From the NCBI RefSeq assembly GCF_007752135.1, contig NZ_CP036298.1, positions 4,216,001-4,280,000 on the forward strand: a DNA stretch of 64,000 nt. Reading direction: 5' to 3'. Made by a program: the position numbers and the translations under genes. This DNA is from Aureliella helgolandensis. Lineage in GTDB: Bacteria; Planctomycetota; Planctomycetia; Pirellulales; Pirellulaceae. Numbering within the stretch: position 1 is the stretch's first letter; every line of letters starts with the position of its first letter. The notes under the pieces were generated by a model. That model had not been told where the DNA came from. It saw only the letters and a list, made by a program, of their open reading frames with translations, and did not search any database. Below, piece by piece: positions 1-64,000 of the stretch.

Positions 1-855
1 TGGTTCATTGAAGAGAATCTCATCGAGCCTGTCCGAAAGGAAGTTCGCAAGCTGAGCGATGGGAGCCAAGCTGAGTGTTACGTTATCACTACTAAAACGA
101 CTCCGTTCGAACATGAAATCGGCCCGTGGGCACCCGGGCATGTAAACGATGGAAAGGACAAGGGAGGCATCTGGTTCAAAGATGGCCATGTCTACGACCT
201 AGATGGACAGTTCATCGCTGACTTGGATGAGTTCTACGACGACCCGGAATGGGATATGGTGCGACCAGACGGAAGCATCCAAGTTACCGATACCCGCGAA
301 GCATTTGAGCTGGCCGCGCGACCCAACGTCGATCCCCGCTACTACAACCATGTGGTTGAATGCCCTGCGGAAGTTGACGAATGGAAGAACGATCACAAAG
401 TGTACGTCATTCCCGTCAGTCCGCTCTATCGCACTATCCCCACACAACTTGGACGCACCGCGGTTGGGCTCGCATTCAATGGAGTCACGTTTGATCCGCC
501 TGCCCCCATCCATGCGATCCTGCACGCCCATACCATTGCCCCTTTTGATCATGGTGGAGGCCACGTCAATCCGCACGTTGGCTACCACTACCACGCTGCA
601 ACCGGGAAGACCAAGGAAATTGAGCAGGCTGACCAACATGCGCCGCAGATCGGTTATGCGCTCGACGGATTTGCACTTTACGCGCACCTAGACAAGAACG
701 GAGAAGCTCCAGAGCAATTGGACGAATGCAGCGGGCACTACGATGACCAACGCGGATACCATTATCACGTCAGCGCTCCCGGCGACAATCAAATCATCAA
801 ACGCTTCCGGGGAATTCCAGGCACGATGACGATCGTAGCTCAACCAGATCAATAG
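1..855 (+). CDS. YHYH-domain protein, 5' end outside the window
   Basis: The reading frame is open from the first base to a TAG at 853-855, so 284 codons are visible and the start lies upstream. Two G-Y-H-Y-H motifs, near visible residues 194-198 and 252-256, plus an L-D-G-F-A-L-Y segment between them, identify the YHYH family, a His-rich and probably metal-binding domain of secreted proteins. The segment before it (KDGHVYDLDGQF) is not assigned. An ATG at 223 exists, but the open frame upstream keeps the same style of sequence, so I do not take it as the start. The function in the cell is unknown. A signal peptide, if any, is outside the window. Confidence 0.85.
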   Translation, partial: WFIEENLIEPVRKEVRKLSDGSQAECYVITTKTTPFEHEIGPWAPGHVNDGKDKGGIWFKDGHVYDLDGQFIADLDEFYDDPEWDMVRPDGSIQVTDTREAFELAARPNVDPRYYNHVVECPAEVDEWKNDHKVYVIPVSPLYRTIPTQLGRTAVGLAFNGVTFDPPAPIHAILHAHTIAPFDHGGGHVNPHVGYHYHAATGKTKEIEQADQHAPQIGYALDGFALYAHLDKNGEAPEQLDECSGHYDDQRGYHYHVSAPGDNQIIKRFRGIPGTMTIVAQPDQ

Positions 856-1540
856 AAATCTTGGTTACGCTTACGAGTCTAGAAACCCATTCTATTGAAC
901 ACCGTTCGATTTGCTAACAAGGAAGCCCACCACCGCCGACGTGAACTCAACGAAGTAGCGAATTTTCCAACCTACGCTATCGTAATTTTCCCGTGGTCCG
1001 AGTTCACCGGAAAAATGGGAAGCAGTGTTGGCCAGTTTCTCGTGTTGGTGCAAGTCAGTTGCACTCTACCGCTCCCTATTTGGGCAACCCATTTCGTTTC
1101 CAATCGCGAAAAAATGCAAGCCCAGTGCGTATGCAGCTTTGATGCACTTCTTGAAAAAAGATTGGACGAGCTAAGGACGTTGCGCAGGCTGCGTCTGCTA
1201 TGAACACTGTCAAGTTTTCGATTCCGACGACATGGCACCTTGCGCTGCAGTCGAAGAAATGTCTTCCCGTTAAACACCAGGCGGTAATGGTATACGTTCT
1301 TTAGAAACGAGGACGTGTTTATCGAGGCAGCTACCTCCAGCGACCGAATTGCAATTGATTACTTCCATACCAGGATGTGGTAAGATGACCTTGCGGCGAA
1401 CAAGCACCAGCCTTTTTGATTGCCGGGAGCTATGCGCTGCACCTTCGGCGCGGGAGCTTGTCCACTGCTCACTACAACTTATCCCCCGTCGACAGTTGCC
1501 AGAGATAGGCATTACGTTGCAAAAGCAAAGGGAGGCACTC
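856..1540. other. Intergenic stretch, nothing recognised
   Basis: About 685 bases separate the YHYH gene from the next credible start at 1541. Short open frames on both strands overlap each other and show no motif, ribosome binding site or codon pattern that I trust. No hairpin with a T-run was seen. Confidence 0.5.
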
Positions 1541-2101
1541 ATGACTTCGCATGAACTAGACAGATCGCCACTCCAAATACTCGACGAGTCTGCACTCAAA
1601 TTGATTTTGAAGACAAGTCAAGGATTTGCGTCCCCGACGTCTCGTGCCAGGATCAAAGGTCCCCTTGATGCGAAGTACATTTCGCCCAGTCGTGCTGGCC
1701 ACGCGCTTTCGCAACACGTAAGAGGCGCGGCTTCCACGGCGATCAAAACCAAATTCTGCAGCGTCGACGACATGGCTACCGCGCTGGACCTTATCCTGAA
1801 GAGTCCTGTTGGGCGGCAGATGCTTGCAGGACTTGCGGCAGCACAACGCGAAACATTACAGGTCGATCTGCTGCGTCTGTTTCCCATCGAAGCCGAACTT
1901 GATGGCGTTGGCACCGCTACGTTCAGCACCAGTGACCTGAGGAATGTAGGTATTCTGAAAATTTCATGTGTTGCCGTACTCGAAGGCCGGGCGAGAGGTG
2001 GAAAACTCTATTTACACGTTCAGACGCTCTATCCCAAACTGGAACCTTCTCAAATTGAGCGAATGTTCGACCGGCTGGTTGATACCAAAACCTTTCGCTG
2101 A
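1541..2101 (+). CDS. Small protein of unknown function, possibly with a CdiA-CT/RNase A-like fold
   Basis: The ATG at 1541 has GGAGG at 1531-1535, five bases upstream, giving 186 aa. The open frame extends to 1349, but that part has no ribosome site and looks non-coding. No signal peptide or membrane segment is visible. The middle holds G-H-A-L-S-Q-H-V (near residue 56), then K-T-K-F, then a helix-like region, and near the C-terminus KLYLHVQTLYPKL. This His-H-V, Lys/Thr, and late aromatic 'TxYP' layout loosely recalls the RNase A-like toxin domain at CdiA C-termini. That is a weak resemblance by eye and the protein stands alone. Treat it as an orphan. Confidence 0.6.
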   Translation: MTSHELDRSPLQILDESALKLILKTSQGFASPTSRARIKGPLDAKYISPSRAGHALSQHVRGAASTAIKTKFCSVDDMATALDLILKSPVGRQMLAGLAAAQRETLQVDLLRLFPIEAELDGVGTATFSTSDLRNVGILKISCVAVLEGRARGGKLYLHVQTLYPKLEPSQIERMFDRLVDTKTFR

Positions 2102-2419
2102 TAATGAGAGGCTCGCAGTTGACGAGACAGGGCAAAGCTGGGGATGCAAGCTTGCGTTGGTTGGCACACTGAGATCGATATTCATCGTGGCACCGGTGGT
2201 GTGATTTCAAGTTGGTCTTCATCGCCAGCCTTTAAACCTGTCAGGCGATAGTAGCCCTGGTCATCTGTTTGGCTTTCTCCGGCCTGCAAAGGATTAGCAG
2301 TTCTCCAATGCTGACCGCCTGCAAGCTCCCATGACCGAACTCGCGAAAGTCCCCATGACGCCGCCCTGCGACTACTACAAGGCGTTCTCGTCGGTTGATG
2401 CGAGTCGGTTCAATATCAA
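2102..2419. other. Intergenic stretch between convergent genes
   Basis: 318 bases between the rightward orphan gene and the leftward SDR gene. An open stretch from an ATG at 2332 to a TAG at 2421-2423 (about 30 codons) could be a residual gene end, but it is too short to assign. No clear terminator was seen. Confidence 0.4.
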
Positions 2420-3262
2420 TTAGAAGCGTAAAGCATTGGACCTTGCAGGCTCTGATGGATAGCGACTTCGGGTAGCATTGCGTGAATGGGACGCAACGCA
2501 GTCGATGGAGAGCTCAGCGATGCTGTGGCTCAGCCATTGAACAAACGAAGTGCTGCCGACGCGCGGATTTGCACCTGGCGTTAGACTTCGATCGTCGACG
2601 GCCGTTCCGAAATACTGAGCTGTGGAATCCGCCATTACCTGCCGCCCATCACGGGTCGCTTGCAGGAACCGTCGTACGAGCTCATCCATCCGCATCGGTT
2701 CAGGACCGGCAATTTCAAGCATATCATTGAGCGGAGGCGACAACGCGACGTCAGCCAATGCTGCAGCCACGTCGTCTGAAACAATGGGCTGCATCATCGC
2801 TTTAGGCAGTCGCACAGTGCCGCCGTCTGTAGCGGATTGTGCGATGGAACCCACAAATTCGAAGAACTGGGTGGCGCGAACTATCGTGTAGGGAACCGTC
2901 GAGGCTTTAATGAGCTTCTCTTGTGCCACCTTCGCCCGCATATAGCCGCTATCGGGCAGGCGGTCGGCGCCAACAACTGACAGAGCTACGTGGTGCCTCA
3001 CTCCCGCAACTTTCTCCGCGGCTAGCAAATTTCGGCTCGACGTCTGGAAAAAGTCCATTACGACATCGTCGGCAAACGATGGCGAATTTGCCACGTCAAC
3101 CACGACATCTGCTGCGTAGACGACCTTGTTCAAACCTTGGCCAGTGACTGTGTTGACACCAGTCGACGGTGAAGCTGCGATCACTTCATGCCCTTGCGCA
3201 AGTAGTCTCTGCGTGAGCTTCGTTCCTATCAATCCGCTGCCACCGATGATGACGATCTTCAT
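2420..3262 (-). CDS. NmrA-like / atypical short-chain dehydrogenase (NAD(P)-binding)
   Basis: The chosen ATG (3262-3260) has AAGGA about 8 bases upstream, giving 280 aa. The open frame reaches 3289 but without a ribosome site. The protein opens with the Rossmann fingerprint GGSGLIG at residues 7-13 and continues with features of the atypical SDR / NmrA family (SVVGADRLPDSGYMRAK, then YTIVRATQFFEF). Such proteins bind NAD(P) and often act as quinone or aldehyde reductases or as redox sensors. The last ~25 residues after FVQWLSHS are Arg/Ser-rich and unlike the family, which usually ends near here, so the stop may be a run-on. It lies downstream of a broken CMD gene and a cupin gene on the same strand, a combination seen in small detoxification operons. 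Confidence 0.85.
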   Translation of the reverse strand: MKIVIIGGSGLIGTKLTQRLLAQGHEVIAASPSTGVNTVTGQGLNKVVYAADVVVDVANSPSFADDVVMDFFQTSSRNLLAAEKVAGVRHHVALSVVGADRLPDSGYMRAKVAQEKLIKASTVPYTIVRATQFFEFVGSIAQSATDGGTVRLPKAMMQPIVSDDVAAALADVALSPPLNDMLEIAGPEPMRMDELVRRFLQATRDGRQVMADSTAQYFGTAVDDRSLTPGANPRVGSTSFVQWLSHSIAELSIDCVASHSRNATRSRYPSEPARSNALRF

Positions 3263-3380
3263 TACGAAATCCTTGCAGGTTGTGCTCACTGGAGAGCAAG
3301 TTAAAAACGAGGCTCGTGGCTCCCAATTGCGTTGGGTTCGCTCCTCGGGGAGAGACTATGGGAAACGTGAACCTGCTGGC

Positions 3381-3679
3381 TCACTCCAGCGTAGAAGCGG
3401 GCTGATAACCGCCTGGTGCCGTTTGCAACGCAATATTCACTCGGTTCCATGCGTTGATGGTGGCGATAATCCAAGCTAGGTCACCCAGCTCCTCCACGCT
3501 GAAGCAGGCGCGCACGGACTCATGTGTTTCTTCAGAGATTTGCCGCTGCGAGAACCGTGTCAATTCTTCTGCAAACTGAAGACCAGCACGCTCTCTCTCG
3601 CTGTAGTACGGACTCTCTCGCCAAGCAGCCAGGCCATAGAGACGCTGCTCGGATTCGCCATCGTTTCCTCCTTGTCGCT
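3381..3679 (-). pseudogene. Carboxymuconolactone decarboxylase (AhpD-like) gene remnant, N-terminus lost
   Basis: In the leftward frame ending at 3381, the sequence from about 3656 reads GESEQRLYGLAAWRESPYYS and continues through EETHESVRACFSVEELGDL and INAWNRVNIA, a good match to the C-terminal half of CMD/AhpD-like proteins. No ATG opens this frame: upstream it meets a TAG at about 3680. A near-perfect AGGAGG followed by ATG lies at about 3665-3680, but that ATG is in another frame, which ends after about 33 codons. The family's CxxC(H) catalytic motif normally lies just before GESEQR and is missing. I infer an out-of-frame deletion joining an old start to the second half of the gene. Confidence 0.75.
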
Positions 3680-3699
3680 AACTGGCGACTTATGTGGTA

Positions 3700-4155
3700 C
3701 TACTTGCTATGGCGATCAACCATCTCGGCGGGTAACACGATCTCCTCGGTGTCTTGAGGATGCAGTACGACTGCAATGAGCCGAGTGTTGGTCGTCGGAG
3801 ACGGATTCCGCGAGACTCGATGCAAGCAGCCGGTCGGCTCGTAAAAGGTCTCGCCCGCGTTGAAACGCCTCGTTGGTTGATCGTCGATCCCTAGTTCGTA
3901 TTCACCTTCGAGCGCATAGACGAAACCTGGCCCAGGATGCCGATGTGCCTGGCCGCTCTGACTAGGCCGTAGGGTCACTTCCACGGTTGTCGCTTTGGCC
4001 TTTTGGCCATCGAGTGCTTCGACGATCTCCACCGCTGAGAGGACTTTCACGTGCTCCCCTGCCTCAGACGCCTGTTCCGCAAGCGCTAGGCCAATGCCCA
4101 GGCCCAGAGCTAGCAAACAAGCAATTCCCCAGCCTATGAACTTTCGCCGCATCAT
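3700..4155 (-). CDS. Secreted or membrane-anchored single-domain cupin protein
   Basis: The ATG-ATG at 4155-4150 is preceded by AAGGAGG at optimal spacing, giving 151 aa; the longer frame to 4206 is not needed. An N-terminal signal peptide or anchor is clear (MMRRKFIGWGIACLLALGLG, ending near LALAEQ). The cupin core follows: motif 1 with QAHRHPGPGFVYALEG (two His and a Glu as metal ligands) and motif 2 with AGETFYEPTGCLHRV (a further His). Such cupins sit beside CMD and SDR genes in detoxification cassettes, as here. The export signal suggests action outside the cytoplasm. The substrate is unknown. Confidence 0.85.
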   Translation of the reverse strand: MMRRKFIGWGIACLLALGLGIGLALAEQASEAGEHVKVLSAVEIVEALDGQKAKATTVEVTLRPSQSGQAHRHPGPGFVYALEGEYELGIDDQPTRRFNAGETFYEPTGCLHRVSRNPSPTTNTRLIAVVLHPQDTEEIVLPAEMVDRHSK

Positions 4156-4834
4156 TGTCCTCCTTATTATGCCTGGATGCCATAGTCCCGCTGTACCTCG
4201 GGCCACATAATTTCTAGGACGCTGGGGGAGGTTGAAACGTGACAGCTTGGAACCGATTTCTCCAATTTCGTGACGGTGAGCAGTCGGCTAGGTCGCTCCG
4301 CAAGCTTTGAATTGAATTCTAGCTATCCTTCGCAAACTCACATTATTCTCAAGCAACTCGAGAGACCGTGGAGTGGAGGGACAACCTACCCCGCCTCGCA
4401 GCCGCTAGTCCTACGCGACGACCAACGCCTCGTTAGAGCTTCAACGCAGGAATTGATCTTGCCCTACCGCCAGATGCTCTGCCGGGCTGACACCCGCCGA
4501 GGCGAGTCTGCGACTAGACAGCGACCAGATAGCGACGGCACGGGATGGGATGGGGGGACGGTTTGCCGATAGAAATGCGCAGCTCGCTCGCCGGCCCGAT
4601 TGTATCCCAGCAGGCTGTCGACAGCCGTTGCGATACCTACTCGACGCCAGATCTAGAAGATCAGACTCGCTCGATAGAGGAGTCTAGCCCTGCAAGCCGA
4701 GCGTTTTCTCCGAGAGGGGCTAATGCGGTGGTCGTCCCCAGCTGAAAATATCAGCTTCAGAGAGATAGCTGGGAGCGTCTCAAATTAGATTAGGATACTT
4801 ATCCCAAGCAATCGCTGAGCTTGCCACTGTAGGG
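4156..4834. other. Intergenic stretch upstream of the cupin gene and downstream of the giant gene
   Basis: About 680 bases with no credible gene. The only structure noted is a CCCAGCT / AGCTGGG inverted repeat (4737-4743 and 4767-4773), described separately. The promoter of the leftward cupin group should lie near 4160-4300, but I could not pick -35/-10 boxes with confidence. Confidence 0.45.
4737..4773 (-). terminator. Possible stem-loop after the giant gene
   Basis: Seven-base arms CCCAGCT and AGCTGGG with a 23-base loop lie about 60 bases past the stop of the leftward 4077-codon gene. There is no T-run, and the loop itself holds an AGCTGA/TCAGCT-type pairing option. The stem is weak, so termination here is a guess from position. 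Confidence 0.25.
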
Positions 4835-7800
4835 TTAGAGCAGTTCCTCAGCCCACTCGGACTGTTTAAGGCCTGCAATTCGGTCATCCTCATCGTCGTC
4901 GCCTAGGCTAGCGAAGTACCAATCGCGGCCTCCTCCGCCGGTCATAAAATCGCGTTCACCATCATCGAAGACCGTTTGCTCCGCTCCGCTGGTCTGCAGG
5001 AAATAGTCCTCATTAAGGCGGTTCGAAAACTGATCAGCGTCGCTGTTCGATCCTCGAAGATTTTCCGCTCGGTGGTCGTAACTTCGCTCCGAGGTCCATT
5101 CGCGTTGGAGAAACGACAAGGCAAGGCGGTTGTTGTCAAAGGACGTATAACCTGAAATCAACAAATCGGCGCCGCTGGAGCCCAACAGCGAATCGTTACC
5201 GCGTCCTCCAATAAGCAGGTCTCTGCCTTGCCCTCCGAACAGCAAGTCTGCCCCTTCGCCACCGATCAGAACGTCATCCCCTTTAGAGGACCTCAGAGTG
5301 TCGTTACCGGCTCCACCATGCAGAAGCATGCTGTGTGATATATTCCCGGACGCCTGCACCCAATCGTTTCCGCCGCCCGCGAACACTTCAATCTGGCTGT
5401 AATCCGCACGCTTAAAGGTTTGGGTGTGGAACCACCCTGGTAAGAAGTTGGCGGTGACATAGTGACGACTCCCCAATTGATTGATCAAGACCAGATCGGC
5501 CCCGCTTGTGCCAACGATTTGTAAGACTCCGTCGCGTACGGTAGCTCCGGTCACGAACGATTCCGCACGTGTTGATACGACGGCACCGTCGTCATCTGAC
5601 ACTACAATTGTCACGTCGTAGACACCAGCCTCTCCATATTCATAGTTGAATCGCTGCCGGCCGGGGGAAACATCCGTAGTTGTTTGCTGTCCGTCGCCCC
5701 AGTCGATGAACGCAGTGTGAGTATCGAGCGTACCTTCATCACTGAAGCCGAAGTTCAAGGCAACGGAACTTCCCCAACTGTTTAGGGAAACATCGTTTAG
5801 AATGGGCGCCACGTTATCGACAGTGATCATTGCGTTCTGCGTGACCCGGCCACGCGGTTGTCCGTCATCGATACTGACGATGATTTCGTAATCAGTACTT
5901 TCCAGCCCAATTGGATCATCCAAATAGGAGTGTTCAGCCGTGAAAGTCCTTGTGGTCTCATCCACGATGACGGATGAACTTTCCCCATCCCCCCAGTCAA
6001 TGATGATTTCGTGGGTGTCCAACAATCCGACGTCTGTAAAGGCGCCGCTGACGCGAGCAATTCCGTTTTCTTCTATCTCCGAGGTAATCGATAGGGACTC
6101 GATAACAGGCATCGCGTTGGAGACGGTCAAGCTGAAACTCGCGTACGACACACCACCTTCGCCATCGTCGGCGGTGATCGTAACTTCGGATTCCGACATA
6201 TCATCCACAGAGTCGTAGTTCCACGTCCACGACCGATCGCCGTTCGTCACGATAGTTCCGAGTGAAGCGGTGACGGACACGGTATCGGCTGGCACGTCCG
6301 TGGCCGTGATTAGCTTGGTCCACGAGCCGCCTTCAACAATCGCTACTTCCGCGGTATCCATCGTCAAAATGGGGGCTGCGTTGGAGACGGTCAAGTTGAA
6401 GCTTGCGTACGATACTCCGCCTTCACCATCATCGGCGGTGATTGTCACTTCGGTCTCAGGCAAGTCGTCCACAGCGTCGTAGCTCCAAGTCCACGAGCCG
6501 TCGCTATTCGACACGATGGTTCCGAGTGAAGCAGCTACAAGCACAGTGTCTGCTGGCACATCGGTGGCTGTGATCAGCTTGATGACTGAATCGCCTTCGT
6601 TGAGCATCACATCTGTGGTATCAACGGCTAGAATTGGTGCCGCGTTGGTAATATCGATAGTAGCCGTTGCCACATCCGACTCGCCGAAGCTATCAGTAAC
6701 CCGTAGTGAAACCGTCACGCTGTTCGGTCCATCTAGCAGACTGGCATCGAAGGTGGGGAAGACACCTAGCTCATCACCTCGGGACGCATCTGCACCGGTT
6801 TCTCCAAAATAGCCATCTCCATCCAAATCCCAAGCAAGCGTAAGCGTATCTTTCGGCAAGTCTGGGTCGGTAGTCAAAGAACCGTCCAAGAGAATCGCTT
6901 GGCCCTCCTCGACCGCATACGTTCCACCTGCATTCGCAGTGGGTGGTTCGTTAAGCGCCTCGATATTCAGGTCTTGCACCGCACTTACAATTGACTGATC
7001 ATTCAAAACGATGGAATATCGCAGCCGATAGAGTCCAGGCTCCGCCGGTAAATAGGAAAACGACTCCTCAGCGGAAGTTGTAATTGTTATTTGGTCTTTG
7101 GTCAGCGTCCAAGAGAAGGTTGCATCAAGCAATTCCAGTTGAGCGGGAATCGAGGCCTGTGCGGTGAAACTCTGGCCTAGGGTCGGCAAGCTGTTGAAAT
7201 CGAAACGCGGCGCACGTCCATTCGAGACTTGGCGAAAACCTTGATAGACCAACTCCGTCCCTGCTGTCTCAAAAACTCCGTCTTCCGGCCCCTGGATTCT
7301 GTGCTCCACATTCGAGGCGAGTTCATTGTTCAGTGAGAGGATATCGTCAATGGCGTTGGAAGAGATGATCAACCCGCGGTTGGGTTCGTCAACACTTTGA
7401 GCGTCCACTTGCAAGTTCGTGACGACATCCGGTGCTGTTGACAAGGTGAAATTCGCGGCCGGATTCAATCGTCCATCGAGAACCACTTCGCCTGCTTGGC
7501 GAACGAGCAACTGATTACCTGCCAGCGTGACCAGCACTTCGCTGGTAGCTTGCAGGCTTTGCAATTGAAACTGAAAATCATCGTCTGCCAGAATCGTTCC
7601 CTGTGCGATCGGCTTTTGCAGGATCGCCCCGGTGGCGTTACTAAGAGACAGTTGGAACGCCTCGTCCAACTCAGCCAAGGTATCACCCAACACGGGAACA
7701 CGGATGGTCTGCATCGCATCATCGCCTGGATTCCAAAGTAGGGTTCCCGAGGTCGCCACATAATCACCCTCGGCGGCGGTGGCAGATTCGTCTTGCGTAG

Positions 7801-10800
7801 AATAATCCACAGAAACCGGCTCATTGAAGTGTGACGAAATTGAAACCTCGAATACAGCAAACTGCGTGCCTGTGTCACCTTCGGCGATGGACGCGTCGGA
7901 GACTACGACGCGGACTGGTTCAATCACGCCGGGAGTCGCGGCGTCGGCCAACCCGTTTTGGATCGAAGAGGTGTATGTGGCCACTAGCTCGGTGGCAGTG
8001 ATCTCGTCACGACCAAAGCGTCTTGCATCATCGGTGAGTGCACCCCGTGCGACGATCTTCAACTTCGTGACTGAATCAAGGAATGCGAGGTCTGCTGATA
8101 CTGGGGTGGCAAACAGGGCCGCGGTGTTGACTGCGATGACTTCCGCCAAGGCTTCAGAATTTTCTTGCCCGACAACTGCGCCGATATCAGCAGCAGCGGT
8201 ACGAATGAGGCCCTCAATGACCACTGGATCGGCCAGATTGAGCCGTGAACCCTCCGCGTTGATTAGGGTGGCCATACGCGTGTAGATTGCGTCACTCGCC
8301 GTCTCGGCCGTGGTACCAGCTACTTCACTCAAGAAACCTCCCGCGATAATCGCCGTGTTGTTGACTGCATTGGTGGCTGGATAGGTACGCGCGGCGACAA
8401 TGTCTCCCGCTACTGTGGCAGAGATGGCTGAGCCACGCCAGTATTCGAATGTCGCAAGATGCAAACCGGATAGAACACGCTCATGTGCATCAGCGACTTC
8501 ATAGCCATGGTTGTTGACCAGTTTGCTCGCTAGTGTCGTCAGTGGAGTGACAACAAAGGAACCAGCAGGTGCGGTCAATTGGGTTCGTTCGGTAATCCCG
8601 GTGGCTGGATCCATCCCGCCGAAGGCGACCAATTGAGCTTCGTCGGCATCGATGAAACCACTGGAGTCCCGGTCCATTTCGGCCGGAAAGTCCATGAGGA
8701 ACGAACCGTCGCTAAAAGTGGTTACCAATGGTTCCTCGGGCTCATTGTCGCTGCGCAAGCCGTCACCATTGAGGTCAACAAAGTCGCGAATCCCGTTAAA
8801 GTTCCCGTCCAAGAATACTTCGCTTGAACTGAGGTAGCCGTTGGCAATATGCAAACTCCCAAAGGAACTCGCCGTCCAGCTATCTGCTACGGTGGCGCTA
8901 TTTCCGCTTGAGCTCTGGCCGGTATCAACGGTACAACCAGTTGAAATTGCTGACGAACCATAAGAAACTCCGCTGGGACAATAGGCGGTGTTTTGATCGC
9001 TGGAGCGAATGCCTACGAACTGGTAATAGTTGTCACCAATCGCACCAAATCTGACATATTCTTCTTTGACTTTATCCCATACCACGGGTTGGCCAACAGT
9101 TGCCCTGATCTTTTCGCTTTCTTCTATTCGAAGATCGTCTAACGTGTGGATATAGAAGTACGCGTTCTTCTGATAGGCGGGGATATTGAGCCAACCGTTG
9201 CTGAGGCCGCTGGTTGTGAAGTCATTGGAGTAGGCCCTTCCACTCGCATAGGGAAAGCTGACGGGAACCCACACGCTTCGATCGGCGGCATACGGCATGG
9301 AAACACGGATCCGCAGCGAACCTCCTTCGCTGATCCAAGTCGATGTAGACGAATAGCTAGAGCTACCGGGTTGCTTGCCGCGTACCTGGGAAATCTCGGG
9401 CCTCGGGCGTTCATCAATGTCGATAAGTACGCGAGCATACTGCGAGCCATCAAGGTTCGCGTTGGTGAGGCTTGCAGTACCTACGCTCGGCCTCAGCCAA
9501 ACTCCTACGGACTCCCTCCCTTCAATCACTGCATCGTTTTTCAGCTTGACCTTGATGTACGCGACCCTTTCGCCTGGCTCAATTTCCACATAGGTTGACC
9601 GTGTCTTGTAGGTGGAGTGCGCTTCTTGGACGACTTCGTAGTCAGAGCCATTTGTCGCGCTGCCATAGGTTTGGAAGGGCACGCGGGCGCGGCGATTCGA
9701 GGTTGCCGAAAGACTTACTTTGTACAGAATCGTGCCAGATCCTTCGGACACGATGCTCGAAGCTGTACTGAGTGAGACCAATGGGTCGTTGTCTTGGATG
9801 CGAATTTCGTGAGATGGAAACTTTCCAAGCTGAGCTCCGGGAATACCGGAAGTACCGAGGGACAAGTAGACCCGTTCGGTGGTTTCGTGAGCGGCGTCAT
9901 CGCTCGGATTGATCGTTACGGTAACCGATGTTTCGCCAGCAGGGAGCGTAACCTCATTCGCAGGGCCGCTTAAATCGCTTGCCGTGGAGTTGTAGGTCGC
10001 CCCTGCTGTAGCGGCACTATAGGAAAGCGGGATGCTGATGTCGTTAGCAAAGGTTATCCCACCGGTTTCAATCGTTAGTTCAAAGGAGGTATTGTCCTCC
10101 CAAATGACCGTACGCTTGCTCGTGAATGTCAGCTTGGCGACATCGTCGTCCTCAATCAATAGGTTGGCGGCAATTCCAGGCCGCACAAGTTGAGCTTGGT
10201 CAGGCAGGTTGCTTCCGAACTTTACCGACACTAGCTCATCGAGTTCTCCATTGTCATCATCGCCGATGATAATTGAAAATGTGGCCTGCGTCTGATTGGC
10301 AGGTATTGTAATTGTTTCCGGACCAGAATAATCGACTCCAAAACTTGCGCTGCTGCTAGCGTAGGCAATCGGTAGCACTAAATCCGTCTCTGGAGGCTCG
10401 GAGGCGGTAACCACAATTTGAGCTGCCGCATCACCTTCTGTCACTGTAATATTGCTGGTTTCAAAATCTACCAGAATGGCGTCATTAGCTAGAATCGTAC
10501 CGAGAAAGCGAGAGTAACGATGGTTGGGATGGAAGCCCTGCCCACTGCTTCCCATCTGGACGGAAAACGATGACTGTGGTTCGGAGAGTTCATCGTCGGT
10601 CACTGTCGCAGATACCGATCCTGCCAAGCTGCCCGCAGGTATCACGACGATGTTGCTGGCGAAGCTGTAATTAGGGTTGCTCGGTGAGAAGAGCAGTGGA
10701 ACCACTACATCCACCTGGGCTAAATTGCTTAGCTTGACGGATAACTCAAACTCGTCGCCTTCATTTAAGACACGCGAAGTCGGGCTGAATGCCAACGTTG

Positions 10801-13800
10801 GTCGCAAGTCTCCATCGTCGAAGATAGTCGCGTTGAATTGGCTAAGTTGGCTGTCGCTGGTGACGCGGGCTTCTTCGAGTGTTTCCGGGAAGCGTAAGGC
10901 AAGTCTCTCCAATGTAGGTTCGAATGCAGTATCGTTTAACGTATTAAACTCCAAAATCGCGGTCGTCTGATTGGCGGGGAAAACTAATACTCTACTACTT
11001 AGACGGAAATCGCTATCGATCGTTGCGGTCGAAGACGACAGATCCAGCGGAATCTCAGTCCTGACCGGAAACGGCCTATTTAACTGGACGATGATCGGCT
11101 GAATTCGGTAGGGTTCGCGTTCGAGTGCGCTGAAGTCGCGAGTGGAAAAGCTGATCGTAGGTCGATTGTCTGGAACAGTGATTGCCAAGTCTTCGACAGA
11201 AACATCAATGTTGCGAGTCGAAGTGCCGCCGTCGCCATCGCTTACCTTGACGCTGACGGTGTAGTTCAGCGTAGATTGGGAGGCAATGGCATATAGATGA
11301 TCGAGAACCACTCCGCGCTCGCCGTCGGACAGTTCAATGGTTTGGACCGGTGATCCATCACCAAAATTGATTTCGACTGAGTGCGTGTCGAGTATTCCAG
11401 GATCGGAGAAAGAGACTGGAAGATTTAGGTGTGCGTAGTTGTAGGCTTTAAGATTCTGTGGAGCCTGCGGCGCGAGAGTGGGGCTCGTGTTGTGAGTCGT
11501 GATAGGTGCTTCCGTGTGGGATGCGTTGCCTTCAGTGTCCGTAACACGCAAACCTACCAAATTTGCGTGAGGGCCATCGGGGCGAGAATAGCTGACTTGT
11601 TCTCCAACTGCGTCGACGTCGAAGACTCCATCCACGAAGTCAAAGTCCCATTCGAATAGTAGTAAAGCGTTGCTATCTTCAAAGTCCGACGATCCGCTTG
11701 CATCCAGCGTAATGGTCGTACCCTCATCGAGTGTGTATTCGCCGCCCGCGATCGCGATTGGGGCAAACTCATCGTTGAAGATGGTCAGAGTCGCGGTGGG
11801 GTGAATTTTCCCCGGAAAACCGTAGTCACTAAAATTCGAAAGCGATAGTTCCGCTGTCTCATCGCTCTCGACCTGACGCTCCCCCAGAATCGTGATGGGA
11901 ACCGTCTTGGTCAGTTCTCCAGGCGCGAAGCTGACGGTGATTGGCTCGGACGCAAAATCACTGCCAGATGTTGCGGTACCAGAACTCACGATTACGTCGA
12001 CCGAAGTCGGAATCGAAGTCTCCACCGAGCGATTGATGGTGACAAAATTGGTCACCGCGAGTGTATCACCTTCGATAGTTTCGTAGCTAGACGCTGAGAA
12101 ATCATAGATCGGATTCTTCACATTGGTCGTCGTTAGAACCACATCGTTGCCCGTCATGCCGTCCACTCCCAAGTAGGAAATGCGTGCATTGAGCGACGAA
12201 CCAAGGAAGTTTTCCATGATCGCGCCCTCCGGCAAGCCAGTGAACGAGCCAGTAATTGGTTGAGTTCCGTTGTTCTCCACGATGACATACTGAAAATCTT
12301 CAAGCGGAGCGTAGCCGTTTGACGTTGTGAGGTCCAAGGTGACATCGTTGTCAATCGTCAGACTACCACTGACCCAAACTTGATCGTGGTTGGATGCTGC
12401 TTCCCCGGGTGCGTCGCCATTCACTTCCACCGAGAATGACGAACCACCGCCCAATTGCAAATCACCAGCCACATCAAGAATCCCTGGCGATTGGCCTGGA
12501 GCAATTTGACCCACTAGAGTCAATCGGTTGGTCCCTAGGTTGAAGTCCGTTCCGCTGGTATCGTGAATCACAGTTCCCACGATGGTCACATCGTCGCTGA
12601 ACGTGGCGGTTTTGATTTCAATAGCGCCGGTTTGCGAGTCACCGAAGGTGAGCGATGCAAAGCCATCGGTAAGTGCAGCCAGCGTTTCATCCGAGAGGCT
12701 CAATTGGCCCGCTCCGCCGCCCAGCCCCATACTAGCTCCTGGCGTCAAAGGGGCTATCGTCAGGTCACCGGGGGACTGAATGGCGGCCCCAAAGAGGATT
12801 GCCAAGTCGTCTGTTTTGAGTGAGAGACGGCCGGAAGTAGGCCCAACTTGGGCCCAGTACACGTAGACTTTCGGGCTTTCAATTTCAATCGCTCCGTCCG
12901 CCGCTGTCAGTTCCAGGTTAGGATCCCGCAACGCGATGTACGAGTTCACACCGATGATGCGAATGTCCGCTGCATGTTGACCTGTACCGGTTGAGGAAAT
13001 CGATGGCGTGCCGGGATTGTTCGTGGTGTAATAGTAGGCGGAAACGCCGGGGCCCGATTCGCTTTGCCCGCGTAACTCAATGTCCCCGTCGATACTAGTG
13101 ATCGTGTAATTCTGCACGGCCGAGTCAGCTTCTAAATGGATTCCCGGTTGGTTGCCGCGGCCGGTTCCATCGAGCAAGATCTGAGCGGCGTTTACTCCAC
13201 GACCGGTTGAGGAAATCTCTCCCCAGTTGTACGACTCGATACCACGCGAGTTGTTGTTACCAGCGACTCCCGTGAGGACAATATTCCCATAGGCACTAGT
13301 AAGAATGCCGTCGGAACTGTTCAGCTCGATGCCGTTGTTCAAATTGGTGATACCGTCTCCTGTACCGTGGATCGAAATGGTAGCAGCATTGGAAGTCGTA
13401 CCGGTGGAAGCAAATACGATACCCGAGCCCGCCACTAGGACTCCCTTGCTGCTCCACCAGTGGCTGGGCGAGGTGCCTTGGACCGTACCGCCCTGTCCCT
13501 TGATGGCGATATCGCCGTCGCGGCTTTCAAGGGTCGTTCCCGTTCTAATTTGAATACCGTGTGGTGACGTGCCGCCGCCGCCGGTACCGTCCAACGTGAT
13601 CTTGCCCGCATCCATTCCCAGCCCAAGTGACTTCAGCTCTGTGGATGCAAGATTGATCCCCGTGTTGGAGCCTCCGGCGCCGCTGCCACCGTGGCCCATA
13701 ACCGAGATGTCACCGGTAGTCGCAGTGATGCTTACATTTTCAATTTCCGAACCAGAATTGCCGCTCCCCTGACCGTTTCCACCGGTTCCAATCAGTGAAA

Positions 13801-16800
13801 TATTTCCTAAGTCAGGGGTAGTACTCGAGGATACGATCGATAGCTTGCGGAGATATAAGCCTTTGCCTGAAGACGAGCTTTCGCCACCGGTTCCGCGCAT
13901 TTCAATGTCGCCATCCACGGTCGAGATGACGCCAGTGTCTTTTCCGTCGGCATTAATGCCATACGCGGCTGCGCTACCTCCGTCGCCACCGGTACCCACG
14001 ATGCTGATGGAGGCGGCATGGGCACCAACTCCAGTGCTACGAATGTACTGAAATCCTGTGTCAAGCTCGACGCCATATCCGCCGTCGCTACCCGTTCCGA
14101 CGATGGAGATATCACCATCGATCGATTCGATGGCTCCACTGGCCCAAAAGCGGACCCCACCAAGATTGCTAGTCCCCTGACCGATAATGGAGATGGTTCC
14201 AGCATTGACGCCTACGCCCGTTGATTGAATCGTACTGGTGATCAAGGAATAGCCCAGTTGCGTGGCTGCTGGATCGTACTGATTCTGGATTGTGACAGGA
14301 CCGTCTACTGTCGAGATCAGGCCTGAGACTCTCACTTGATGCGAGTGGTTGTCTCCGATTTGAATCGCTGCCGCATTTGTACCAGTACCGGTGGAATGAA
14401 TTCCACCGGCAGTCACCATCGACCCGGTAACCGTAATATTGCCAGTCCTCGACGCGATTGAGCCGCCGGCATTTGCCCGGCCATTCAAACCGGTGGCTTC
14501 GACGGTGAAGCTGCCCATCCCGGTTGACTGGAATGTACCCGAGAACGTGCTTCCTGGTGCGACGGAGGAAAAGTCTCCGTCGACGGTCGTGACGACGCCG
14601 ACGAGTGAAACGCTGCTACCGCTGAAATTTAGATCGGCCGCCAGAGGCGATGTACCGTTGGATGCAACATGGGTGCGAAGGAGGTAGATGCCTGTGCCAC
14701 TTGTCGCATGGCCGGTTACGTCGACGTTCCCAGTCATGCTTGACAGCGAGCCATCGAGGAGATGGACTCCGTAACCATTGCGACCGCTGTCTCCGCCCGT
14801 ACCGCTGATTGAAATGGTAGCCGCTGCGGCTGTCGTACCCGTCGATTCGATCGCTACACTTCCGAGTACCACCCCGCGGTTTTCGCTGTAGCGGTCAGCT
14901 GCATCGGTGCGATCGCCACCGCTGCCAGTAATCGAGATTTCTCCGTCGACGCTGCGAATTGCAGAGGACCCAACGCCTGAGACGTGGATACCATCATTGT
15001 CGCGTGATCCGTCGCCTCCGGTACCGGTGAGCGTGATGTTGGCGGCATCCGGCCCCGTTCCCATCGATTCGATTGCCCCAAAGTTACTGAGATAAATTCC
15101 CCTGTTGGCACTGCCCACCCCATTTCCGGCCACTCCAGTGAACGTCACGTTGCCATCGACGCTGGAAATTCCGGTACTCAGGTCGCTGATGGATACGCCT
15201 AAACCGCGGTCTGCTGCTGTACCCGAGATGATGATCTCACCGGCAAATTCTCCCGTCCCCGTGGACGCGATTCTGTCAAAACCTTCCATCAGAATGCCGC
15301 TGCTGCCTCCAGTCCCTGGACCAGCAATACCGTTGATGTCGATATCTCCGTCAATAGTGGTCAATGAGTAGTTTCCGCTCACAAAATGAACACCACTTGC
15401 CCCGACGGTCGCACTGACCAAGCCAGTGCCCGTGAGCGAAATATTGCCGGCATCAGCTCCTGTACCCGCTGATGCAAATCCGCCCCTGATGCTTAGCCCC
15501 AGTCCGCTCCTTGCCGGACCACTCTGTCCAATACCACTGACACTGATATCCCCATCGACCGTCGACCAACTACCTCCCGTAAGTGTGCCGATTCCGTGAC
15601 CTTCCCTGCCCGCAGTTCCGTTCACCGTAATGTTGCCCGCAGACGCTCCCACTCCAGTCGATGACACGAGCGCACTGACCGAGACGCCACTCCGGTAGTC
15701 TCCAATTCCAAGCCCTCCGTCCCCGCTAATTCTGATGTCACCGTCGATCGTTTCCAACGCGGTAGCGATTCCACCGATCACCACCGCTGAACTCGAACCG
15801 ATCGCTTGGCCCGTGCCAAGTTGCCCAAGAATGGTGATATTGCCTGCGTCGCTTCCGCTACCCGTTGACCTGATTCCGTCGATGTTTTGGATATCCACCC
15901 CGCGCTGGCTCGAGAGTGTGTCCGCGTTTCCACCACGCCCCGAAATGGAAATATCACCATCAATCGTTGTGATGGAGACATCGCTACCGGACATTTGCAC
16001 TCCCGTTTCAGATCCTTTCACGTCGGGTGCTAGGCCGTCGATCACGATATTCGCTGCCCCCGGCCCCGTTCCTGTCGATTCGATCTCGAGCCCGGCCAAG
16101 TAGACTCCGATACTGTTCGACGCCGTCATGGTGTCGGTTCGAAAACCGCCGCTACCGCTAATCATGATGTCACCGTAAGCGCTCGACAACGAGTTGCCGG
16201 CATCTCGGGTGTGGACACCCCAGCTCGATGAGTTGTGAGACGCGCCTACACCTTGCTTGCCGAAGCCATTGATGGAAATTGAACCAGCGCCGGCAAGCGC
16301 GCTCGTGGATTGGATGGTTGAGCCCCCTTCGATGCCGACTCCTGCGTCGAACCCATTGCTGCTGTAGCCGCCGGTGCCTTCCAACAAAATTGCTCCCACG
16401 CCAGTGGTAGAGAGTGTTGCGCCGACTAGGTTCAAACTGTACTGATCTCCGTTGATTGAGCCATCTCGATTCGCCGTTAGCTCGATTCCACCATCGACAG
16501 TGTTGATCGATGCCCCCGCATCGACCAGGATCGTCTCAGCCGCGAACAGACTGATCGCACCATCGGTCGTCGAAATATTCACTCCCGGTGATATGGTGAT
16601 TTCGCCGACACTGAAATTCAGCGCCGCAGTGGCAAAATCAAAGCTTTCGGTGCCCTGAAAGTAGATGCGATCATTGTCACCAACGTCATTGAAGGTAAGC
16701 GAGCTGATGTCACCGAGCAGCCGCGCCTGCTCGCCCGCAGTCACTGAATCCAAGTCGCGATTGCTGGCGAAAGCAGGCTGATCGCCCAAGTTGTGTTGCA

Positions 16801-17068
16801 GATAGCCATCCACGACCGAAAATTGGATGGAGTCCCGCGTTGCGTCGCCGGAAAAGGCAACGTGATTGTCGACTCCCAGCGGATCGGTGGTCACCGTCAG
16901 CAGACGCCGATCTTCAAGTGTTTCAATCAGTGCTCGTCGTACCCTGGAGCGTTGAGACCTCCGACTGCCTGCCGTGCCGCGTAATGCTGCTTTGGTGCCG
17001 CTGGAACGAGCTTTGCGGAATTCATGGAAGCTTCTGCGGAGTTGTTGACCGCGCTGATAAACGGACAT
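4835..17068 (-). CDS. Giant planctomycete surface/secreted protein (hemagglutinin-like repeats, Calx-beta, PKD, EF-hand, RTX-like)
   Basis: 4077 aa. The start ATG (17068-17066) has AAGG seven bases upstream. The N-terminus is Arg/Ser-rich and runs into LIETLEDRRLL (near residue 50), the motif typical of large planctomycete exported proteins. Approximate order: residues 150-1520, alternating hemagglutinin-like beta repeats of the types S-T-V-D-G-D-I-x-I-x-G and S-T-G-x-G-x-x-A-x-x-I; 1520-1640, an autotransporter-like segment (APGQSPGILDVAGDL); 1655-1760, Calx-beta; 1765-1955, PKD-like; 1970-2620, several Calx-beta; about 2760-2810, two EF-hand loops; about 3050-3160, Calx-beta; 3380-3830, PKD and cadherin-like modules; about 3900-3970, RTX-like GGxGxD nonapeptides. 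It is likely a calcium-stabilised adhesin or matrix protein. No secretion genes lie beside it. Confidence 0.9.
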   Translation of the reverse strand: MSVYQRGQQLRRSFHEFRKARSSGTKAALRGTAGSRRSQRSRVRRALIETLEDRRLLTVTTDPLGVDNHVAFSGDATRDSIQFSVVDGYLQHNLGDQPAFASNRDLDSVTAGEQARLLGDISSLTFNDVGDNDRIYFQGTESFDFATAALNFSVGEITISPGVNISTTDGAISLFAAETILVDAGASINTVDGGIELTANRDGSINGDQYSLNLVGATLSTTGVGAILLEGTGGYSSNGFDAGVGIEGGSTIQSTSALAGAGSISINGFGKQGVGASHNSSSWGVHTRDAGNSLSSAYGDIMISGSGGFRTDTMTASNSIGVYLAGLEIESTGTGPGAANIVIDGLAPDVKGSETGVQMSGSDVSITTIDGDISISGRGGNADTLSSQRGVDIQNIDGIRSTGSGSDAGNITILGQLGTGQAIGSSSAVVIGGIATALETIDGDIRISGDGGLGIGDYRSGVSVSALVSSTGVGASAGNITVNGTAGREGHGIGTLTGGSWSTVDGDISVSGIGQSGPARSGLGLSIRGGFASAGTGADAGNISLTGTGLVSATVGASGVHFVSGNYSLTTIDGDIDINGIAGPGTGGSSGILMEGFDRIASTGTGEFAGEIIISGTAADRGLGVSISDLSTGISSVDGNVTFTGVAGNGVGSANRGIYLSNFGAIESMGTGPDAANITLTGTGGDGSRDNDGIHVSGVGSSAIRSVDGEISITGSGGDRTDAADRYSENRGVVLGSVAIESTGTTAAAATISISGTGGDSGRNGYGVHLLDGSLSSMTGNVDVTGHATSGTGIYLLRTHVASNGTSPLAADLNFSGSSVSLVGVVTTVDGDFSSVAPGSTFSGTFQSTGMGSFTVEATGLNGRANAGGSIASRTGNITVTGSMVTAGGIHSTGTGTNAAAIQIGDNHSHQVRVSGLISTVDGPVTIQNQYDPAATQLGYSLITSTIQSTGVGVNAGTISIIGQGTSNLGGVRFWASGAIESIDGDISIVGTGSDGGYGVELDTGFQYIRSTGVGAHAASISIVGTGGDGGSAAAYGINADGKDTGVISTVDGDIEMRGTGGESSSSGKGLYLRKLSIVSSSTTPDLGNISLIGTGGNGQGSGNSGSEIENVSITATTGDISVMGHGGSGAGGSNTGINLASTELKSLGLGMDAGKITLDGTGGGGTSPHGIQIRTGTTLESRDGDIAIKGQGGTVQGTSPSHWWSSKGVLVAGSGIVFASTGTTSNAATISIHGTGDGITNLNNGIELNSSDGILTSAYGNIVLTGVAGNNNSRGIESYNWGEISSTGRGVNAAQILLDGTGRGNQPGIHLEADSAVQNYTITSIDGDIELRGQSESGPGVSAYYYTTNNPGTPSISSTGTGQHAADIRIIGVNSYIALRDPNLELTAADGAIEIESPKVYVYWAQVGPTSGRLSLKTDDLAILFGAAIQSPGDLTIAPLTPGASMGLGGGAGQLSLSDETLAALTDGFASLTFGDSQTGAIEIKTATFSDDVTIVGTVIHDTSGTDFNLGTNRLTLVGQIAPGQSPGILDVAGDLQLGGGSSFSVEVNGDAPGEAASNHDQVWVSGSLTIDNDVTLDLTTSNGYAPLEDFQYVIVENNGTQPITGSFTGLPEGAIMENFLGSSLNARISYLGVDGMTGNDVVLTTTNVKNPIYDFSASSYETIEGDTLAVTNFVTINRSVETSIPTSVDVIVSSGTATSGSDFASEPITVSFAPGELTKTVPITILGERQVESDETAELSLSNFSDYGFPGKIHPTATLTIFNDEFAPIAIAGGEYTLDEGTTITLDASGSSDFEDSNALLLFEWDFDFVDGVFDVDAVGEQVSYSRPDGPHANLVGLRVTDTEGNASHTEAPITTHNTSPTLAPQAPQNLKAYNYAHLNLPVSFSDPGILDTHSVEINFGDGSPVQTIELSDGERGVVLDHLYAIASQSTLNYTVSVKVSDGDGGTSTRNIDVSVEDLAITVPDNRPTISFSTRDFSALEREPYRIQPIIVQLNRPFPVRTEIPLDLSSSTATIDSDFRLSSRVLVFPANQTTAILEFNTLNDTAFEPTLERLALRFPETLEEARVTSDSQLSQFNATIFDDGDLRPTLAFSPTSRVLNEGDEFELSVKLSNLAQVDVVVPLLFSPSNPNYSFASNIVVIPAGSLAGSVSATVTDDELSEPQSSFSVQMGSSGQGFHPNHRYSRFLGTILANDAILVDFETSNITVTEGDAAAQIVVTASEPPETDLVLPIAYASSSASFGVDYSGPETITIPANQTQATFSIIIGDDDNGELDELVSVKFGSNLPDQAQLVRPGIAANLLIEDDDVAKLTFTSKRTVIWEDNTSFELTIETGGITFANDISIPLSYSAATAGATYNSTASDLSGPANEVTLPAGETSVTVTINPSDDAAHETTERVYLSLGTSGIPGAQLGKFPSHEIRIQDNDPLVSLSTASSIVSEGSGTILYKVSLSATSNRRARVPFQTYGSATNGSDYEVVQEAHSTYKTRSTYVEIEPGERVAYIKVKLKNDAVIEGRESVGVWLRPSVGTASLTNANLDGSQYARVLIDIDERPRPEISQVRGKQPGSSSYSSTSTWISEGGSLRIRVSMPYAADRSVWVPVSFPYASGRAYSNDFTTSGLSNGWLNIPAYQKNAYFYIHTLDDLRIEESEKIRATVGQPVVWDKVKEEYVRFGAIGDNYYQFVGIRSSDQNTAYCPSGVSYGSSAISTGCTVDTGQSSSGNSATVADSWTASSFGSLHIANGYLSSSEVFLDGNFNGIRDFVDLNGDGLRSDNEPEEPLVTTFSDGSFLMDFPAEMDRDSSGFIDADEAQLVAFGGMDPATGITERTQLTAPAGSFVVTPLTTLASKLVNNHGYEVADAHERVLSGLHLATFEYWRGSAISATVAGDIVAARTYPATNAVNNTAIIAGGFLSEVAGTTAETASDAIYTRMATLINAEGSRLNLADPVVIEGLIRTAAADIGAVVGQENSEALAEVIAVNTAALFATPVSADLAFLDSVTKLKIVARGALTDDARRFGRDEITATELVATYTSSIQNGLADAATPGVIEPVRVVVSDASIAEGDTGTQFAVFEVSISSHFNEPVSVDYSTQDESATAAEGDYVATSGTLLWNPGDDAMQTIRVPVLGDTLAELDEAFQLSLSNATGAILQKPIAQGTILADDDFQFQLQSLQATSEVLVTLAGNQLLVRQAGEVVLDGRLNPAANFTLSTAPDVVTNLQVDAQSVDEPNRGLIISSNAIDDILSLNNELASNVEHRIQGPEDGVFETAGTELVYQGFRQVSNGRAPRFDFNSLPTLGQSFTAQASIPAQLELLDATFSWTLTKDQITITTSAEESFSYLPAEPGLYRLRYSIVLNDQSIVSAVQDLNIEALNEPPTANAGGTYAVEEGQAILLDGSLTTDPDLPKDTLTLAWDLDGDGYFGETGADASRGDELGVFPTFDASLLDGPNSVTVSLRVTDSFGESDVATATIDITNAAPILAVDTTDVMLNEGDSVIKLITATDVPADTVLVAASLGTIVSNSDGSWTWSYDAVDDLPETEVTITADDGEGGVSYASFNLTVSNAAPILTMDTAEVAIVEGGSWTKLITATDVPADTVSVTASLGTIVTNGDRSWTWNYDSVDDMSESEVTITADDGEGGVSYASFSLTVSNAMPVIESLSITSEIEENGIARVSGAFTDVGLLDTHEIIIDWGDGESSSVIVDETTRTFTAEHSYLDDPIGLESTDYEIIVSIDDGQPRGRVTQNAMITVDNVAPILNDVSLNSWGSSVALNFGFSDEGTLDTHTAFIDWGDGQQTTTDVSPGRQRFNYEYGEAGVYDVTIVVSDDDGAVVSTRAESFVTGATVRDGVLQIVGTSGADLVLINQLGSRHYVTANFLPGWFHTQTFKRADYSQIEVFAGGGNDWVQASGNISHSMLLHGGAGNDTLRSSKGDDVLIGGEGADLLFGGQGRDLLIGGRGNDSLLGSSGADLLISGYTSFDNNRLALSFLQREWTSERSYDHRAENLRGSNSDADQFSNRLNEDYFLQTSGAEQTVFDDGERDFMTGGGGRDWYFASLGDDDEDDRIAGLKQSEWAEELL
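5160..5330 (-). other. RTX-like calcium-binding nonapeptide block in the giant protein
   Basis: Read leftward, this part encodes successive units GGAGNDTLR, KGDDVLIGGEGADLLFGG, QGRDLLIGGRGNDSLLG and SSGADLL, the G-G-x-G-x-D-x-L-x pattern of hemolysin-type calcium-binding repeats (about residues 3910-3970). In the family these fold into a parallel beta-roll on calcium outside the cell and mark C-terminal secretion by type I systems in proteobacteria. Here about 100 residues follow, ending in an acidic DDDEDD stretch. Confidence 0.85.
6110..6640 (-). repeat. Internal tandem duplication of about 265 bp in the giant gene
   Basis: Two adjacent segments (about 6375-6640 and 6110-6375) encode near-identical modules. 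Both contain KLITATDVPADTV, then ASLGTIV, then SWTW-Y-D, then EVTITADDGEGGVSYASF and LTVSNA. The level of identity is far above that between other modules of this protein, which indicates a recent duplication or gene conversion. Confidence 0.85.
12500..16620 (-). repeat. Degenerate hemagglutinin-like coding repeats
   Basis: This 4.1-kb part of the giant gene encodes about twenty degenerate copies of a two-part unit. One part is built on (T/I)-x-D-G-D-I-x-I-x-G-x-G-G and the other on S-T-G-x-G-x-x-A-x-x-I-x-I-x-G-T-G. Units are typically 60-75 residues and are not identical at the DNA level. The pattern suits a parallel beta-helix. Confidence 0.8.
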
Positions 17069-17358
17069 GAAAAACCTTGGATTCGAGTGCTATTGCGGGT
17101 GGGAGAAAACAGCAACGCACCCTGCTGCAGCAGGGGCGCGGGTTATTCAAGGCATTGCTGCTCCATAAGTACCATGCGTAAAGCGGCGGTGACGGTCCCA
17201 AAAACTTCCAAACTTCTTTCTGCAGAATGAACATTCCAAGCGCGCATACACGCCGCCCGATGGACCATCATGCTTCCAGGCGACTTTTCACAGGTGCCGC
17301 AGCCAAATCTTCAACTGGGGCACAATACTTCAGCTGTCGCCAGCGACTTGAACCAAAC
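17069..17358. other. Upstream region of the giant gene
   Basis: About 290 bases between the start of the giant gene and the comM remnant. It should hold the leftward promoter, but no convincing boxes were identified. An imperfect CTGCTGCAGCAG-like palindrome occurs at about 17122-17134. Confidence 0.35.
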
Positions 17359-17697
17359 GTGGGAATGGTCAAGAGCGGGTTCAAGCGGCCCAACGTTCGG
17401 GTCGTCGTCAACTTGGTTCCGGCCAAGCATCCGAAGCAAGCAGCCACTTTTGATTTGCCCAGCTCACTTGGCATTCTGGCGTCGAGCAGCCAGTTGGTGG
17501 CGGGTTATTTACAGCAGCCTGTGGGCATAAAGAGAACTGGCTTTAGAGGGGCATACGCGGAATAGCGATGGACCTCTTGCCGATGGTCAGCTGTGCTAGT
17601 GAGGCAGCGCCCAAGGGGCTACGGGTGCCGGCCGAGAATGCTTGTGAAGTTGCAGGGGTTGATGGAAACGACGTCATCCCAGTTCTACCTTGACCGT
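17359..17697 (+). pseudogene. Decayed internal fragment of a comM-like gene
   Basis: This stretch lines up with 22683-23018 of the intact comM in this window. The first part reads, in frame, VKSGFKRPNVRVVVNLVPAK and then QAATFDLPSSLGILASSSQ, matching VNSGFTRPNDRVVINLAPAE and QAASFDLPISLGILAASSQ of the intact protein. From about 17510 the frame is lost, with a TAG after YAE at 17563-17565, but nucleotide similarity continues through a shared 'gaggggcatacgcgga' and 'gccgagaatgc' up to 'taccttgaccg', with small deletions. Both ends break off abruptly. There is no Walker A or B part. It is clearly non-functional, on the same strand and about 5.3 kb from the intact copy. Confidence 0.85.
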
Positions 17698-18310
17698 GCG
17701 ACTCCTGCATGAAGCTTATGACCCACTTGAGATAGCGCATTCCATTGGAATGCGCTCCATGAGCAATGCGTTCGCTTGCCATGGAGCAAACACATTGGAT
17801 GCAAACGTGATTATAGATTTTCAACACCCGCAACGTCGATTCGACGTCTGATCGGTGGATGCTACGCCCCTTCATAGGCGGCCAAACCTTAGTGGTCCCT
17901 AGCCCTACAAGCGATTCTTGAGGTGCGTGATCGAAAGGTTGAAGGATCCCGGTCATTGCGAGCCCAATCGAATGCAGCAAGAAACGTCACAATGCGATGA
18001 TGGAATGCTCAAACTCTCCGCTAGAAATAAGCTATGCTATCAGCAATGCCGTGGAGGACAGAGCACTGCGGGGAAGCAACGCGAGCGACGCAACGTTGCC
18101 GTTGTCAGACAATCGTGGAGGTCAGTATGAGCCCTCGTCAGCCACTTTGATTTCAGCGCAATAGCTAGATTGTAAAAGGCCCCCAATACTTAAAATCCAG
18201 AGGCTAGCCCCCGTTCCGTCTAGAGAACCTGAAATCCACTTTATTAATACGCTATTCTCGAACCACGTTATCACATCTTTGGCTGCCCCCCGCAGAGATG
18301 ACCATTCGAA
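17698..18310. other. Decayed or non-coding stretch between two gene remnants
   Basis: About 610 bases with no recognisable gene on either strand. Open frames are short and mutually overlapping. Given the remnants on both sides it may be degraded coding DNA, but I could not identify it. Confidence 0.4.
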
Positions 18311-18700
18311 ATGGTGGGCCTGAGCTCGCAGTACATTTTCGGGCTCACAGACTCCAAGGGCGTAGAGTTGGAAGGGTGCCAAGACTTACAGATCGTCTGC
18401 CCCCAACATCCCCTGGCAAGGACTCCTGGTCCTTCGTTGCGGTCCTTCGTTGCGCATGACAACCCTTGCCGCTTGGAACTGCAGATCGTCCAACCGTTCC
18501 CAAGCATAGGCAGCACAGAGAGACATCATCATCCCCAACCGTCGGTAGTCAGGACCAGGGAGTGAGAGAGAATGCTGATGGCTCGCACGAAATCTACATC
18601 GCACCGAAGTCGCCGGCGGGCCAGGAAGGCAACTGGCAGGAGATCATGTGCTCAAACCCGCGACTATACGGCACGATGCAACGTGTTCGGGAATTTTTGC
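18302..18700 (+). pseudogene. Remnant of a DUF1254/DUF1214-family gene (C-terminal part)
   Basis: Translated rightward, the frame from about 18302 gives SSQYIFGLTDSKGVELEG, then SFVAHDNPCRLELQIVQPF with PSIGS, matching the DUF1214 pattern G-S-Q-Y ... D-G ... W-S-F-x-V-Y-D-N-x-x-R-S-x-L-x-x-x-Q-x-F-P. After about 18515 the match jumps to another frame: ENADGSHEIYIAPKSPAGQ and then EGNWQE, equivalent to ENADGSTTIYFGPKQPEG and GNWIQT in the intact gene at 18945-20594. It has at least one frameshift and no start, N-terminal half or proper C-terminus. It appears to be a different paralogue from the neighbouring gene, as the sequence is only moderately similar. Confidence 0.8.
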
Positions 18701-18944
18701 TGGAACACCTCTTACGCTTACTTTACACCATTCGTACCGGGCACTTATCTCCCACTCAGCACCACCCATTAGGTTCTTCGATTAACTCGAATTTTCCAGG
18801 GGGCGCAATTCGGGTAGCATGATTCGTTGCAACTTTTCCGAAGGAGAGTCCATCGACAATACGCTTCTAGTGACACTCTGCACAACCACTCTTGCTTGAA
18901 TGCTAAAGTTCACAAACCTTCAACACCAGCCAACCATTGATTGA

Positions 18945-20594
18945 ATGAGAAACATGAAACGCAACACCCTACGCCAGACCTCAATGGTCTTCGCGATTGC
19001 AAGCCTCCTGCTAAATGCAATCGCCGCCCAGCCCCTGTTTGCCCAGGAGACGTCAGCGATCCCGACGTCCATCTTAACGCCCGACGTCGTGGAGACCAGC
19101 CTCGGCGAACTAACCTTCGAGGACGGTGCACCGACCGCGGAAACCGCTAAACTCGTCACCGACGTACTCACCTTCACCAACGGCCTGAACGCCTATAACA
19201 ACAGCTTCCGAGGCGCTTCCGCACTGGGCATCCAAAAAGGCTTCGAAAGTATCGGCGCCGGATTCAACGACGTCGTAATCTTCTCGAATCTGATGGACTC
19301 GTCTTCCATCTTCCTAACTGCCAACGCCGACACCGTGTACTACCTCTCCGTCGTCGATCTGAGCAAGGGACCGATGGTGATTGAACAACCGCCCAAGGGG
19401 GTCGGTACCATCAACGACATGTGGTTCTCATGGATCATCGACATCGGCTTCCCCGGCCCCGATCGCGGCGAAGGTGGCAAGTACCTAATCGTCCCTCCCG
19501 GCTATGACGGTTCGCTCCCGGACAGCGGTTTTCACGTCGCCCATTCCCAAACCAACCGCGTCCTCTACGCGTCCCGCGCCTATCTGGAAAAAAACGATCC
19601 CAAGCCCGTGGTCGAGATGATTAAGCAGACTTTGAAGATCTATCCGTTCACCCCTGGCGGATACGGCACCAGCATCGCCACCGCGCTGGAAGGCGGCGTC
19701 CGTCTCGGAAAGAGCCCGACAGTCCCCGAAACCAAGTTTATCGATGCCAGCGGGAAGGCATTCAACACTGTCCCGCCCAGCGATTTCGGTTTCTTCGAAA
19801 TGATCAACGAGAATGTTCAGAACGAGCCAGCCACCAGCTACGATGTCGAACTCGCCGGCCAACTCGCCGCCATCGGTATCGTCCATGGCAAGCCCTTCGC
19901 GCCCGCCGCCAACACCAAGCGGATCCTCACCGATGCCGCCAAATTTGGCAACGCCACCGGCCGTGTCCTCAACTGGCGATATGCCGTCACCCACCCGGAT
20001 TGGAACTACTATGACAATGCGAACTGGGGCAACATGCTCTGGCAGGGTGGATTTAACTTTGAGACGCCACCGCCAATGATCACCCAGGAAGGCACCTTCA
20101 AACAGAACCCACCGACCGGTGCCCGCACGCTGGATTCACGCACCGCCTTTTACTTCGGCTACACCCTCGATTCCCCCGGCATGATCATGCGTCTACCCGG
20201 TGTCGGATCGCAGTACCTAATGGGCTTCCTCGATTCGCAAGATAGGCCCTTCGACGGCGGCAAAACCTATAGTGTCACCCTGCCCAAGAACATTCCTGCC
20301 GCTGCGTTCTGGTCCTTCACCGTCTACGACAACCAGAGCCGCTCAATGCTTGCCACCCCGCAGAAATACCCCCGCGCCGGCAGCCAGACCTATCCGTCTC
20401 CTTCCGCGAAAGAAAACGCTGACGGCTCCACTACTATCTACTTCGGTCCGAAACAACCGGAAGGAGTCGAACGCGGCAACTGGATCCAGACCGTGCCCAA
20501 CAAAGGCTGGTTCACCATCCTGCGCCTCTACAGCCCGCTGGAGTCATTCTTCACCAAGCAGTGGCAGCCGAGTGAGATTGGCCTGGTGAACTAA
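18945..20594 (+). CDS. Exported DUF1254/DUF1214 domain protein
   Basis: 549 aa with a clear signal peptide (hydrophobic core VFAIASLLLNAIAA, cleavage near FAQ). ATGs at 18945 and 18954 are both possible; neither has a strong ribosome site. The DUF1254 part spans about residues 60-200 (SSIFLTANADTVYYLSVVDL, then PPKGVGTINDMW) and DUF1214 about 395-540 (GSQYLMGF, FWSFTVYDNQSRSML, ENADGSTTIYFGPKQPEG, GWFTILRLYSPLE). The family is common in soil and marine bacteria as a periplasmic protein of unknown biochemical role. Codons in this gene end in C unusually often compared with neighbours, suggesting acquisition by transfer. A decayed relative lies directly upstream. Confidence 0.9.
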   Translation: MRNMKRNTLRQTSMVFAIASLLLNAIAAQPLFAQETSAIPTSILTPDVVETSLGELTFEDGAPTAETAKLVTDVLTFTNGLNAYNNSFRGASALGIQKGFESIGAGFNDVVIFSNLMDSSSIFLTANADTVYYLSVVDLSKGPMVIEQPPKGVGTINDMWFSWIIDIGFPGPDRGEGGKYLIVPPGYDGSLPDSGFHVAHSQTNRVLYASRAYLEKNDPKPVVEMIKQTLKIYPFTPGGYGTSIATALEGGVRLGKSPTVPETKFIDASGKAFNTVPPSDFGFFEMINENVQNEPATSYDVELAGQLAAIGIVHGKPFAPAANTKRILTDAAKFGNATGRVLNWRYAVTHPDWNYYDNANWGNMLWQGGFNFETPPPMITQEGTFKQNPPTGARTLDSRTAFYFGYTLDSPGMIMRLPGVGSQYLMGFLDSQDRPFDGGKTYSVTLPKNIPAAAFWSFTVYDNQSRSMLATPQKYPRAGSQTYPSPSAKENADGSTTIYFGPKQPEGVERGNWIQTVPNKGWFTILRLYSPLESFFTKQWQPSEIGLVN

Positions 20595-20647
20595 GTTTCC
20601 GTAATGAACCAGGTAGGTCGCTCGCTTGAGGAGGTCCGCGTCTTTCT

Positions 20648-20663
20648 TATTTCTTAAGAAATA
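20648..20663. promoter_or_regulatory. Perfect 16-bp palindrome upstream of the Sel1-repeat gene
   Basis: TATTTCTT/AAGAAATA is a perfect palindrome 53 bases past the DUF1254 stop and about 60-75 bases before the annotated Sel1 start. Its AT-rich symmetry suits an operator for a dimeric regulator. That function is inferred only from form and position. Confidence 0.3.
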
Positions 20664-20721
20664 GATAAAGAACACTATCACAAACTCGAGGGCGACCATC
20701 CACCTTGCTGCGAGCAGCCTT

Positions 20722-21387
20722 GTGTTACCCCTGTTCGCAGTCGCCATACGCAGCCCCGCCCAGGCAGGAGTGAAGGATAGGATCGCGGCCTATGAGGCAG
20801 GCAATCTACCTTTGGCCGTTAAGGAATTTGGCGAGGCGGCGGAACAGGGCGATGCCGATTGCCAGTTCAATTTGGCCCTGATGTATGAGCAAGGAATGGG
20901 GGTAGCCAAAGACGAGAATGTAGCGGTTGTCTGGTATCGCAAATCCGACGAGCAAGGAAATTCAAACGCGCAATTCATTTTGGGCGTGCTTTGCGAAAAT
21001 GGTCGAGGTACCGCCATCGAGTTTCATCAAGCCAATCGATGGTATCGCAAGGCGGCCGATCAAGGCGATGCGTTTGCCATTGGCAATCTGGGCATGCTGT
21101 ATCTGCGGGGCGGTGGTGTGAAGGTCGATACAATCGCTAGTGTGGCACTGCTGTTGCGGTCCGTGATGCTGGACAATTCACCTGCAAACCATGCCAAACA
21201 GAATATCTCCCAAAGCAAGGGATTGACCGTCCAGATTATCACTGCGTCTCAGAAGCTGTCCTGGGAGCTGAAGAAGGCTAAAGATCTTCTGGTGCCTCTG
21301 GACAAATACTTAGAAAGTACTAACACTTCCACCGCCAAATTGAAACAGCTTGGCGCCAGCGAGCTATGCGTTACGAACAGTCCGTGA
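20722..21387 (+). CDS. Exported Sel1-like (TPR) repeat protein, start uncertain
   Basis: From GTG at 20722 the product is 221 aa. Three Sel1-like repeats occupy about residues 30-140 (AEQGDADCQFNLALMYEQG, then ENVAVVWYRKSDEQGNSNAQ, then HQANRWYRKAADQGDAFAIG), a solenoid that usually mediates protein contacts. A hydrophobic, signal-like stretch ends in SPAQAG, but its core begins upstream of the GTG: the same frame reads ATIHLAASLVLPLFAVAI back to a TAG at 20662-20664, with only ATA or ATC as possible starts. Either the start is non-standard or it was lost. The C-terminal ~80 residues are helical and Lys-rich, with no known motif. Confidence 0.7.
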   Translation: MLPLFAVAIRSPAQAGVKDRIAAYEAGNLPLAVKEFGEAAEQGDADCQFNLALMYEQGMGVAKDENVAVVWYRKSDEQGNSNAQFILGVLCENGRGTAIEFHQANRWYRKAADQGDAFAIGNLGMLYLRGGGVKVDTIASVALLLRSVMLDNSPANHAKQNISQSKGLTVQIITASQKLSWELKKAKDLLVPLDKYLESTNTSTAKLKQLGASELCVTNSP

Positions 21388-22529
21388 AACCAAGCAAATC
21401 AAGCTTCCCCCTCCTGCCCTCGCGATCGCAGGCGTCGCCAAAGCCCGCGGGTAAGATCCACTTCCTGAGAGGAATGCTGGTCCGGCGAAATAGTCGCTCA
21501 TTGCCTTTGCTGGCAAGTAACGAAGCAAGTTGGCACCGATATCGAAGGACAACGATCGCGTAAGAAGAAGGGAATGCTCTTAGATACGGAACTGGCTCTC
21601 CCCGCTTCCTGAATTGACTATGGGGATCCAGGAACAATGTGCCAAATGAACCTGCAAGTAACATGACACATCAGCTACCGACCATAGGCAGTAAAAAAAC
21701 GCAAACACACGATCCTATGAGGTGTTTGCGCTTTGATCGCTGTTTCGATTGCAGCTGAGTACGTGATTGCCCCTATACTTTGGAAGACATTCGCACGTCA
21801 CGATCCCAGTTTCGACGAGAGTCTGCGAATTACGCGAACAAGGGATGGGCATCCCGGTGATGCGCTGAACGTGGGCTTCATCGGTACAGAATCGCAGCGC
21901 ACGAACCTCATGAAGAACGCTAGTTGGTTTCCCGCCTCCGCCTTAGTTCCAGTTTTGCACTTTGGAGAATTGATATTGGCACGAAAAAGGCGGCCCGCGA
22001 CCATAGAGATTGAACCTCTTGGCTTTCAATTTCATGGTTCTTCGGAATTTGGAGGGTGCGTGCACGGAACGTCCGAAGCGAAGTGCCCTTGGATGCAGGC
22101 TTCGGCTAGTTACCTGAACTCCTGATCTATCCCGCCGCGTTCAACGGTTTCTAAGAAAAGCTGGGACGCCTTTCGCTACTATAGGGCTTTCGGGGCATTG
22201 CACTTCTTTGCATCTACATGCTAACGTGGTGCGTGTTCGATATGGGCCGTAATGCTCATGTAACCAAGCGAGGGGCTGGCTAGGTGCCCAGAGACCAATG
22301 CTGGCCTTGGGGCTCGCAATTCCCCTTATGCGCGCAGGCATTTGCAGCTTCCCAGGCTCTAAGTCTGAGCCACGTATCATTCGCGCAATGCGTCACTAGC
22401 TTGGTCGACGCGGCCTTTGCCAGGTAGCAGGCACTCTGGTTGTTATCTGGCGTTGGGTACGCGACAATGCCACTGAGCCATTGAACGAAAAGACGAGGGG
22501 CCCACGGCCTCGAATCCGGAGCGCCGCCG
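21388..22529. other. Long intergenic region (1.1 kb)
   Basis: No credible protein gene was found. An open frame at 21733-22125 (130 codons) has no ribosome site or motif. The one strong signal is a leftward terminator-like hairpin at 21693-21730, annotated separately. The last part just upstream of comM overlaps antisense frames only. Confidence 0.45.
21693..21730 (-). terminator. Terminator-like hairpin with a T-run, reading leftward
   Basis: CGCAAACAC (21700-21708) and GTGTTTGCG (21722-21730) form a perfect 9-bp stem with a 13-base loop. On the minus strand the stem is followed directly by seven T (plus-strand A run 21693-21699). This is the classical intrinsic terminator form for leftward transcription, yet no leftward gene is recognised in the 800 bases it would serve. 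Confidence 0.6.
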
Positions 22530-24062
22530 ATGCTAGCCAAGCTGAACACCTTTTCGCTGTTGGGAATCGAAGCCTTGCATGTGGAGGTGGAGGTGGACGT
22601 TTCCTCGGCTCCACTCCCTAAGACAATGCTGGTTGGCCTGCCGGAACAAGCGGTCAAAGAGAGCATCCACCGGGTGGAACGGGCTATGGTCAACAGTGGG
22701 TTCACGCGGCCCAACGATCGAGTCGTCATCAATCTGGCGCCGGCTGAGCTTCCGAAACAGGCCGCCTCCTTTGATCTGCCCATCTCACTTGGCATCTTGG
22801 CCGCCAGCAGTCAGTTTGAGTCGGATTGGTTTAAGAAATATGCCGTCGTGGGAGAACTGGCGCTAGAGGGGCATACGCGGAGTATCAAGGGAGCTCTGTC
22901 GATGGCCATCTGTGCTCGCGAAGCGGGTTACAAGGGACTGCTGGTACCTGCCGAGAATGCGTGTGAAGCGGCGGTGGTCGACGGTATCGATGTCATTCCC
23001 GTTTCCACCTTGACCGAAGCGGTCGGCTTCTTCACCGGCTCGCTCGATATCGATCCCCATCCCTCACAATTGAAAGAATTGTTCGCCGAGTACAGCCGCT
23101 ATGATCTCGACTATGCAGACGTGCGAGGACAGGACGTCGCCAAGCGCGCGCTAACGATCGCAGCGGCCGGCGCGCACAATCTACTGATGCTGGGGCCGCC
23201 TGGATCGGGCAAGACCATGTTGGCTAAACGTTTGCCGTCCATGTTGCCAACTCTGACTGCTGCGGAATCGATCGAAACGACCCGCATCTACAGTTCACTG
23301 GGACAACTCCAACAAGGACAACCCTTGCTGGCAGTACGACCGTTCCGAGCACCACACCATACGATCAGCAACGCGGGATTGGTAGGGGGCGGCAGTCCTC
23401 CCTCCCCAGGAGAAATCAGTTTGGCGCATCACGGTGTACTGTTTCTCGATGAGTTGCCCGAGTTTGATCGACGCACGTTGGAAGTCATGCGACAACCGCT
23501 GGAAGACCGAGTCGTAACCATCTCACGCGCCCTTCGCAGCACTACGTTCCCTGCGAACTTCATGCTCATTGCGGCCCTCAATCCATGCCCATGTGGGTAT
23601 CGTACCGATCCACGCCGAAATTGTGGTTGCACCACGCAGCAAATCGAGCGCTACATGGCCCGGATTTCGGGCCCATTGCTCGATCGCATCGATATTCATA
23701 TCGAAGTGCCTGCCGTACCGTTTCAGGAGCTCTCCTCGAAAACACCGGGAACCAGCAGTGCCGAGTTGCGAACGATTGTTGAGTCTGCTCGGCGGAACCA
23801 GACGCGGCGATTTGGCGAGGGAGTTAGTTTGTACAACGCGCAAATGTCGACTCGGCAATTGCGAGAGTTCTGTCCACTGAGTTCCCGTTGCAGCACTCTC
23901 TTGAGAGATAGTTGCAACGAGTTGGGGTTGTCGGCCCGCGCTCATGACAAGATTCTGCGAGTATCTCGCACGATCGCCGACCTCGAAGACGCGGAATCGA
24001 TCGAAGCTCAACATTTGCAGGAAGCCATCAACTATCGCATGCTGGATCGCAGTCTGTTTTAA
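22530..24062 (+). CDS. comM: YifB/ComM-family Mg-chelatase-like AAA+ ATPase
   Basis: 510 aa, the usual family length. The N-terminal ribosomal-S5-like domain (Lon-protease-like fold; LPEQAVKESIHRVERA and PAELPKQAASFDLPISLGIL) fills residues 1-180. The AAA+ Mg-chelatase domain follows with Walker A GPPGSGKT near residues 221-228, Walker B GVLFLDELPEF near 302-312, and the family's Cys cluster NPCPCGY ... CGCT near 350-368. The C-terminal domain ends at YRMLDRSLF. In naturally competent proteobacteria ComM is a hexameric helicase that promotes branch migration during integration of DNA taken up by transformation. It stands alone here, and a decayed partial copy lies upstream at 17359-17697. Confidence 0.95.
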   Translation: MLAKLNTFSLLGIEALHVEVEVDVSSAPLPKTMLVGLPEQAVKESIHRVERAMVNSGFTRPNDRVVINLAPAELPKQAASFDLPISLGILAASSQFESDWFKKYAVVGELALEGHTRSIKGALSMAICAREAGYKGLLVPAENACEAAVVDGIDVIPVSTLTEAVGFFTGSLDIDPHPSQLKELFAEYSRYDLDYADVRGQDVAKRALTIAAAGAHNLLMLGPPGSGKTMLAKRLPSMLPTLTAAESIETTRIYSSLGQLQQGQPLLAVRPFRAPHHTISNAGLVGGGSPPSPGEISLAHHGVLFLDELPEFDRRTLEVMRQPLEDRVVTISRALRSTTFPANFMLIAALNPCPCGYRTDPRRNCGCTTQQIERYMARISGPLLDRIDIHIEVPAVPFQELSSKTPGTSSAELRTIVESARRNQTRRFGEGVSLYNAQMSTRQLREFCPLSSRCSTLLRDSCNELGLSARAHDKILRVSRTIADLEDAESIEAQHLQEAINYRMLDRSLF

Positions 24063-24444
24063 TGCGATGACGGTTGTAGGGGCTGTAGTAGGTTTTCTAG
24101 CCCCTGTGTCGCAAACTGTGAGTACGAACCTGGAAGAGGCAACTGTGGTCAGTTGGTCTCTGGAAGTTGGAGCTATTAGTTGTCTGTGTACCTGTGGGAA
24201 TGAACGGCGAGTTGCAAGGCCGAATTCGCGCACAAGCCATGCGACTGGCGCAACCAGGCTGCGTCGCGCTAGATTTGGCACCCGAGGTGCTGCGGCGATT
24301 GCCAAGTTAGAGCTTGCAAACAAAGCCGGTGAAACCGATCACCGATCCATTAATGCGAATTGCGTCGCGGAAGATGATGTCCGCATACTCCAAACAACCT
24401 CGCCGTCCATTCGTTCCTTTTGATACTTCCAACGACCGTCCCGC
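24063..24444. other. Intergenic stretch after comM
   Basis: About 380 bases. A GGGGCT ... AGCCCC inverted repeat (about 24078-24103, 14-base loop) lies just after the comM stop and may help to end transcription, though it lacks a T-run. Nothing else was recognised. Confidence 0.4.
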
Positions 24445-25596
24445 ATGAATGCTGAAATCGTTTGCCGAACAGTCGAACTTGCGGAATATACCGAACAGTG
24501 GCGAAGGTTAGCCCAAACGCCGCTGCAGTCGCCTGAGTGGCTGCTGAATTGGTGGGATGCCTACAGCTCTCCGGTGGCTACGTTGAACACACTCACCGTC
24601 TGTTCGCCAAGTGGGCAATTGCTCGGCTTAGCACCGCTCTATTTCCGGGATAGCTGGGGCATGGGGCGAACGCTTCGCTTCCTCGGCAGTGGCGAAGCTT
24701 GCTCCGACTTTCAGTCGATTCTATGCGTGCCCGGATATGAAACACCAGTCGCCGCTGCAATCTCTCAAGCATTGATCGACAGCAGTGGTGACGGGGGATG
24801 GGGGATCTGCGAGTTCGAAGGAGTGGGGACACATGATCCCGTTCTAGGACAGGTTGTGAAGAATCTGCAGACAGCTGGCTATTCCTTAGATACCAAGCAA
24901 CTGGAGAGTACCTGGCGGGTTGACCTGCAAGGGGATTGGGATCAAGTGGTCGGGCGGATGTGCAAGTCGATGCGCCGTCAAACGCGCAGCTTGCTCAAGC
25001 AGTTTGACGGTAGCGAGGCGTTGAAACTAACGTGGAGCGACTCTCCGACGGAGTTTGCACAAGCCTTTGAAACGCTCCAAGATTTGCATCAACAGCGCTG
25101 GGAGCAAGCGGGCAAGGAGGGGTGCTTTGCATCCAGCCGATTCTCGAAATTCACTAAGGCAGCGTGTCAAGCTCTTCACGCAAAACGGCAATGTTCCATC
25201 GCCACACTGGTCGCTGACCAGACTCCCGTAGCCAGTTCGCTGCTGTTGCACGGCGCGCAGGGGAATTATGTGTATCAAACAGGTCGCGATCCGAACTTTC
25301 CAACCCAACGCTACGGAACGATGCTCAACGCACTCTTGCTACGTGAGATGCAGCATCGCCAATTCCAGTTTGTAGACTTCCTGAGAGGCAATGAAGTCTA
25401 CAAGGATCGCTTGGGAGCCGTTCCCTCGGAATGCGTGCGAATCCGCGTGGTGGCTCCACGAATCTTGCCACGCTTGCGCTACGGGGCTTGGATGCTGGGG
25501 AGTCGCTTACGACGCAATGCGTTGGCATTGTCCGATCCCGCCAACCTCGACACGCCCCCTGCGCCCAGCTTTCCCAAGCGGGAACAAGCCGAGTAG
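24445..25596 (+). CDS. GNAT-fold acetyltransferase of the CelD/BcsL type (Acetyltransf_6)
   Basis: 383 aa, start ATG at 24445. The sequence shows the CelD/BcsL layout: an N-terminal half with WLLNWWDAYSS, then LAPLYFRDSWGMGRTLRFLG, then a C-terminal acyltransferase half (about residues 170-330) with RWEQAGKEGCFAS, ASSLLLHGAQGNYVYQTGRD and FVDFLRGNEVYKDRLGA. The family transfers acyl groups to sugars or amino compounds in polysaccharide and cell-surface biosynthesis. No polysaccharide gene is adjacent, so the substrate is unknown. It is cytoplasmic, with no signal peptide. Confidence 0.85.
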   Translation: MNAEIVCRTVELAEYTEQWRRLAQTPLQSPEWLLNWWDAYSSPVATLNTLTVCSPSGQLLGLAPLYFRDSWGMGRTLRFLGSGEACSDFQSILCVPGYETPVAAAISQALIDSSGDGGWGICEFEGVGTHDPVLGQVVKNLQTAGYSLDTKQLESTWRVDLQGDWDQVVGRMCKSMRRQTRSLLKQFDGSEALKLTWSDSPTEFAQAFETLQDLHQQRWEQAGKEGCFASSRFSKFTKAACQALHAKRQCSIATLVADQTPVASSLLLHGAQGNYVYQTGRDPNFPTQRYGTMLNALLLREMQHRQFQFVDFLRGNEVYKDRLGAVPSECVRIRVVAPRILPRLRYGAWMLGSRLRRNALALSDPANLDTPPAPSFPKREQAE

Positions 25597-25939
25597 GGAA
25601 ACCATTAAACGCACGTCAGTTGCCAGTGTTGCCAGTCGAAGGTACTAGTAGGCAACTGCGCTGGGTGGGTTGGCCGGGGCGCGGACTAGTCCAAGTCGCT
25701 AAAGCGGTTTCTTTCGAACCGGCTCCAGCAACATTCAGGTTGCAAACCATCTGGGGCTTTCAAGGTGACACTGAGCCCATTCAGAAACGTCCATTCAGAA
25801 GCCAGCACAAGGCGAGCTACAGTAGCGACCGGCGAAAGGTGCAGTGCCTATCTCGCCGGAACGCTAGTGCTGCTGATGTTGAATCCGAACAGCGCACCCA
25901 CGTGTGCGGCAAGCCAAGCATGGTGAAGCAAATTGGAAA
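25597..25939. other. Intergenic stretch between convergent genes
   Basis: About 340 bases between the rightward acetyltransferase and the leftward fabI. No gene, clear terminator or repeat was recognised. Confidence 0.45.
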
Positions 25940-26764
25940 CTAGCTCTTGGATTCCATGCGATCGAGCAGTCGTCCGGGGCTGCCCATCATGTTGTAGCCG
26001 CCGTCTACATGCAAGATTTCGCCTGTAATGCCATCGCTCATCGGGCTCAGCAGGAACGCCCCAGTCTTCCCCACTTCTTCGTGAGAGACATTGCGTCCCA
26101 GTGGAGCCATGTATTCGTAGAGCTTGAGCATATCGTCAACCCCTGCGGCGCGACCGGCCAGAGTGCGCAACGGCCCGGCGCTGAGCGCATTGACTCGAAT
26201 TCCCTTAGGCCCTAAATCGTAGGCTAGATAACGCATGGCTGCTTCGAGGGCCGCTTTGCAAATCCCCATCACGTTGTAGCCCGGCACACACTTTTCGCCG
26301 CCGAAATAGGTCATGGCGGCAATAGACGCCTTAGGCGCGAGAATGTCTTGGGCCGCGTTGCAGACAGCCATTAAACTGTACACGCTCACGTCCATGGCCA
26401 ATTTGAAACCGTCGCGGCTGGTCTCAATGGTATCGCGGGACAAGTCGTCGCGATCGGCGAAGGCGATGGAGTGGAGCAGGAAATCGATCTGTCCAAACTC
26501 TTTGCCAGCGGTCGCCATCACTTCGCGTATGTTCTCATCGTTTTGCACATCGAGTGGCACCAGGAATTTGGCGTTCTCGTAATTGTCGGTCAACTTGCTG
26601 ACTCGGCGACGATTCTTTTTGCGTTCGTCATCCTCTCGATCGGGCAAGTGCGTAAAACCACACTCACCGCCTTGTTCTAAAATCTGTTGCGCAATCGCCC
26701 AGGCGATCGAGTTTTCGTTGGCGACCCCAAGTATCAAACCCTTCTTACCAGCGAACAAAGTCAT
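25940..26764 (-). CDS. fabI: Enoyl-[acyl-carrier-protein] reductase (NADH), FabI type
   Basis: 274 aa, typical FabI length. It has the variant glycine motif GVANENSIAWAIAQQI near residues 13-28 that binds NADH, the catalytic Y-x6-K as YNVMGICK near residue 163, and a second conserved Tyr ten residues earlier (TYFGGEKCVPG). The C-terminal part has AGPLRTLAGRA and the usual GEILHVDGGYNMMG ending. FabI reduces the enoyl-ACP double bond in the last step of each cycle of fatty acid elongation, in the cytosol. An acyl carrier protein gene lies 75 bases upstream on the same strand, so the two are probably co-transcribed. Confidence 0.97.
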   Translation of the reverse strand: MTLFAGKKGLILGVANENSIAWAIAQQILEQGGECGFTHLPDREDDERKKNRRRVSKLTDNYENAKFLVPLDVQNDENIREVMATAGKEFGQIDFLLHSIAFADRDDLSRDTIETSRDGFKLAMDVSVYSLMAVCNAAQDILAPKASIAAMTYFGGEKCVPGYNVMGICKAALEAAMRYLAYDLGPKGIRVNALSAGPLRTLAGRAAGVDDMLKLYEYMAPLGRNVSHEEVGKTGAFLLSPMSDGITGEILHVDGGYNMMGSPGRLLDRMESKS

Positions 26765-26839
26765 GCATTTACTTTCAATTAAGACGAGAATTAGTTGTAG
26801 GTTGGTCCAAACAGTGAGACCTACCGAGTTCGATATCGG

Positions 26840-27064
26840 CTAGGTGGCACCGCGAGCCCGGATGTAGTCCGCCAACTCCTGGACCGTTTCGACGTCGACG
26901 ATGTCGTCCTGAATCTGAATGTTAAACTCTTTCTCAAGCTCGACTGTCAATTCAGCCATGCCGATGGAGTCGACACCCAAAAACGCCAGACCGTCGGTCA
27001 ATTGAGGCGAACCACCGAATTTTTCAGCGAGCCGTTCGCGCAGTTTATCTTCAATGGAATCCAC
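26840..27064 (-). CDS. Acyl carrier protein
   Basis: Starting at GTG (27064-27062), the product is 74 aa, the usual ACP length. An ATG-started reading from 27169 would add a 35-residue extension unlike any ACP. The phosphopantetheine attachment site is GVDSIGMAEL, with Ser in the D-S-I context near the middle, followed by an acidic helix (ELEKEFNIQIQDD) and VETVQELADYI. It carries acyl groups as thioesters. It sits just upstream of fabI rather than in a main fab cluster, so it could be either the housekeeping ACP or a specialised one. Ribosome site AGAGG is present but weakly spaced. Confidence 0.88.
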   Translation of the reverse strand: MDSIEDKLRERLAEKFGGSPQLTDGLAFLGVDSIGMAELTVELEKEFNIQIQDDIVDVETVQELADYIRARGAT

Positions 27065-27245
27065 AGGATGTGAACCTCTTCTACGTATAGGATTGGTGAC
27101 TTTACCACCTAGTAGCAGTGCTCGCATTTGGGGATGCGAAACCTGAGCTCCAAGTAGTCCTGCCAGCATGGAAAATTGGGGGCCGTCTCACCTGTTCTTA
27201 CAACGGTCCTCCAGGACTGAAGCAAGAGTTGCTGCGGCTATGCTG

Positions 27246-27274
27246 CTTGAAGCTTTTTAGGGGAAGCTTTCAAG
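27246..27274 (-). terminator. Hairpin between the ferredoxin-protein and ACP genes
   Basis: CTTGAAGCTT and AAGCTTTCAAG form a ten-pair stem with one bulged base and an 8-base loop, about 75 bases past the stop of the leftward ferredoxin gene. No long T-run follows. It may separate the upstream operon from ACP-fabI, or be a processing site. Confidence 0.35.
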
Positions 27275-27346
27275 GGCGAGACGTTGAAGCTTAAGATTTT
27301 AGGCTAAACACCACGCAACGGGCTAGGCGGGTAGGACGCCGAGGGG

Positions 27347-28444
27347 CTAAAGATCGAGCGAATCCAGCTGATTAATCAGATCGTCCAGTTCGTCAGGTTG
27401 ACTTTGATTTTGGGGGTTTTGCGCAAGGCGTTCTGAAATCCCTGATGAAGCCCCTACGGGTTGGCGACCTGCCAATATAAGTTGCTCATCCCTCTCGCGA
27501 GCGGCAACCGCTTCCGCATCTTCGTCCGCTTCCGGCGCGCCAAAGAGTTTCGACAAGTCGATCTTGAGCCCGCTGGCGTCGACCGGAGCACCTGCAATAG
27601 CGGGAGTCTTATGCTGGGGAAAGATAATTGCGTTTTGAGGGCAGACACGACTGCATGCCGGGCAACCCTTGCGACAATTGTCGGCCTGTTCCACCACAAT
27701 CGTTTCGGCGGAATCGACTCCGTAGACTCCGAAGAGGCAGAAATCGATGCATTCCATGCAGTTGGTACAGCGGCTGAAGTCGATGACGGGATACCAGCGT
27801 CGCGTGGGATGTTCCTCAATCGTGACGACACTCGAGGTTCCAAAGAGCGTGGCCAGAGGGGCAGATGCATCGGCCTCCGCGTCCGGCTTGTGTCCCACGT
27901 ACGAGTTGTTCTCGGGGGCCGCAAACCGCTGAAACTGTTCGAGCGACAGATGCTGTGGAGCCTGGGAGGTCTCACTGGCGGCCGTCACTAGTTCTTCCTG
28001 GATGCGGCGGATCTCTGCCAAGTATTCAGGGATCTGGCTGCTAGCTCGGAAATCCAAACAATAGATAGCTCGCTGCGGCCGCGGCTGGTCATCGATGACT
28101 CGCGGTTCGCTTTCGCTCGACTCGATGCCTAAGTCTTGCTCTTCCTCCTCGCCAGCCAAACGCAGTTCGACGGTGCCGACTTGGCCACGCACTCCATTGC
28201 GATCCAGGATCCAATGAGTGGCGCGGTCGTAGAGCCAGCAGAGCACGACCAAATCGGAGTCGAGGTTCTTCAGCGTGGCGTAGGTTTGACTCTCTTTAGG
28301 TAAGTCGTAGAGATGCGGAATGCGCAGAACCTTAACCCCGGGCAATTGCCCGGCAAGCTCCGTCAAGCCGTTCTCGAGTGAACGCTTCTCTGGATTGCGG
28401 CTTTGCCCTGCCGAGATTACTACTGTCAAGTTGCCGCTAGGCAT
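27347..28444 (-). CDS. Protein with an unknown N-terminal domain and two 4Fe-4S-type cysteine motifs
   Basis: The chosen ATG (28444-28442) has AAGGA about 8 bases upstream and overlaps the end of the GcvH-like gene by 8 nt, giving 365 aa. The first ~100 residues (MPSGNLTVVISAGQSRNPEK) form an unassigned domain. The ferredoxin part near residues 224-266 has CTNCMECIDFC (C-x2-C-x2-C-x3-C, with L-F-G replacing the usual Pro) and CRKGCPACSRVCP (C-x3-C-x2-C-x3-C-P). This suggests two Fe-S clusters, one in an unusual setting. The C-terminal ~90 residues are acidic and low-complexity, ending in LINQLDSLDL. As the last gene of a radical SAM / GcvH-like operon it probably supplies electrons to them; this is inferred from context. 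Confidence 0.85.
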   Translation of the reverse strand: MPSGNLTVVISAGQSRNPEKRSLENGLTELAGQLPGVKVLRIPHLYDLPKESQTYATLKNLDSDLVVLCWLYDRATHWILDRNGVRGQVGTVELRLAGEEEEQDLGIESSESEPRVIDDQPRPQRAIYCLDFRASSQIPEYLAEIRRIQEELVTAASETSQAPQHLSLEQFQRFAAPENNSYVGHKPDAEADASAPLATLFGTSSVVTIEEHPTRRWYPVIDFSRCTNCMECIDFCLFGVYGVDSAETIVVEQADNCRKGCPACSRVCPQNAIIFPQHKTPAIAGAPVDASGLKIDLSKLFGAPEADEDAEAVAARERDEQLILAGRQPVGASSGISERLAQNPQNQSQPDELDDLINQLDSLDL

Positions 28445-28907
28445 TGGCTTGTCCTTTGATCGTGCGTTGGGCAACTTCCCAGGCCGCAGTTAAGTGTTCT
28501 AGGTAGTCTTCCGGGGACAGCAGTCGTGAGGCAGCCGATTCCGCGTCGGCTGCAATCTCGTACATCCAACCCTGCCCGTACTTATCCAAATTGATGCCAG
28601 TGGGATCGTGCAGCAAATCCGCGTTCGTTTGGACGACGGTCCCGGCAACTGGAGTGTAGAGGCTGCTCTCAGCTTTCTTACTTTCGATCGAGCCAATTTC
28701 TTGTCGCTCACCGATTCGCATCTCCGCTTCCAGAACCAAATCCAGAAAGTAGACGTCTTGCAGCAATCGGACAGCGTAGGCGGTCAGCCCCAGACGCCAA
28801 ATACCGTCGCGGAGCGGCGCGGCCCACATGTGGTTCTTGGCGTATCTGCGGTCGGTGGGGAAGCGAGCTTCAAAGTCCCCCATCATGAACACCAACTCGG
28901 CGCTCAT
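28437..28907 (-). CDS. GcvH-like lipoyl-carrier protein
   Basis: 156 aa. The ATG overlaps the radical SAM stop as ATGA (4 nt), so translation is coupled. The H-protein fold is visible: RYAKNHMWAAPLRDGIWRLG (like the 'HEWA ... GITDYAQ' strand of GcvH), then IGSIESKKAESSLYTPVAGT, where Lys78 occupies the position of the lipoylated Lys in E-S-V-K-A, then INLDKYGQGWMYEI, the typical G-x-G-W end. An extra ~30 residues follow (EDYLEHLTAAWEVAQ). No glycine cleavage genes (gcvP, gcvT) are present, so this is likely a dedicated carrier, as known for lipoate-binding proteins of sulfur metabolism. The substrate here is unknown. Confidence 0.87.
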   Translation of the reverse strand: MSAELVFMMGDFEARFPTDRRYAKNHMWAAPLRDGIWRLGLTAYAVRLLQDVYFLDLVLEAEMRIGERQEIGSIESKKAESSLYTPVAGTVVQTNADLLHDPTGINLDKYGQGWMYEIAADAESAASRLLSPEDYLEHLTAAWEVAQRTIKGQANA

Positions 28908-30208
28908 GTATAACGTACCCCTTGATTGTCCGCTTCGAAGAATACCGGCAACAGCGCGTCGGCGCGGAGCAACCCTTCGATGGACAATTCAATGCGATTC
29001 CCATCGCGGCTGACATAGCCCGCCGTTTCGTATTCCTGCCATGCTTCGCGATACTCTTCCCACACATCTACCCCGAATTTATTGACAAAATAGTCAATTT
29101 CGAGGTAACCGCGCTTGAGCAGCAGGATCAATTCGCGAATGAGTGCCTGCTTCGGTGTGGGGGTATAGGCTCGTCCCAATGGGAGCCGGCCCTCTTCGAT
29201 CGCGCCGATATACTGCTTCCATTCGGGAAGATTCTGATAGTGGACCCCCGAAATGTGCCCAAAGGATGCGATGCCAGTCGCCAGCAGATCGGAACCCTTC
29301 CACAGATTATCTCGGTAGCTAAAGCTGACCTTATTGGGATCCTTGATCATCGTGTAGGCAGAGCTCTGCGTGTACCCCGCTTCGGCAAATGCTTCGAAAG
29401 CGTACTTAACCCATTCGCGTTTGGTCGGCCAATCGGCCACCGGCGATTCCTGGGACTCTTTGAGCATTCCCTCCGAGTAAACCGTGTTGAAGGGGAGTTC
29501 CATCTGGTAGATGGTCACACTCTCGGGGGAGAGTTCGAGCGTCTTAGCGACGTTCATCTTCCAGTTATCCCAGGTTTCCCCCACCATGCCAGAGATGAGG
29601 TCGATGTTGACGTTCGGGAAATTCGCTGCCGCGATCCACTCCCAAGCGCGGAAAACTTCCTTCGAGAGGTGTGCGCGGCCGTTTTCTTCGAGCAGCTTGT
29701 CATTGAAGTTTTCGATCCCCAAGCTTAGGCGGGTAACCCCCAGCTCCTTGAGCGTTTTGATCTTTGTCTCACTGAGAGTGCCAGGTTCGCACTCAAAGGT
29801 AACTTCTTCCGCTTTGTCCCAGCTGATATTAGCGCGCAGTCGATCGACCAAGCTGGTCAACTGTTTGGGAGACAGGAAGCTCGGAGTGCCCCCCCCGAAG
29901 TAGACGAATCGAAAGGGCCGCTCGCCCATGACAGGCTGTTGGCTGACCAATTCGATCTCTTTGCACAGCGCCTCAACGTACGTCTCGATCTCATCGGCCT
30001 TCTTACCGGTAAAGACTTTGAAGTAGCAAAACTTGCATCTTTTTCGGCAAAACGGAATGTGCAAATACAGCCCCAACGGAACTGGGCCGGGAGGGGCCGC
30101 CATCGCCTTTTCGACTTCAGGCAAGAACTCGGGCTTCCAGCGCGAGTAGGGCGGGTAGTTCGAAATGAAATAGCTACCGACTTCGGTTTTTGTGGCTTCT
30201 GTCGTCAT
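28904..30208 (-). CDS. HemW/HemN-like radical SAM protein
   Basis: 434 aa. The radical SAM motif is C-x3-C-x2-C at Cys54, Cys58 and Cys61 (FCRKRCKFCYF), preceded by LGLYLHIP as in coproporphyrinogen oxidase-like proteins. YFGGGTPSFL near residue 107 is the SAM-binding GGGTPS. Later motifs include ECEPGTL, GVTRLSLGIENFND and DLISGMVGETWDNW. The C-terminal half has a HemW-like domain (GIASFGHISGVHYQNL). HemW-type proteins are heme chaperones rather than oxidases, and several relatives have other roles. It starts 33 bases after the beta-propeller gene and overlaps the GcvH-like gene by 4 nt. The partnership suggests modification of, or on, a lipoyl carrier rather than heme synthesis; this is inference. 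Confidence 0.87.
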   Translation of the reverse strand: MTTEATKTEVGSYFISNYPPYSRWKPEFLPEVEKAMAAPPGPVPLGLYLHIPFCRKRCKFCYFKVFTGKKADEIETYVEALCKEIELVSQQPVMGERPFRFVYFGGGTPSFLSPKQLTSLVDRLRANISWDKAEEVTFECEPGTLSETKIKTLKELGVTRLSLGIENFNDKLLEENGRAHLSKEVFRAWEWIAAANFPNVNIDLISGMVGETWDNWKMNVAKTLELSPESVTIYQMELPFNTVYSEGMLKESQESPVADWPTKREWVKYAFEAFAEAGYTQSSAYTMIKDPNKVSFSYRDNLWKGSDLLATGIASFGHISGVHYQNLPEWKQYIGAIEEGRLPLGRAYTPTPKQALIRELILLLKRGYLEIDYFVNKFGVDVWEEYREAWQEYETAGYVSRDGNRIELSIEGLLRADALLPVFFEADNQGVRYT

Positions 30209-30240
30209 AACTGTACTAATGTTCCTCGAGTGAGAGAGTT

Positions 30241-31431
30241 CTACTTCTTCTTCTCTCCGAAACAGAATAGGGTGCCGCGATCATTCGCAACGACCAATCT
30301 ACCATCTGCGACGGCTGGTGAACCAATAAAACTACCTTTGACTTCAAACATCCAAAGTTCTTTGCCTGTTCGCAGATCGTAGCGCAAAATGCGCCCATCT
30401 GCGGCTGCTACGACCACGCTCTGCCCAGCGATCACCGGGGATGCATCGGAACGCTTGCGCAACACGGCTGTCCATTTTACTTTCCCCGAGTCTGCAGATA
30501 ACGCGAAAACACGCTTATTGCGACTTGTGGCGACGATCAACCCCTCCGCAACGGCTACCGAGTTCTTAAATTCATCGGCCAACTTTTCATCTTTGAACCG
30601 CCACCGCGGAGTGCGTTGGCCAGCCGGAAATGCAAAGATCTCTCCTGCGTAGGTCGGTACCAGCACCAACTGCTGCGGGTTGCCTGCGGCGTCCCTTGAG
30701 TCTAGATCCAAGACCGAAGGAGTGCTACCGGTGGGGGCGTCGATGGGAATCGGCTCGCCGGTGACTTGCCCCGTCTCCACATCGATCACATGCAGGTTCG
30801 CGTCACACCCCCCCAGGAACGTCTGTTTTCCAGCCAATGTTGGGCCACATTGCAATTGATCTCCCGTTTCGTACTTCCACTTCAATTGGCCATTGGCCTT
30901 GGAGAGACCGTAAAGGATTCCATCTTGGGAGGTGAGGAGCACAAGATCTCCGTAGAAATTGGGACTCGCATCAATCTCCAAGCCGGCGGTGAAGACCCAC
31001 TTCTCTTTTCCGGTCTGGGCGTCGAGGGCGTGCAAATTTCCTTCGTAGTCACCGACGTAGAGCGTATCGCCGTCGATGGCAGGAGAAGCGACAAATCCGG
31101 TTTCCAGTTCGCGGCGCCAGAGTTCCTTACCGGTCGCGAGCTGCAACGCGAAGATACGACCATCATGGTCTGCGGCGTACACCACTCCCCCGGCGATAAT
31201 GGGGCCTGCGTCAAACCCCAGCCCCTTCAACTCGACTTCCCATAGCAACTCCAATGAGTCGGGTAGCGGTTCGTCGGTAGCGCCGGTTCCGGCAACGTTG
31301 CCCCGTCCCATAGGCCAGTCGGCGGCGCGAGCGGAAACAATGCACATGAGGGATAGGCAAGCCATCCAAGCGAGCCTGCCCAAGCATGCTCTGGCTGCTG
31401 CTGTTCGATACACGTTTCTACCTTTCGGCAT
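30241..31431 (-). CDS. Exported PQQ-type beta-propeller repeat protein
   Basis: Starting at ATG 31431-31429 the product is 396 aa; the frame extends to 31554 but that would overlap the upstream gene. A signal peptide is visible (CLGRLAWMACLSLMCIVSARA, cleavage near ARA-ADW). The rest is a series of PQQ-like beta-propeller blades: GGVVYAADHDGRIFALQLAT, GKELWRREL, DTLYVGDYEGNLHALDAQTG, KEKWVF, GRILRYDLRTGKELW. The N-terminal DWPMGRGN is typical of planctomycete propellers. There is no quinoprotein dehydrogenase catalytic domain, so it is probably a scaffold or sensor in the periplasm. It lies 32 bases after the Fe-ADH gene and 32 before the radical SAM gene, in the same operon. Confidence 0.87.
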   Translation of the reverse strand: MPKGRNVYRTAAARACLGRLAWMACLSLMCIVSARAADWPMGRGNVAGTGATDEPLPDSLELLWEVELKGLGFDAGPIIAGGVVYAADHDGRIFALQLATGKELWRRELETGFVASPAIDGDTLYVGDYEGNLHALDAQTGKEKWVFTAGLEIDASPNFYGDLVLLTSQDGILYGLSKANGQLKWKYETGDQLQCGPTLAGKQTFLGGCDANLHVIDVETGQVTGEPIPIDAPTGSTPSVLDLDSRDAAGNPQQLVLVPTYAGEIFAFPAGQRTPRWRFKDEKLADEFKNSVAVAEGLIVATSRNKRVFALSADSGKVKWTAVLRKRSDASPVIAGQSVVVAAADGRILRYDLRTGKELWMFEVKGSFIGSPAVADGRLVVANDRGTLFCFGEKKK

Positions 31432-31463
31432 CCAAGGGTTCCATGCGGAAGTGCGGAATTCGC

Positions 31464-32657
31464 TTAACAAGCTTCTCTGAAGGCAAAGGTTCGTCGGTAC
31501 AGCTCCTGAAAATCGGCTTGATTCAATGGACGCGGGTTGAAGGTGCCAGTCCATTGACGGGTCGCGTCCTCCGACAATTGCTCGATCGCCATTTCGTCGA
31601 CTCCCACCCGTGATAATTCAGTCTCCAGGCCAGCGAGTGCAACCAGCGAATGTACGAAGCGGGCCAGCGACTCGCTGCCCGAGGACGATTTGCAGTTGCG
31701 TGCCAACGGCGTGTGCGCCACATCGCGCCACAACTCCTCGTACCATGCTCCCACAACCTCGCCGTTAAAGCGAATCACTTGTGGTAACATCATGCCCACA
31801 GCCTGCCCATGAGTGATACCAAATCGAGCCGTCAATGGATTCGCGAGGGCGTGAGCGGCTCCCAACATACTAGTTTCAATGGCTAAACCCGCGAAAAAGG
31901 CTCCTAACTGGACCTTTCCGCGAGCTTCAATGTCTTGTGGCTTGCTTAAGACATCGGGCAATCCCGAACTGAGCAATTGCCATGCTTGCCGACTGTAGCC
32001 CACGCTCAGGGGATTTCGCCGCTGCGTCACGTAGGATTCCAACGCATGGGAAACCGCATCAATCCCAGTGAGCGCGGTGACTCTAGCAGGCTGAGTGAGA
32101 GTCAATTCCGGGTCGAGCAAGGCTACACTGCAAGCGGCCCGTGGATCTCCGCAGGCCATTTTGACGTGCGTCTCAGCTTGACTGATCAGTGCGAAGGATT
32201 GTGCTTCGCTACCAGTTCCTGCGGTTGTGGGGACGGCAATCATGGGCAACATTTCCGAAGTGGCTTTGCCAACGCCCCAATAGTCCTCCATTTGCCCGCC
32301 ACAGGAATACAGAAAGTTCATGCCTTTCGCACAATCCATTGAGCTGCCGCCCCCCAGACCGATCAACAGATCCGGGGTAAATTCCTTGGCAACTTGCAAG
32401 CACGCGGCAACATCCTCGGTGGATGGATTTTCATGGACGCCCTGAAAAGAATGGACTTCAATATGCTGCGCCGTCAAGGCATCTAGGCCGCGTTGGAAGT
32501 GCCCGGCGGCGACCACACCTGGATCACTCACCACCAAGACGCGACTGGCTCCTAACTCGCGGCTCAATTGTCCCAGGCGCGAAAGCCCCCCAGCCTCGAA
32601 AACCAAACGCGTGCGGTGTTTAAAGTCAATACTATCCATGCGTTCTGACGATCTCAC
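31464..32657 (-). CDS. Iron-containing (group III) alcohol dehydrogenase
   Basis: 397 aa from ATG 32657, or 391 from 32639 (MDSIDF). The NAD-binding GLGGGSSMDCAKG motif (about residue 100) and the metal ligands of the Fe-ADH family are present: Asp and His in GIDAVSHALES, then His in GAAHALANPL and His in ITHGQAVGMMLP with the expected 14-residue step. Such enzymes interconvert alcohols and aldehydes or ketones with NAD(P), with Fe2+ or Zn2+. The substrate cannot be told from sequence. It is the first gene of the leftward operon that continues with the beta-propeller, radical SAM, GcvH-like and ferredoxin genes. Confidence 0.92.
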   Translation of the reverse strand: MRSSERMDSIDFKHRTRLVFEAGGLSRLGQLSRELGASRVLVVSDPGVVAAGHFQRGLDALTAQHIEVHSFQGVHENPSTEDVAACLQVAKEFTPDLLIGLGGGSSMDCAKGMNFLYSCGGQMEDYWGVGKATSEMLPMIAVPTTAGTGSEAQSFALISQAETHVKMACGDPRAACSVALLDPELTLTQPARVTALTGIDAVSHALESYVTQRRNPLSVGYSRQAWQLLSSGLPDVLSKPQDIEARGKVQLGAFFAGLAIETSMLGAAHALANPLTARFGITHGQAVGMMLPQVIRFNGEVVGAWYEELWRDVAHTPLARNCKSSSGSESLARFVHSLVALAGLETELSRVGVDEMAIEQLSEDATRQWTGTFNPRPLNQADFQELYRRTFAFREAC

Positions 32658-33196
32658 TTTTCACAAAGTTAAGCAATGTGCGGTGGTCAATTGTGCCGCA
32701 CTTCGGTTAGCTGCGGAATTGGGGCTGCGAGCTGTTGTTGTCGTAGCCCAATTTCCGAGAGTGGTCGCACCACCCTCGGGGCGTTGTGGTCCTATTTCAT
32801 TATTCGCCCGCTGGCACCCACCTGCCGGTTGTGCTGTGGTAGTCAGGCGGAATGGGTAAAGGGTATTTAACTTGCCGCACCGTACAAAGTTTCTGGCCAA
32901 GGTGGGAATGTGCTACCTTGCTGCAGAGCAGTTCCACAGCAAACTTGGAGCTCTGAGGAAGAGCAGGCCATTCGTATGCGTTCCGTCGAAGGGGCTATTC
33001 TAGCAAAAACTGGCGCCGTTGGAGTTGAACCCCGCCACAATCCAAAAGTTGTGCTGGAAGTTAGAACGGCTTTCTCGAGCGGTCAAAGGCAATTAGAATT
33101 TTGACACCGTAGCGGTAACCCGATATTTGATCAACCTGGATCATGGTGATCCAGAATCGCCCCCTTCGAAACTTCACAACGAAGAAGCCACCCCCA
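32658..33196. other. Divergent intergenic region
   Basis: About 540 bases between the leftward Fe-ADH operon and the rightward DapA-like gene, so promoters for both should be here. GC-rich imperfect inverted repeats occur (for example ATTGGGGCT and AGCCCAAT at about 32724-32755), but no clear -35/-10 pair was assigned. Confidence 0.4.
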
Positions 33197-34111
33197 ATGG
33201 ACACTCGTTCGATCACTCCCGCTCGTCTTGCGGAAAGCGTTATTGCCGTACCTCCCCTGGCTCGAGATGCAAAGCTCCGCGTAAATTTGGCCGAAAATCG
33301 CAAAATTGCGCAGTTTATCGAAGGGGGCGGGGTCAATACGCTGCTGTACGGAGGTAACGCCGTGTTCTACCACGTTCGTCTCAGCGAGTACGAGCAAGTA
33401 CTGCAGACCTTGGTCGAGATCGCCTCCCAGGACACTCTCATCGTGCCTGCCGTTGGGCCGACCTACGGGACGATGATGGACCAAGCTGAAGTCTTGAAGG
33501 ATTTCGATTTCCCGACCGTTATGGTTTTGCCTCAGCGTGAAATCGCCGATGCCAACGGAATTGCCAACGGCATCCGTCGGTTTGTCGATGCCTACGGTAA
33601 ACCCATCGTCTTGTACCTCAAGCATGACCAATGGCTGCCAGCGGATTTAGTAGGAAAAATGCACCGCAACGGCATTATCTCATGGATCAAATATGCCGTC
33701 GTACGAGAGGATACTAGCAACGACAACTACTTGCGGGATGTGCTGGCCGAAGTGCCTAGCAACATCGTGGTCAGTGGCATTGGCGAGCAACCTGCCATCA
33801 TTCACATGCGCGACTTCGAAATCGCAAACTTCACGAGTGGATGCGTCTGTGTCAACCCAGCTCTGTCCATGAAGATGATGCGAGCGATTCAGAGTCAAGA
33901 CTTTGACACTGCTGAAACGATTCGCCAACAATTCACTGGGTTGGAAAACCTCCGTAATGGCATTAATCCAATCCGCGTTCTTCACCGCGCTGTGGAACTG
34001 GCCGGTATCGCAGAAACCGGTCCAATGTTTCCACTCCTCAGCGAAATCGACCCAGCGCAAACAACCTTGGTTGCCAATGCTGCAGAGCAACTACGGATGC
34101 TAACAGCCTAG
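33197..34111 (+). CDS. DapA-like (dihydrodipicolinate synthase family) aldolase
   Basis: Starting at ATG 33197 the product is 304 aa, the family's normal length; an ATG at 33143 would add 18 low-quality residues. The TIM-barrel markers are GGVNTLLYGGNAVFYH (the G-G-T-x-G-E-like strand), IVPAVGPTYGTMMDQA, PIVLYLKH and SWIKYAVVRED, in which the Lys sits at the Schiff-base position. The family includes lysine-pathway DapA, N-acetylneuraminate lyase and sugar-acid aldolases. The divergence here and the lack of lysine genes nearby suggest a sugar-acid or other aldolase rather than DapA itself. Confidence 0.82.
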   Translation: MDTRSITPARLAESVIAVPPLARDAKLRVNLAENRKIAQFIEGGGVNTLLYGGNAVFYHVRLSEYEQVLQTLVEIASQDTLIVPAVGPTYGTMMDQAEVLKDFDFPTVMVLPQREIADANGIANGIRRFVDAYGKPIVLYLKHDQWLPADLVGKMHRNGIISWIKYAVVREDTSNDNYLRDVLAEVPSNIVVSGIGEQPAIIHMRDFEIANFTSGCVCVNPALSMKMMRAIQSQDFDTAETIRQQFTGLENLRNGINPIRVLHRAVELAGIAETGPMFPLLSEIDPAQTTLVANAAEQLRMLTA

Positions 34112-34138
34112 CCCTCTGCGGACCTGGCAGAAGTCAAC

Positions 34139-34157
34139 GTGCTGGGGGCCCCAGCAC
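34139..34157. terminator. GC-rich hairpin after the DapA-like gene
   Basis: GTGCTGGG and CCCAGCAC flank a GGC loop, a perfect 8-bp stem 28 bases past the stop. No T-run follows, so efficient intrinsic termination is uncertain. Confidence 0.45.
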
Positions 34158-34295
34158 AGTTGGGTGACTGACTGGCCGCCTGGGGCACTTGTACACGCCG
34201 GTGGCGCGGTTGTGTCGATTCTATCGCCCAGGCAATTCGCCCAGCCATAAACTCGACGGATTGCAATCAATTTTTCATGCCGAGTCGCTAAGGAT

Positions 34296-34332
34296 AACCC
34301 ATAAATTCATCCTAGAATTGAATCTGTGGGTT
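34296..34332 (+). promoter_or_regulatory. Imperfect inverted repeat in the leader of the 34351 gene
   Basis: AACCCATAAATTCA (34296-34309) and TGAATCTGTGGGTT (34319-34332) pair at 12 of 14 positions around a 9-base centre. The repeat ends 18 bases before the ATG and 5 bases before the AGGA ribosome site (34337-34340). Position and symmetry fit an operator or a leader stem-loop controlling the downstream gene. Confidence 0.4.
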
Positions 34333-34350
34333 ACTTAGGAAACACTTGGC

Positions 34351-35847
34351 ATGAATCTTGGCATCAATACAGAACGACCAACCACCGAACGCAAAGCGTT
34401 GGCTATTAACCTTGACCCTCGCCGTTACGGATCTTTTGCGGAGATTGGGGCTGGCCAAGAAGTGGTTCGATGGTTCTTCCGCGTTGGCGCCGCTGCCGGT
34501 ACGATCGCGAAGAGCATGTCCGCCTATGACATGTCGGTAAGCGACGCGATCTATGGTGAATGTGAGCGCTACGTTTGCCGTAAGCGCCTAGAGGATATGC
34601 TGGAGCACGAGCATTCGCTCAATTTGCAACGCCTGCGCGAGAGTCGTGGCGATACGACATCCTTCTTCGCGTTTGCCGACACGGTTTCCGCCCGCAACTT
34701 CCATGGCACCAACGAATGTCACGGCTGGATCGGTATCCGATTTCAAGCGCACCCTCGCGATCAAGACAGTCAGATCATCATGCATGTCCGCATGCTGGAC
34801 ACCGAGAACGCGTTGCAGCAAGAAGCACTCGGCATCGTCGGAGTGAACTTGCTCTACGGTGCATTTTTTCTGAACCACGAGCCCGATCAATTGGTCGAAT
34901 CGCTCCTCGACAATCTCAGCACCCGCAGAATTGAGATCGATATGATCGAATTCTCGGGAATCGCCTTCCGTCATGTCGATAATCGCGTGATGAGCCTGCG
35001 TTTGGTGCAATTGGGATTGAGCAATGCGGCCATGTTTTCCGCTGACGGCGAAGTGCTGCAACCCTCGGAAGTCCTTTACAAGAAGCCGATTTTAGTCGAG
35101 CGTGGGAGCTTCCGTCCGCTAACCCACGTCAATGTGGACATGTTGCGCGCGGCTCAGGAAAGATTCCATGCGGAAGCAGATGTGGAAGCCGATGAAGTGG
35201 TTTCGTTGGCAGAGATCACCATGCGTAATTTGCAAGCCAACGGAGATATCGATCTTCGTGACTTCCTGGCCCGAGTGGACGTGTTGGCGGCTAGCGGGAT
35301 GACCGTCTTAATCTCCAACTATTTTGAATACTATCGACTCGCGGCTTACTTGGCGCGTCACACCAAGAAGAAGATTGGCATCACCATGGGAGCGGCAAGC
35401 CTTTGTGAGTTGTTTGACGAAAAGTACTATACAACTCTGGATGGAGGAATCCTCGAGTCCTTCGGGCGACTCTTTAAGAACGATTTAAAGCTGTACATCT
35501 ATCCGCTGCTCAACCGAGATACGGGGGAGTTGACGACAGTCGACAATTTAGAGGTAGCGCCGGAGCTGAGAAAGCTCTATCGATATTTGGTCGATAAGGG
35601 TTGCATTGAACAACTCGATAATCACAACCCGGCGCACTTGGGGACTTTCTCGCGCGAAGTCTTGAGATTGATCCAGACCGGTGACGATTCTTGGCGTGAA
35701 CACGTGCCTGCAGGAGTTGCTGCCGTGATTGAAGAGCGAGCGTTCTTCGGCTATCGACGGTCGGCCAAAGGCACTCAAACGAAGGTCAGCACATTGCCTG
35801 TTCCACTCAATGCAATTCCGATCATGAGTTCATCGGTGCCGGTCTAA
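34351..35847 (+). CDS. Large conserved cytoplasmic protein of unknown function
   Basis: 498 aa, start ATG 34351 with AGGA ten bases upstream. No signal peptide or membrane segment. The N-terminal part is strongly patterned (LDPRRYGSFAEIGAGQEVVR, then AAGTIAKSMSAYDM). I recognise this as a widely conserved family found in Bacteroidetes and planctomycetes; I recall it carrying inconsistent labels (TonB-dependent receptor, NMN adenylyltransferase), neither supported by what I see. Further blocks are FHGTNECHGWIGIRFQ, EIDMIEFSGIAFRHVDNRVM and ISNYFEYYRLAAYLARHTKK. The gene stands alone with its own leader repeat. Confidence 0.85.
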   Translation: MNLGINTERPTTERKALAINLDPRRYGSFAEIGAGQEVVRWFFRVGAAAGTIAKSMSAYDMSVSDAIYGECERYVCRKRLEDMLEHEHSLNLQRLRESRGDTTSFFAFADTVSARNFHGTNECHGWIGIRFQAHPRDQDSQIIMHVRMLDTENALQQEALGIVGVNLLYGAFFLNHEPDQLVESLLDNLSTRRIEIDMIEFSGIAFRHVDNRVMSLRLVQLGLSNAAMFSADGEVLQPSEVLYKKPILVERGSFRPLTHVNVDMLRAAQERFHAEADVEADEVVSLAEITMRNLQANGDIDLRDFLARVDVLAASGMTVLISNYFEYYRLAAYLARHTKKKIGITMGAASLCELFDEKYYTTLDGGILESFGRLFKNDLKLYIYPLLNRDTGELTTVDNLEVAPELRKLYRYLVDKGCIEQLDNHNPAHLGTFSREVLRLIQTGDDSWREHVPAGVAAVIEERAFFGYRRSAKGTQTKVSTLPVPLNAIPIMSSSVPV

Positions 35848-35990
35848 CAAACGGCTTGCCCCATACGCCCCTATTTCAATCGGGAGAATAGGGCAGCTAC
35901 CGAGTGTCTCGTGGAACTGCGATTCGCAGGACTGTGGAAGCGGCCGTGTGCTCAAGTCGTCCATTGGGCGAAATGCACCAGCACCCTACC

Positions 35991-36021
35991 ACTGGTTCCC
36001 AGGCGTTGCCTGGGAACTAGT
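35991..36021. repeat. REP-like palindrome
   Basis: GTTCCCAGGC (35995-36004), a GTT loop, and GCCTGGGAAC (36008-36017) form a perfect 10-bp stem, extended to 14 pairs by ACTG/TAGT with one G-T. It lies between convergent genes. Short palindromes of this 'TTCCCAGGC...GCCTGGGAA' kind recur in planctomycete intergenic DNA, from memory. It may act as a bidirectional terminator or be a mobile REP-type element. Confidence 0.55.
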
Positions 36022-36087
36022 AAGCCAATTGAATTTCAAGGCAGAGAGCGCTGCAAGTACTGTAGGAATCTCGCCTAGCCGTTCGGT

Positions 36088-37308
36088 TTACTTGGCAGTA
36101 TCCGCCGCCGGTTGATGGGTAAGTGCGCTCGAGTTATCCAAGCGAGGATGGCCATCCTGCAAATCCAAGCGTGTGACGCCTTTTCCTGCATGCATGCTGT
36201 CCATCTTCACCAGGAGTTGGTAGAGGCCATGGATGGCGGTATCGACATCGCCGGTGTGCCCCGATTCCGAGATGGTGTGCATGTTGCGAATCGGAATCCC
36301 GATCGACGCAGCAGCCGAATCTACAGCAGCTAGCACTGCGGCCATGGCGTCGGTTCCCGTATCGCGTCCTGCCAACTCATGTTGGACTGGGATCTTGTTC
36401 TCGGCGGCTACAGCGGTAATCATCGAATTGAGGCTGGCACTGCAAACCGCTCCGTGAGTGAGCGTAAAGCCCTTGCCCATCTCTAGAGGCTCATAGCGTC
36501 GGTCGCTGATGCCCGGCGCAGCGACAAAATCATGCGCGACGTCGACTGCGATGGTGACATCAGGCCGAAATTGTTCCGTCAGCACACGGCTGCCAAATCG
36601 ACCGATTTCCTCGTGCGAAGCCATCGCCCCCAAGAAGCGGACGTTCTTCAGCCCCTTGGACTCGGCGATCAATCTGGCGATCTCTGCGGTCACGAAGCAG
36701 CCCAAGCCGTTGTCGAGGTAGGCGCCTGAGAACGTATCGGGAGAAAATCCTGCCTCGATGGGACGGTCGAAAATAATGGGATCACCGGGCCGAATTCCTA
36801 GGGCTTCAACCTGTCCCTTCTTGTCCTCGCCGTGAATATGCAGTTCCAAGTAGAGCATGTCTGCCTTAATCCCCTTTTCGCCCGAGCGAACTTGCGCATC
36901 GGCGAAATGAATGGCGCCAATGGCTTCGATGGTGCCTCCCCGCAAGATCCGCCAACTGCCGAGTTCCTGGGGATTCTCACTGAACAATTGCACTTTGTGT
37001 CCCAACAACGTCGTGGGAAGCATCGAGTCGGAGTTGACCCAGATTTTTCCGTCCTCGCCGATGCTGCGTACTTGCATCCGAATCTTATCGGCGTGTCCAA
37101 TCACCATCACAGAAAACGCATCTGGCCGTTCGGGAGCGGTATCCAACACGATTCCAGCGTTGCCTTTGAACGTGTGGATCTTCCAATTGGGCAGCATCAG
37201 TGAACGTAGATGCGGCTCCAACACACCTCGCGTCATGGAGGCCTCGAGCCCAATGGGACTTGGAGCAGACAGGATCTTCTTCATCAACGCGAATCTCGCG
37301 TCGGACAT
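36088..37308 (-). CDS. M42-family metallopeptidase (glutamyl aminopeptidase/FrvX-like)
   Basis: Starting at ATG 37308 (GGAAA upstream) the product is 406 aa; the frame runs on to 37368. It resembles the M42 family: VMVIGHADKIRM (metal His and Asp), AYLDNGLGCFV (bridging Asp), MASHEEIGRFGSRV (catalytic and metal Glu), IAVDVAHDFVA (Asp) and near the end MHTISESGHTGDVDTAIHG (His). M42 enzymes are large cytosolic assemblies that trim N-terminal residues from peptides, with two Zn or Co ions. The C-terminal ~25 residues (DGHPRLDNSSALTH) exceed the usual end. It stands alone, and its substrate preference is unknown. Confidence 0.9.
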   Translation of the reverse strand: MSDARFALMKKILSAPSPIGLEASMTRGVLEPHLRSLMLPNWKIHTFKGNAGIVLDTAPERPDAFSVMVIGHADKIRMQVRSIGEDGKIWVNSDSMLPTTLLGHKVQLFSENPQELGSWRILRGGTIEAIGAIHFADAQVRSGEKGIKADMLYLELHIHGEDKKGQVEALGIRPGDPIIFDRPIEAGFSPDTFSGAYLDNGLGCFVTAEIARLIAESKGLKNVRFLGAMASHEEIGRFGSRVLTEQFRPDVTIAVDVAHDFVAAPGISDRRYEPLEMGKGFTLTHGAVCSASLNSMITAVAAENKIPVQHELAGRDTGTDAMAAVLAAVDSAAASIGIPIRNMHTISESGHTGDVDTAIHGLYQLLVKMDSMHAGKGVTRLDLQDGHPRLDNSSALTHQPAADTAK

Positions 37309-37643
37309 GGTGGTTTTCCAAGGCAATGCATCTGCAGTCAACGGGCAAGTCTCCAGAACGTGGAACAATTTGATCGGAAAAGAGAGGACAGTAACTGCGG
37401 GAGTGATCGCGCAGACCTGTGCCTGACAAGGGAGGCGAAGTAGCGACTGCCCTCGACTCGCAAAACTCCTTGCGAAGCAGCCACAGTTTAACCGGGGATA
37501 CTATGAGGGCAAGAACCTCGGATACCGGCTTGGACCGTGCGGGCTAGGTGTCGCGTGCGATCATTTGAGGTAAAATTGCTCACCACAAGCCTTACAGGAG
37601 TTCTTCCCCCGCCTTTCTTTCCGATCAGTTAGGATTTAGTACC
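37309..37643. other. Divergent intergenic region
   Basis: About 335 bases between the M42 gene (leftward) and the dienelactone hydrolase gene (rightward), so it should hold both promoters. No clear boxes or repeats were assigned. Confidence 0.4.
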
Positions 37644-38423
37644 ATGCGTTTTGCGTGTTCATTGTTGTTGAGTTTGCTGAGTTGCGTTCCTGCGCTGGCA
37701 GACATCCAGACCAAATGGGTAGACTACACCGACGGCGAAGTCGCATTGCAAGGCTTTGTTGCCTGGGACGACAATCAAGCGTCTCAACCGGCACCTGGGA
37801 TTCTGGTGGTACACCAGTGGATGGGGCTGACCGACTACGAGCAAACTCGCTGCCAGCAGCTTGCCAAGCTGGGATATGTAGCTTTCGCGCTGGATATTTA
37901 CGGCAAGGGCGTGCGGCCCGCCGATCCCCAGGAAGCGGCGCAATTCTCGGGAAAATACAAATCGGACCGGGCGCTCTATCGTCGACGACTCAATCTAGGA
38001 CTGGAGCAATTGCAAGCTCAAGCGGGCGTGGCACCTGCCAAGATTGCGGCGATTGGCTACTGTTTTGGTGGTACAGGAGTGTTGGAGTTAGCCCGTAGCG
38101 GTGCCGACATCCAGGGAGTCGTAAGCTTCCATGGTGGCCTCGATTCGCCTGATCCTCAAGCTGGCAAGAACGTCAAGGCAAAGGTTTTGATGTGCCATGG
38201 TGCCGATGACCCGTTTGTACCGGCCGAGGGCGTTGAGGCGTTGCGAGCAGAATTCAATGCAGCGGATGTCGATTGGCAGCTGATTGAATACTCCGGAACC
38301 GTCCACTCCTTCACGCAGCCGATGGCTGGAAACGACAATTCCAAAGGTGCCGCCTACAATAAGAGCTCGGACCAAAGATCTTGGCGCGCCATGCGTTCAT
38401 TTTTCAGTGAGCTGTTTGAATAG
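37644..38423 (+). CDS. Exported dienelactone-hydrolase-family protein
   Basis: 259 aa with a signal peptide (MRFACSLLLSLLSCVPALA, cleavage near ALA-D). The alpha/beta hydrolase DLH features are present: GILVVHQWMGL near the oxyanion strand, nucleophile elbow GYCFGGTG with Cys, acid GADDPFVP and catalytic His in GTVHSFTQP. Dienelactone hydrolases open lactones in aromatic ring degradation, but exported relatives act on varied esters or carbohydrates. The signal peptide moves it to the periplasm or outside, as often seen in planctomycetes. It is not in a clear operon. Confidence 0.9.
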   Translation: MRFACSLLLSLLSCVPALADIQTKWVDYTDGEVALQGFVAWDDNQASQPAPGILVVHQWMGLTDYEQTRCQQLAKLGYVAFALDIYGKGVRPADPQEAAQFSGKYKSDRALYRRRLNLGLEQLQAQAGVAPAKIAAIGYCFGGTGVLELARSGADIQGVVSFHGGLDSPDPQAGKNVKAKVLMCHGADDPFVPAEGVEALRAEFNAADVDWQLIEYSGTVHSFTQPMAGNDNSKGAAYNKSSDQRSWRAMRSFFSELFE

Positions 38424-39230
38424 TCAGCCTAGCGCTGCGCGCGCGATTCGCATTCGGTGGTCGCACTCTGCCTATTGCCGCGGCGTTAGTCGCGCGAAAA
38501 CTTAGACGCACCGTGCAACCTTTCCCGCTGCCGTGTTTCGCATCTTTCGCAGTTGCAACACTTCGTCTCCGTGGCCTGCGGCCTTTGATGTCTCCCATGC
38601 ACAAGCACTGTTACTGTGCTTGGCAGCTTGCAGGGGAACGACCGCGAAATACGCTAAATAAGCGAAACTAAAACGCAGCGTGCAGTGGTTCACCCCCTTC
38701 CCTTTCGCGTGTTTCGCATCTTTCGCGGTTGCAACACTTCGTCTCCGTGGCCAGCGGCCTTTGATGTCTCCCATGCACAAGCACTGTTACTGTGCTTGGC
38801 AGCGTGCTGGGGAACGACCGCGAAATACGCCAAATAAGCGAAAACTAAAACGCAGCGTGCAGCGGTTCAACCTCTTCCCTTTCGCATGTTTCGCACTCGC
38901 CATTCCTAATTCGGATGACGGCGGAAGTGTGCGTGCAGACACCTGCAGGCGGTCGTCGCTTGATCGGAAGACGCACCTGCTAAGGCGAACGTCAAACGGA
39001 GAATACGTACCACTCGGCGTAGCGCCCAATGCTGTGTCGGACTATCAGAGAGGTTGTGGGCGATGCTTGGAATGGCGTTCGGCTTTTTGAGCCGAACGAA
39101 TTGGTCCGTCAACGTTGCTAAATACCCGAGGACGCACGATTGTTCTGAAGTCCTGCAATGAATCGGATCCGACTGGAAAGAAGTTGACGATCCAGTCGGA
39201 GGGGGTGGACTGAGCAGTTCAGGAAGGCGA
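38424..39230. other. Intergenic region carrying tandem repeats
   Basis: About 800 bases between the convergent hydrolase and DUF1559 genes. The 177-bp tandem repeat (38510-38900) fills half of it. Overlapping open frames inside the repeat are shadows of the repeat and not genes. The part from 38900 to 39230 holds nothing recognised. Confidence 0.5.
38510..38900. repeat. 177-bp tandem repeat, two copies and a partial third
   Basis: The marker 'gtttcgca' with its surroundings recurs at 38534, 38711 and 38888, exactly 177 bases apart. The first two units are nearly identical through 'acacttcgtctccgtgg', 'gcacaagcactgttactg' and 'aacgaccgcgaaatacgc'; the third breaks off soon after its start. 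Read on the minus strand each unit encodes a peptide like C-M-G-D-I-K-G-R-x-P-R-R-R-S-V-A-T-A-K-D-A-K-H, a pattern common in planctomycete intergenic repeats (from memory). A related inverted copy lies at 50765-50945. Confidence 0.9.
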
Positions 39231-40322
39231 CTACTGGTCGAGTTGCGCTACTTCGCCACCGTTTCTGGTGCCAAGGCTACTGTAAATTGTGGCATCGATA
39301 CTCTCGGAGAGGTAGCGTACGGAACCGTCAGCCAATCCAAAGCTAGCGCCGCCGACATGCCGACTTCCAAAGCTGAGTTCGTAGGCGGCAAACTCTGGAG
39401 ACCCTGGCGGAACGGGCTTGGCATTCATCCGAACTCCGGTCGACCCTAAGCATTCGGACATATCGCCTTGATTCGTCGTGTCAATATCGTCGCTGCCGAT
39501 GGACCAATGGTCTTTCCGCCCCATCATCGGACTGTTGTTTTCGCGAACCACTCCCATGTCAGGGACAACCTGAATGTCCGATTCGGCCTCACCAATAGCA
39601 ATGGTGTTCGACGTCCCATCGGTAATGGAGCCAATTTTTGAACCGATCAATCCGTAGCTGGCGCCGTTGCGTTTGATACGTTGATGGTTGACTTTTTGGA
39701 TAAAGACTCCGTCTAGATCGCTAATCACCTCGACGGTACCGGAGCCTCCCCAGGGAGCGGACACATTCTGGGGACGTCGGTCGTCGGTCAACACGCCAGA
39801 GACACATCCCAGGTAGTTGGATGGAGCACGGCGTTGTACGATCCAGTTGTCCCCGGAGATATCAGCAACGTTCTCTGGAAATGAGGAAGATGGACAGCGA
39901 AATGCGGGCATCTTCGTTTCACAGACGTAGATATTCTTGAAGAATTTGTACGAAGGATTGCTGAAGGCTGCATCTCCAGGGATACCAGGCAGCCCGGCTG
40001 CCCACTGGTAATTGCCTTCAGAATCTTCTTGAAAAACCATCTGGTTGTAGGCATTGCCTTGTTCGATGTAGGGGAGGATGAGAGCGCCCCAAGCGGTACC
40101 CACGCCAAATTCCGCCGCCATCGGGAAGCCCTTGTAGGTATCGTGAAAGTTATGACTAGCCAAAACTAGCTGTTTGACATTGTTCTGGCACTGCATTCTG
40201 CGGGCCGCTTCGCGAGCAGCTTGAACCGCAGGCAACAGCAGTCCTACCAAGATTCCAATGATGGCGATGACTACCAGTAGTTCGACCAGTGTGAAGCCAC
40301 TGCTTTGTGAACGACGTCTCAT
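39231..40322 (-). CDS. DUF1559 prepilin-like protein
   Basis: 363 aa. A type IV prepilin-like N-terminus (SGFTLVELLVVIAIIGILVG, followed by AVQAAREAARRMQC) carries a PilD cleavage context before the Phe. The C-terminus has SFGSRHVGGASFGLADGSVR, the H-x9-D-G motif of the DUF1559 family. These proteins are extremely abundant in planctomycetes and probably form pseudopilin-like surface or periplasmic structures. The lipoprotein gene upstream (26 bases away) is the usual companion. Most likely co-transcribed with it. Confidence 0.95.
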   Translation of the reverse strand: MRRRSQSSGFTLVELLVVIAIIGILVGLLLPAVQAAREAARRMQCQNNVKQLVLASHNFHDTYKGFPMAAEFGVGTAWGALILPYIEQGNAYNQMVFQEDSEGNYQWAAGLPGIPGDAAFSNPSYKFFKNIYVCETKMPAFRCPSSSFPENVADISGDNWIVQRRAPSNYLGCVSGVLTDDRRPQNVSAPWGGSGTVEVISDLDGVFIQKVNHQRIKRNGASYGLIGSKIGSITDGTSNTIAIGEAESDIQVVPDMGVVRENNSPMMGRKDHWSIGSDDIDTTNQGDMSECLGSTGVRMNAKPVPPGSPEFAAYELSFGSRHVGGASFGLADGSVRYLSESIDATIYSSLGTRNGGEVAQLDQ

Positions 40323-40348
40323 GATTGCTTACCTTAATCCTGCTTAAA

Positions 40349-40804
40349 TTAGAGAGTTTGAATATCGAAATTGAAAATATTTTCGCCGCGGGTAACCGTG
40401 ACTTTCTCTTTGGTCGTACTGGGCGCCTCGTAGATTTGAGGGAACAGATTTCGAACCCCGCCATCCACCTCACTGGGCTTGATGTCGATGCTCAGGGGCT
40501 TACCAGCCTTGGTGACCCACGCGACGAAGGTCACCTTATACTTGCCAGCCCAGATCCCCTGTTCGCCCTGTGGGTGTTGGATCGTGAAATTGCCTTCACT
40601 ATCCGTTACACCAAACCCAAATCCATGGCGATCCGCATTGAATTGCTCGGTATCGGGAAAGAATCCGACTTTGCAATTTTCGATCGGCTTTCCATCTAAC
40701 ACCACGTTGCCCTGAACTGATTGCATCGGAGGCTTGCCGCAACCGCTGGCCAGTGCTAGGCACGCTGTAAAACACAGGGTGAAGATTCTAAAACGCTCCG
40801 ACAT
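40349..40804 (-). CDS. Carboxypeptidase-regulatory-like lipoprotein
   Basis: 151 aa. A lipobox LALASGC places Cys22 as the acylated residue. The rest is a single beta-sandwich: GNVVLDGKPIENCKVGFFPD, then FGVTDSEGNFTIQHPQGEQG and AGKYKVTFVAWV. This layout is the transthyretin/carboxypeptidase-regulatory-like domain of small planctomycete lipoproteins that are encoded beside DUF1559 genes. It likely sits on a membrane and pairs with the neighbouring pilin-like protein. The exact role is unknown. Confidence 0.88.
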   Translation of the reverse strand: MSERFRIFTLCFTACLALASGCGKPPMQSVQGNVVLDGKPIENCKVGFFPDTEQFNADRHGFGFGVTDSEGNFTIQHPQGEQGIWAGKYKVTFVAWVTKAGKPLSIDIKPSEVDGGVRNLFPQIYEAPSTTKEKVTVTRGENIFNFDIQTL

Positions 40805-41068
40805 TCCGAGAGTCCTTGTGCGAGAAATTGCAGAAGAAGTGGTAAGTGATTTGTTACGCCGTTAGTATCACCAAACGGACCTCCACGATCCTGCCAAAGA
40901 TGTGAATTCGGCGCGAAGAAAACCGCTGCGGTTCGCCGAAAAAGAATGGCAGGCAACTTGCCATAACTCCCGGTCTCCCCCAAACGTTAGCCTGGGGGTT
41001 TTGAAAGGCGCGGCCACCAGCGGGCGTGGGGCAACAAACCCGCTTGCGGTGTAACACACAGTTCTCGT

Positions 41069-44000
41069 CTAGCGGCTACCCAACGGAAGCAGTTTCGAGG
41101 TAGTGTTTTTCTCTTGCGCGTCACCAAGGGTGGCAAAAAAGGCATCCAGCTGATCCAATTCATCCGAGTCAGCTTGTTCTCCCTCAGCACTGACTGCCAG
41201 AGCTGCAGCCGCGGGGAAAGCCGCAGCAGGCTCGGCGAGCGTAGAGATCTGTCGATTCAAGAATTGAATCAGGACGCTTAGATCCGTCGGAGTTCCACGG
41301 CTGTCGGTATCCCAGTCCGCAAACGGGTTGTAGCCGTCCTGGCCAGCGCGCCGGTTGAGGGAGCCGATGAGAACGTTCAGATCGGCCGGTGTGGTACGAC
41401 CGTCCCCATCCCCGTCTCCAGGTAGTACGTCGAAACGCATTTCGAATAGACCACCAGCAGTCCCGGAGGCGTCGCCGTCTAGCGCGTTGCCCGATGCGTC
41501 AGTCACGGAATCCGCTACGGCAAGACGGAGCTTTGAATAGCTGAAGGCTGCTTCCATATCGATGGTGGCGATGTGCGTGTTCGCATCGTAGCTGAACGTG
41601 AAGGGCAATGTGCCATCGCTATCACGAATCTCTAGCGACGTCGCGTCAAGCTGGATCACGTTCTCACTGAACTGGAGATACAATCGGTTGACGGTATTCC
41701 AGGGGAGTGTTGCTCCACCAGCCACGACTGCAACGCCCAAACCGTTGCCCGCGCCGGTTCCTCCGCCATCGACGGCGTCGATGAAATCGGTCGTCCAGGT
41801 ATCGGCGGCAGCATAGACCGCAGAGATTGCAGGAGCATCCGTGTCAGTCGTGACGCTGACACGTCCTGGCGAGCCGATGTCGGCTGCATCATAGATGTCT
41901 CCTGAGGGATGGATTGCGTCGTTGGTGTCCACCACCGACTTCATCCAATTGGTGCCCAACTGGCTATCTCCGGTCAGCTGTGCCAGATAGATGCTCGGAC
42001 CATCGAAAATTTGTGGCCATTGCGTACCATCGTTCCCGTAGTTGACCACTTCTACCGGTTCACCTCCGGCATCGATCAGCGTCAGCACTTCATTGACCTC
42101 GCCGGTGGTGGTTGGATCGTTGGCTAAATCGCCCCAGAAGATTCCAGCGACAATGGCCTCCGTGGGAACGCTCCAGGAAGTTCTAAAGTCAGTATCTGAG
42201 ATCGTATCGAAGAAGTTGTTGTACAGGACACCGACTTGGCCAGGTGCCAGCTGGATGCCCTCAGCGATTTTGCCCCAGTCGGTTCCATCCTCATCGTCCA
42301 ACGTCCATCCACCGAGGTCGATCGTGGTCGTTCCACGGTTGTACAGCTCGACCCATTCGGTCTGTGGCTCACCACCATTGGGATTGTACATGATTTCAGA
42401 AATCACAATGTCGCCGACTTCGTTGTCGTTAATCGAGATGGACGTCGCGCCATCCAGAAGTCCTAAGGCGGACGCGGAAATCGTCACCTGCTTTAACCCG
42501 TCTGCCAAGCTGTCGTCGATGGCAGCGATCGCAAAAGTCGTAGAGGCTTGGCCGGCTGGGATGACCACGGAAGTTGGAATCCCAACCGAAGCAGCATCCG
42601 TAGAACTGAGCGTTACTACCAGGGCGGCGGTAGTGTCCGTGTTTCTAGTAACCGTACCGACGGCAGTACCGCCGCTTTCCGAGATCGCTGAACTGTCGAC
42701 ACTCACCGACAAGCCAGGTGCGGCGGCAGTGGTGAAGTTCCATGTCGTAGCATCGGTTGTTGTGGAGTCCGAGTTTGCAATGCCAGGGAAGGCAACACCG
42801 CTGACAGCCCCAGTGACGTGGATGTTGTCGATAGCCCACCACCAGTTGTTAAGCCCTGTGAGCCCAAAGCGAAATTGCATTTCTCCAGATGCTGGATTCG
42901 TTACGGGGATGGTGAGATGTTCATTGATCAGCCCCTCAGTGACGATTGTTTTCAAGTTCTCCCAAGTGGTTCCTCCATCGTAAGTCACGTCGATAATCCC
43001 AGTTTGGCTGCCTTCTGGTAAGAAGCTGGAATCAAATTCGAGTTGTACGGTGCCAGCTGCAACATGGGTCAGATCAATAGGACTGGAAAGGAACAGGCTG
43101 TTGAACTGCCGATTGAGTGAAGAGAAGTCATCGAACTCATCCGCGTCGGCGATGGCGATGGTCCCTTGGCCGAGCGTGAAGTCATCGCGATTCTGCTGTG
43201 CCGCCTCAACCCAAAATTCCTTGCGTGCAAAACTCCAGCCACTCCACTCGGGAACTCCACCAGGAGACATGTTGGAGTTGTCAACGCTGTAGCCCGTTGG
43301 AGGAGTGAGCGTGAAATCGGTACCCTCCGGCGAGATGCCATCGGTTTCAAATACGTGCGGTCCAAGTGGAAGCAATTCGAAATCTTGCTTCAGGAGTGTT
43401 GTTCCGACACTGAGGGATGTCGCCAAATTCAGAATGGCTCCATTATCGAAGGAGACATAATAGTCGGTGTCCCCAATAAGATCATTAGTCGGATTAATGG
43501 TTACGGTTGAACCTGCAACGGTCACGGCGGAAGATTGAATATCAATACTGAAACCAACTTTGTTGTCCGAGGCACGGAGGACATGCACAAAGCCGTTCCC
43601 CTTTTTGACCGCTTCGTCAAACTCGATGACCAGATCGGAATCAACGGGGACCGCCAGGGAGTCGTCCGCTGGCGAGAAGGTGATCGGCTTAGGGAAGTCG
43701 TCGTCGGTGACTAGAACCGTGGTGGACTCCGAGAAGTAGTCGGTGGCGGTCGCAGAGAGCGTTACGAGCTTGTCAAAGTCACGGATGGCATCGTCCACCC
43801 CTGTGACAACGAAGTCGACCGATGCAGCCCCATCCGGGATGGTTACCGTTGCGGGGACCGTGGCTTCAGCAGTGTTGCTGCTGGTCAGTGTGACCACTAG
43901 ATCCCCCACGGTATCACGGTTTCTCGTGACGGTCCCGGTAATCGTTCCACCGCCCTCAGAGACAGTGGGCTTGTCCGTGCTCAAGGTAATTGTGGGAGCG

Positions 44001-46420
44001 ACTGCTGTTGTGAAGTTCCAGTCCGTTGGGGTGGCAATGCCTTGGAAGGGCACTCCGGTCACGCCACCGCTGATTTTGATATTGTCAATCGCCCACCAGC
44101 GGTGGTTGCCCGCGTTTTCCACACCAAAGCGGAAGATCATTTCACCTGATGCGGGATTGAGCAGCTTGTTGCGAAGGGTGCCACCTCCCTGGGATGTGTT
44201 GACTGCGGTGGAGCTGTCGATGCGGATGTGTGCATTGCGGCCATCTGCATCAAAGGCCATGATTTCCGTCCAAGATCCTCCGCCGTTGTAAGAAACTTCC
44301 AACGTTCCAATTTGCGGAAGTGCGCCTACGAAGCTCGAGTCAAATTCGATTGCAACCGATCCGGCGTCAACTCCTGACAGATCGATGGGATTCGTGCTGA
44401 GGTAGCTATTGAAGGAAACTGCATCATTCGTGGAATTGTACCAAACCCCAGGATCTGCTACGGCCACATTGCCGCTGCCGAACTCGAATTCAGCACGTCC
44501 CTGGCTGCTGTTCGTGGCCAACCAGGACTCTTTGTCCGCAAAGCTCCAGCCATACCAATCCGAGTTCGCGCCGCCGGTAATGCCACTGTTGTCTACGGCA
44601 AACCCAGTGGGAGGCGTGTGCGTAACATCGGTACCATCGCCGCCCGTCTGATGACTAAAGGCATTCAGATTCAGTAAATCAAAGTCTTGAGTAAGTAGAG
44701 TTGCGTTTGGCGTCGAAGTGGTCGAAGTATCGAGCAACGCTCCATCGTCGATCCTCAAGTAGTATCCGGTCAAACCATCGAGGTTGAGCGGTGGATCAAT
44801 GGTCATTGTCGAACCACTGATCGTGACTAGGGGAGAATTGATATCGATGCTTGCGATCAGGACGTTGTCGCTAGTGCGTACTAGATTGACGAGACCATTT
44901 CCCTTCTTGATATCAACGTCGAACGCAATGGAGAGATTGCTTTGGTAGTCGACATCGGTCGCATCGTCAGCTGGAGTCAATGTGACAATCTTCGGACCTT
45001 CGTCATCCAGTACGTTGATCTCGGCGGTTGCAGCGGCGTGCGTTACGCTACTCGCGGTAATCGCAGCAATTTGAATGCGATCGCTCAACGCATCATCAAC
45101 GGCGGTGATTGGAAAAGTTGCTGATGTCTGACCAGCCAGAATGGTGACTGTAGCTGGGACCGTCGCTTCCGATGTGTCATTGCTAACGAGCGTGACGACC
45201 ATATCTTCCGTAGGTGGGCCGTTGCGAGAGACCGTTCCCAAAGCGGATCCGCCATTCTCGTTCATCTCCGCAGGATCAATGGACAGTTTGAGCTTGGGAG
45301 ATTCTTCGGTTGCAAAGCTCCACACCGCAGGAGAATCGACTCCAGCGAACGGCACTCCGGTGATATCACCCGTGACGTGCAAATTATCGATTCCCCACCA
45401 CCAGTCGTTCGCACCGACCACCCCCCAGCGAAACTCCATCTCTCCACTGGTCGGATTATCCACCTCGATCGACCGGTGTTCGTTGAGGTTGCTTGCGTTG
45501 CCAGCATTGGAGGTGTTGCTCGGATCTAGCGTGAGCAGATTGGTCCAATCCCCTCCGTCATAACGAACTTCCAACACGCCGACCTGGCTATTCTCGGGAC
45601 GGAAGCTCGAATCAAACTCAACAACGACGGAGCTAGCTGCCACGCCATCCAACTGAATCGTCTTGGACTGAAGCAAACTATTGAAGCTGCCGTCATCACG
45701 AGGCGTGGTGTCGGCCCATTCATCGGTATCGGCAATGGCGATGGTGTTGTTGGCAAGTGTAAAGGAACTGCGATTTTGATCGTCGACTTGAGCCCAAGCA
45801 TCTCGATCCGCGAAACTCCATCCGCTCCATTCCGGCACGCCACCACCGGGCATATTGCTGTTGTCCACGCTGAAGCCAAGTGGTGGATCTAAGGTGAAAT
45901 CAGTGCCATCTCCTCCATTCTCAAACTCAAACGGTCCTAGCGGTAGGAAATCGAAGTCCTGGACCAAGAGTGTAGCGTCTTGGGTTTCAGTGGTCGAAGT
46001 ATCGATGAACGCACCGGAATCGATGTAGATTTCGTAGACTGCGTCCTTCAAAAGGTTTTCGGGAAGATCAACCGTAACCTCGGCACCAGCAATCGACACG
46101 GCGGGAGAATTCACATCCAACGCAATCCCCAAGACTCCTGTGCTCTGATCGACAACATGGATATTCCCCTGTCCTTTGACGACTGCATCGCTAAAGTTGA
46201 ATACTAGATTGCTCTCAACCGCAACAAACATTGCCTCATTGGCCGGACTCACGCTTAGAATGTCTAACGCCATTAGCTCGCGTGCTTCCAGTTGTTCGAC
46301 TAGCTGCTTGCGGACCAAGTTTCGTCGGCGGTTTCGCGAGAGCTTTCGCTTTCTCAAAGGCGATCGCAACTGAGAAGATAGCGACAAGGGCAAGAACGCA
46401 TCGAACCGACGAAAACTCAT
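41069..46420 (-). CDS. Large modular extracellular protein with three ~430-residue repeats, lamin-tail domain and dockerin-like end
   Basis: Starting at ATG 46420 (GGAG upstream, good spacing) the product is 1783 aa; the frame continues to 46459. The N-terminus is rich in Arg/Lys and runs into LVEQLEARELMALDIL. Three composite repeats follow (about 46262-45000, 44997-43700, 43692-42430), each with a Big_5-like Ig domain (SPADDSLAVPVDSD, KKGNGFVHVLRASDN), a domain with WSGWSF and GEMEFRFG, and a Calx-beta-like domain (VSEGGGTITGTVTRN). Then a lamin-tail domain (IVISEIMYNPNGGEPQTEWV, near residue 1335) and paired dockerin-like loops (DGDGDGRTTPADLNVLI, DTDSRGTPTDLSVLIQFLN). Possibly cell-surface or cellulosome-like binding. 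Role otherwise unknown. Confidence 0.9.
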   Translation of the reverse strand: MSFRRFDAFLPLSLSSQLRSPLRKRKLSRNRRRNLVRKQLVEQLEARELMALDILSVSPANEAMFVAVESNLVFNFSDAVVKGQGNIHVVDQSTGVLGIALDVNSPAVSIAGAEVTVDLPENLLKDAVYEIYIDSGAFIDTSTTETQDATLLVQDFDFLPLGPFEFENGGDGTDFTLDPPLGFSVDNSNMPGGGVPEWSGWSFADRDAWAQVDDQNRSSFTLANNTIAIADTDEWADTTPRDDGSFNSLLQSKTIQLDGVAASSVVVEFDSSFRPENSQVGVLEVRYDGGDWTNLLTLDPSNTSNAGNASNLNEHRSIEVDNPTSGEMEFRWGVVGANDWWWGIDNLHVTGDITGVPFAGVDSPAVWSFATEESPKLKLSIDPAEMNENGGSALGTVSRNGPPTEDMVVTLVSNDTSEATVPATVTILAGQTSATFPITAVDDALSDRIQIAAITASSVTHAAATAEINVLDDEGPKIVTLTPADDATDVDYQSNLSIAFDVDIKKGNGLVNLVRTSDNVLIASIDINSPLVTISGSTMTIDPPLNLDGLTGYYLRIDDGALLDTSTTSTPNATLLTQDFDLLNLNAFSHQTGGDGTDVTHTPPTGFAVDNSGITGGANSDWYGWSFADKESWLATNSSQGRAEFEFGSGNVAVADPGVWYNSTNDAVSFNSYLSTNPIDLSGVDAGSVAIEFDSSFVGALPQIGTLEVSYNGGGSWTEIMAFDADGRNAHIRIDSSTAVNTSQGGGTLRNKLLNPASGEMIFRFGVENAGNHRWWAIDNIKISGGVTGVPFQGIATPTDWNFTTAVAPTITLSTDKPTVSEGGGTITGTVTRNRDTVGDLVVTLTSSNTAEATVPATVTIPDGAASVDFVVTGVDDAIRDFDKLVTLSATATDYFSESTTVLVTDDDFPKPITFSPADDSLAVPVDSDLVIEFDEAVKKGNGFVHVLRASDNKVGFSIDIQSSAVTVAGSTVTINPTNDLIGDTDYYVSFDNGAILNLATSLSVGTTLLKQDFELLPLGPHVFETDGISPEGTDFTLTPPTGYSVDNSNMSPGGVPEWSGWSFARKEFWVEAAQQNRDDFTLGQGTIAIADADEFDDFSSLNRQFNSLFLSSPIDLTHVAAGTVQLEFDSSFLPEGSQTGIIDVTYDGGTTWENLKTIVTEGLINEHLTIPVTNPASGEMQFRFGLTGLNNWWWAIDNIHVTGAVSGVAFPGIANSDSTTTDATTWNFTTAAAPGLSVSVDSSAISESGGTAVGTVTRNTDTTAALVVTLSSTDAASVGIPTSVVIPAGQASTTFAIAAIDDSLADGLKQVTISASALGLLDGATSISINDNEVGDIVISEIMYNPNGGEPQTEWVELYNRGTTTIDLGGWTLDDEDGTDWGKIAEGIQLAPGQVGVLYNNFFDTISDTDFRTSWSVPTEAIVAGIFWGDLANDPTTTGEVNEVLTLIDAGGEPVEVVNYGNDGTQWPQIFDGPSIYLAQLTGDSQLGTNWMKSVVDTNDAIHPSGDIYDAADIGSPGRVSVTTDTDAPAISAVYAAADTWTTDFIDAVDGGGTGAGNGLGVAVVAGGATLPWNTVNRLYLQFSENVIQLDATSLEIRDSDGTLPFTFSYDANTHIATIDMEAAFSYSKLRLAVADSVTDASGNALDGDASGTAGGLFEMRFDVLPGDGDGDGRTTPADLNVLIGSLNRRAGQDGYNPFADWDTDSRGTPTDLSVLIQFLNRQISTLAEPAAAFPAAAALAVSAEGEQADSDELDQLDAFFATLGDAQEKNTTSKLLPLGSR

Positions 46421-47366
46421 TGCAGTACTCCAGGTAGCAAAGAAAATACCACGTCCCATGTATGCAAAATAAATGCGTCAAAATAGATGGGACGAACTTA
46501 TGGAACCAGTTTGGATCCATGAACGGGGCAATAGATGTCGCAAACATTTCGATTGCGACGACTGCGTAAGATTGTTTGTAAGTAGCACGCAACATTCCAC
46601 TGGATTCGCGAGAAGAATGTGTTAACAATGCGCTAAGGCTGATTCACGTGTGTTGTCTGCCTTCAAGCCCTGGCCTGTTTGGCTCTACAACCGTTCACAT
46701 CCTGGCCGCGATCTGCAATTGAGGTTGAGCTGGTGAAATATTGGCTGGAGCTAACGTACCGTTAAGATCATATGAAATCGGTAAAATCCTTCCTCTGCCG
46801 CGCAGGCAAGCTTCTCGGGCGTCGTACAATTTTTAGGAATGTCAACTTCGCATCCCATCGCTCGCAAGGTCGCAACGTTGCTGTCCCTTACAAACCATGG
46901 GCTGTTGCCCGATTCCGCCGAGTGGAGCCGACGTTAGGTATCGCACAGAAGGGAACGAGTACTCCGTGACGGTCTTGCCTGTAGTTCACATGTCCACGAC
47001 ACGCCGGAATACAAACGTGACGGAGATTGCTGGATTGTCCAAGGAAGTTGGACGTCAAAGGCTCCCGCTCTAACTGCGGTGCGGAATGAATTGGTTGGAA
47101 GATTCGGAGACAGAGTCCAGAGGCAAACCGAACTAGCGACTGGCTTGCGGAAGATGGGATTTTCAGCGACAGCCCTTGAGTCTACGGAGCGGCGAGAACC
47201 TTGTGTGCATTCGCCACACGATTTTGCCTCGCAAAAGGCCGGCTGATTCAACGCCCTGCGCGCATCACAAGCCTCAGGCGAGGTGGTCACCTGCTGGCGG
47301 AAAGCTGCCCCTACTTGCGTCCCATGACAAACATTCCAATTCGAAAACAGCTTTGCTTGAAACTCC
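46421..47366. other. Long intergenic region (0.95 kb) before the oxygenase gene
   Basis: No credible gene on either strand. Minus-strand open frames up to 144 codons are present but show no motif or ribosome site and overlap the start of the next gene. This should hold the promoter of the 1783-aa protein gene and that of the oxygenase gene. Confidence 0.4.
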
Positions 47367-48035
47367 ATGTCCCACTCAGCCTTTGAAGTCAGCGGTCAAC
47401 AGATCTCGTTAGCCTTTCCAACACTCCTCGGCAGATTTCAAGTTCCTGAGAGTGATTTATCGAATCCTGGATTGCTAAAGGAGCTACTCCATCGAGAATC
47501 TTCCGCTCCTAGCAGGGACTATGCAAACGTCGGAGGTTGGCATTCCTCTGGAAATCTATTGGAGTGGCCCCTTCCTGAAATCGTTAAGCTACGGGGCTGG
47601 ATCTCGACCGCACTCGCGAGCATGGTTCGAGCAACAGGCCAGCTTCCAGAAGTGCAGGGGCGGGCGGAGGCACCACGCGGCAGCTTTCGGCTTACCGCAT
47701 GGGGAAATGTCAGCCGAAAAGGCAACTACCATCGTCTACACAACCACCCCAACAATGCTTGGTCGGGTGTCTATTATGTCACTGGAGACAATTCGCAAGA
47801 AACGGGGCTGGGCGGTGCCCTGGAATTGTACGATCCACGTCCGTTTACTGAGATGGTTGAAACCCCAGGCAATCCCTACGGACAACGACTCCTAGTTCGC
47901 CCCGCAGCGGGGCTACTGGTCGTATTCCCTAGTTGGCTCTACCACTTTGTTCACCCCAATCCATCCGACACGCTGCGAGTCTCGATCGCCTTCAACGCCG
48001 CGTGGCAATCGGACGTATCCCAGTCGCACCCGTAG
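47367..48035 (+). CDS. Putative 2-oxoglutarate/Fe(II)-dependent oxygenase (TIGR02466-like)
   Basis: 222 aa, start ATG 47367. The double-stranded beta-helix pattern is visible: GNYHRLHNHPNNAWSGVYYV (candidate Fe-binding His), ALELYDPRP, then PSWLYHFVHPN (His) and LRVSIAFNAAW, with Arg for the 2-oxoglutarate carboxylate. This matches the family I know as TIGR02466 ('conserved hypothetical, 2OG-Fe oxygenase'). The substrate is unknown. It is followed by a sulfotransferase-like gene on the same strand 340 bases later, a neighbourhood in which such oxygenases are seen with P-loop transferases. Confidence 0.8.
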   Translation: MSHSAFEVSGQQISLAFPTLLGRFQVPESDLSNPGLLKELLHRESSAPSRDYANVGGWHSSGNLLEWPLPEIVKLRGWISTALASMVRATGQLPEVQGRAEAPRGSFRLTAWGNVSRKGNYHRLHNHPNNAWSGVYYVTGDNSQETGLGGALELYDPRPFTEMVETPGNPYGQRLLVRPAAGLLVVFPSWLYHFVHPNPSDTLRVSIAFNAAWQSDVSQSHP

Positions 48036-48376
48036 CGGATTGTTAAAATTGCCCCCTTAGCAAACGAGCTGTTTCAAATGGTACCCCGCACCAAGACCGG
48101 CTGTTGATTTAATAGCAATCCCAATTCTAACGCGAAGGCAGCATCCTTAATTACCCGATAGCGGCAACCAATCTTCCTTGCTCATGCAGCGGGTTACTAT
48201 TTCAACAGCCCGAAGAGCTATGGGCGTTTGGTTCCTGCACAGGGATAGTTTGCGGAACTGCCGCCGCACGAAAATTTGAGTCCCCTTTAAACCGGCAATG
48301 CAGCCTAGCAAGTGCTTATTGCAGCAATCATACGCTCCCAAGTACAGCGCACTCGTGCAAGTTTGCAAGGCATTGG
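48036..48376. other. Intergenic stretch
   Basis: About 340 bases with no recognised gene or hairpin. It separates the oxygenase from the sulfotransferase-like gene, so the two may have separate promoters. Confidence 0.4.
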
Positions 48377-49402
48377 GTGGCTTTCCCTATTTCCCCTCAC
48401 CGCCCCTCACGCTTCATGTCTCACAAGACACTTCTCACCGAATCACCAATGCTGTTCCCGCTAAGCATGTCTGTCGACGGCGAAGTGATCCAATTGGCGA
48501 GTTTAAGTGAACAGGACTATCGAGCCGCAAGCTTTTTAGACCACCGCATTTTAGAGAGCGGACTACGACGTGGTGTCGTGGCATGGACCGCGCTGCGGCA
48601 GGCCGCTGAAGGGCTGCCCATCCGATGCCATTTCATCTTCCATACTTCCCATGCGGGATCCACGCTACTTTCCCGATTAATCGGCGAGCGGGACGCGTTT
48701 TTTTCCGTGCGCGAGCCTGAAATTCTACGGAGACTTGTTGTCCCCAGCCAGCGGGATCGAAGGCCTCTTTTTCTCGGGCTTTGGTCACGCACATTCCATC
48801 CAAATCAAACGGCTGTCATCAAAGCGACGAGTTGGGTGAATGAAATCGCCAGTGATTTGCTCCACACATCGCCCGGATCCCGTTGCTTACTCACCTACGT
48901 ATCACTGCCGGTCTTTCTTTCCGCGTTGTTGGATGGAGCAATGAAGGATATTGAGATCAGTTTCACACAACGTTTACATAGGCTCCAACAGCATGGTGTT
49001 GGCCTTGGGATCGAGGCAACACAACTCACGCCAGGTGAACGTGTCGCAATGAGTTGGCTAGCGGAAATGTTGACTCTGTGCAACGTGCAGCAAGCATTCC
49101 CAGCCCGTAGCAGGTGGGTCAGCTTTGACCGGTTCCTTGAGGAGCCTGACGAGTACTTCAATCAGGCTGTCCAGCACTTGGAGCCCCAAGTCCGATCCGT
49201 TGGCGGCTGCACGCCAGCGATTATGCAACGGTATGCAAAACAAATGAGCGTTTCCTATGATGCCAACTTCCGGCAAACGATGCTCCTTCAATCCCAAAAG
49301 AAGCATGCCATGGAGATACAACGAGGGCTCGATTGGTTTCACCGCTTGTCGCTCGACTCAGTTCATAATCTTCCGCCAGATGCGCTCAGACCGGTTGAAT
49401 GA
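48377..49402 (+). CDS. Sulfotransferase-like P-loop protein
   Basis: 341 aa from ATG 48377; ATGs at 48416 and 48449 are also possible. The segment FHTSHAGSTLLSRLI near residue 92 resembles the 5'-phosphosulfate-binding loop of PAPS-dependent sulfotransferases (x-R-S-G-S-T-L-L type, with His-Ala replacing Arg-Ser). Downstream, WVSFDRFLEEPDEYFNQAVQ fits the usual 'Y-E-D-L-x-x-x-P' region. No catalytic His is obvious. It could transfer sulfate or use the fold otherwise. It is cytoplasmic, downstream of the 2OG oxygenase. Confidence 0.6.
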   Translation: MAFPISPHRPSRFMSHKTLLTESPMLFPLSMSVDGEVIQLASLSEQDYRAASFLDHRILESGLRRGVVAWTALRQAAEGLPIRCHFIFHTSHAGSTLLSRLIGERDAFFSVREPEILRRLVVPSQRDRRPLFLGLWSRTFHPNQTAVIKATSWVNEIASDLLHTSPGSRCLLTYVSLPVFLSALLDGAMKDIEISFTQRLHRLQQHGVGLGIEATQLTPGERVAMSWLAEMLTLCNVQQAFPARSRWVSFDRFLEEPDEYFNQAVQHLEPQVRSVGGCTPAIMQRYAKQMSVSYDANFRQTMLLQSQKKHAMEIQRGLDWFHRLSLDSVHNLPPDALRPVE

Positions 49403-50051
49403 AAGTGGTTGCCACGCTTGGCCCGAACATCTCACTGACGCGATGCTTGATCCACTAGTTCGCGCCATGGCTGCACCCATTCAGTTGCTCTTGGTCCGAT
49501 TCAGAACTCCGTAGCGCAGCAACGTCTCCAATACGAAACCTACGCAGTTCGCGTCACCGGCTGTCCTCCATCCAATGCCAACCAAGATCGGATACGGAAT
49601 AGATACAGCCTTGTGTGAGCGAAAACGTCACTCGTCGTCGCTCACCAACCTGCATCCTCAAATTAGAATTTGCGAGTACAGTCGCGACTACAGCCGGCGT
49701 CAGCATCCCTAGCGATGCTCACGCTTTCGCATGCGATCAATGGACAGCACCTTCGCCGCGGCCTCCTGCCTCCGCGCAGCCAATGCCCACTGATTCTTAA
49801 CGACCAATTCACCGGACCTTAACAGACTTCGATCGAAGGCTAGCTAGAATTTGCCCCTATGTTGGCATTCGTGAGCCTTACTACGTTGAACCACACTCCC
49901 ACGTGCGTTGCACTGGGCGAATGCCAATCTTTCAGGTCCGGAGCACAGATCAATCGACCCAAGGTCGTTGAGCCTACTCCTCCGTAACGGATTTCTTGCA
50001 CTCTATGCCCGGACCGGCAGTAACGTTTTCCATCTACAGGAGTTGTTAAAG
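49403..50051. other. Intergenic region before the PEP-CTERM gene
   Basis: About 650 bases. An open frame joined to the PEP-CTERM gene runs back to 49908, but it has no signal-like start and I read it as non-coding. Nothing else recognised. Confidence 0.4.
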
Positions 50052-50633
50052 GTGAAATTGCATTTCTTGAGTTTAGCGGTGGCCCTGGTGCTTGTATGCT
50101 CGTCAGCCTCGTCTTCGTTGGCTGCGTTAACACTTTCGCTGCGCAGCGAAGACATGCAGGCAGTCGGCCCCGGTCCTGTGTCATTCAATGTCGGAGTTTT
50201 GATCAATTGGGACGGCAACGGAAGTGGTGCTCTATCCGCAATTCAGTTTGATGTGACGACTCCCGATACGGTTAACCTGTTGGGAGATGTCGACGGTCAA
50301 GCTACTCCCAACCCGTTGACTTTTGATCAGGCGGACGTTCATGAAGGAAGCGTTCTATTCTTCAATGCCATCAGTGACGTTTCGCTGACTCAGGGAGACA
50401 ACTTCTTAACTTCCTTAGCCTTTGTCGCCGAAGCAGACTCGGGGGATTTCCCGATCGGGCTGAGCTTGGTTAGCGCGCAGAGCGGTGGACTATTCACAGG
50501 GACTACCGACCTCTCGAACGATTTAACGTTGACGGGCGGCACACTGCGGGTGACAGCAGTTCCTGAACCTTCAGCCTTCGCACTCTTGGGAGTCATTGGC
50601 TTGGCCGCATTTCAACGCAGACGATTCGTCTAG
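50052..50633 (+). CDS. PEP-CTERM sorting-signal protein
   Basis: Starting at GTG 50052 (AGGAG at 50038-50042, 9-base spacer) the product is 193 aa and begins with a perfect signal peptide (KLHFLSLAVALVLVCSSASS, cleavage near LAA). The body is a beta-rich domain of unknown role (VGVLINWDGNGSG, QFDVTTPDTV). The C-terminus is a textbook PEP-CTERM tail: VPEPS, a hydrophobic helix and the basic end QRRRFV. Exosortase removes this signal at the membrane. No exosortase gene lies in this window. Confidence 0.92.
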   Translation: MKLHFLSLAVALVLVCSSASSSLAALTLSLRSEDMQAVGPGPVSFNVGVLINWDGNGSGALSAIQFDVTTPDTVNLLGDVDGQATPNPLTFDQADVHEGSVLFFNAISDVSLTQGDNFLTSLAFVAEADSGDFPIGLSLVSAQSGGLFTGTTDLSNDLTLTGGTLRVTAVPEPSAFALLGVIGLAAFQRRRFV

Positions 50634-51158
50634 CGCCTATACTTCCAACGCAGGGATACACGTTGTTCCTACGTAGCATTGCCCAAAGTCTGAGGTTTCG
50701 CCTACCGTTAGCATGCCTCGGAGTCAGCCCAGTCCGTGAAATCGAACCGCGAAAAGTGAAGACGCTGAACCGCGGTATTGGCAGTTTTGGTTTTCGCTTA
50801 TTCAGCGTATTTCGCGGTCGTTGCCCCGCACACTGACAAGCAAAGCATCAGTAGTTGTGCATGGGGAGACGGCGGCCGCCGGTCGCCGAGACTAAGAATT
50901 GCAACCGCGAAAGATGGGAAACACGCGGAAGGAAGAGATCGAACATCCTTACTGCGAGGCTGGATTTCCGTGTCTAGGGCGTAACTCGCGGTCGTTCCTC
51001 TGTGGGCTGCAGTTGAGGCAAAGCGGATTGTGCGCGGAACACGTAGACCAATCGCTAGTGGGATGACGACCAATGGGCGTCTCCATAGGAGAAAACATGG
51101 CGGCCCCGAGTTTAAGGTCTTGCTGTGCAGTGCAGTTGCATGGGAGATGTGGGGTGCG
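50634..51158. other. Intergenic region carrying an inverted repeat copy
   Basis: About 525 bases between the convergent PEP-CTERM and COX3-like genes. It holds the dispersed copy of the 177-bp repeat at 50765-50945. Open frames here (50778-50984 on plus, 50798-51199 on minus) are repeat-derived. Confidence 0.5.
50765..50945. repeat. Dispersed, inverted and diverged copy of the 177-bp repeat
   Basis: Compared with the reverse complement of the units at 38510-38900, this segment shares 'ttcgcttatt', 'gcgtatttcgcggtcgtt', 'gtgcatggg', 'ttgcaaccgcgaaagatg' and 'aaacacgcg'. It encodes, on the plus strand, a comparable peptide (SAYFAVVAPHTD, IATAKDGKHAEG). The middle (about 50835-50900) is diverged. 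Confidence 0.8.
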
Positions 51159-51812
51159 TCAACGGGATTGGCTGACGAAGGCGGCAATGGCGAATGCAAT
51201 CATCATTACGACCCAGACGATGTCTAGGAAATGCCAATAGAGTGCACAAAACTTAACTGGAAAATAGCGTTCGTGATCGTAAGATTTGCGGCGCAGGCCG
51301 AACAAAAGGATGACCAAAGCTGCCACGCCACCCACGACGTGCAATGCATGGACAATCACGAGAAAGAACGTTAGGCCGTAGAGGTTTCGCATCGAGGCTT
51401 CGGGCTGAAGCATCTGTCCAACCATCGTCGCCAGTCCAAATCCTTGCGTCACAAAGAATGCGAGCGAGAGTAGGAAGGTGACCACGATGTAGCGCGATAA
51501 GTCGGCGATCCGCTCACGTCTGGCCGCCCCCACTGCCATGTGCAACAGGGTGCTGATTGCGACCAAGTTGACCGTCGTGATCAGAAAGCTGCGCGGAACG
51601 TAAAAGGGTTGAATCTGGTCGGCAGCGGGTGCGATTCGCAGCATGACATAGATGGTGTACAGCAACATGCAGCTGAAAAAAAAGACCGTCAATGATACGA
51701 GGAACAACCATGCCCCCTGTTCCAAACGCCGATCCTCCGCCAGTGAACCACGCGAGCGCATGGGGACGAACGCGGCAGGGATCTTACGACCCATTTGCTC
51801 GTGAAATCGCAT
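51159..51812 (-). CDS. Heme-copper oxidase subunit III-like membrane protein
   Basis: 217 aa, about five transmembrane helices. The N-terminal ~30 residues are polar, then GAWLFLVSLTVFFFSCMLLY, LITTVNLVAISTLLHMAVGA, YIVVTFLLSLAFFVTQGF, LTFFLVIVHALHVVGGVAAL and WHFLDIVWVVMMIAFAIAAF. The last blocks match COX3 (H-x-x-H-V-x-G and Y-W-H-F-x-D-x-V-W). Subunit III stabilises terminal oxidases. No other oxidase subunit is nearby, so this is a solitary copy. It follows a LarA-like gene by 12 bases on the same strand. Confidence 0.9.
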   Translation of the reverse strand: MRFHEQMGRKIPAAFVPMRSRGSLAEDRRLEQGAWLFLVSLTVFFFSCMLLYTIYVMLRIAPAADQIQPFYVPRSFLITTVNLVAISTLLHMAVGAARRERIADLSRYIVVTFLLSLAFFVTQGFGLATMVGQMLQPEASMRNLYGLTFFLVIVHALHVVGGVAALVILLFGLRRKSYDHERYFPVKFCALYWHFLDIVWVVMMIAFAIAAFVSQSR

Positions 51813-51824
51813 GGAGTCTACTTG

Positions 51825-53108
51825 TTAACGAATTGCATAGGGATGGTCCTGTCGCGTCCATAACCCAAGGCCTGGGTCACCGATGAAGTAGAAATCTTCG
51901 CCATCGGCGTCCTGATGCCAACCATTCGGCAACCCCTCGCACTGATAGTGTTTCGTCAAGCTATCGCAGTCTCCATAGCTGTAGCCAACCGACTCCACCT
52001 CTTGCTGCGAAAGCTCACCCGGAGCATAGATGACTTCGAAACGGTCGTCAGGCGTACCGTGAATTAGGTGCGCAGCAGTGCCTAGATTGTCACGCAAATC
52101 CTGATTCTCTTCGACGAACTTCAAGACTTCCGGAGTCGTTCGATATCCGTACTTACGGATCAGACCGTCGACGGTTGCACTCTCGCCAAAGGCTTTGACA
52201 CCCGGTGCCAAAACGACGAGCCGGCCGCCGTCGCCGATGAGCATTCGAGTGCGGTAGATCGCTTTATTGGACAACCATGTCCGTTTGTACTTGGACGGAT
52301 TCATCGTCACGACTACCGTTTGGGGCGTGCGATCGACGACGAAGCAGTTCACTTTGGCAGAAAGCTCGCCGGCTTCGAAGAAGACCTCATGCGAATCGCC
52401 CACGAACAATCCTCGAACGACCTTCTCCCCATTGGAAAGCGATTCGACGACGGTTAACACGTACATGACTGGCAGCGAATCACAGAAGCGATCTTGGGCT
52501 TCGTTCAGGACGCGTCGAAGAGGCGTGTCGCAACGCCCCATGATCCGTTCCATGCCATATAGCGCACTGAGGTAGTGACTTTCGTTGATGCCGTCGTTAC
52601 CTCCTGTACCGACGAAGATGTTCTTGTTGTAATTGGCCATACCAATCACTTCGTGGGGCACGACTTGTCCGAGCGACAAGATCATGTCATGCCCACCGTC
52701 CACCAGCAATTTATTGACCTGTGCTGCCCAAGGACGTTGATAGATTCCCTCGGTAACCTCCGACACAAAATCTGCATCGACATGCCCCAGCGTCGCAACA
52801 TCGTTCTTCCAGTCATGAACGCGTATTAGGTGGCGAGGCAAGTCGCCGAACATGTACTGCAGCTCCTCCTCATTCATCGCCTCGTGCGTACCGAGGGCTG
52901 GCATAACGTCCGTGAGTCGGTCGCCGAGCAATTGATAGGCCAATTGGGTTAACTCACCGGCTCGACTATCGCTTCGCGTGTGGTCGGGAGGGATCGCCAG
53001 CACTCGCTGTGGATTGCCCGAGGCCCCAATTGCCGCCTGCAGAGCTTCGGTGAAATCTGCTTCACCCAACTTCGCATTTGCATCGCCACGTCGAAAATAG
53101 ACTGTCAT
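51825..53108 (-). CDS. LarA-like (DUF2088) lactate-racemase-family protein
   Basis: 427 aa. LarA N-terminal features are visible: IPPDHTRSDSRAGELTQLAY (as in 'P-D-H-T-R') and PALGTHEAMNEEEL. Later VVPHEVIGMANYNKNIFVGT matches the segment holding a nickel-pincer ligand His in LarA, and MNPSKYKRTWLSNKAIYRTR the C-terminal region. Lactate racemase uses a nickel-pincer nucleotide cofactor made by LarB, LarC and LarE; none is in the window. Many LarA homologues act on other 2-hydroxyacids. It is followed by a COX3-like gene with a 12-base gap. Confidence 0.85.
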   Translation of the reverse strand: MTVYFRRGDANAKLGEADFTEALQAAIGASGNPQRVLAIPPDHTRSDSRAGELTQLAYQLLGDRLTDVMPALGTHEAMNEEELQYMFGDLPRHLIRVHDWKNDVATLGHVDADFVSEVTEGIYQRPWAAQVNKLLVDGGHDMILSLGQVVPHEVIGMANYNKNIFVGTGGNDGINESHYLSALYGMERIMGRCDTPLRRVLNEAQDRFCDSLPVMYVLTVVESLSNGEKVVRGLFVGDSHEVFFEAGELSAKVNCFVVDRTPQTVVVTMNPSKYKRTWLSNKAIYRTRMLIGDGGRLVVLAPGVKAFGESATVDGLIRKYGYRTTPEVLKFVEENQDLRDNLGTAAHLIHGTPDDRFEVIYAPGELSQQEVESVGYSYGDCDSLTKHYQCEGLPNGWHQDADGEDFYFIGDPGLGLWTRQDHPYAIR

Positions 53109-53605
53109 GAATGGAACCTAGCGCTTCGTCCAGATTGAATAGTAAAGTGGAAAGTAACGGTCGAGCCAGCAAGTCCACGGGGGAGATGGACTCATTGCCT
53201 TGTCGACCATGCTCAAGGCCAAGTGCGACGAAGTCTTGGCCTAACGCCTGGACGGGCACGCGCAGAGGAGTCGCCCTGGGAGTCGTCTTTTCTGGCTTGC
53301 TCACCAGTTTCGTGCTCGGTAGATTGTAGCCGCGGGTGACCTAAGTCAGCAAGTGTCTCGGACGTTTAGGCCCTGTCGCTCACAAAACCAAACGGCCGTA
53401 TTGTACCTGCTACTACACTCCGTGGACCGGCAAAGACGGACACCGCAAACTGGTGATCCGTCAGACTCGCACCGGGCCTTTCATCGCCAACACGACCGCT
53501 AGCAGAATTGCAAGATCGAGCGCATTTCATTCAGCCGCCTTTTCAAGCGAGCTCAAACAGCGATAATTACGGCAATTACCTGCAGTACAATCCGGCGAAC
53601 GATTC
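53109..53605. other. Divergent intergenic region
   Basis: About 500 bases between the leftward LarA-like gene and rightward yjdM. No gene or clear repeat was recognised. Confidence 0.4.
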
Positions 53606-53953
53606 ATGAGCGAACTACCTAGCGACTCCCTACCCAATTGTCCAGAATGCGGCGGCGAATTCACCTACGAAGACGGTCCCCTACTCGTGTGCCCGAGCTG
53701 TGCCCACGAATGGTCACCCAATGCAGCGGCAGCAGACGCCGATGACGACGTGACACGCGATGCCAATGGAAATGCCCTGTCCAGCGGCGATACGGTCGTC
53801 GTTATAAAGGACCTAAAGTTCAAAGGAGGGGTCGTTAAAGGTGGTACCAAAGTGAAAAACATCCGCATTGTCGACGGCGACCATGACATTGATTGCAAGA
53901 TCGATGGAATTGGAGCCATGGCACTCAAATCCGAATTTGTCAAAAAAGCGTAA
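53606..53953 (+). CDS. yjdM: YjdM/PhnA-type zinc-ribbon protein
   Basis: 115 aa, start ATG 53606. An N-terminal zinc ribbon ([16 protein letters not shown] ... VCPSCAHEW) is followed by the YjdM core ([19 protein letters not shown], then [17 protein letters not shown] and [16 protein letters not shown]). The sequence is close to the E. coli YjdM (formerly PhnA) family, which is unrelated to phosphonate breakdown despite the old name. The cellular role is unclear. It stands alone. Confidence 0.95.
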
Positions 53954-54233
53954 ACAGGTTAGCGCCCTTGCGATCGGAACTAAGGCAACTTGCAAGCGAT
54001 TAGATCGCATGCTAACGGATCGTTAGGATTTAGCCGACTGTTCCCAACCGTCAGTGCTTGAGCTTACGCGCAATGGTTGGTGCCGCTCCGCCATAATGGG
54101 CAGGTCTTCACCGTCGTACATCGCTTCAAGCGATATCTTCGGTCGACACGCGGTCAGGGAGAAGCGAGGGTGGCTCGGGTTCCGTTTCGGTTGCGAACTT
54201 CCCTGTCGGTACGCCCCAAAAAATTTGCCGAGA

Positions 54234-54680
54234 CTATTGGCCGTCGGGCTTCTGCACGCCGCACGTCTGCGACGTACATCTACCGGTGAAGCGGAGCCGG
54301 TGCTTGGCAAAAATTCGGTAGCACAACTCAAGCATGTGAGAAATGCCCGGTAGACGCGAAGGCCAGACTAGCCATCCGAATCCCACAGCGGCGTAGAGCC
54401 GTCGGAAGACTTCGACGCCGACAATCCACTGTCCGGGTTGCCCTTCCTGCTCGGGAAGCCGACCTTGAATTTGATCCATGAATTCGGCAGGTGTTTTGCC
54501 GAACTCATAGGCGTTGAACTCGTCGGCAGAAATATCCGTATACAAAATTCGATTTTGGCGATCAAGCCACTGCAGGAGCTTGATCTCGCGAATGCACAGC
54601 GGGCAGTCGCCATCGAAAAAGACTTCGACGGTGTGAGTCCCACGACTCTTCGCAAGCGGATCGGGTGCGTTGGTCTGCAT
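54234..54680 (-). CDS. DCC-family thiol-disulfide-like protein (DUF393)
   Basis: 148 aa. The DCC signature FFDGDCPLC (Cys26 and Cys29) sits near the N-terminus, followed by IKLLQWLDRQNRILYTDIS and the conserved GRLPEQ ... VGVEVFRRLYAAVGFG region. The domain resembles a thioredoxin fold and is called a putative thiol-disulfide oxidoreductase. It starts 3 bases after the SOUL-family gene ends, so the two are co-transcribed. Confidence 0.92.
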   Translation of the reverse strand: MQTNAPDPLAKSRGTHTVEVFFDGDCPLCIREIKLLQWLDRQNRILYTDISADEFNAYEFGKTPAEFMDQIQGRLPEQEGQPGQWIVGVEVFRRLYAAVGFGWLVWPSRLPGISHMLELCYRIFAKHRLRFTGRCTSQTCGVQKPDGQ

Positions 54681-54683
54681 GAG

Positions 54684-55346
54684 CTATTTCAACCGAATCA
54701 GGACTTCGTTGCGCCGCAGCGGGGCTGGCGTGAAGGGTGGATCGTAAGATGCCGCCTCAACACCACTTGAATCGCTCATCGCTGTTTGGGGCACCGCAGT
54801 TGCGGTCTCAGAGGCGTGGTTCGGAACATCAGCCTCGAGGCCCTTAGACTTCATCCAGGCACGAAGTTTGGCTTCTTGCTCCTTGGCAAGCTTTGCGCTG
54901 AGTCGCCCTGAGAATCGCAGCACCGCGAATCGTCCGCCAGCCCGCTTGCGAACGACGACATCCTCTCCCGAGGGAGTTGGGACGCTCCCCGCAGCCACTT
55001 CGCTGGGCATCACAAATCCCATTTGAACTTCTGATTCGGCTCGATCGTTTTCCATGAAGACAGGAGTTGTCATGGAAATCTTCTGTTTGGCCTCGTTCGC
55101 GCCGCTGATGTAGCGAAATAGTTTCATAAAGCTACCGTCGCGTCCTTGTGCGTCAATCTTAGTAGTGGTCGCCACTATCATCAGATCGGGGTATTCCCGA
55201 ATTTCGTACTTCCCGTCGGTCTCGATCGTCTCATACTCTGCTGATTCGTACCCCGCGCGGGCAGTCCGGTTCCAGGCAACGGCTCCGACTAGCACCAAGC
55301 CAACGACAGTCGCAATACTCGTTAGCCTCTCAAGAATCATCTCCAT
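54684..55346 (-). CDS. SOUL-family heme-binding protein
   Basis: 220 aa. An N-terminal membrane anchor (IATVVGLVLVGAVAWN) is followed by the SOUL domain: YETIETDGKYEIREYPDLMI, FMKLFRYISGANEAKQKISM and TTPVF, then VLRFSGRLS near residue 150. SOUL proteins bind heme in eukaryotes and are often of unknown role in bacteria. It precedes the DCC gene by 3 bases, an arrangement that suggests a redox or tetrapyrrole-related function in the periplasm or at the membrane. Confidence 0.92.
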   Translation of the reverse strand: MEMILERLTSIATVVGLVLVGAVAWNRTARAGYESAEYETIETDGKYEIREYPDLMIVATTTKIDAQGRDGSFMKLFRYISGANEAKQKISMTTPVFMENDRAESEVQMGFVMPSEVAAGSVPTPSGEDVVVRKRAGGRFAVLRFSGRLSAKLAKEQEAKLRAWMKSKGLEADVPNHASETATAVPQTAMSDSSGVEAASYDPPFTPAPLRRNEVLIRLK

Positions 55347-55773
55347 CTCGCAATCTCCTGTACCATGAAAGCCTGGGTGTAGACAGCTGGCGAAACAGGT
55401 TTTCCAAGCCTCATCCCGCTTGCATCGGCATCATAGAGGGCCGACAAGTCGGCAGACGGCAATGGGAAGAAGATTGCCTGCCAGACGCACTGGGGAGCTG
55501 CCAACACAATTGCGGACGCTACCCTCCGTTTGCCACAAGGTTTGGGTTGACGCGGACGGGCGCACGCTCCGGTCTACGAATATCGGTCGGAGTGCAGAGT
55601 TGGCCTGGTTCGCCTGCAAGCGGCTTGGCGCTTTGAATAGTTGGATAGGCTGGAGTTTGGGGGTAAATAGGATGCTTGCGGACACGGTTCCGTAGGAGCT
55701 GCGGGTCCCGCAGTGACAGCTTGAGAATCTCCATCAATTTGATGGAGTCAGGTATAGCATTCCCGTCCCCCGT
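55347..55773. other. Intergenic stretch
   Basis: About 430 bases between two leftward genes (GNAT to the right, SOUL to the left). A hairpin at 55729-55747 is annotated separately. No gene was recognised. Confidence 0.4.
55729..55747 (-). terminator. Hairpin after the GNAT gene
   Basis: CTCCATCAA and TTGATGGAG form a near-perfect palindrome around one base, giving at least a 7-bp stem with a 5-base loop, 27 bases past the stop of the leftward GNAT gene. No T-run follows. Confidence 0.4.
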
Positions 55774-56292
55774 CTATGAACGATTTCCAGTAGCAAATAT
55801 TTTCATCATAAAAATGGCGTTCCCCGTGTAGGATTCGTGGATCGTCGCGTTGGCTGAGGGAGTGAATCCCATTTTGGACCAAAAGTCGGTGGCTCCCTGG
55901 ACCGCCACCAAGGTCATTGTACGATAACCGTCAGCTTGGGCCGCAGAACTGAGTTGCGTGAAGAGAGCCCGGGCGACGCCGCAGCCCTCAGATGCTTTCT
56001 GCACGGCCAGATCGTGCACAAACAGGTTATCGGTCGGATTGATCGGATCTGTGTCAGCAGTGCCAAGTTGGGCCGTTCGGTTGGCTGGATAGGGGTGCGC
56101 CAAGCAATAGGCAATGACCTCTGCAGCGGTGCCCGTGGCGACGAAGCACGTAGCGGGCGATTGCAGAGCCTTGGAACGCATTACCGACTCAGGCTCTGGA
56201 GCGAAGTCGTAGTAGACTTCGCTCTGGATGCGCAGGATCGACGGCCAGTCGGCTTCAATGATGGCTCGGCACGAATATGGGGGCTCGGTCAT
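55774..56292 (-). CDS. GNAT-family N-acetyltransferase
   Basis: 172 aa. The GNAT pattern is visible: N-terminal YSCRAIIEADWPSILRIQSE, then LFVHDLAVQKASEGCGVARA (the V-x-x-x-x-R/Q-G-x-G-x-A acetyl-CoA loop) and YRTMTLVAVQGATDFWSKMG, followed by the usual F-W-x-K-M-G-F end. It transfers an acetyl group from acetyl-CoA to an amine; the substrate is unknown. Cytoplasmic. Confidence 0.9.
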   Translation of the reverse strand: MTEPPYSCRAIIEADWPSILRIQSEVYYDFAPEPESVMRSKALQSPATCFVATGTAAEVIAYCLAHPYPANRTAQLGTADTDPINPTDNLFVHDLAVQKASEGCGVARALFTQLSSAAQADGYRTMTLVAVQGATDFWSKMGFTPSANATIHESYTGNAIFMMKIFATGNRS

Positions 56293-56522
56293 GATTGTTG
56301 TCGCCCTAGGATTTGGTGCTTCAGCGCAAGCCTAGCATCGCTCCTCCTCGCCTCGCAGCGTTACTGCCTCAGGGCGATGCATTGCCGGTCTGATACAAAA
56401 TCTTGACAGCAGACAGGCGGTTCCCTTACCTACCGTATGCAGGCGGTGTCCAAAAGAGAAGACGCGATACACCTACCTGAACGAACTGCCCAAGCAACTG
56501 CCCGGGAAAGCCCGCTGCTCAC

Positions 56523-57470
56523 TCATTCAACTTGAGCTGGGACATCTTCGAGTGGGTAATATTCATGTTGCAGATCGGCTTCCTCGATTTTCACAATTCG
56601 CAGCCCTGATGGATCTTTACCAAGCGGGCGTCCAACTGGCCCGGTGGTAATCATTTCCAGATCACCAGCCCGTCCGTAGGCATTGCGATGGTAATGACCG
56701 GCGAAAATGGCCCGTACCTGAGCTTGCTTGAATTGTTCAAGCAGGGGAAGGCGGCGCTCCAGTGGAATGTTGAAGTACTGATCCGGCTCGTCGGCTTGTT
56801 CTAAAAACAAGGGATGATGCAAGAATACCAAAACGTGTTTCGCGTGCTGGACTTGGGGATTGTTGAGCTGCTGGTCCAGCCACTTTTGTTGAGCGAGCAG
56901 ACGATCGGGGGCACCGGCGGGATCCTTCAATAGGCTTGAGTTCAAGACAACATTGAACACGCCGCCAACCCAAAACGAAAAGTAGTCATCACCAAAATTG
57001 TCGCGATAGCGATCGATTGATGTTGCCGTGGGGCGATTCCCCACATCATGATTTCCGCACACGCAGACCAATGGAATCTCAGGATCGATTTGCGAGAAAT
57101 CCTGATGATACTGGCTGACTTGAGCTGCATACCGAGCGTGATCCGGAGTGGCGTTCGTCAGGTCCCCACACACAATGACGAAGCGAGGTTGCAGACGGTT
57201 GATGTGCGCGACGGCTTGCTGCACAAGGACCTGTTCTTTTTCCAAGCCTGTATTGCCAGTGAACATCCCGTATTGAGGATCGGCAAGCTGGATAAAGAAG
57301 AAGGGGGCCTGCCAGACTTGTTCCTGAGCCGCATCGAACCCTAGGAAGCTGCGTGATTCCGCTTGCTGAAAACGGGAGGACACCTTCCTATTGGGCTCGT
57401 CCGCCCAGAGTGCGGGGCCAGCAAGCAAAATTAAGATGGCTAGTAAATTCGTCTGCGTTCGCGTCATCAA
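56523..57470 (-). CDS. Exported calcineurin-like metallophosphoesterase
   Basis: 315 aa with a signal peptide (NLLAILILLAGPALWADEP). Metal and catalytic motifs appear in order: IQLADPQYGMF (D-x-Q in place of D-x-H), VCGDLTN (G-D), CGNHDVGN (G-N-H-D), LHHPLF (His) and FAGHYHRNAYG (G-H-x-H). This fits the family that includes CSTP1-like phosphatases. It acts outside the cytoplasm, on unknown phosphoesters. It follows a hypothetical gene by 39 bases on the same strand. Confidence 0.93.
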   Translation of the reverse strand: MMTRTQTNLLAILILLAGPALWADEPNRKVSSRFQQAESRSFLGFDAAQEQVWQAPFFFIQLADPQYGMFTGNTGLEKEQVLVQQAVAHINRLQPRFVIVCGDLTNATPDHARYAAQVSQYHQDFSQIDPEIPLVCVCGNHDVGNRPTATSIDRYRDNFGDDYFSFWVGGVFNVVLNSSLLKDPAGAPDRLLAQQKWLDQQLNNPQVQHAKHVLVFLHHPLFLEQADEPDQYFNIPLERRLPLLEQFKQAQVRAIFAGHYHRNAYGRAGDLEMITTGPVGRPLGKDPSGLRIVKIEEADLQHEYYPLEDVPAQVE

Positions 57471-57509
57471 ACTTCCGCTACTTAAGTGAGGAAAATATGC
57501 AGTCGGTCA

Positions 57510-57890
57510 CTACTTGGGAGCTTCTTTGGGTTGGATAAGGCAATGGAATCCAACGCATAGGACGTCGTCAGTACGCTCCGGCGACGCGCTGGCAAGCAGT
57601 TGATTGACCATCGACGCTTGCGACGAGCTCAGTGCGGCGGAAACGATGTGCTGTTCCCCACCAGGTCCGACCACAACGGAAGTCAGCACTGCGACGGTAT
57701 CCTCAAGTTGCAAAGCCGCGATGATATGCTCCCCGACCTGGGATTCGGCATTCTTAATCGTCGTCACCATTTGCTTGACCTCCGCAGCCGAAGCATTCTT
57801 AACCTGCTTTGCAGCCGCTTGAGGCGTATCTGCGTCTGGCGCAGAGGCGTTATCGTCTGAGGGTGTGGAGTCGGGGTGGGATGAATTCAT
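57510..57890 (-). CDS. Small hypothetical protein
   Basis: 126 aa from the ATG at 57890 (or 132 from 57908). The first 45 residues are disordered-looking, rich in Ser, Asp, Pro and Ala (HPDSTPSDDNASAPDADTP). The rest has a folded appearance (VKQMVTTIKNAESQVGEHII, DTVAVLTSVVVGPGGEQHIV, VLCVGFHCLIQ). I do not recognise the family. It lies 39 bases before the phosphoesterase gene, so the two may share a transcript. Confidence 0.65.
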   Translation of the reverse strand: MNSSHPDSTPSDDNASAPDADTPQAAAKQVKNASAAEVKQMVTTIKNAESQVGEHIIAALQLEDTVAVLTSVVVGPGGEQHIVSAALSSSQASMVNQLLASASPERTDDVLCVGFHCLIQPKEAPK

Positions 57891-57908
57891 AGTTAGTCGA
57901 CGTCCCAT

Positions 57909-58249
57909 TCGTAGCGATCAACAAGTTCTTGAGCATCGCAGTGAGTTTTAGAAGGTGTAGTGCACGATAGGCTATGAGAATTTTCCAGCGTAATTATAGC
58001 AGGGTTTGGTGGTGATGAGCTGAACCCCATTTCCAAGTCATGGTATCCTGGGCAAAACGTTGTTGGAATGCATCACCATTGCGGAATCAACTAACTTTCC
58101 TGCGGTTGCTCAGGACCAAGCCGTAAACGGGCTGGAATACGTTTGCAGTCTGGCAGGCCAGCAGAGTCACACGCGGTTGGCGGTGGGTTTTCGCTGGCTC
58201 AGCGCCGCGCAATGGACCCCGTACTTTGGAATGTTCGTAAGAAGTAGGA
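57909..58249. other. Divergent intergenic region
   Basis: About 340 bases between a leftward hypothetical gene and rightward glcD-like gene. No gene or clear promoter was identified. Confidence 0.4.
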
Positions 58250-59695
58250 ATGATGGACAATTTGCTTACAGACCTGCGGCAACAATTTCCGGCTGATCGG
58301 ATACAGGAATCGGCCAGTGCCAAAGCTGCGTTTCAAAGCGACGGATTGACGGCGTTTGCAGTACAGCCGAGGGCCATCATCGTCCCGCGTACGTCGGATG
58401 AGGTTGTCCAAGCGGTGCAGTGGTGCAATAAGCATTCGGTTCCATTCGTGGCACGCGGTAGTGGCACAAGTCTTTCGGGAGGCTCACTGCCTCACGCAGA
58501 AGGCATTGTGATTGCGCTGAATCGTTTGAATCGGATCCTCTCCGTCGATCTCCCCAATCGACTTGCGGTGGTTGAACCTGGGGTGATTAATTCGAAGCTC
58601 ACGACGGCCGTGGAGCATGCGGGGTTGTATTATGCCCCCGATCCGAGCAGTCAGCATGTGTGTACCATCGGTGGCAATGTGGCGTTCAACTCGGGCGGTG
58701 CTCACTGCCTAAAATACGGAATGACCAGCAACCACGTGATGGCCATGAAAATGGTTTTGGGGGACGGAGAGGTGCTGCAGGTGGGCCCTCGCATGGGAGA
58801 ACCCCTTGGGCCAGATTTGCTAGGCTTGATGGTCGGCAGCGAAGGACTACTTGGGATTGCACTGGAGATCACGGTCAAGTTGATGCCCAAGCCCGAGAGT
58901 TTCCATACCGTTCTAGCTGGGTACCGGAGTTTGCAAGATGCCGGGGCCGCAGTCGCCACCATTATATCCAGCGGTTTACTCCCCGCGGCCATGGAGATCA
59001 TGGACCACCTGAGTATGCAGGCAGCAACCGCCGGCGTGGGGGCTACCTATCCCGCCGGTGTTGCGGCAGTCCTCATCGTGGAGCTCGACGGCAGCCAAGA
59101 AGCTGTCGCCGAAGAGCGGATTCTGCTCGATCGGTTGCTGGCCGAGACTGGTGCTACCGAAGTGATCGTGGCGGCCAACGCAGAGGAAAGAGCATCGATC
59201 TGGAAAGGTCGTAAGAGTGTTTTCTCTGCGGTAGGTAGACTAACCCCCGACTTTATCGTGCAAGACGGCGTAGTGCCCCGGAGTAAGTTGGGGTACGCGT
59301 TGCAACGCATCGAAGAGCTGAGCCAGGCGGCTGGGATTCCGGTTGCCAACGTGTTTCACGCCGGCGACGGTAACCTCCACCCCCTGATTATGTTTGATGG
59401 CCGCAAGGCAGGAGAGCTACATCGCTCGGAAGAGTTGGCGGCCCAGATCGTACAACTTTGTATCGACCTGGGGGGCTCGATTACCGGCGAGCATGGTGTT
59501 GGAATGGAGAAACGCCAATTCTTGGCCGGCATGTTTGACGAGGCGTCCATCGAGTGCATGCGTCGAGTGCGTCTGGCCTGCGATCCCCTCGAGATCTCCA
59601 ACCGTGGCAAGATGTTTCCAGATGCTGAAGCACCCTCACTCGGTATGTACGGTCTCCATCCGCTCGAAGCGGCCGGCATCGCCAGTCGAATGTAG
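58250..59695 (+). CDS. FAD-linked oxidase, glycolate/lactate dehydrogenase GlcD type
   Basis: 481 aa from ATG 58250 (or 58253), with TAGGA just upstream. The FAD-binding PCMH domain is in the first ~200 residues ([20 protein letters not shown], then [20 protein letters not shown]). The FAD-oxidase C-terminal domain follows, with [16 protein letters not shown] and [15 protein letters not shown]. These enzymes oxidise 2-hydroxyacids such as glycolate or D-lactate. The usual partners GlcE and GlcF are absent, so its electron acceptor is unknown. The next gene, 163 bases away, is an OPT transporter. Confidence 0.93.
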
Positions 59696-59714
59696 CCGCC
59701 CTGCATCCAATCCA

Positions 59715-59755
59715 CGTCCGCTTCGCGGACGACACCGACAGACCTTCGGCTGTCG
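59715..59755 (+). terminator. Two consecutive stem-loops between glcD-like and OPT genes
   Basis: CGTCCGC-TTC-GCGGACG (59715-59731) is a 7-bp stem with a 3-base loop, followed at once by CGACAG and CTGTCG (59736-59741, 59750-59755), a 6-bp stem with an 8-base loop. They lie 19 bases past the glcD-like stop. No T-run follows; they may terminate, attenuate, or protect the transcript. Confidence 0.45.
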
Positions 59756-59858
59756 CACAGCGCGCAACCAACAATAACCATTTTCAGCTTACCCGATTGC
59801 CGAATTCCCACTCAATGAGAATTCTTGCACCAGTGCACTACTCGGAAACATTCCAACG

Positions 59859-61781
59859 ATGAACGACCTTGCCACGCCCTCCGAGACTCAGCCCAGTGGT
59901 GGTGAGTCAACTGATGTAAATCGACTCGAACTGACGCCACGCGTTATTGTCCTGGGACTGCTTCTATCGGTCGTGATGGGTGCGGCCAATGTTTACGTGG
60001 GGCTGAAGGCCGGGATGACCGTCTCCGCTTCGATCCCAGCGGCTGTCATGGCCATGCTGCTGTTCAAGTTGCTCTTTCGGCAATCCAGTATCTTGGAAGC
60101 CAACCAAGTACAGACGGCTGCATCTGCGGGCGAATCGCTGGCGGCCGGAATTATCTTTACGATGCCAGCCATGATCATGATTGGTTATTGGCAGACCTTC
60201 GATTTCTGGACGGTCTCCCTGGTTGCCTTAACCGGCGGACTGCTGGGCATTCTGTTCATGATCCCCATGCGCAAAGTCTTCGTGATCGACAATCCCGATT
60301 TGACGTATCCTGAAGGGGTTGCTTGCGCGGCGGTACTGAAGGCCGGGGCAGCGGACAAGGCGGAGTCCAACGCTGGGTTCAGCCTCATTGCAGGCGGAAT
60401 TCTTGGCGTCATTTTCAAGCTGGCGGCCGGCTTCTTCGACGTCGTCAGCGAATCGTTGCAGACGGCGACCGCGACCGCCTCACGCATCTTCTATTTTGGG
60501 GGCGACCTCTCTCCCATGCTCGTGGCGGTCGGATTCATCGTCCGACTCAATGTCGCGTTGCTGATCTTTCTCGGAGGCGCTATTTCCTGGTTGATCGCGA
60601 TTCCGTTGTATGGACACGCGGATCTGTTCGAGACTCCCCTGGACGGTGCATGGGATATCTGGAGCAATCAAATTCGTTACGTGGGGGTCGGCGCGATGGT
60701 CGTAGGTGGATTCAGTTCGCTCATCACAGTGCGCAAGGGACTGCTGGCAGCAGTCACCGAGTTGTGGAGCGGGATATCCCGGCCGAAGGAGTCGCAGACC
60801 AATTTGCAACGCGATATTCCCTCTGCCGTGGTGCTGGTTCTGGGGATTGCCTGCATCGTGATGCTAGCCGCCATCAATTATCGGTTTACCGGTGGGATCG
60901 GCATCACCGCTCTAGCGACCGTGGTGATGTTGGTCATGGGGTTCTTCTTCACCGCCGTGGCGAGCTACATCGTTGGACTCGTCGGCAACTCGAACAGCCC
61001 CGTTTCCGGGATGACCATCACCTCGGTGCTGGTCGCTGGTGGCTTGCTGTATTTGTTCAATTACTCAGGTATGGAGGCGATGGTCGCCACTCTCGGCATC
61101 GCGGCCATCGTATGTTGCATTGCGTGCACCAGCGGCGACGTGTGCAATGACTTGAAAACAGGTTCGCTCGTCGGTGCTGCACCGTTTCGACAACAGATCA
61201 TGCAGATTTTGGGAGTGCTTGTGGCTGCGTTTGTGATGGCTCCCATCCTGACTTTGCTGCACAACAATACGGAAGGTGGGATTGGTGGTTCACTATTGCC
61301 CGCACCTCAAGCCAGTCTGTTTGCGGCCTTGGCCAAGAGCTTTTCGGGCGAGGGGACGCTTCCGTGGGGTATGATTCGCAACGGTGCGGTCATCGGATTC
61401 GCTATCTTGATCATTGACGCTTTTCTCAAGCAGCGAAAAGCCGCTTTCCGCATGCACCTCATGCCTATTGCGGTAGGTATGTATCTTCCCTTTGGATTGG
61501 CCACACCAATTCTCATTGGTGGGTTGATCGCCCATCTCTACTCGCGTCGAGCTCCAAAATCCGAACACGACCACGTATTGCATCGTGGCGTTTTGTTCTC
61601 ATCGGGAGTTATCGCAGGCGAGGCGTTAACGGCAGTCGGCATCGCCTGTTGGGCGGCTATGGAGCTGAGTTCCCTGAAGATCCCCTTACCTGCACCGATC
61701 GTCACCGCGCTATCGCTAGCTGCCGCAGTCGCAATTGTCGCCTGTTTCGCTATCTTCGCAAAACCAGCGCAAGAAGAATAG
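59859..61781 (+). CDS. Oligopeptide transporter, OPT family
   Basis: 640 aa with about 14-16 hydrophobic segments. The first (VIVLGLLLSVVMGAANVYVG) is followed by LKAGMTVSASIPAAVMAM and QTAASAGESLAAGIIFTMPA, the typical OPT opening, with NPDLTYPEGVACAAVLKAG and VGNSNSPVSGMTITS later. Prokaryotic OPT proteins take up small peptides or metal chelates, driven by protons, at the inner membrane. It may be read with the glcD-like gene upstream, although hairpins lie between them. Confidence 0.95.
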   Translation: MNDLATPSETQPSGGESTDVNRLELTPRVIVLGLLLSVVMGAANVYVGLKAGMTVSASIPAAVMAMLLFKLLFRQSSILEANQVQTAASAGESLAAGIIFTMPAMIMIGYWQTFDFWTVSLVALTGGLLGILFMIPMRKVFVIDNPDLTYPEGVACAAVLKAGAADKAESNAGFSLIAGGILGVIFKLAAGFFDVVSESLQTATATASRIFYFGGDLSPMLVAVGFIVRLNVALLIFLGGAISWLIAIPLYGHADLFETPLDGAWDIWSNQIRYVGVGAMVVGGFSSLITVRKGLLAAVTELWSGISRPKESQTNLQRDIPSAVVLVLGIACIVMLAAINYRFTGGIGITALATVVMLVMGFFFTAVASYIVGLVGNSNSPVSGMTITSVLVAGGLLYLFNYSGMEAMVATLGIAAIVCCIACTSGDVCNDLKTGSLVGAAPFRQQIMQILGVLVAAFVMAPILTLLHNNTEGGIGGSLLPAPQASLFAALAKSFSGEGTLPWGMIRNGAVIGFAILIIDAFLKQRKAAFRMHLMPIAVGMYLPFGLATPILIGGLIAHLYSRRAPKSEHDHVLHRGVLFSSGVIAGEALTAVGIACWAAMELSSLKIPLPAPIVTALSLAAAVAIVACFAIFAKPAQEE

Positions 61782-61947
61782 CCAAGCGGTGATGCGTGGA
61801 GTTGGGGGCGTGACTATTGAGGAGATTGGCGGTTCGGGCGAGGCAACGGAGGGAGGTTTCGCGGTCCGGGGAACCGTGCTACGAGAGTGGGGGCTCTAGA
61901 GTTCGTCTGGAACCCACGGCAATGGTATCCAAGGGCGACGGGGAGCT

Positions 61948-62577
61948 TCACACGACCAAATTTAGAAAGCTGCCCGGGGCGCCCAATTCCCCTTTCAAGG
62001 CGGCGCGGAACTCCTCTAGATCAATACCGCTTTCCTCAAGGAGCCTGATGGCTTCTTCACGGCGACTGGTAAAAACAAACTCGTCTCCTTCCAGCTCAGC
62101 TCCACTGGTCTCGTCCGTCTCGCTGGTCTGTCCGGTCAGCTTCGCCAACAACTCCGGTACCAACTCGAGGATCTCCTCCTCGCTCATATGCGTTGCTCGT
62201 AACGCGGATTCTATGGATCCACCTGAATCCAATTCGAATTGGCGGGCCTGAGATTCCGTCTCCGATTCTCGGGCTGCTGGTGTTGAGTCTTCTCGAACCG
62301 CTGCGACTCCCAGCTCCCTTCGAGCGGGATCGATTTCCTCGGATGCTTGCAATCCGTGGACGGAATCAAGAATGGACGACTTGTCGGCGTAACCTCGCGG
62401 AGCCAGACCGCTCCCGATCAGCTCGTAATCTTCCCCCTGCCGCAACAGTTCTACCGCCCGAGAATCATCCACGCCAGAATGCTGCAGAGCGCGCGCTACA
62501 GCCACATCTTGCTGCTGGTGCGGTTCGGAACCGATAGCTTGAACTGCCACAAACGTCGAGTTCGATGAAACGTTCAC
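61948..62577 (-). CDS. Acidic hypothetical protein
   Basis: 209 aa, start ATG 62577. The N-terminal ~50 residues look helical (VAVARALQHSGVDDSRAVEL, then LRQGEDYELI). The centre is Ser/Glu-rich and probably disordered (AAREDSTPAARESETES is similar in style). The C-terminus has helical acidic segments (EEEILELVPELLAKLTGQ and SRREEAIRLLEESGIDLEEF). No signal peptide, membrane segment or family is recognised. The frame is long and clean for this region, but its reality rests on that only. Confidence 0.55.
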   Translation of the reverse strand: MNVSSNSTFVAVQAIGSEPHQQQDVAVARALQHSGVDDSRAVELLRQGEDYELIGSGLAPRGYADKSSILDSVHGLQASEEIDPARRELGVAAVREDSTPAARESETESQARQFELDSGGSIESALRATHMSEEEILELVPELLAKLTGQTSETDETSGAELEGDEFVFTSRREEAIRLLEESGIDLEEFRAALKGELGAPGSFLNLVV

Positions 62578-63166
62578 GATGTTCTGCCCTCTCTGAGAAA
62601 GTTAACAGAATGATTCGAGTCGGAACACGCCCTCCCCAGGTAGATAAGGGAAGAGATGTCACCAGCGCGCAGTCCCAATGGGGGTCTGCGATATCGGGGG
62701 AGATTCTCAATCGGTAGCGCGTGACGGATGGTACATGGGGTGCATCAAGGCATGCTGAGAACGTGCTGCGAGCGGTTGTGAACCGTCGGGGCAACCCACT
62801 GTAGGACGCGTCCAATAGGTTCTCTACCTTGAAAGGCGGCCTGAGGCTCCAAGCAAAGCCGCCTATTGGGACGATTTCACGCGTCTTGCAATCCGGCCGG
62901 TTCGAATTGTAGGGGTTGCGGCAATTCTGCGGCCCAGTAATCTGCCAAGACAGGCGAGTTGGTGCTACCATGTGCGTTGCCCGAGCGTTCGAAGTGAGTA
63001 ACACAGGCGACTTTCTTGTAGGCGACCATTCAACCGCATGGTGTTGCGTCCATAGGAGTACTGGTCGAGTTTTCTAAAACTGTCGCTCCTCTGAACGGAA
63101 CCATTCACTCATGCGTATCCAGGAACAGTCGGCTCAACCACCGACTCGATCTAATGGGAGTCGATT
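62578..63166. other. Divergent intergenic region
   Basis: About 590 bases between the leftward acidic hypothetical gene and the rightward MMPL gene. No gene or clear repeat was recognised; both promoters are expected here. Confidence 0.4.
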
Positions 63167-64000
63167 TTGGTACGAGCAGGCTGGTATAAACTATTTTTAA
63201 GCCGACTGGTAACACGGCATTGGGCTGTCGTCATCGGGTGCTGGCTGGCCGTGGCTGTCTTGCTGCAGGTCGTCGCTCCGCGATGGAGTGATATCGCAGC
63301 AGATGGTGACTTGGCGTTCCTGCCCGGCAGTGTACCGAGTGCAATTGGACAAGCCGCTCTCGAAGATGCGTTTCCTGGTTCCCAAGCCAGGAGCCAGATG
63401 ATCATGGTGTTTGCCAATCGGAGCGAGCCGTTGGCCAATGCCGATGTCGCCCTCGCCCTGGATATCACCCGCCGCCTCCATTGGATTGCGGCAGAAGCGG
63501 CCTGGTTGACTCTCCAGGAGCATTGGGCCGATCCCGCCGTGTCGGATGCGGTTTCAATTGAATCGCTGGGAGCCGAGCTGAGTGCACCCAATGCACCGCC
63601 CGCGGCGGACCTGCAAGTCGTTGCCTTGCGTGATTCGGTACTGATCGACATCGTGCGCGACAACTTGACGGAAGCTATTGAGATAGAGGAATCGCTCTCT
63701 CGTTTTTGGGGCAAAACCAAACCAGACATCCCGTTCAAGAGATTGCCCAATGCCTATTTGTTGCGGGGCGAGCTGCTGACGAGAACGGGAACCGAGCCGG
63801 AATTGGCTCAACAAGATTTAGATACTGCAAGCTTGATGCGCGAGCAGGGAACGCCGGTTCTGGATGCGACTCTACCGAATTGGGCGAGCAGCGCACGCGA
63901 TGTTTGGTCTTGGCGGAATGCGGTGGTGGGCCACAAGCTGGGCGCGAACGAGAAACATGCGAGGCTGGTGACTATCCAGCTCCGAACCGACTTTACCGCG
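63167..64000 (+). CDS. MMPL/RND-type transporter, 3' end outside the window
   Basis: The frame opens at TTG 63167 with GGAG six bases upstream and stays open to the last base (278 codons). A nearby ATG at 63154 is in another frame, and this frame has a TAA at 63152-63154, so TTG is the best start. The opening is typical of MMPL proteins: YKLFLSRLVTRHWAVVIGCW, the first membrane helix, then DLAFLPGSVPSAIGQAALED and AFPGSQARSQMIMVFANRS, as in the periplasmic domain. The family exports lipids or hydrophobic compounds. The remainder lies outside the window. Confidence 0.88.
   Translation, partial: MVRAGWYKLFLSRLVTRHWAVVIGCWLAVAVLLQVVAPRWSDIAADGDLAFLPGSVPSAIGQAALEDAFPGSQARSQMIMVFANRSEPLANADVALALDITRRLHWIAAEAAWLTLQEHWADPAVSDAVSIESLGAELSAPNAPPAADLQVVALRDSVLIDIVRDNLTEAIEIEESLSRFWGKTKPDIPFKRLPNAYLLRGELLTRTGTEPELAQQDLDTASLMREQGTPVLDATLPNWASSARDVWSWRNAVVGHKLGANEKHARLVTIQLRTDFTA

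Follow-up and report, generated by a model that had tools for sequence, protein, structure and literature searches.

Lipoyl carriers are familiar from textbook accounts of central metabolism, and the locus described here raises the question of what such a carrier might do when its gene lies between those for a radical SAM protein and an iron-sulfur protein. The locus is found in a stretch of 64,000 nucleotides from Aureliella helgolandensis (contig NZ_CP036298.1, positions 4,216,001 to 4,280,000 of the forward strand), which we refer to as the window. The original prediction had described three leftward genes with overlaps of 4 and 8 nt, and their coordinates, strands and motifs were confirmed: the rSAM and GcvHL genes share the ATGA at 28904-28907, and the GcvHL and FdX genes share positions 28437-28444. 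The features of the locus are as follows:

28904..30208, minus strand: rSAM, a HemN-family radical SAM protein of 434 aa
30026..30049, minus strand: CX3CX2C radical SAM motif of rSAM (Cys54/58/61)
28437..28907, minus strand: GcvHL, an H-protein paralog of 156 aa that contains ESKKAES
28674..28676, minus strand: codon of Lys78 of GcvHL, the lipoyl-lysine position
27347..28444, minus strand: FdX, 365 aa, an N-terminal alpha/beta domain and two 4Fe-4S-type cysteine motifs
27641..27769, minus strand: the two cysteine motifs of FdX (residues 226-268)
30241..31554, minus strand: PQQ-type beta-propeller protein, conserved upstream gene (Pfam PQQ_2, 2e-69)
31464..32657, minus strand: iron-type alcohol dehydrogenase (FeADH), conserved upstream gene (Pfam Fe-ADH, 3e-47)

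The PQQ ORF and the next gene share 91 nt, so that the true start of the PQQ gene probably lies downstream of the ORF start.

Identity of the three proteins

Conservation was read from alignments of 72 rSAM, 79 GcvHL and 52 FdX named sequences, all filtered for length and completeness, to which the protein of the window was added in each case. The rSAM protein matched Radical_SAM (1.7e-22) and HemN_C in Pfam, and its assignment to the radical SAM superfamily follows from the CX3CX2C motif, which lies within the Radical_SAM domain in 73/73 sequences, with the predicted Cys54, Cys58 and Cys61 all invariant. The protein had been called HemW-like, and this stood at the level of the superfamily but not at that of the family. 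None of the 21 NCBIfam matches listed reached the cut-off of its family, the best of them being HutW (194.8 bits vs a cut-off of 400); rSAM scored 178.7 bits with the HemN equivalog (cut-off 324.95) and 173 bits with the HemW equivalog (cut-off 205.4). The HNxxYW motif, given as the heme-binding motif of HemW in PMC11834973, was present in 0/73 members; another HemN-family protein of the same genome passes as HemW with 236.4 bits and carries HNEAYW. Hence, HemW identity was rejected on the score, the missing motif and the existence of a separate HemW. HemN identity was rejected on the score and on the missing CX3CX2CXC motif, since the sequence reads CRKRCKFCYF in rSAM vs CHKLCYFCGC in HemN (1olt), i.e., the CxC of HemN is replaced by CYF, in which Tyr62 is invariant and Phe63 is kept in 71/73. 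The two PDB matches of rSAM were HemN 1olt (E 1e-31) and the methyltransferase NocN. A heme or tetrapyrrole module with a HemN/HemW-type rSAM could be read from the superfamily similarity to 1olt and from a second radical SAM protein encoded in the wider cluster, which gave weak scores to NirJ/Ahb families, among many others; the sub-threshold hemN and hemW scores, the lack of HNxxYW in all 73 members and the CYF sequence make such a module extremely improbable.

The two iron-sulfur cysteine motifs foreseen in the 365-aa protein were found as CxxCxxCxxxC at residues 226-236 and CxxxCxxCxxxC at residues 257-268 of FdX, and their eight cysteines were invariant in 53/53 sequences. Fer4 profiles matched this protein, with only PF00037 above its cut-off. 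In the predicted fold, residues 1 to about 160 were mostly confident and the cysteine region was not, and a fold search gave no match at E 0.001 or better. No FdX was found on plasmids, the plasmid search being the only one that went beyond Planctomycetota. A small protein, C19, shares by eye an RAxxW stretch with the N-terminal domain of FdX; profile comparison did not support a relationship between the two (probability 4.8 %).

GcvHL matched PF01597 (8e-25), and 13/13 of its PDB matches were H-proteins. The lysine of H-proteins at the position of Lys78 bears lipoate, and the predicted lipoyl-lysine context was borne out: in the alignment with solved H-proteins Lys78 coincides with their lysine, and it is invariant in 80/80 GcvHL sequences and in all 26 members of the wider cluster. 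Genes for LipA and for two proteins of the lipoate/octanoate-ligase type are present in the genome. The scores of GcvHL were below the cut-offs for gcvH, both with the equivalog (89.1 bits, cut-off 115.85) and with NF002270 (101.4 bits, cut-off 117). The absence of GcvP and GcvT, noted in the original prediction, holds for the window but not for the genome, which carries a canonical gcvT-gcvH-gcvPA-gcvPB operon, with its own gcvH, 2.9 Mb from GcvHL; the idea of a lone GcvH in a genome that lacks glycine cleavage was therefore rejected. A distance between the carrier and GcvP was seen elsewhere: GcvP was present in 19/20 genomes examined, and in all 14 of these in which the GcvHL-type gene could be placed, the two were separated by more than 0.8 Mb or lay on different contigs. 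One genome with GcvHL (G005, only 85% complete and hence of no weight here) gave no GcvP match, and a second candidate of this kind (G040) was rejected because GcvP is present. GcvHL might be a second H-protein for glycine cleavage, as it keeps the H-protein family assignment and the lipoyl-type lysine; the separate operon, the distance to GcvP in the 14 genomes and the sub-threshold gcvH scores leave this very improbable. Judged from its sequence, GcvHL is a candidate lipoyl-type carrier, separate from the glycine cleavage genes.

Gene order and co-occurrence in the phylum

Gene order was analyzed at 80 named GcvHL loci, the best 80 of 182 found and hence biased toward close relatives. Within this set rSAM lies at most 1.2 kb upstream of GcvHL in 76/80 loci, and of the remaining four one is cut by a contig end and three have no rSAM upstream. 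In 37 of the 76 loci the rSAM tblastn match ends at the first base of GcvHL, as in the 4-nt overlap. FdX follows on the same strand at most 1.3 kb downstream in 53/80 of these loci (54/80 with L158, a locus dropped by the overlap filter of the scripted count), and was not found in the stretch examined in 19/80 (18 without L158). GcvHL-FdX without an upstream rSAM was seen in 3/80. The three families are thus conserved together, as had been proposed for checking, and the conserved three-gene arrangement is not due to chance. The conservation extends upstream: among the 76 rSAM-bearing loci, the PQQ gene lies within 1.5 kb of rSAM in 56 (14 lack it and 6 are cut), the order FeADH-PQQ-rSAM, which also occurs in other classes of the phylum, is kept in 45, and aldehyde dehydrogenase, FeADH and PQQ follow one another in 33. 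The ORF selection missed some real genes at overlapping ORFs, e.g., FdX in L189 and GcvHL in L190. ACP (2/80 named loci) and FabI (1/80) were rejected as members of the set.

Co-occurrence was counted on the 372 genomes common to three draws from the phylum (391, 382 and 372 genomes); G425, G429, G436 and G440, missing from the draw of 372, were left out, and the remaining genomes were taken to be common to all draws. In counts uncorrected for shared ancestry, FdX was found in 89 of these genomes, a fusion of DUF116 with a polyprenyl synthetase in 91, and both in 86. Fisher values for the co-occurrence treat relatives as independent and deserve little weight. By approximate family counts (the total of 98 families is the highest label among the matched rows), 31 families share FdX and the fusion, of 32 and 33, respectively. 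The tightest neighbors across the phylum are GcvHL and FdX, which are adjacent in 46/53 genomes with both. A GcvHL match at E 1e-22 was absent from 37/89 FdX genomes, several of which carry a diverged GcvH gene beside FdX.

The original prediction had proposed radical chemistry on the carrier or on a lipoyl-bound intermediate, so that rSAM would act directly on GcvHL or on the group bound to Lys78, with FdX as the electron donor. The overlapping or neighboring genes in 76 of the 80 named loci and the presence of rSAM in 53/55 GcvHL genomes are in its favor, yet its basis is an arrangement of genes seen in Pirellulales and a small number of other groups. Across the phylum rSAM adjoins GcvHL in 17/53 genomes with both and lies away from it in 36/53 (19 on the same contig at a distance of at least 161 kb, 17 on another contig), whereas FdX stays beside GcvHL in 46/53. 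In addition, 46/98 rSAM genomes lack GcvHL at E 1e-22, and the three named loci with GcvHL-FdX do without an upstream rSAM. These findings weaken the proposal, which we consider unlikely. Furthermore, 21/98 rSAM genomes lack FdX at the threshold used (in 18 of these the fusion is missing as well), and 12/89 FdX genomes lack rSAM, and therefore rSAM may have a role of its own. GcvHL more probably serves FdX and a module formed by the DUF116 fusion and a cyclase-like protein than rSAM directly, and the interpretation of the original prediction was, overall, partly supported.

Linked isoprenoid-type genes and a possible pathway

The DUF116/polyprenyl-synthetase fusion adjoins the genes for a class II terpene-cyclase-like protein (C6) and a chorismate-lyase-fold protein (C9). 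In the genome of the window the fusion is unlinked to the three genes. Its DUF116 domain is cysteine-rich. Elsewhere the genes come together: in G041 (L208) a single same-strand run comprises AMP-ligase-like, aldehyde dehydrogenase, FeADH, PQQ, rSAM, GcvHL, FdX, cyclase-like, DUF116 fusion and chorismate-lyase-fold genes, and Pirellulaceae bacterium KatS3mg110 (L158) has the same contiguous run, except that FdX is followed by a second radical SAM gene. This latter order recurs in G348 (L212), L102, L111 and L135, where the second radical SAM gene runs in the opposite direction. In L194 and L197, the genes immediately after GcvHL-FdX are those for the terpene-cyclase-like protein and the DUF116/prenyl-synthase fusion, with no rSAM.

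DDxxD and DXDD are terpene motifs, and both are conserved here, DXDD in 13/13 listed members of C6 and DDxxD in 16/16 members of the prenyl-synthase part of the fusion. SQHop_cyclase profiles match C6, and both C6 and the prenyl synthase are far below the cut-offs of known equivalogs (C6 reached 79 bits vs a hopene-cyclase cut-off of 431). Conserved residues of C9 resemble active-site residues of chorismate lyase, and for this reason C9 was modelled; the predicted structure matched the DUF98 protein 2nwi (E 2e-8) and chorismate lyase 1jd3 (4e-6), as well as GntR-type effector domains. Pfam gave no chorismate lyase or DUF98 match for seven C9 proteins, three of which had other matches at chance level (best E 0.05). 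In the aldehyde dehydrogenase, an NgGRsCiN region, which presumably holds the catalytic cysteine, is conserved in an alignment of 12 members. The proteins scanned included no recognizable aromatic prenyltransferase. The linked enzymes have the appearance of a route to an uncommon cyclic isoprenoid.

Two further roles for the carrier have to be weighed against this background. GcvHL could hold an acyl or aroyl thioester for the AMP-ligase-like protein, aldehyde dehydrogenase and FeADH, which would convert an acid into an alcohol, with FdX and rSAM acting later. The ordered upstream genes of 33 of the 76 rSAM-bearing loci and the conserved NgGRsCiN region would fit this, but GcvHL-FdX also occurs without these genes nearby, e.g., in L194 and L197, and carboxylate-reducing systems normally use other thiols, i.e., CoA, ACP or an enzyme thiol; such a holder is a doubtful candidate. 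Less probable still, and indeed improbable, is a sulfur carrier like LbpA of the sHdr sulfur-oxidation system, a GcvH homolog that, according to PMC10332631 and PMC6067878, acts outside glycine cleavage. Three observations point in that direction: the sub-threshold score of GcvHL with the 'GcvH-related protein' NF045810 (47.8 of 150 bits), an equally sub-threshold resemblance between HdrA profiles and the ferredoxin region of FdX (about 22 of 1100 bits, E 4e-5) and a cysteine desulfurase gene that follows the cluster in L178. Against it, no Hdr subunit, LipS1/LipS2 or sLpl(AB) passed among the selected proteins scanned around GcvHL.

We tentatively favor a reading in which GcvHL and FdX are the lipoyl-carrier/ferredoxin couple of an undescribed planctomycete pathway for an isoprenoid, possibly an aryl-isoprenoid, whose product rSAM modifies; it is the likeliest of the readings, though somewhat short of even odds. 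The three genes would then be one piece of this pathway, with other pieces elsewhere in the genome of the window. GcvHL, probably lipoylated, would be a carrier specialised away from glycine cleavage, FdX would be its dedicated iron-sulfur partner, and the two might form a redox couple for the DUF116/polyprenyl-diphosphate-synthase fusion and the DXDD cyclase-like protein. rSAM would subject the same product to an additional radical reaction. C9, the AMP-ligase-like protein, aldehyde dehydrogenase and FeADH hint at the activation and reduction of an aromatic acid, so that an aryl-isoprenoid is a possible product; both the type of product and the sequence of steps are deduced from the gene content. 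The most specific form, in which lipoylated GcvHL and the ferredoxin supply electrons or a thiol to the DUF116-prenyl-synthase and a planctomycete-specific cyclised aryl-isoprenoid is made and then modified by rSAM, is speculative and on balance less probable.

If the favored reading is true, lipoate would have a use beyond central metabolism and the sulfur oxidation of LbpA, linked to isoprenoid chemistry, DUF116 would gain a functional context and planctomycetes would be expected to make a compound that is new to science. The second dedicated carrier would then be one that many of the sampled planctomycetes keep together with DUF116, cyclase-like and radical SAM proteins. In line with the original prediction, to which the set was not known as a described system, the portions of the literature covered by the search held no description of it.

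Comparison with known systems

GcvHL shares with GcvH of glycine cleavage the H-protein family and the lipoyl-lysine position, but it differs in its separate locus, its sub-cut-off scores, its conserved residues on either side of the region that the H-protein profile spans, and its partner, which is FdX instead of GcvP and GcvT. LbpA of the sHdr system is likewise a GcvH homolog of a pathway other than glycine cleavage that is encoded with iron-sulfur proteins; in contrast, GcvHL is linked to isoprenoid-type genes, with no Hdr, LipS1/LipS2 or sLpl(AB) among the neighbors scanned. With HemN, HutW and the class C radical SAM protein NocN, rSAM has in common the CX3CX2C core and the HemN_C domain, but its score is less than half of the HutW cut-off and it is neither HemN nor HemW. 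C6 resembles squalene-hopene cyclases in its profile matches and DXDD motif, at 79 bits against 431. Finally, C9 shares its predicted fold, though no Pfam match, with chorismate lyase and DUF98, and in GntR regulators the same fold serves as a ligand-binding domain.

Gene order and proteins of the window locus

The predicted run of three overlapping minus-strand genes was borne out: rSAM (a HemN-family radical SAM protein), GcvHL (a GcvH paralog) and FdX (an Fe-S-type protein) follow one another in this order, the first two overlapping by 4 nt and the last two by 8 nt, and a PQQ-type beta-propeller gene (PQQ) lies 32 nt away on the upstream side of rSAM. The locus comprises:

31464-32657, minus strand, iron-type alcohol dehydrogenase (FeADH), upstream of PQQ
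30241-31554, minus strand, PQQ, upstream of rSAM
28904-30208, minus strand, rSAM, 434 aa
28437-28907, minus strand, GcvHL, 156 aa
27347-28444, minus strand, FdX, 365 aa

At 177 nt downstream of FdX an acyl carrier protein (ACP) gene is found, followed by a FabI-like reductase (together 25940-27169, minus strand); this ACP has an N-terminal extension, and among the best 80 of 182 GcvHL loci an ACP lies downstream of FdX in 2 and FabI in 1.

The rSAM protein carries the Pfam domains Radical_SAM and HemN_C. Its top NCBIfam match was HutW (195 bits vs 400 required), and its HemN score was 179 bits vs a cut-off of 325. The HemW-like label given to it originally held at superfamily level only, with 173 bits vs the HemW cut-off of 205, and the HNxxYW motif, described as heme-binding in HemW in PMC11834973, was absent from the rSAM family (0/73 members). 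The genome that contains the window (G000; 8.44 Mb, single contig) has a single further HemN-family match, which passes the HemW cut-off (236 bits) and carries HNxxYW.

GcvHL matched GCV_H (Pfam), yet scored under the gcvH cut-offs of NCBIfam. In the alignment the lysine of solved H-proteins corresponds to Lys78, the residue singled out earlier as the lipoyl-lysine, and it was kept in 80/80 sequences (79 of the best 80 of 182 loci that passed the filter, plus the window sequence). In the wider GcvH-family cluster the lysine was retained in 26/26 members, including lineages with the flanking motif changed to EGFKA. G000 encodes LipA and two ligase-type proteins, so that lipoylation of GcvHL would be possible. 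FdX begins with an alpha/beta domain and carries two cysteine motifs; the fold of this N-terminal domain was modelled mostly with confidence and the cysteine region poorly, and model comparison assigned no fold to the N-terminal domain.

Elsewhere in the window, an ORF of 4077 aa (4835-17068, minus strand) contains Calx-beta, PKD and RTX-type calcium-binding repeats; its product is probably a giant protein that is secreted or sits at the cell surface. Ig-like, lamin-tail and dockerin domains make up part of a 1796-aa protein (41069-46459, minus strand) encoded close to a DUF1559 protein (39231-40322, minus strand) whose N-terminus is prepilin-type. A 498-aa ORF (34351-35847, plus strand), which matched nothing in Pfam or NCBIfam at E 0.01, adjoins a weakly DHDPS-like gene (33143-34111).

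Conservation and separation from glycine cleavage

Of 60 genomes (G000 and relatives), 40 have a GcvHL match as close as E 1e-30 or better, the remaining 20 having weaker matches only (E 1e-12 to 1e-18). In 29/30 fetched loci rSAM adjoins GcvHL, the thirtieth ending at the gene, and FdX is present in 25/30, once on the opposite strand. Scanning genome contigs with the GcvHL alignment gave 182 loci, and the best 80 were analysed; their titles are planctomycetes except for 3 'bacterium' bins (L083, L129 and L157), which carry the same genes as the planctomycete loci. The proposed co-occurrence and order were recovered in this set: rSAM lies within 1.2 kb upstream of GcvHL in 76 of these best 80 of 182 loci, is absent upstream in 3, and 1 is cut. 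In 53 of the loci (54 with L158, the KatS3mg110 locus) FdX starts no more than 1.3 kb downstream of GcvHL; it is elsewhere in 4, possibly cut off in 4, and was not seen in 19 (18 without L158). In L154:8782-20262, L114 and L116, GcvHL-FdX stands without an upstream HemN-family radical SAM gene, and in L154 a beta-propeller gene is immediately 5' of GcvHL.

The absence of GcvP and GcvT noted originally applies to the window and fails for the genome: G000 has a gcvT-gcvH-gcvPA-gcvPB operon with a lipoate-ligase-type gene at ~7.12 Mb, which places it 2.9 Mb away from the locus in the window. GcvP was present in 19/20 genomes examined (the exception, G005, is 85% complete), and in the 14 of those 19 with a placed GcvHL-type gene the two are on different contigs or over 0.8 Mb apart. 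The GcvHL locus is not a glycine cleavage locus.

Phylum-wide co-occurrence and wider gene clusters

In a phylum search limited to genomes with a completeness of 85% or more, rSAM (E 1e-90) was found in 102/391, FdX (E 1e-15) in 91/382, GcvHL (E 1e-22) in 55/382 and the DUF116/polyprenyl-synthetase fusion (E 1e-40) in 91/372. Co-occurrence was counted in the 372 genomes common to all draws, which hold 98 with rSAM, 89 with FdX, 54 with GcvHL and 91 with the fusion. FdX and the fusion occur together in 86, rSAM with FdX in 77 and with the fusion in 79, and GcvHL with FdX in 52, with rSAM in 52 and with the fusion in 53. Of the 32 families with FdX and the 33 with the fusion, 31 are common to both. 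Counter to one tight set, 18/372 genomes have rSAM without FdX or the fusion, 12/372 FdX without rSAM, and 37/372 FdX without GcvHL at E 1e-22. GcvHL lies within 1.5 kb of FdX on one strand in 46/53 genomes with both, vs 17/53 for GcvHL and rSAM. The constant core is therefore GcvHL-FdX plus the fusion, and it is in Pirellulales, with a few other lineages, that rSAM is part of the run. It is possible that rSAM acts directly on the GcvHL carrier, as originally suggested, but the gene neighbourhoods do not favour such a step. Among 14 control genomes DUF116 occurs in 2, both methanogens. Within family f7, G042 (L178) has a diverged GcvH-FdX-fusion cluster and G059 (L066) has rSAM without FdX or the fusion at the thresholds used, a difference possibly due to gene transfer or loss.

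Among the more remote planctomycetes, FdX and a GcvH-family gene of diverged type are accompanied by the fusion, a second radical SAM protein, a CobW/HypB-type GTPase, a prenyltransferase-toroid protein and a squalene-hopene-cyclase-like protein, with a cysteine desulfurase in L178; families were scanned in L178 and assigned by similarity in the other loci. Twenty fetched stretches, selected for having matches, list GcvH-family genes in 15, FdX in 16 and both in 11. The entire run is on a single strand in two genomes. In G041 (L208) it consists of AMP-ligase-like, aldehyde dehydrogenase, FeADH, PQQ, rSAM, GcvHL, FdX, a class II terpene-cyclase-like protein, the fusion and C9 (a chorismate-lyase-fold protein). 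The run is found again in Pirellulaceae bacterium KatS3mg110 (L158), where FdX is followed by a second radical SAM gene. This second gene is on the opposite strand in G348 (L212), L102, L111 and L135. In G000 the cyclase-like protein, fusion and C9 are grouped at ~2.80 Mb (L206).

The cyclase-like protein retains DXDD in 13/13 members, and the prenyl-synthase cluster retains DDxxD in 16/16 and the conserved cysteine set of the DUF116 part in 14/16; the other two are short (338 and 388 aa) and apparently miss that part. Neither chorismate lyase nor DUF98 came up for C9 in Pfam, and at E 10 the scan gave chance-level matches to unrelated families in 3/7 C9 proteins; comparison of the C9 model (mean pLDDT 85.6) with solved structures matched it to DUF98, to chorismate lyase and to GntR-type effector domains. 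Many radical SAM/SPASM families matched the second radical SAM protein below threshold.

In L080 and L081, from other classes of the phylum, FeADH-PQQ-rSAM occurs with a symporter, AMP-ligase-like proteins, a flavin-dependent halogenase/monooxygenase-like protein, a glycosyltransferase and a 4HBT thioesterase (families scanned in L081), resembling a secondary-metabolite cluster.

Proposed pathway and known systems

The most economical reading is that the gene set would encode a planctomycete isoprenoid pathway, found in no paper searched, in which GcvHL and FdX would form a redox or carrier unit and the product head group is perhaps aromatic. The search, which left most subscription papers outside, returned no paper linking GcvH or glycine cleavage with radical SAM, planctomycetes, HemW, squalene-hopene, terpenoids or chorismate lyase, and no title on DUF116 was among the literature matches listed. 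LbpA is the subject of PMC10332631 and PMC6067878, planctomycete metabolites include carotenoids from squalene and a 4-hydroxybenzoate ester (PMC12078418), and terpene-type clusters occur in Adhaeretor and relatives (PMC8303584).
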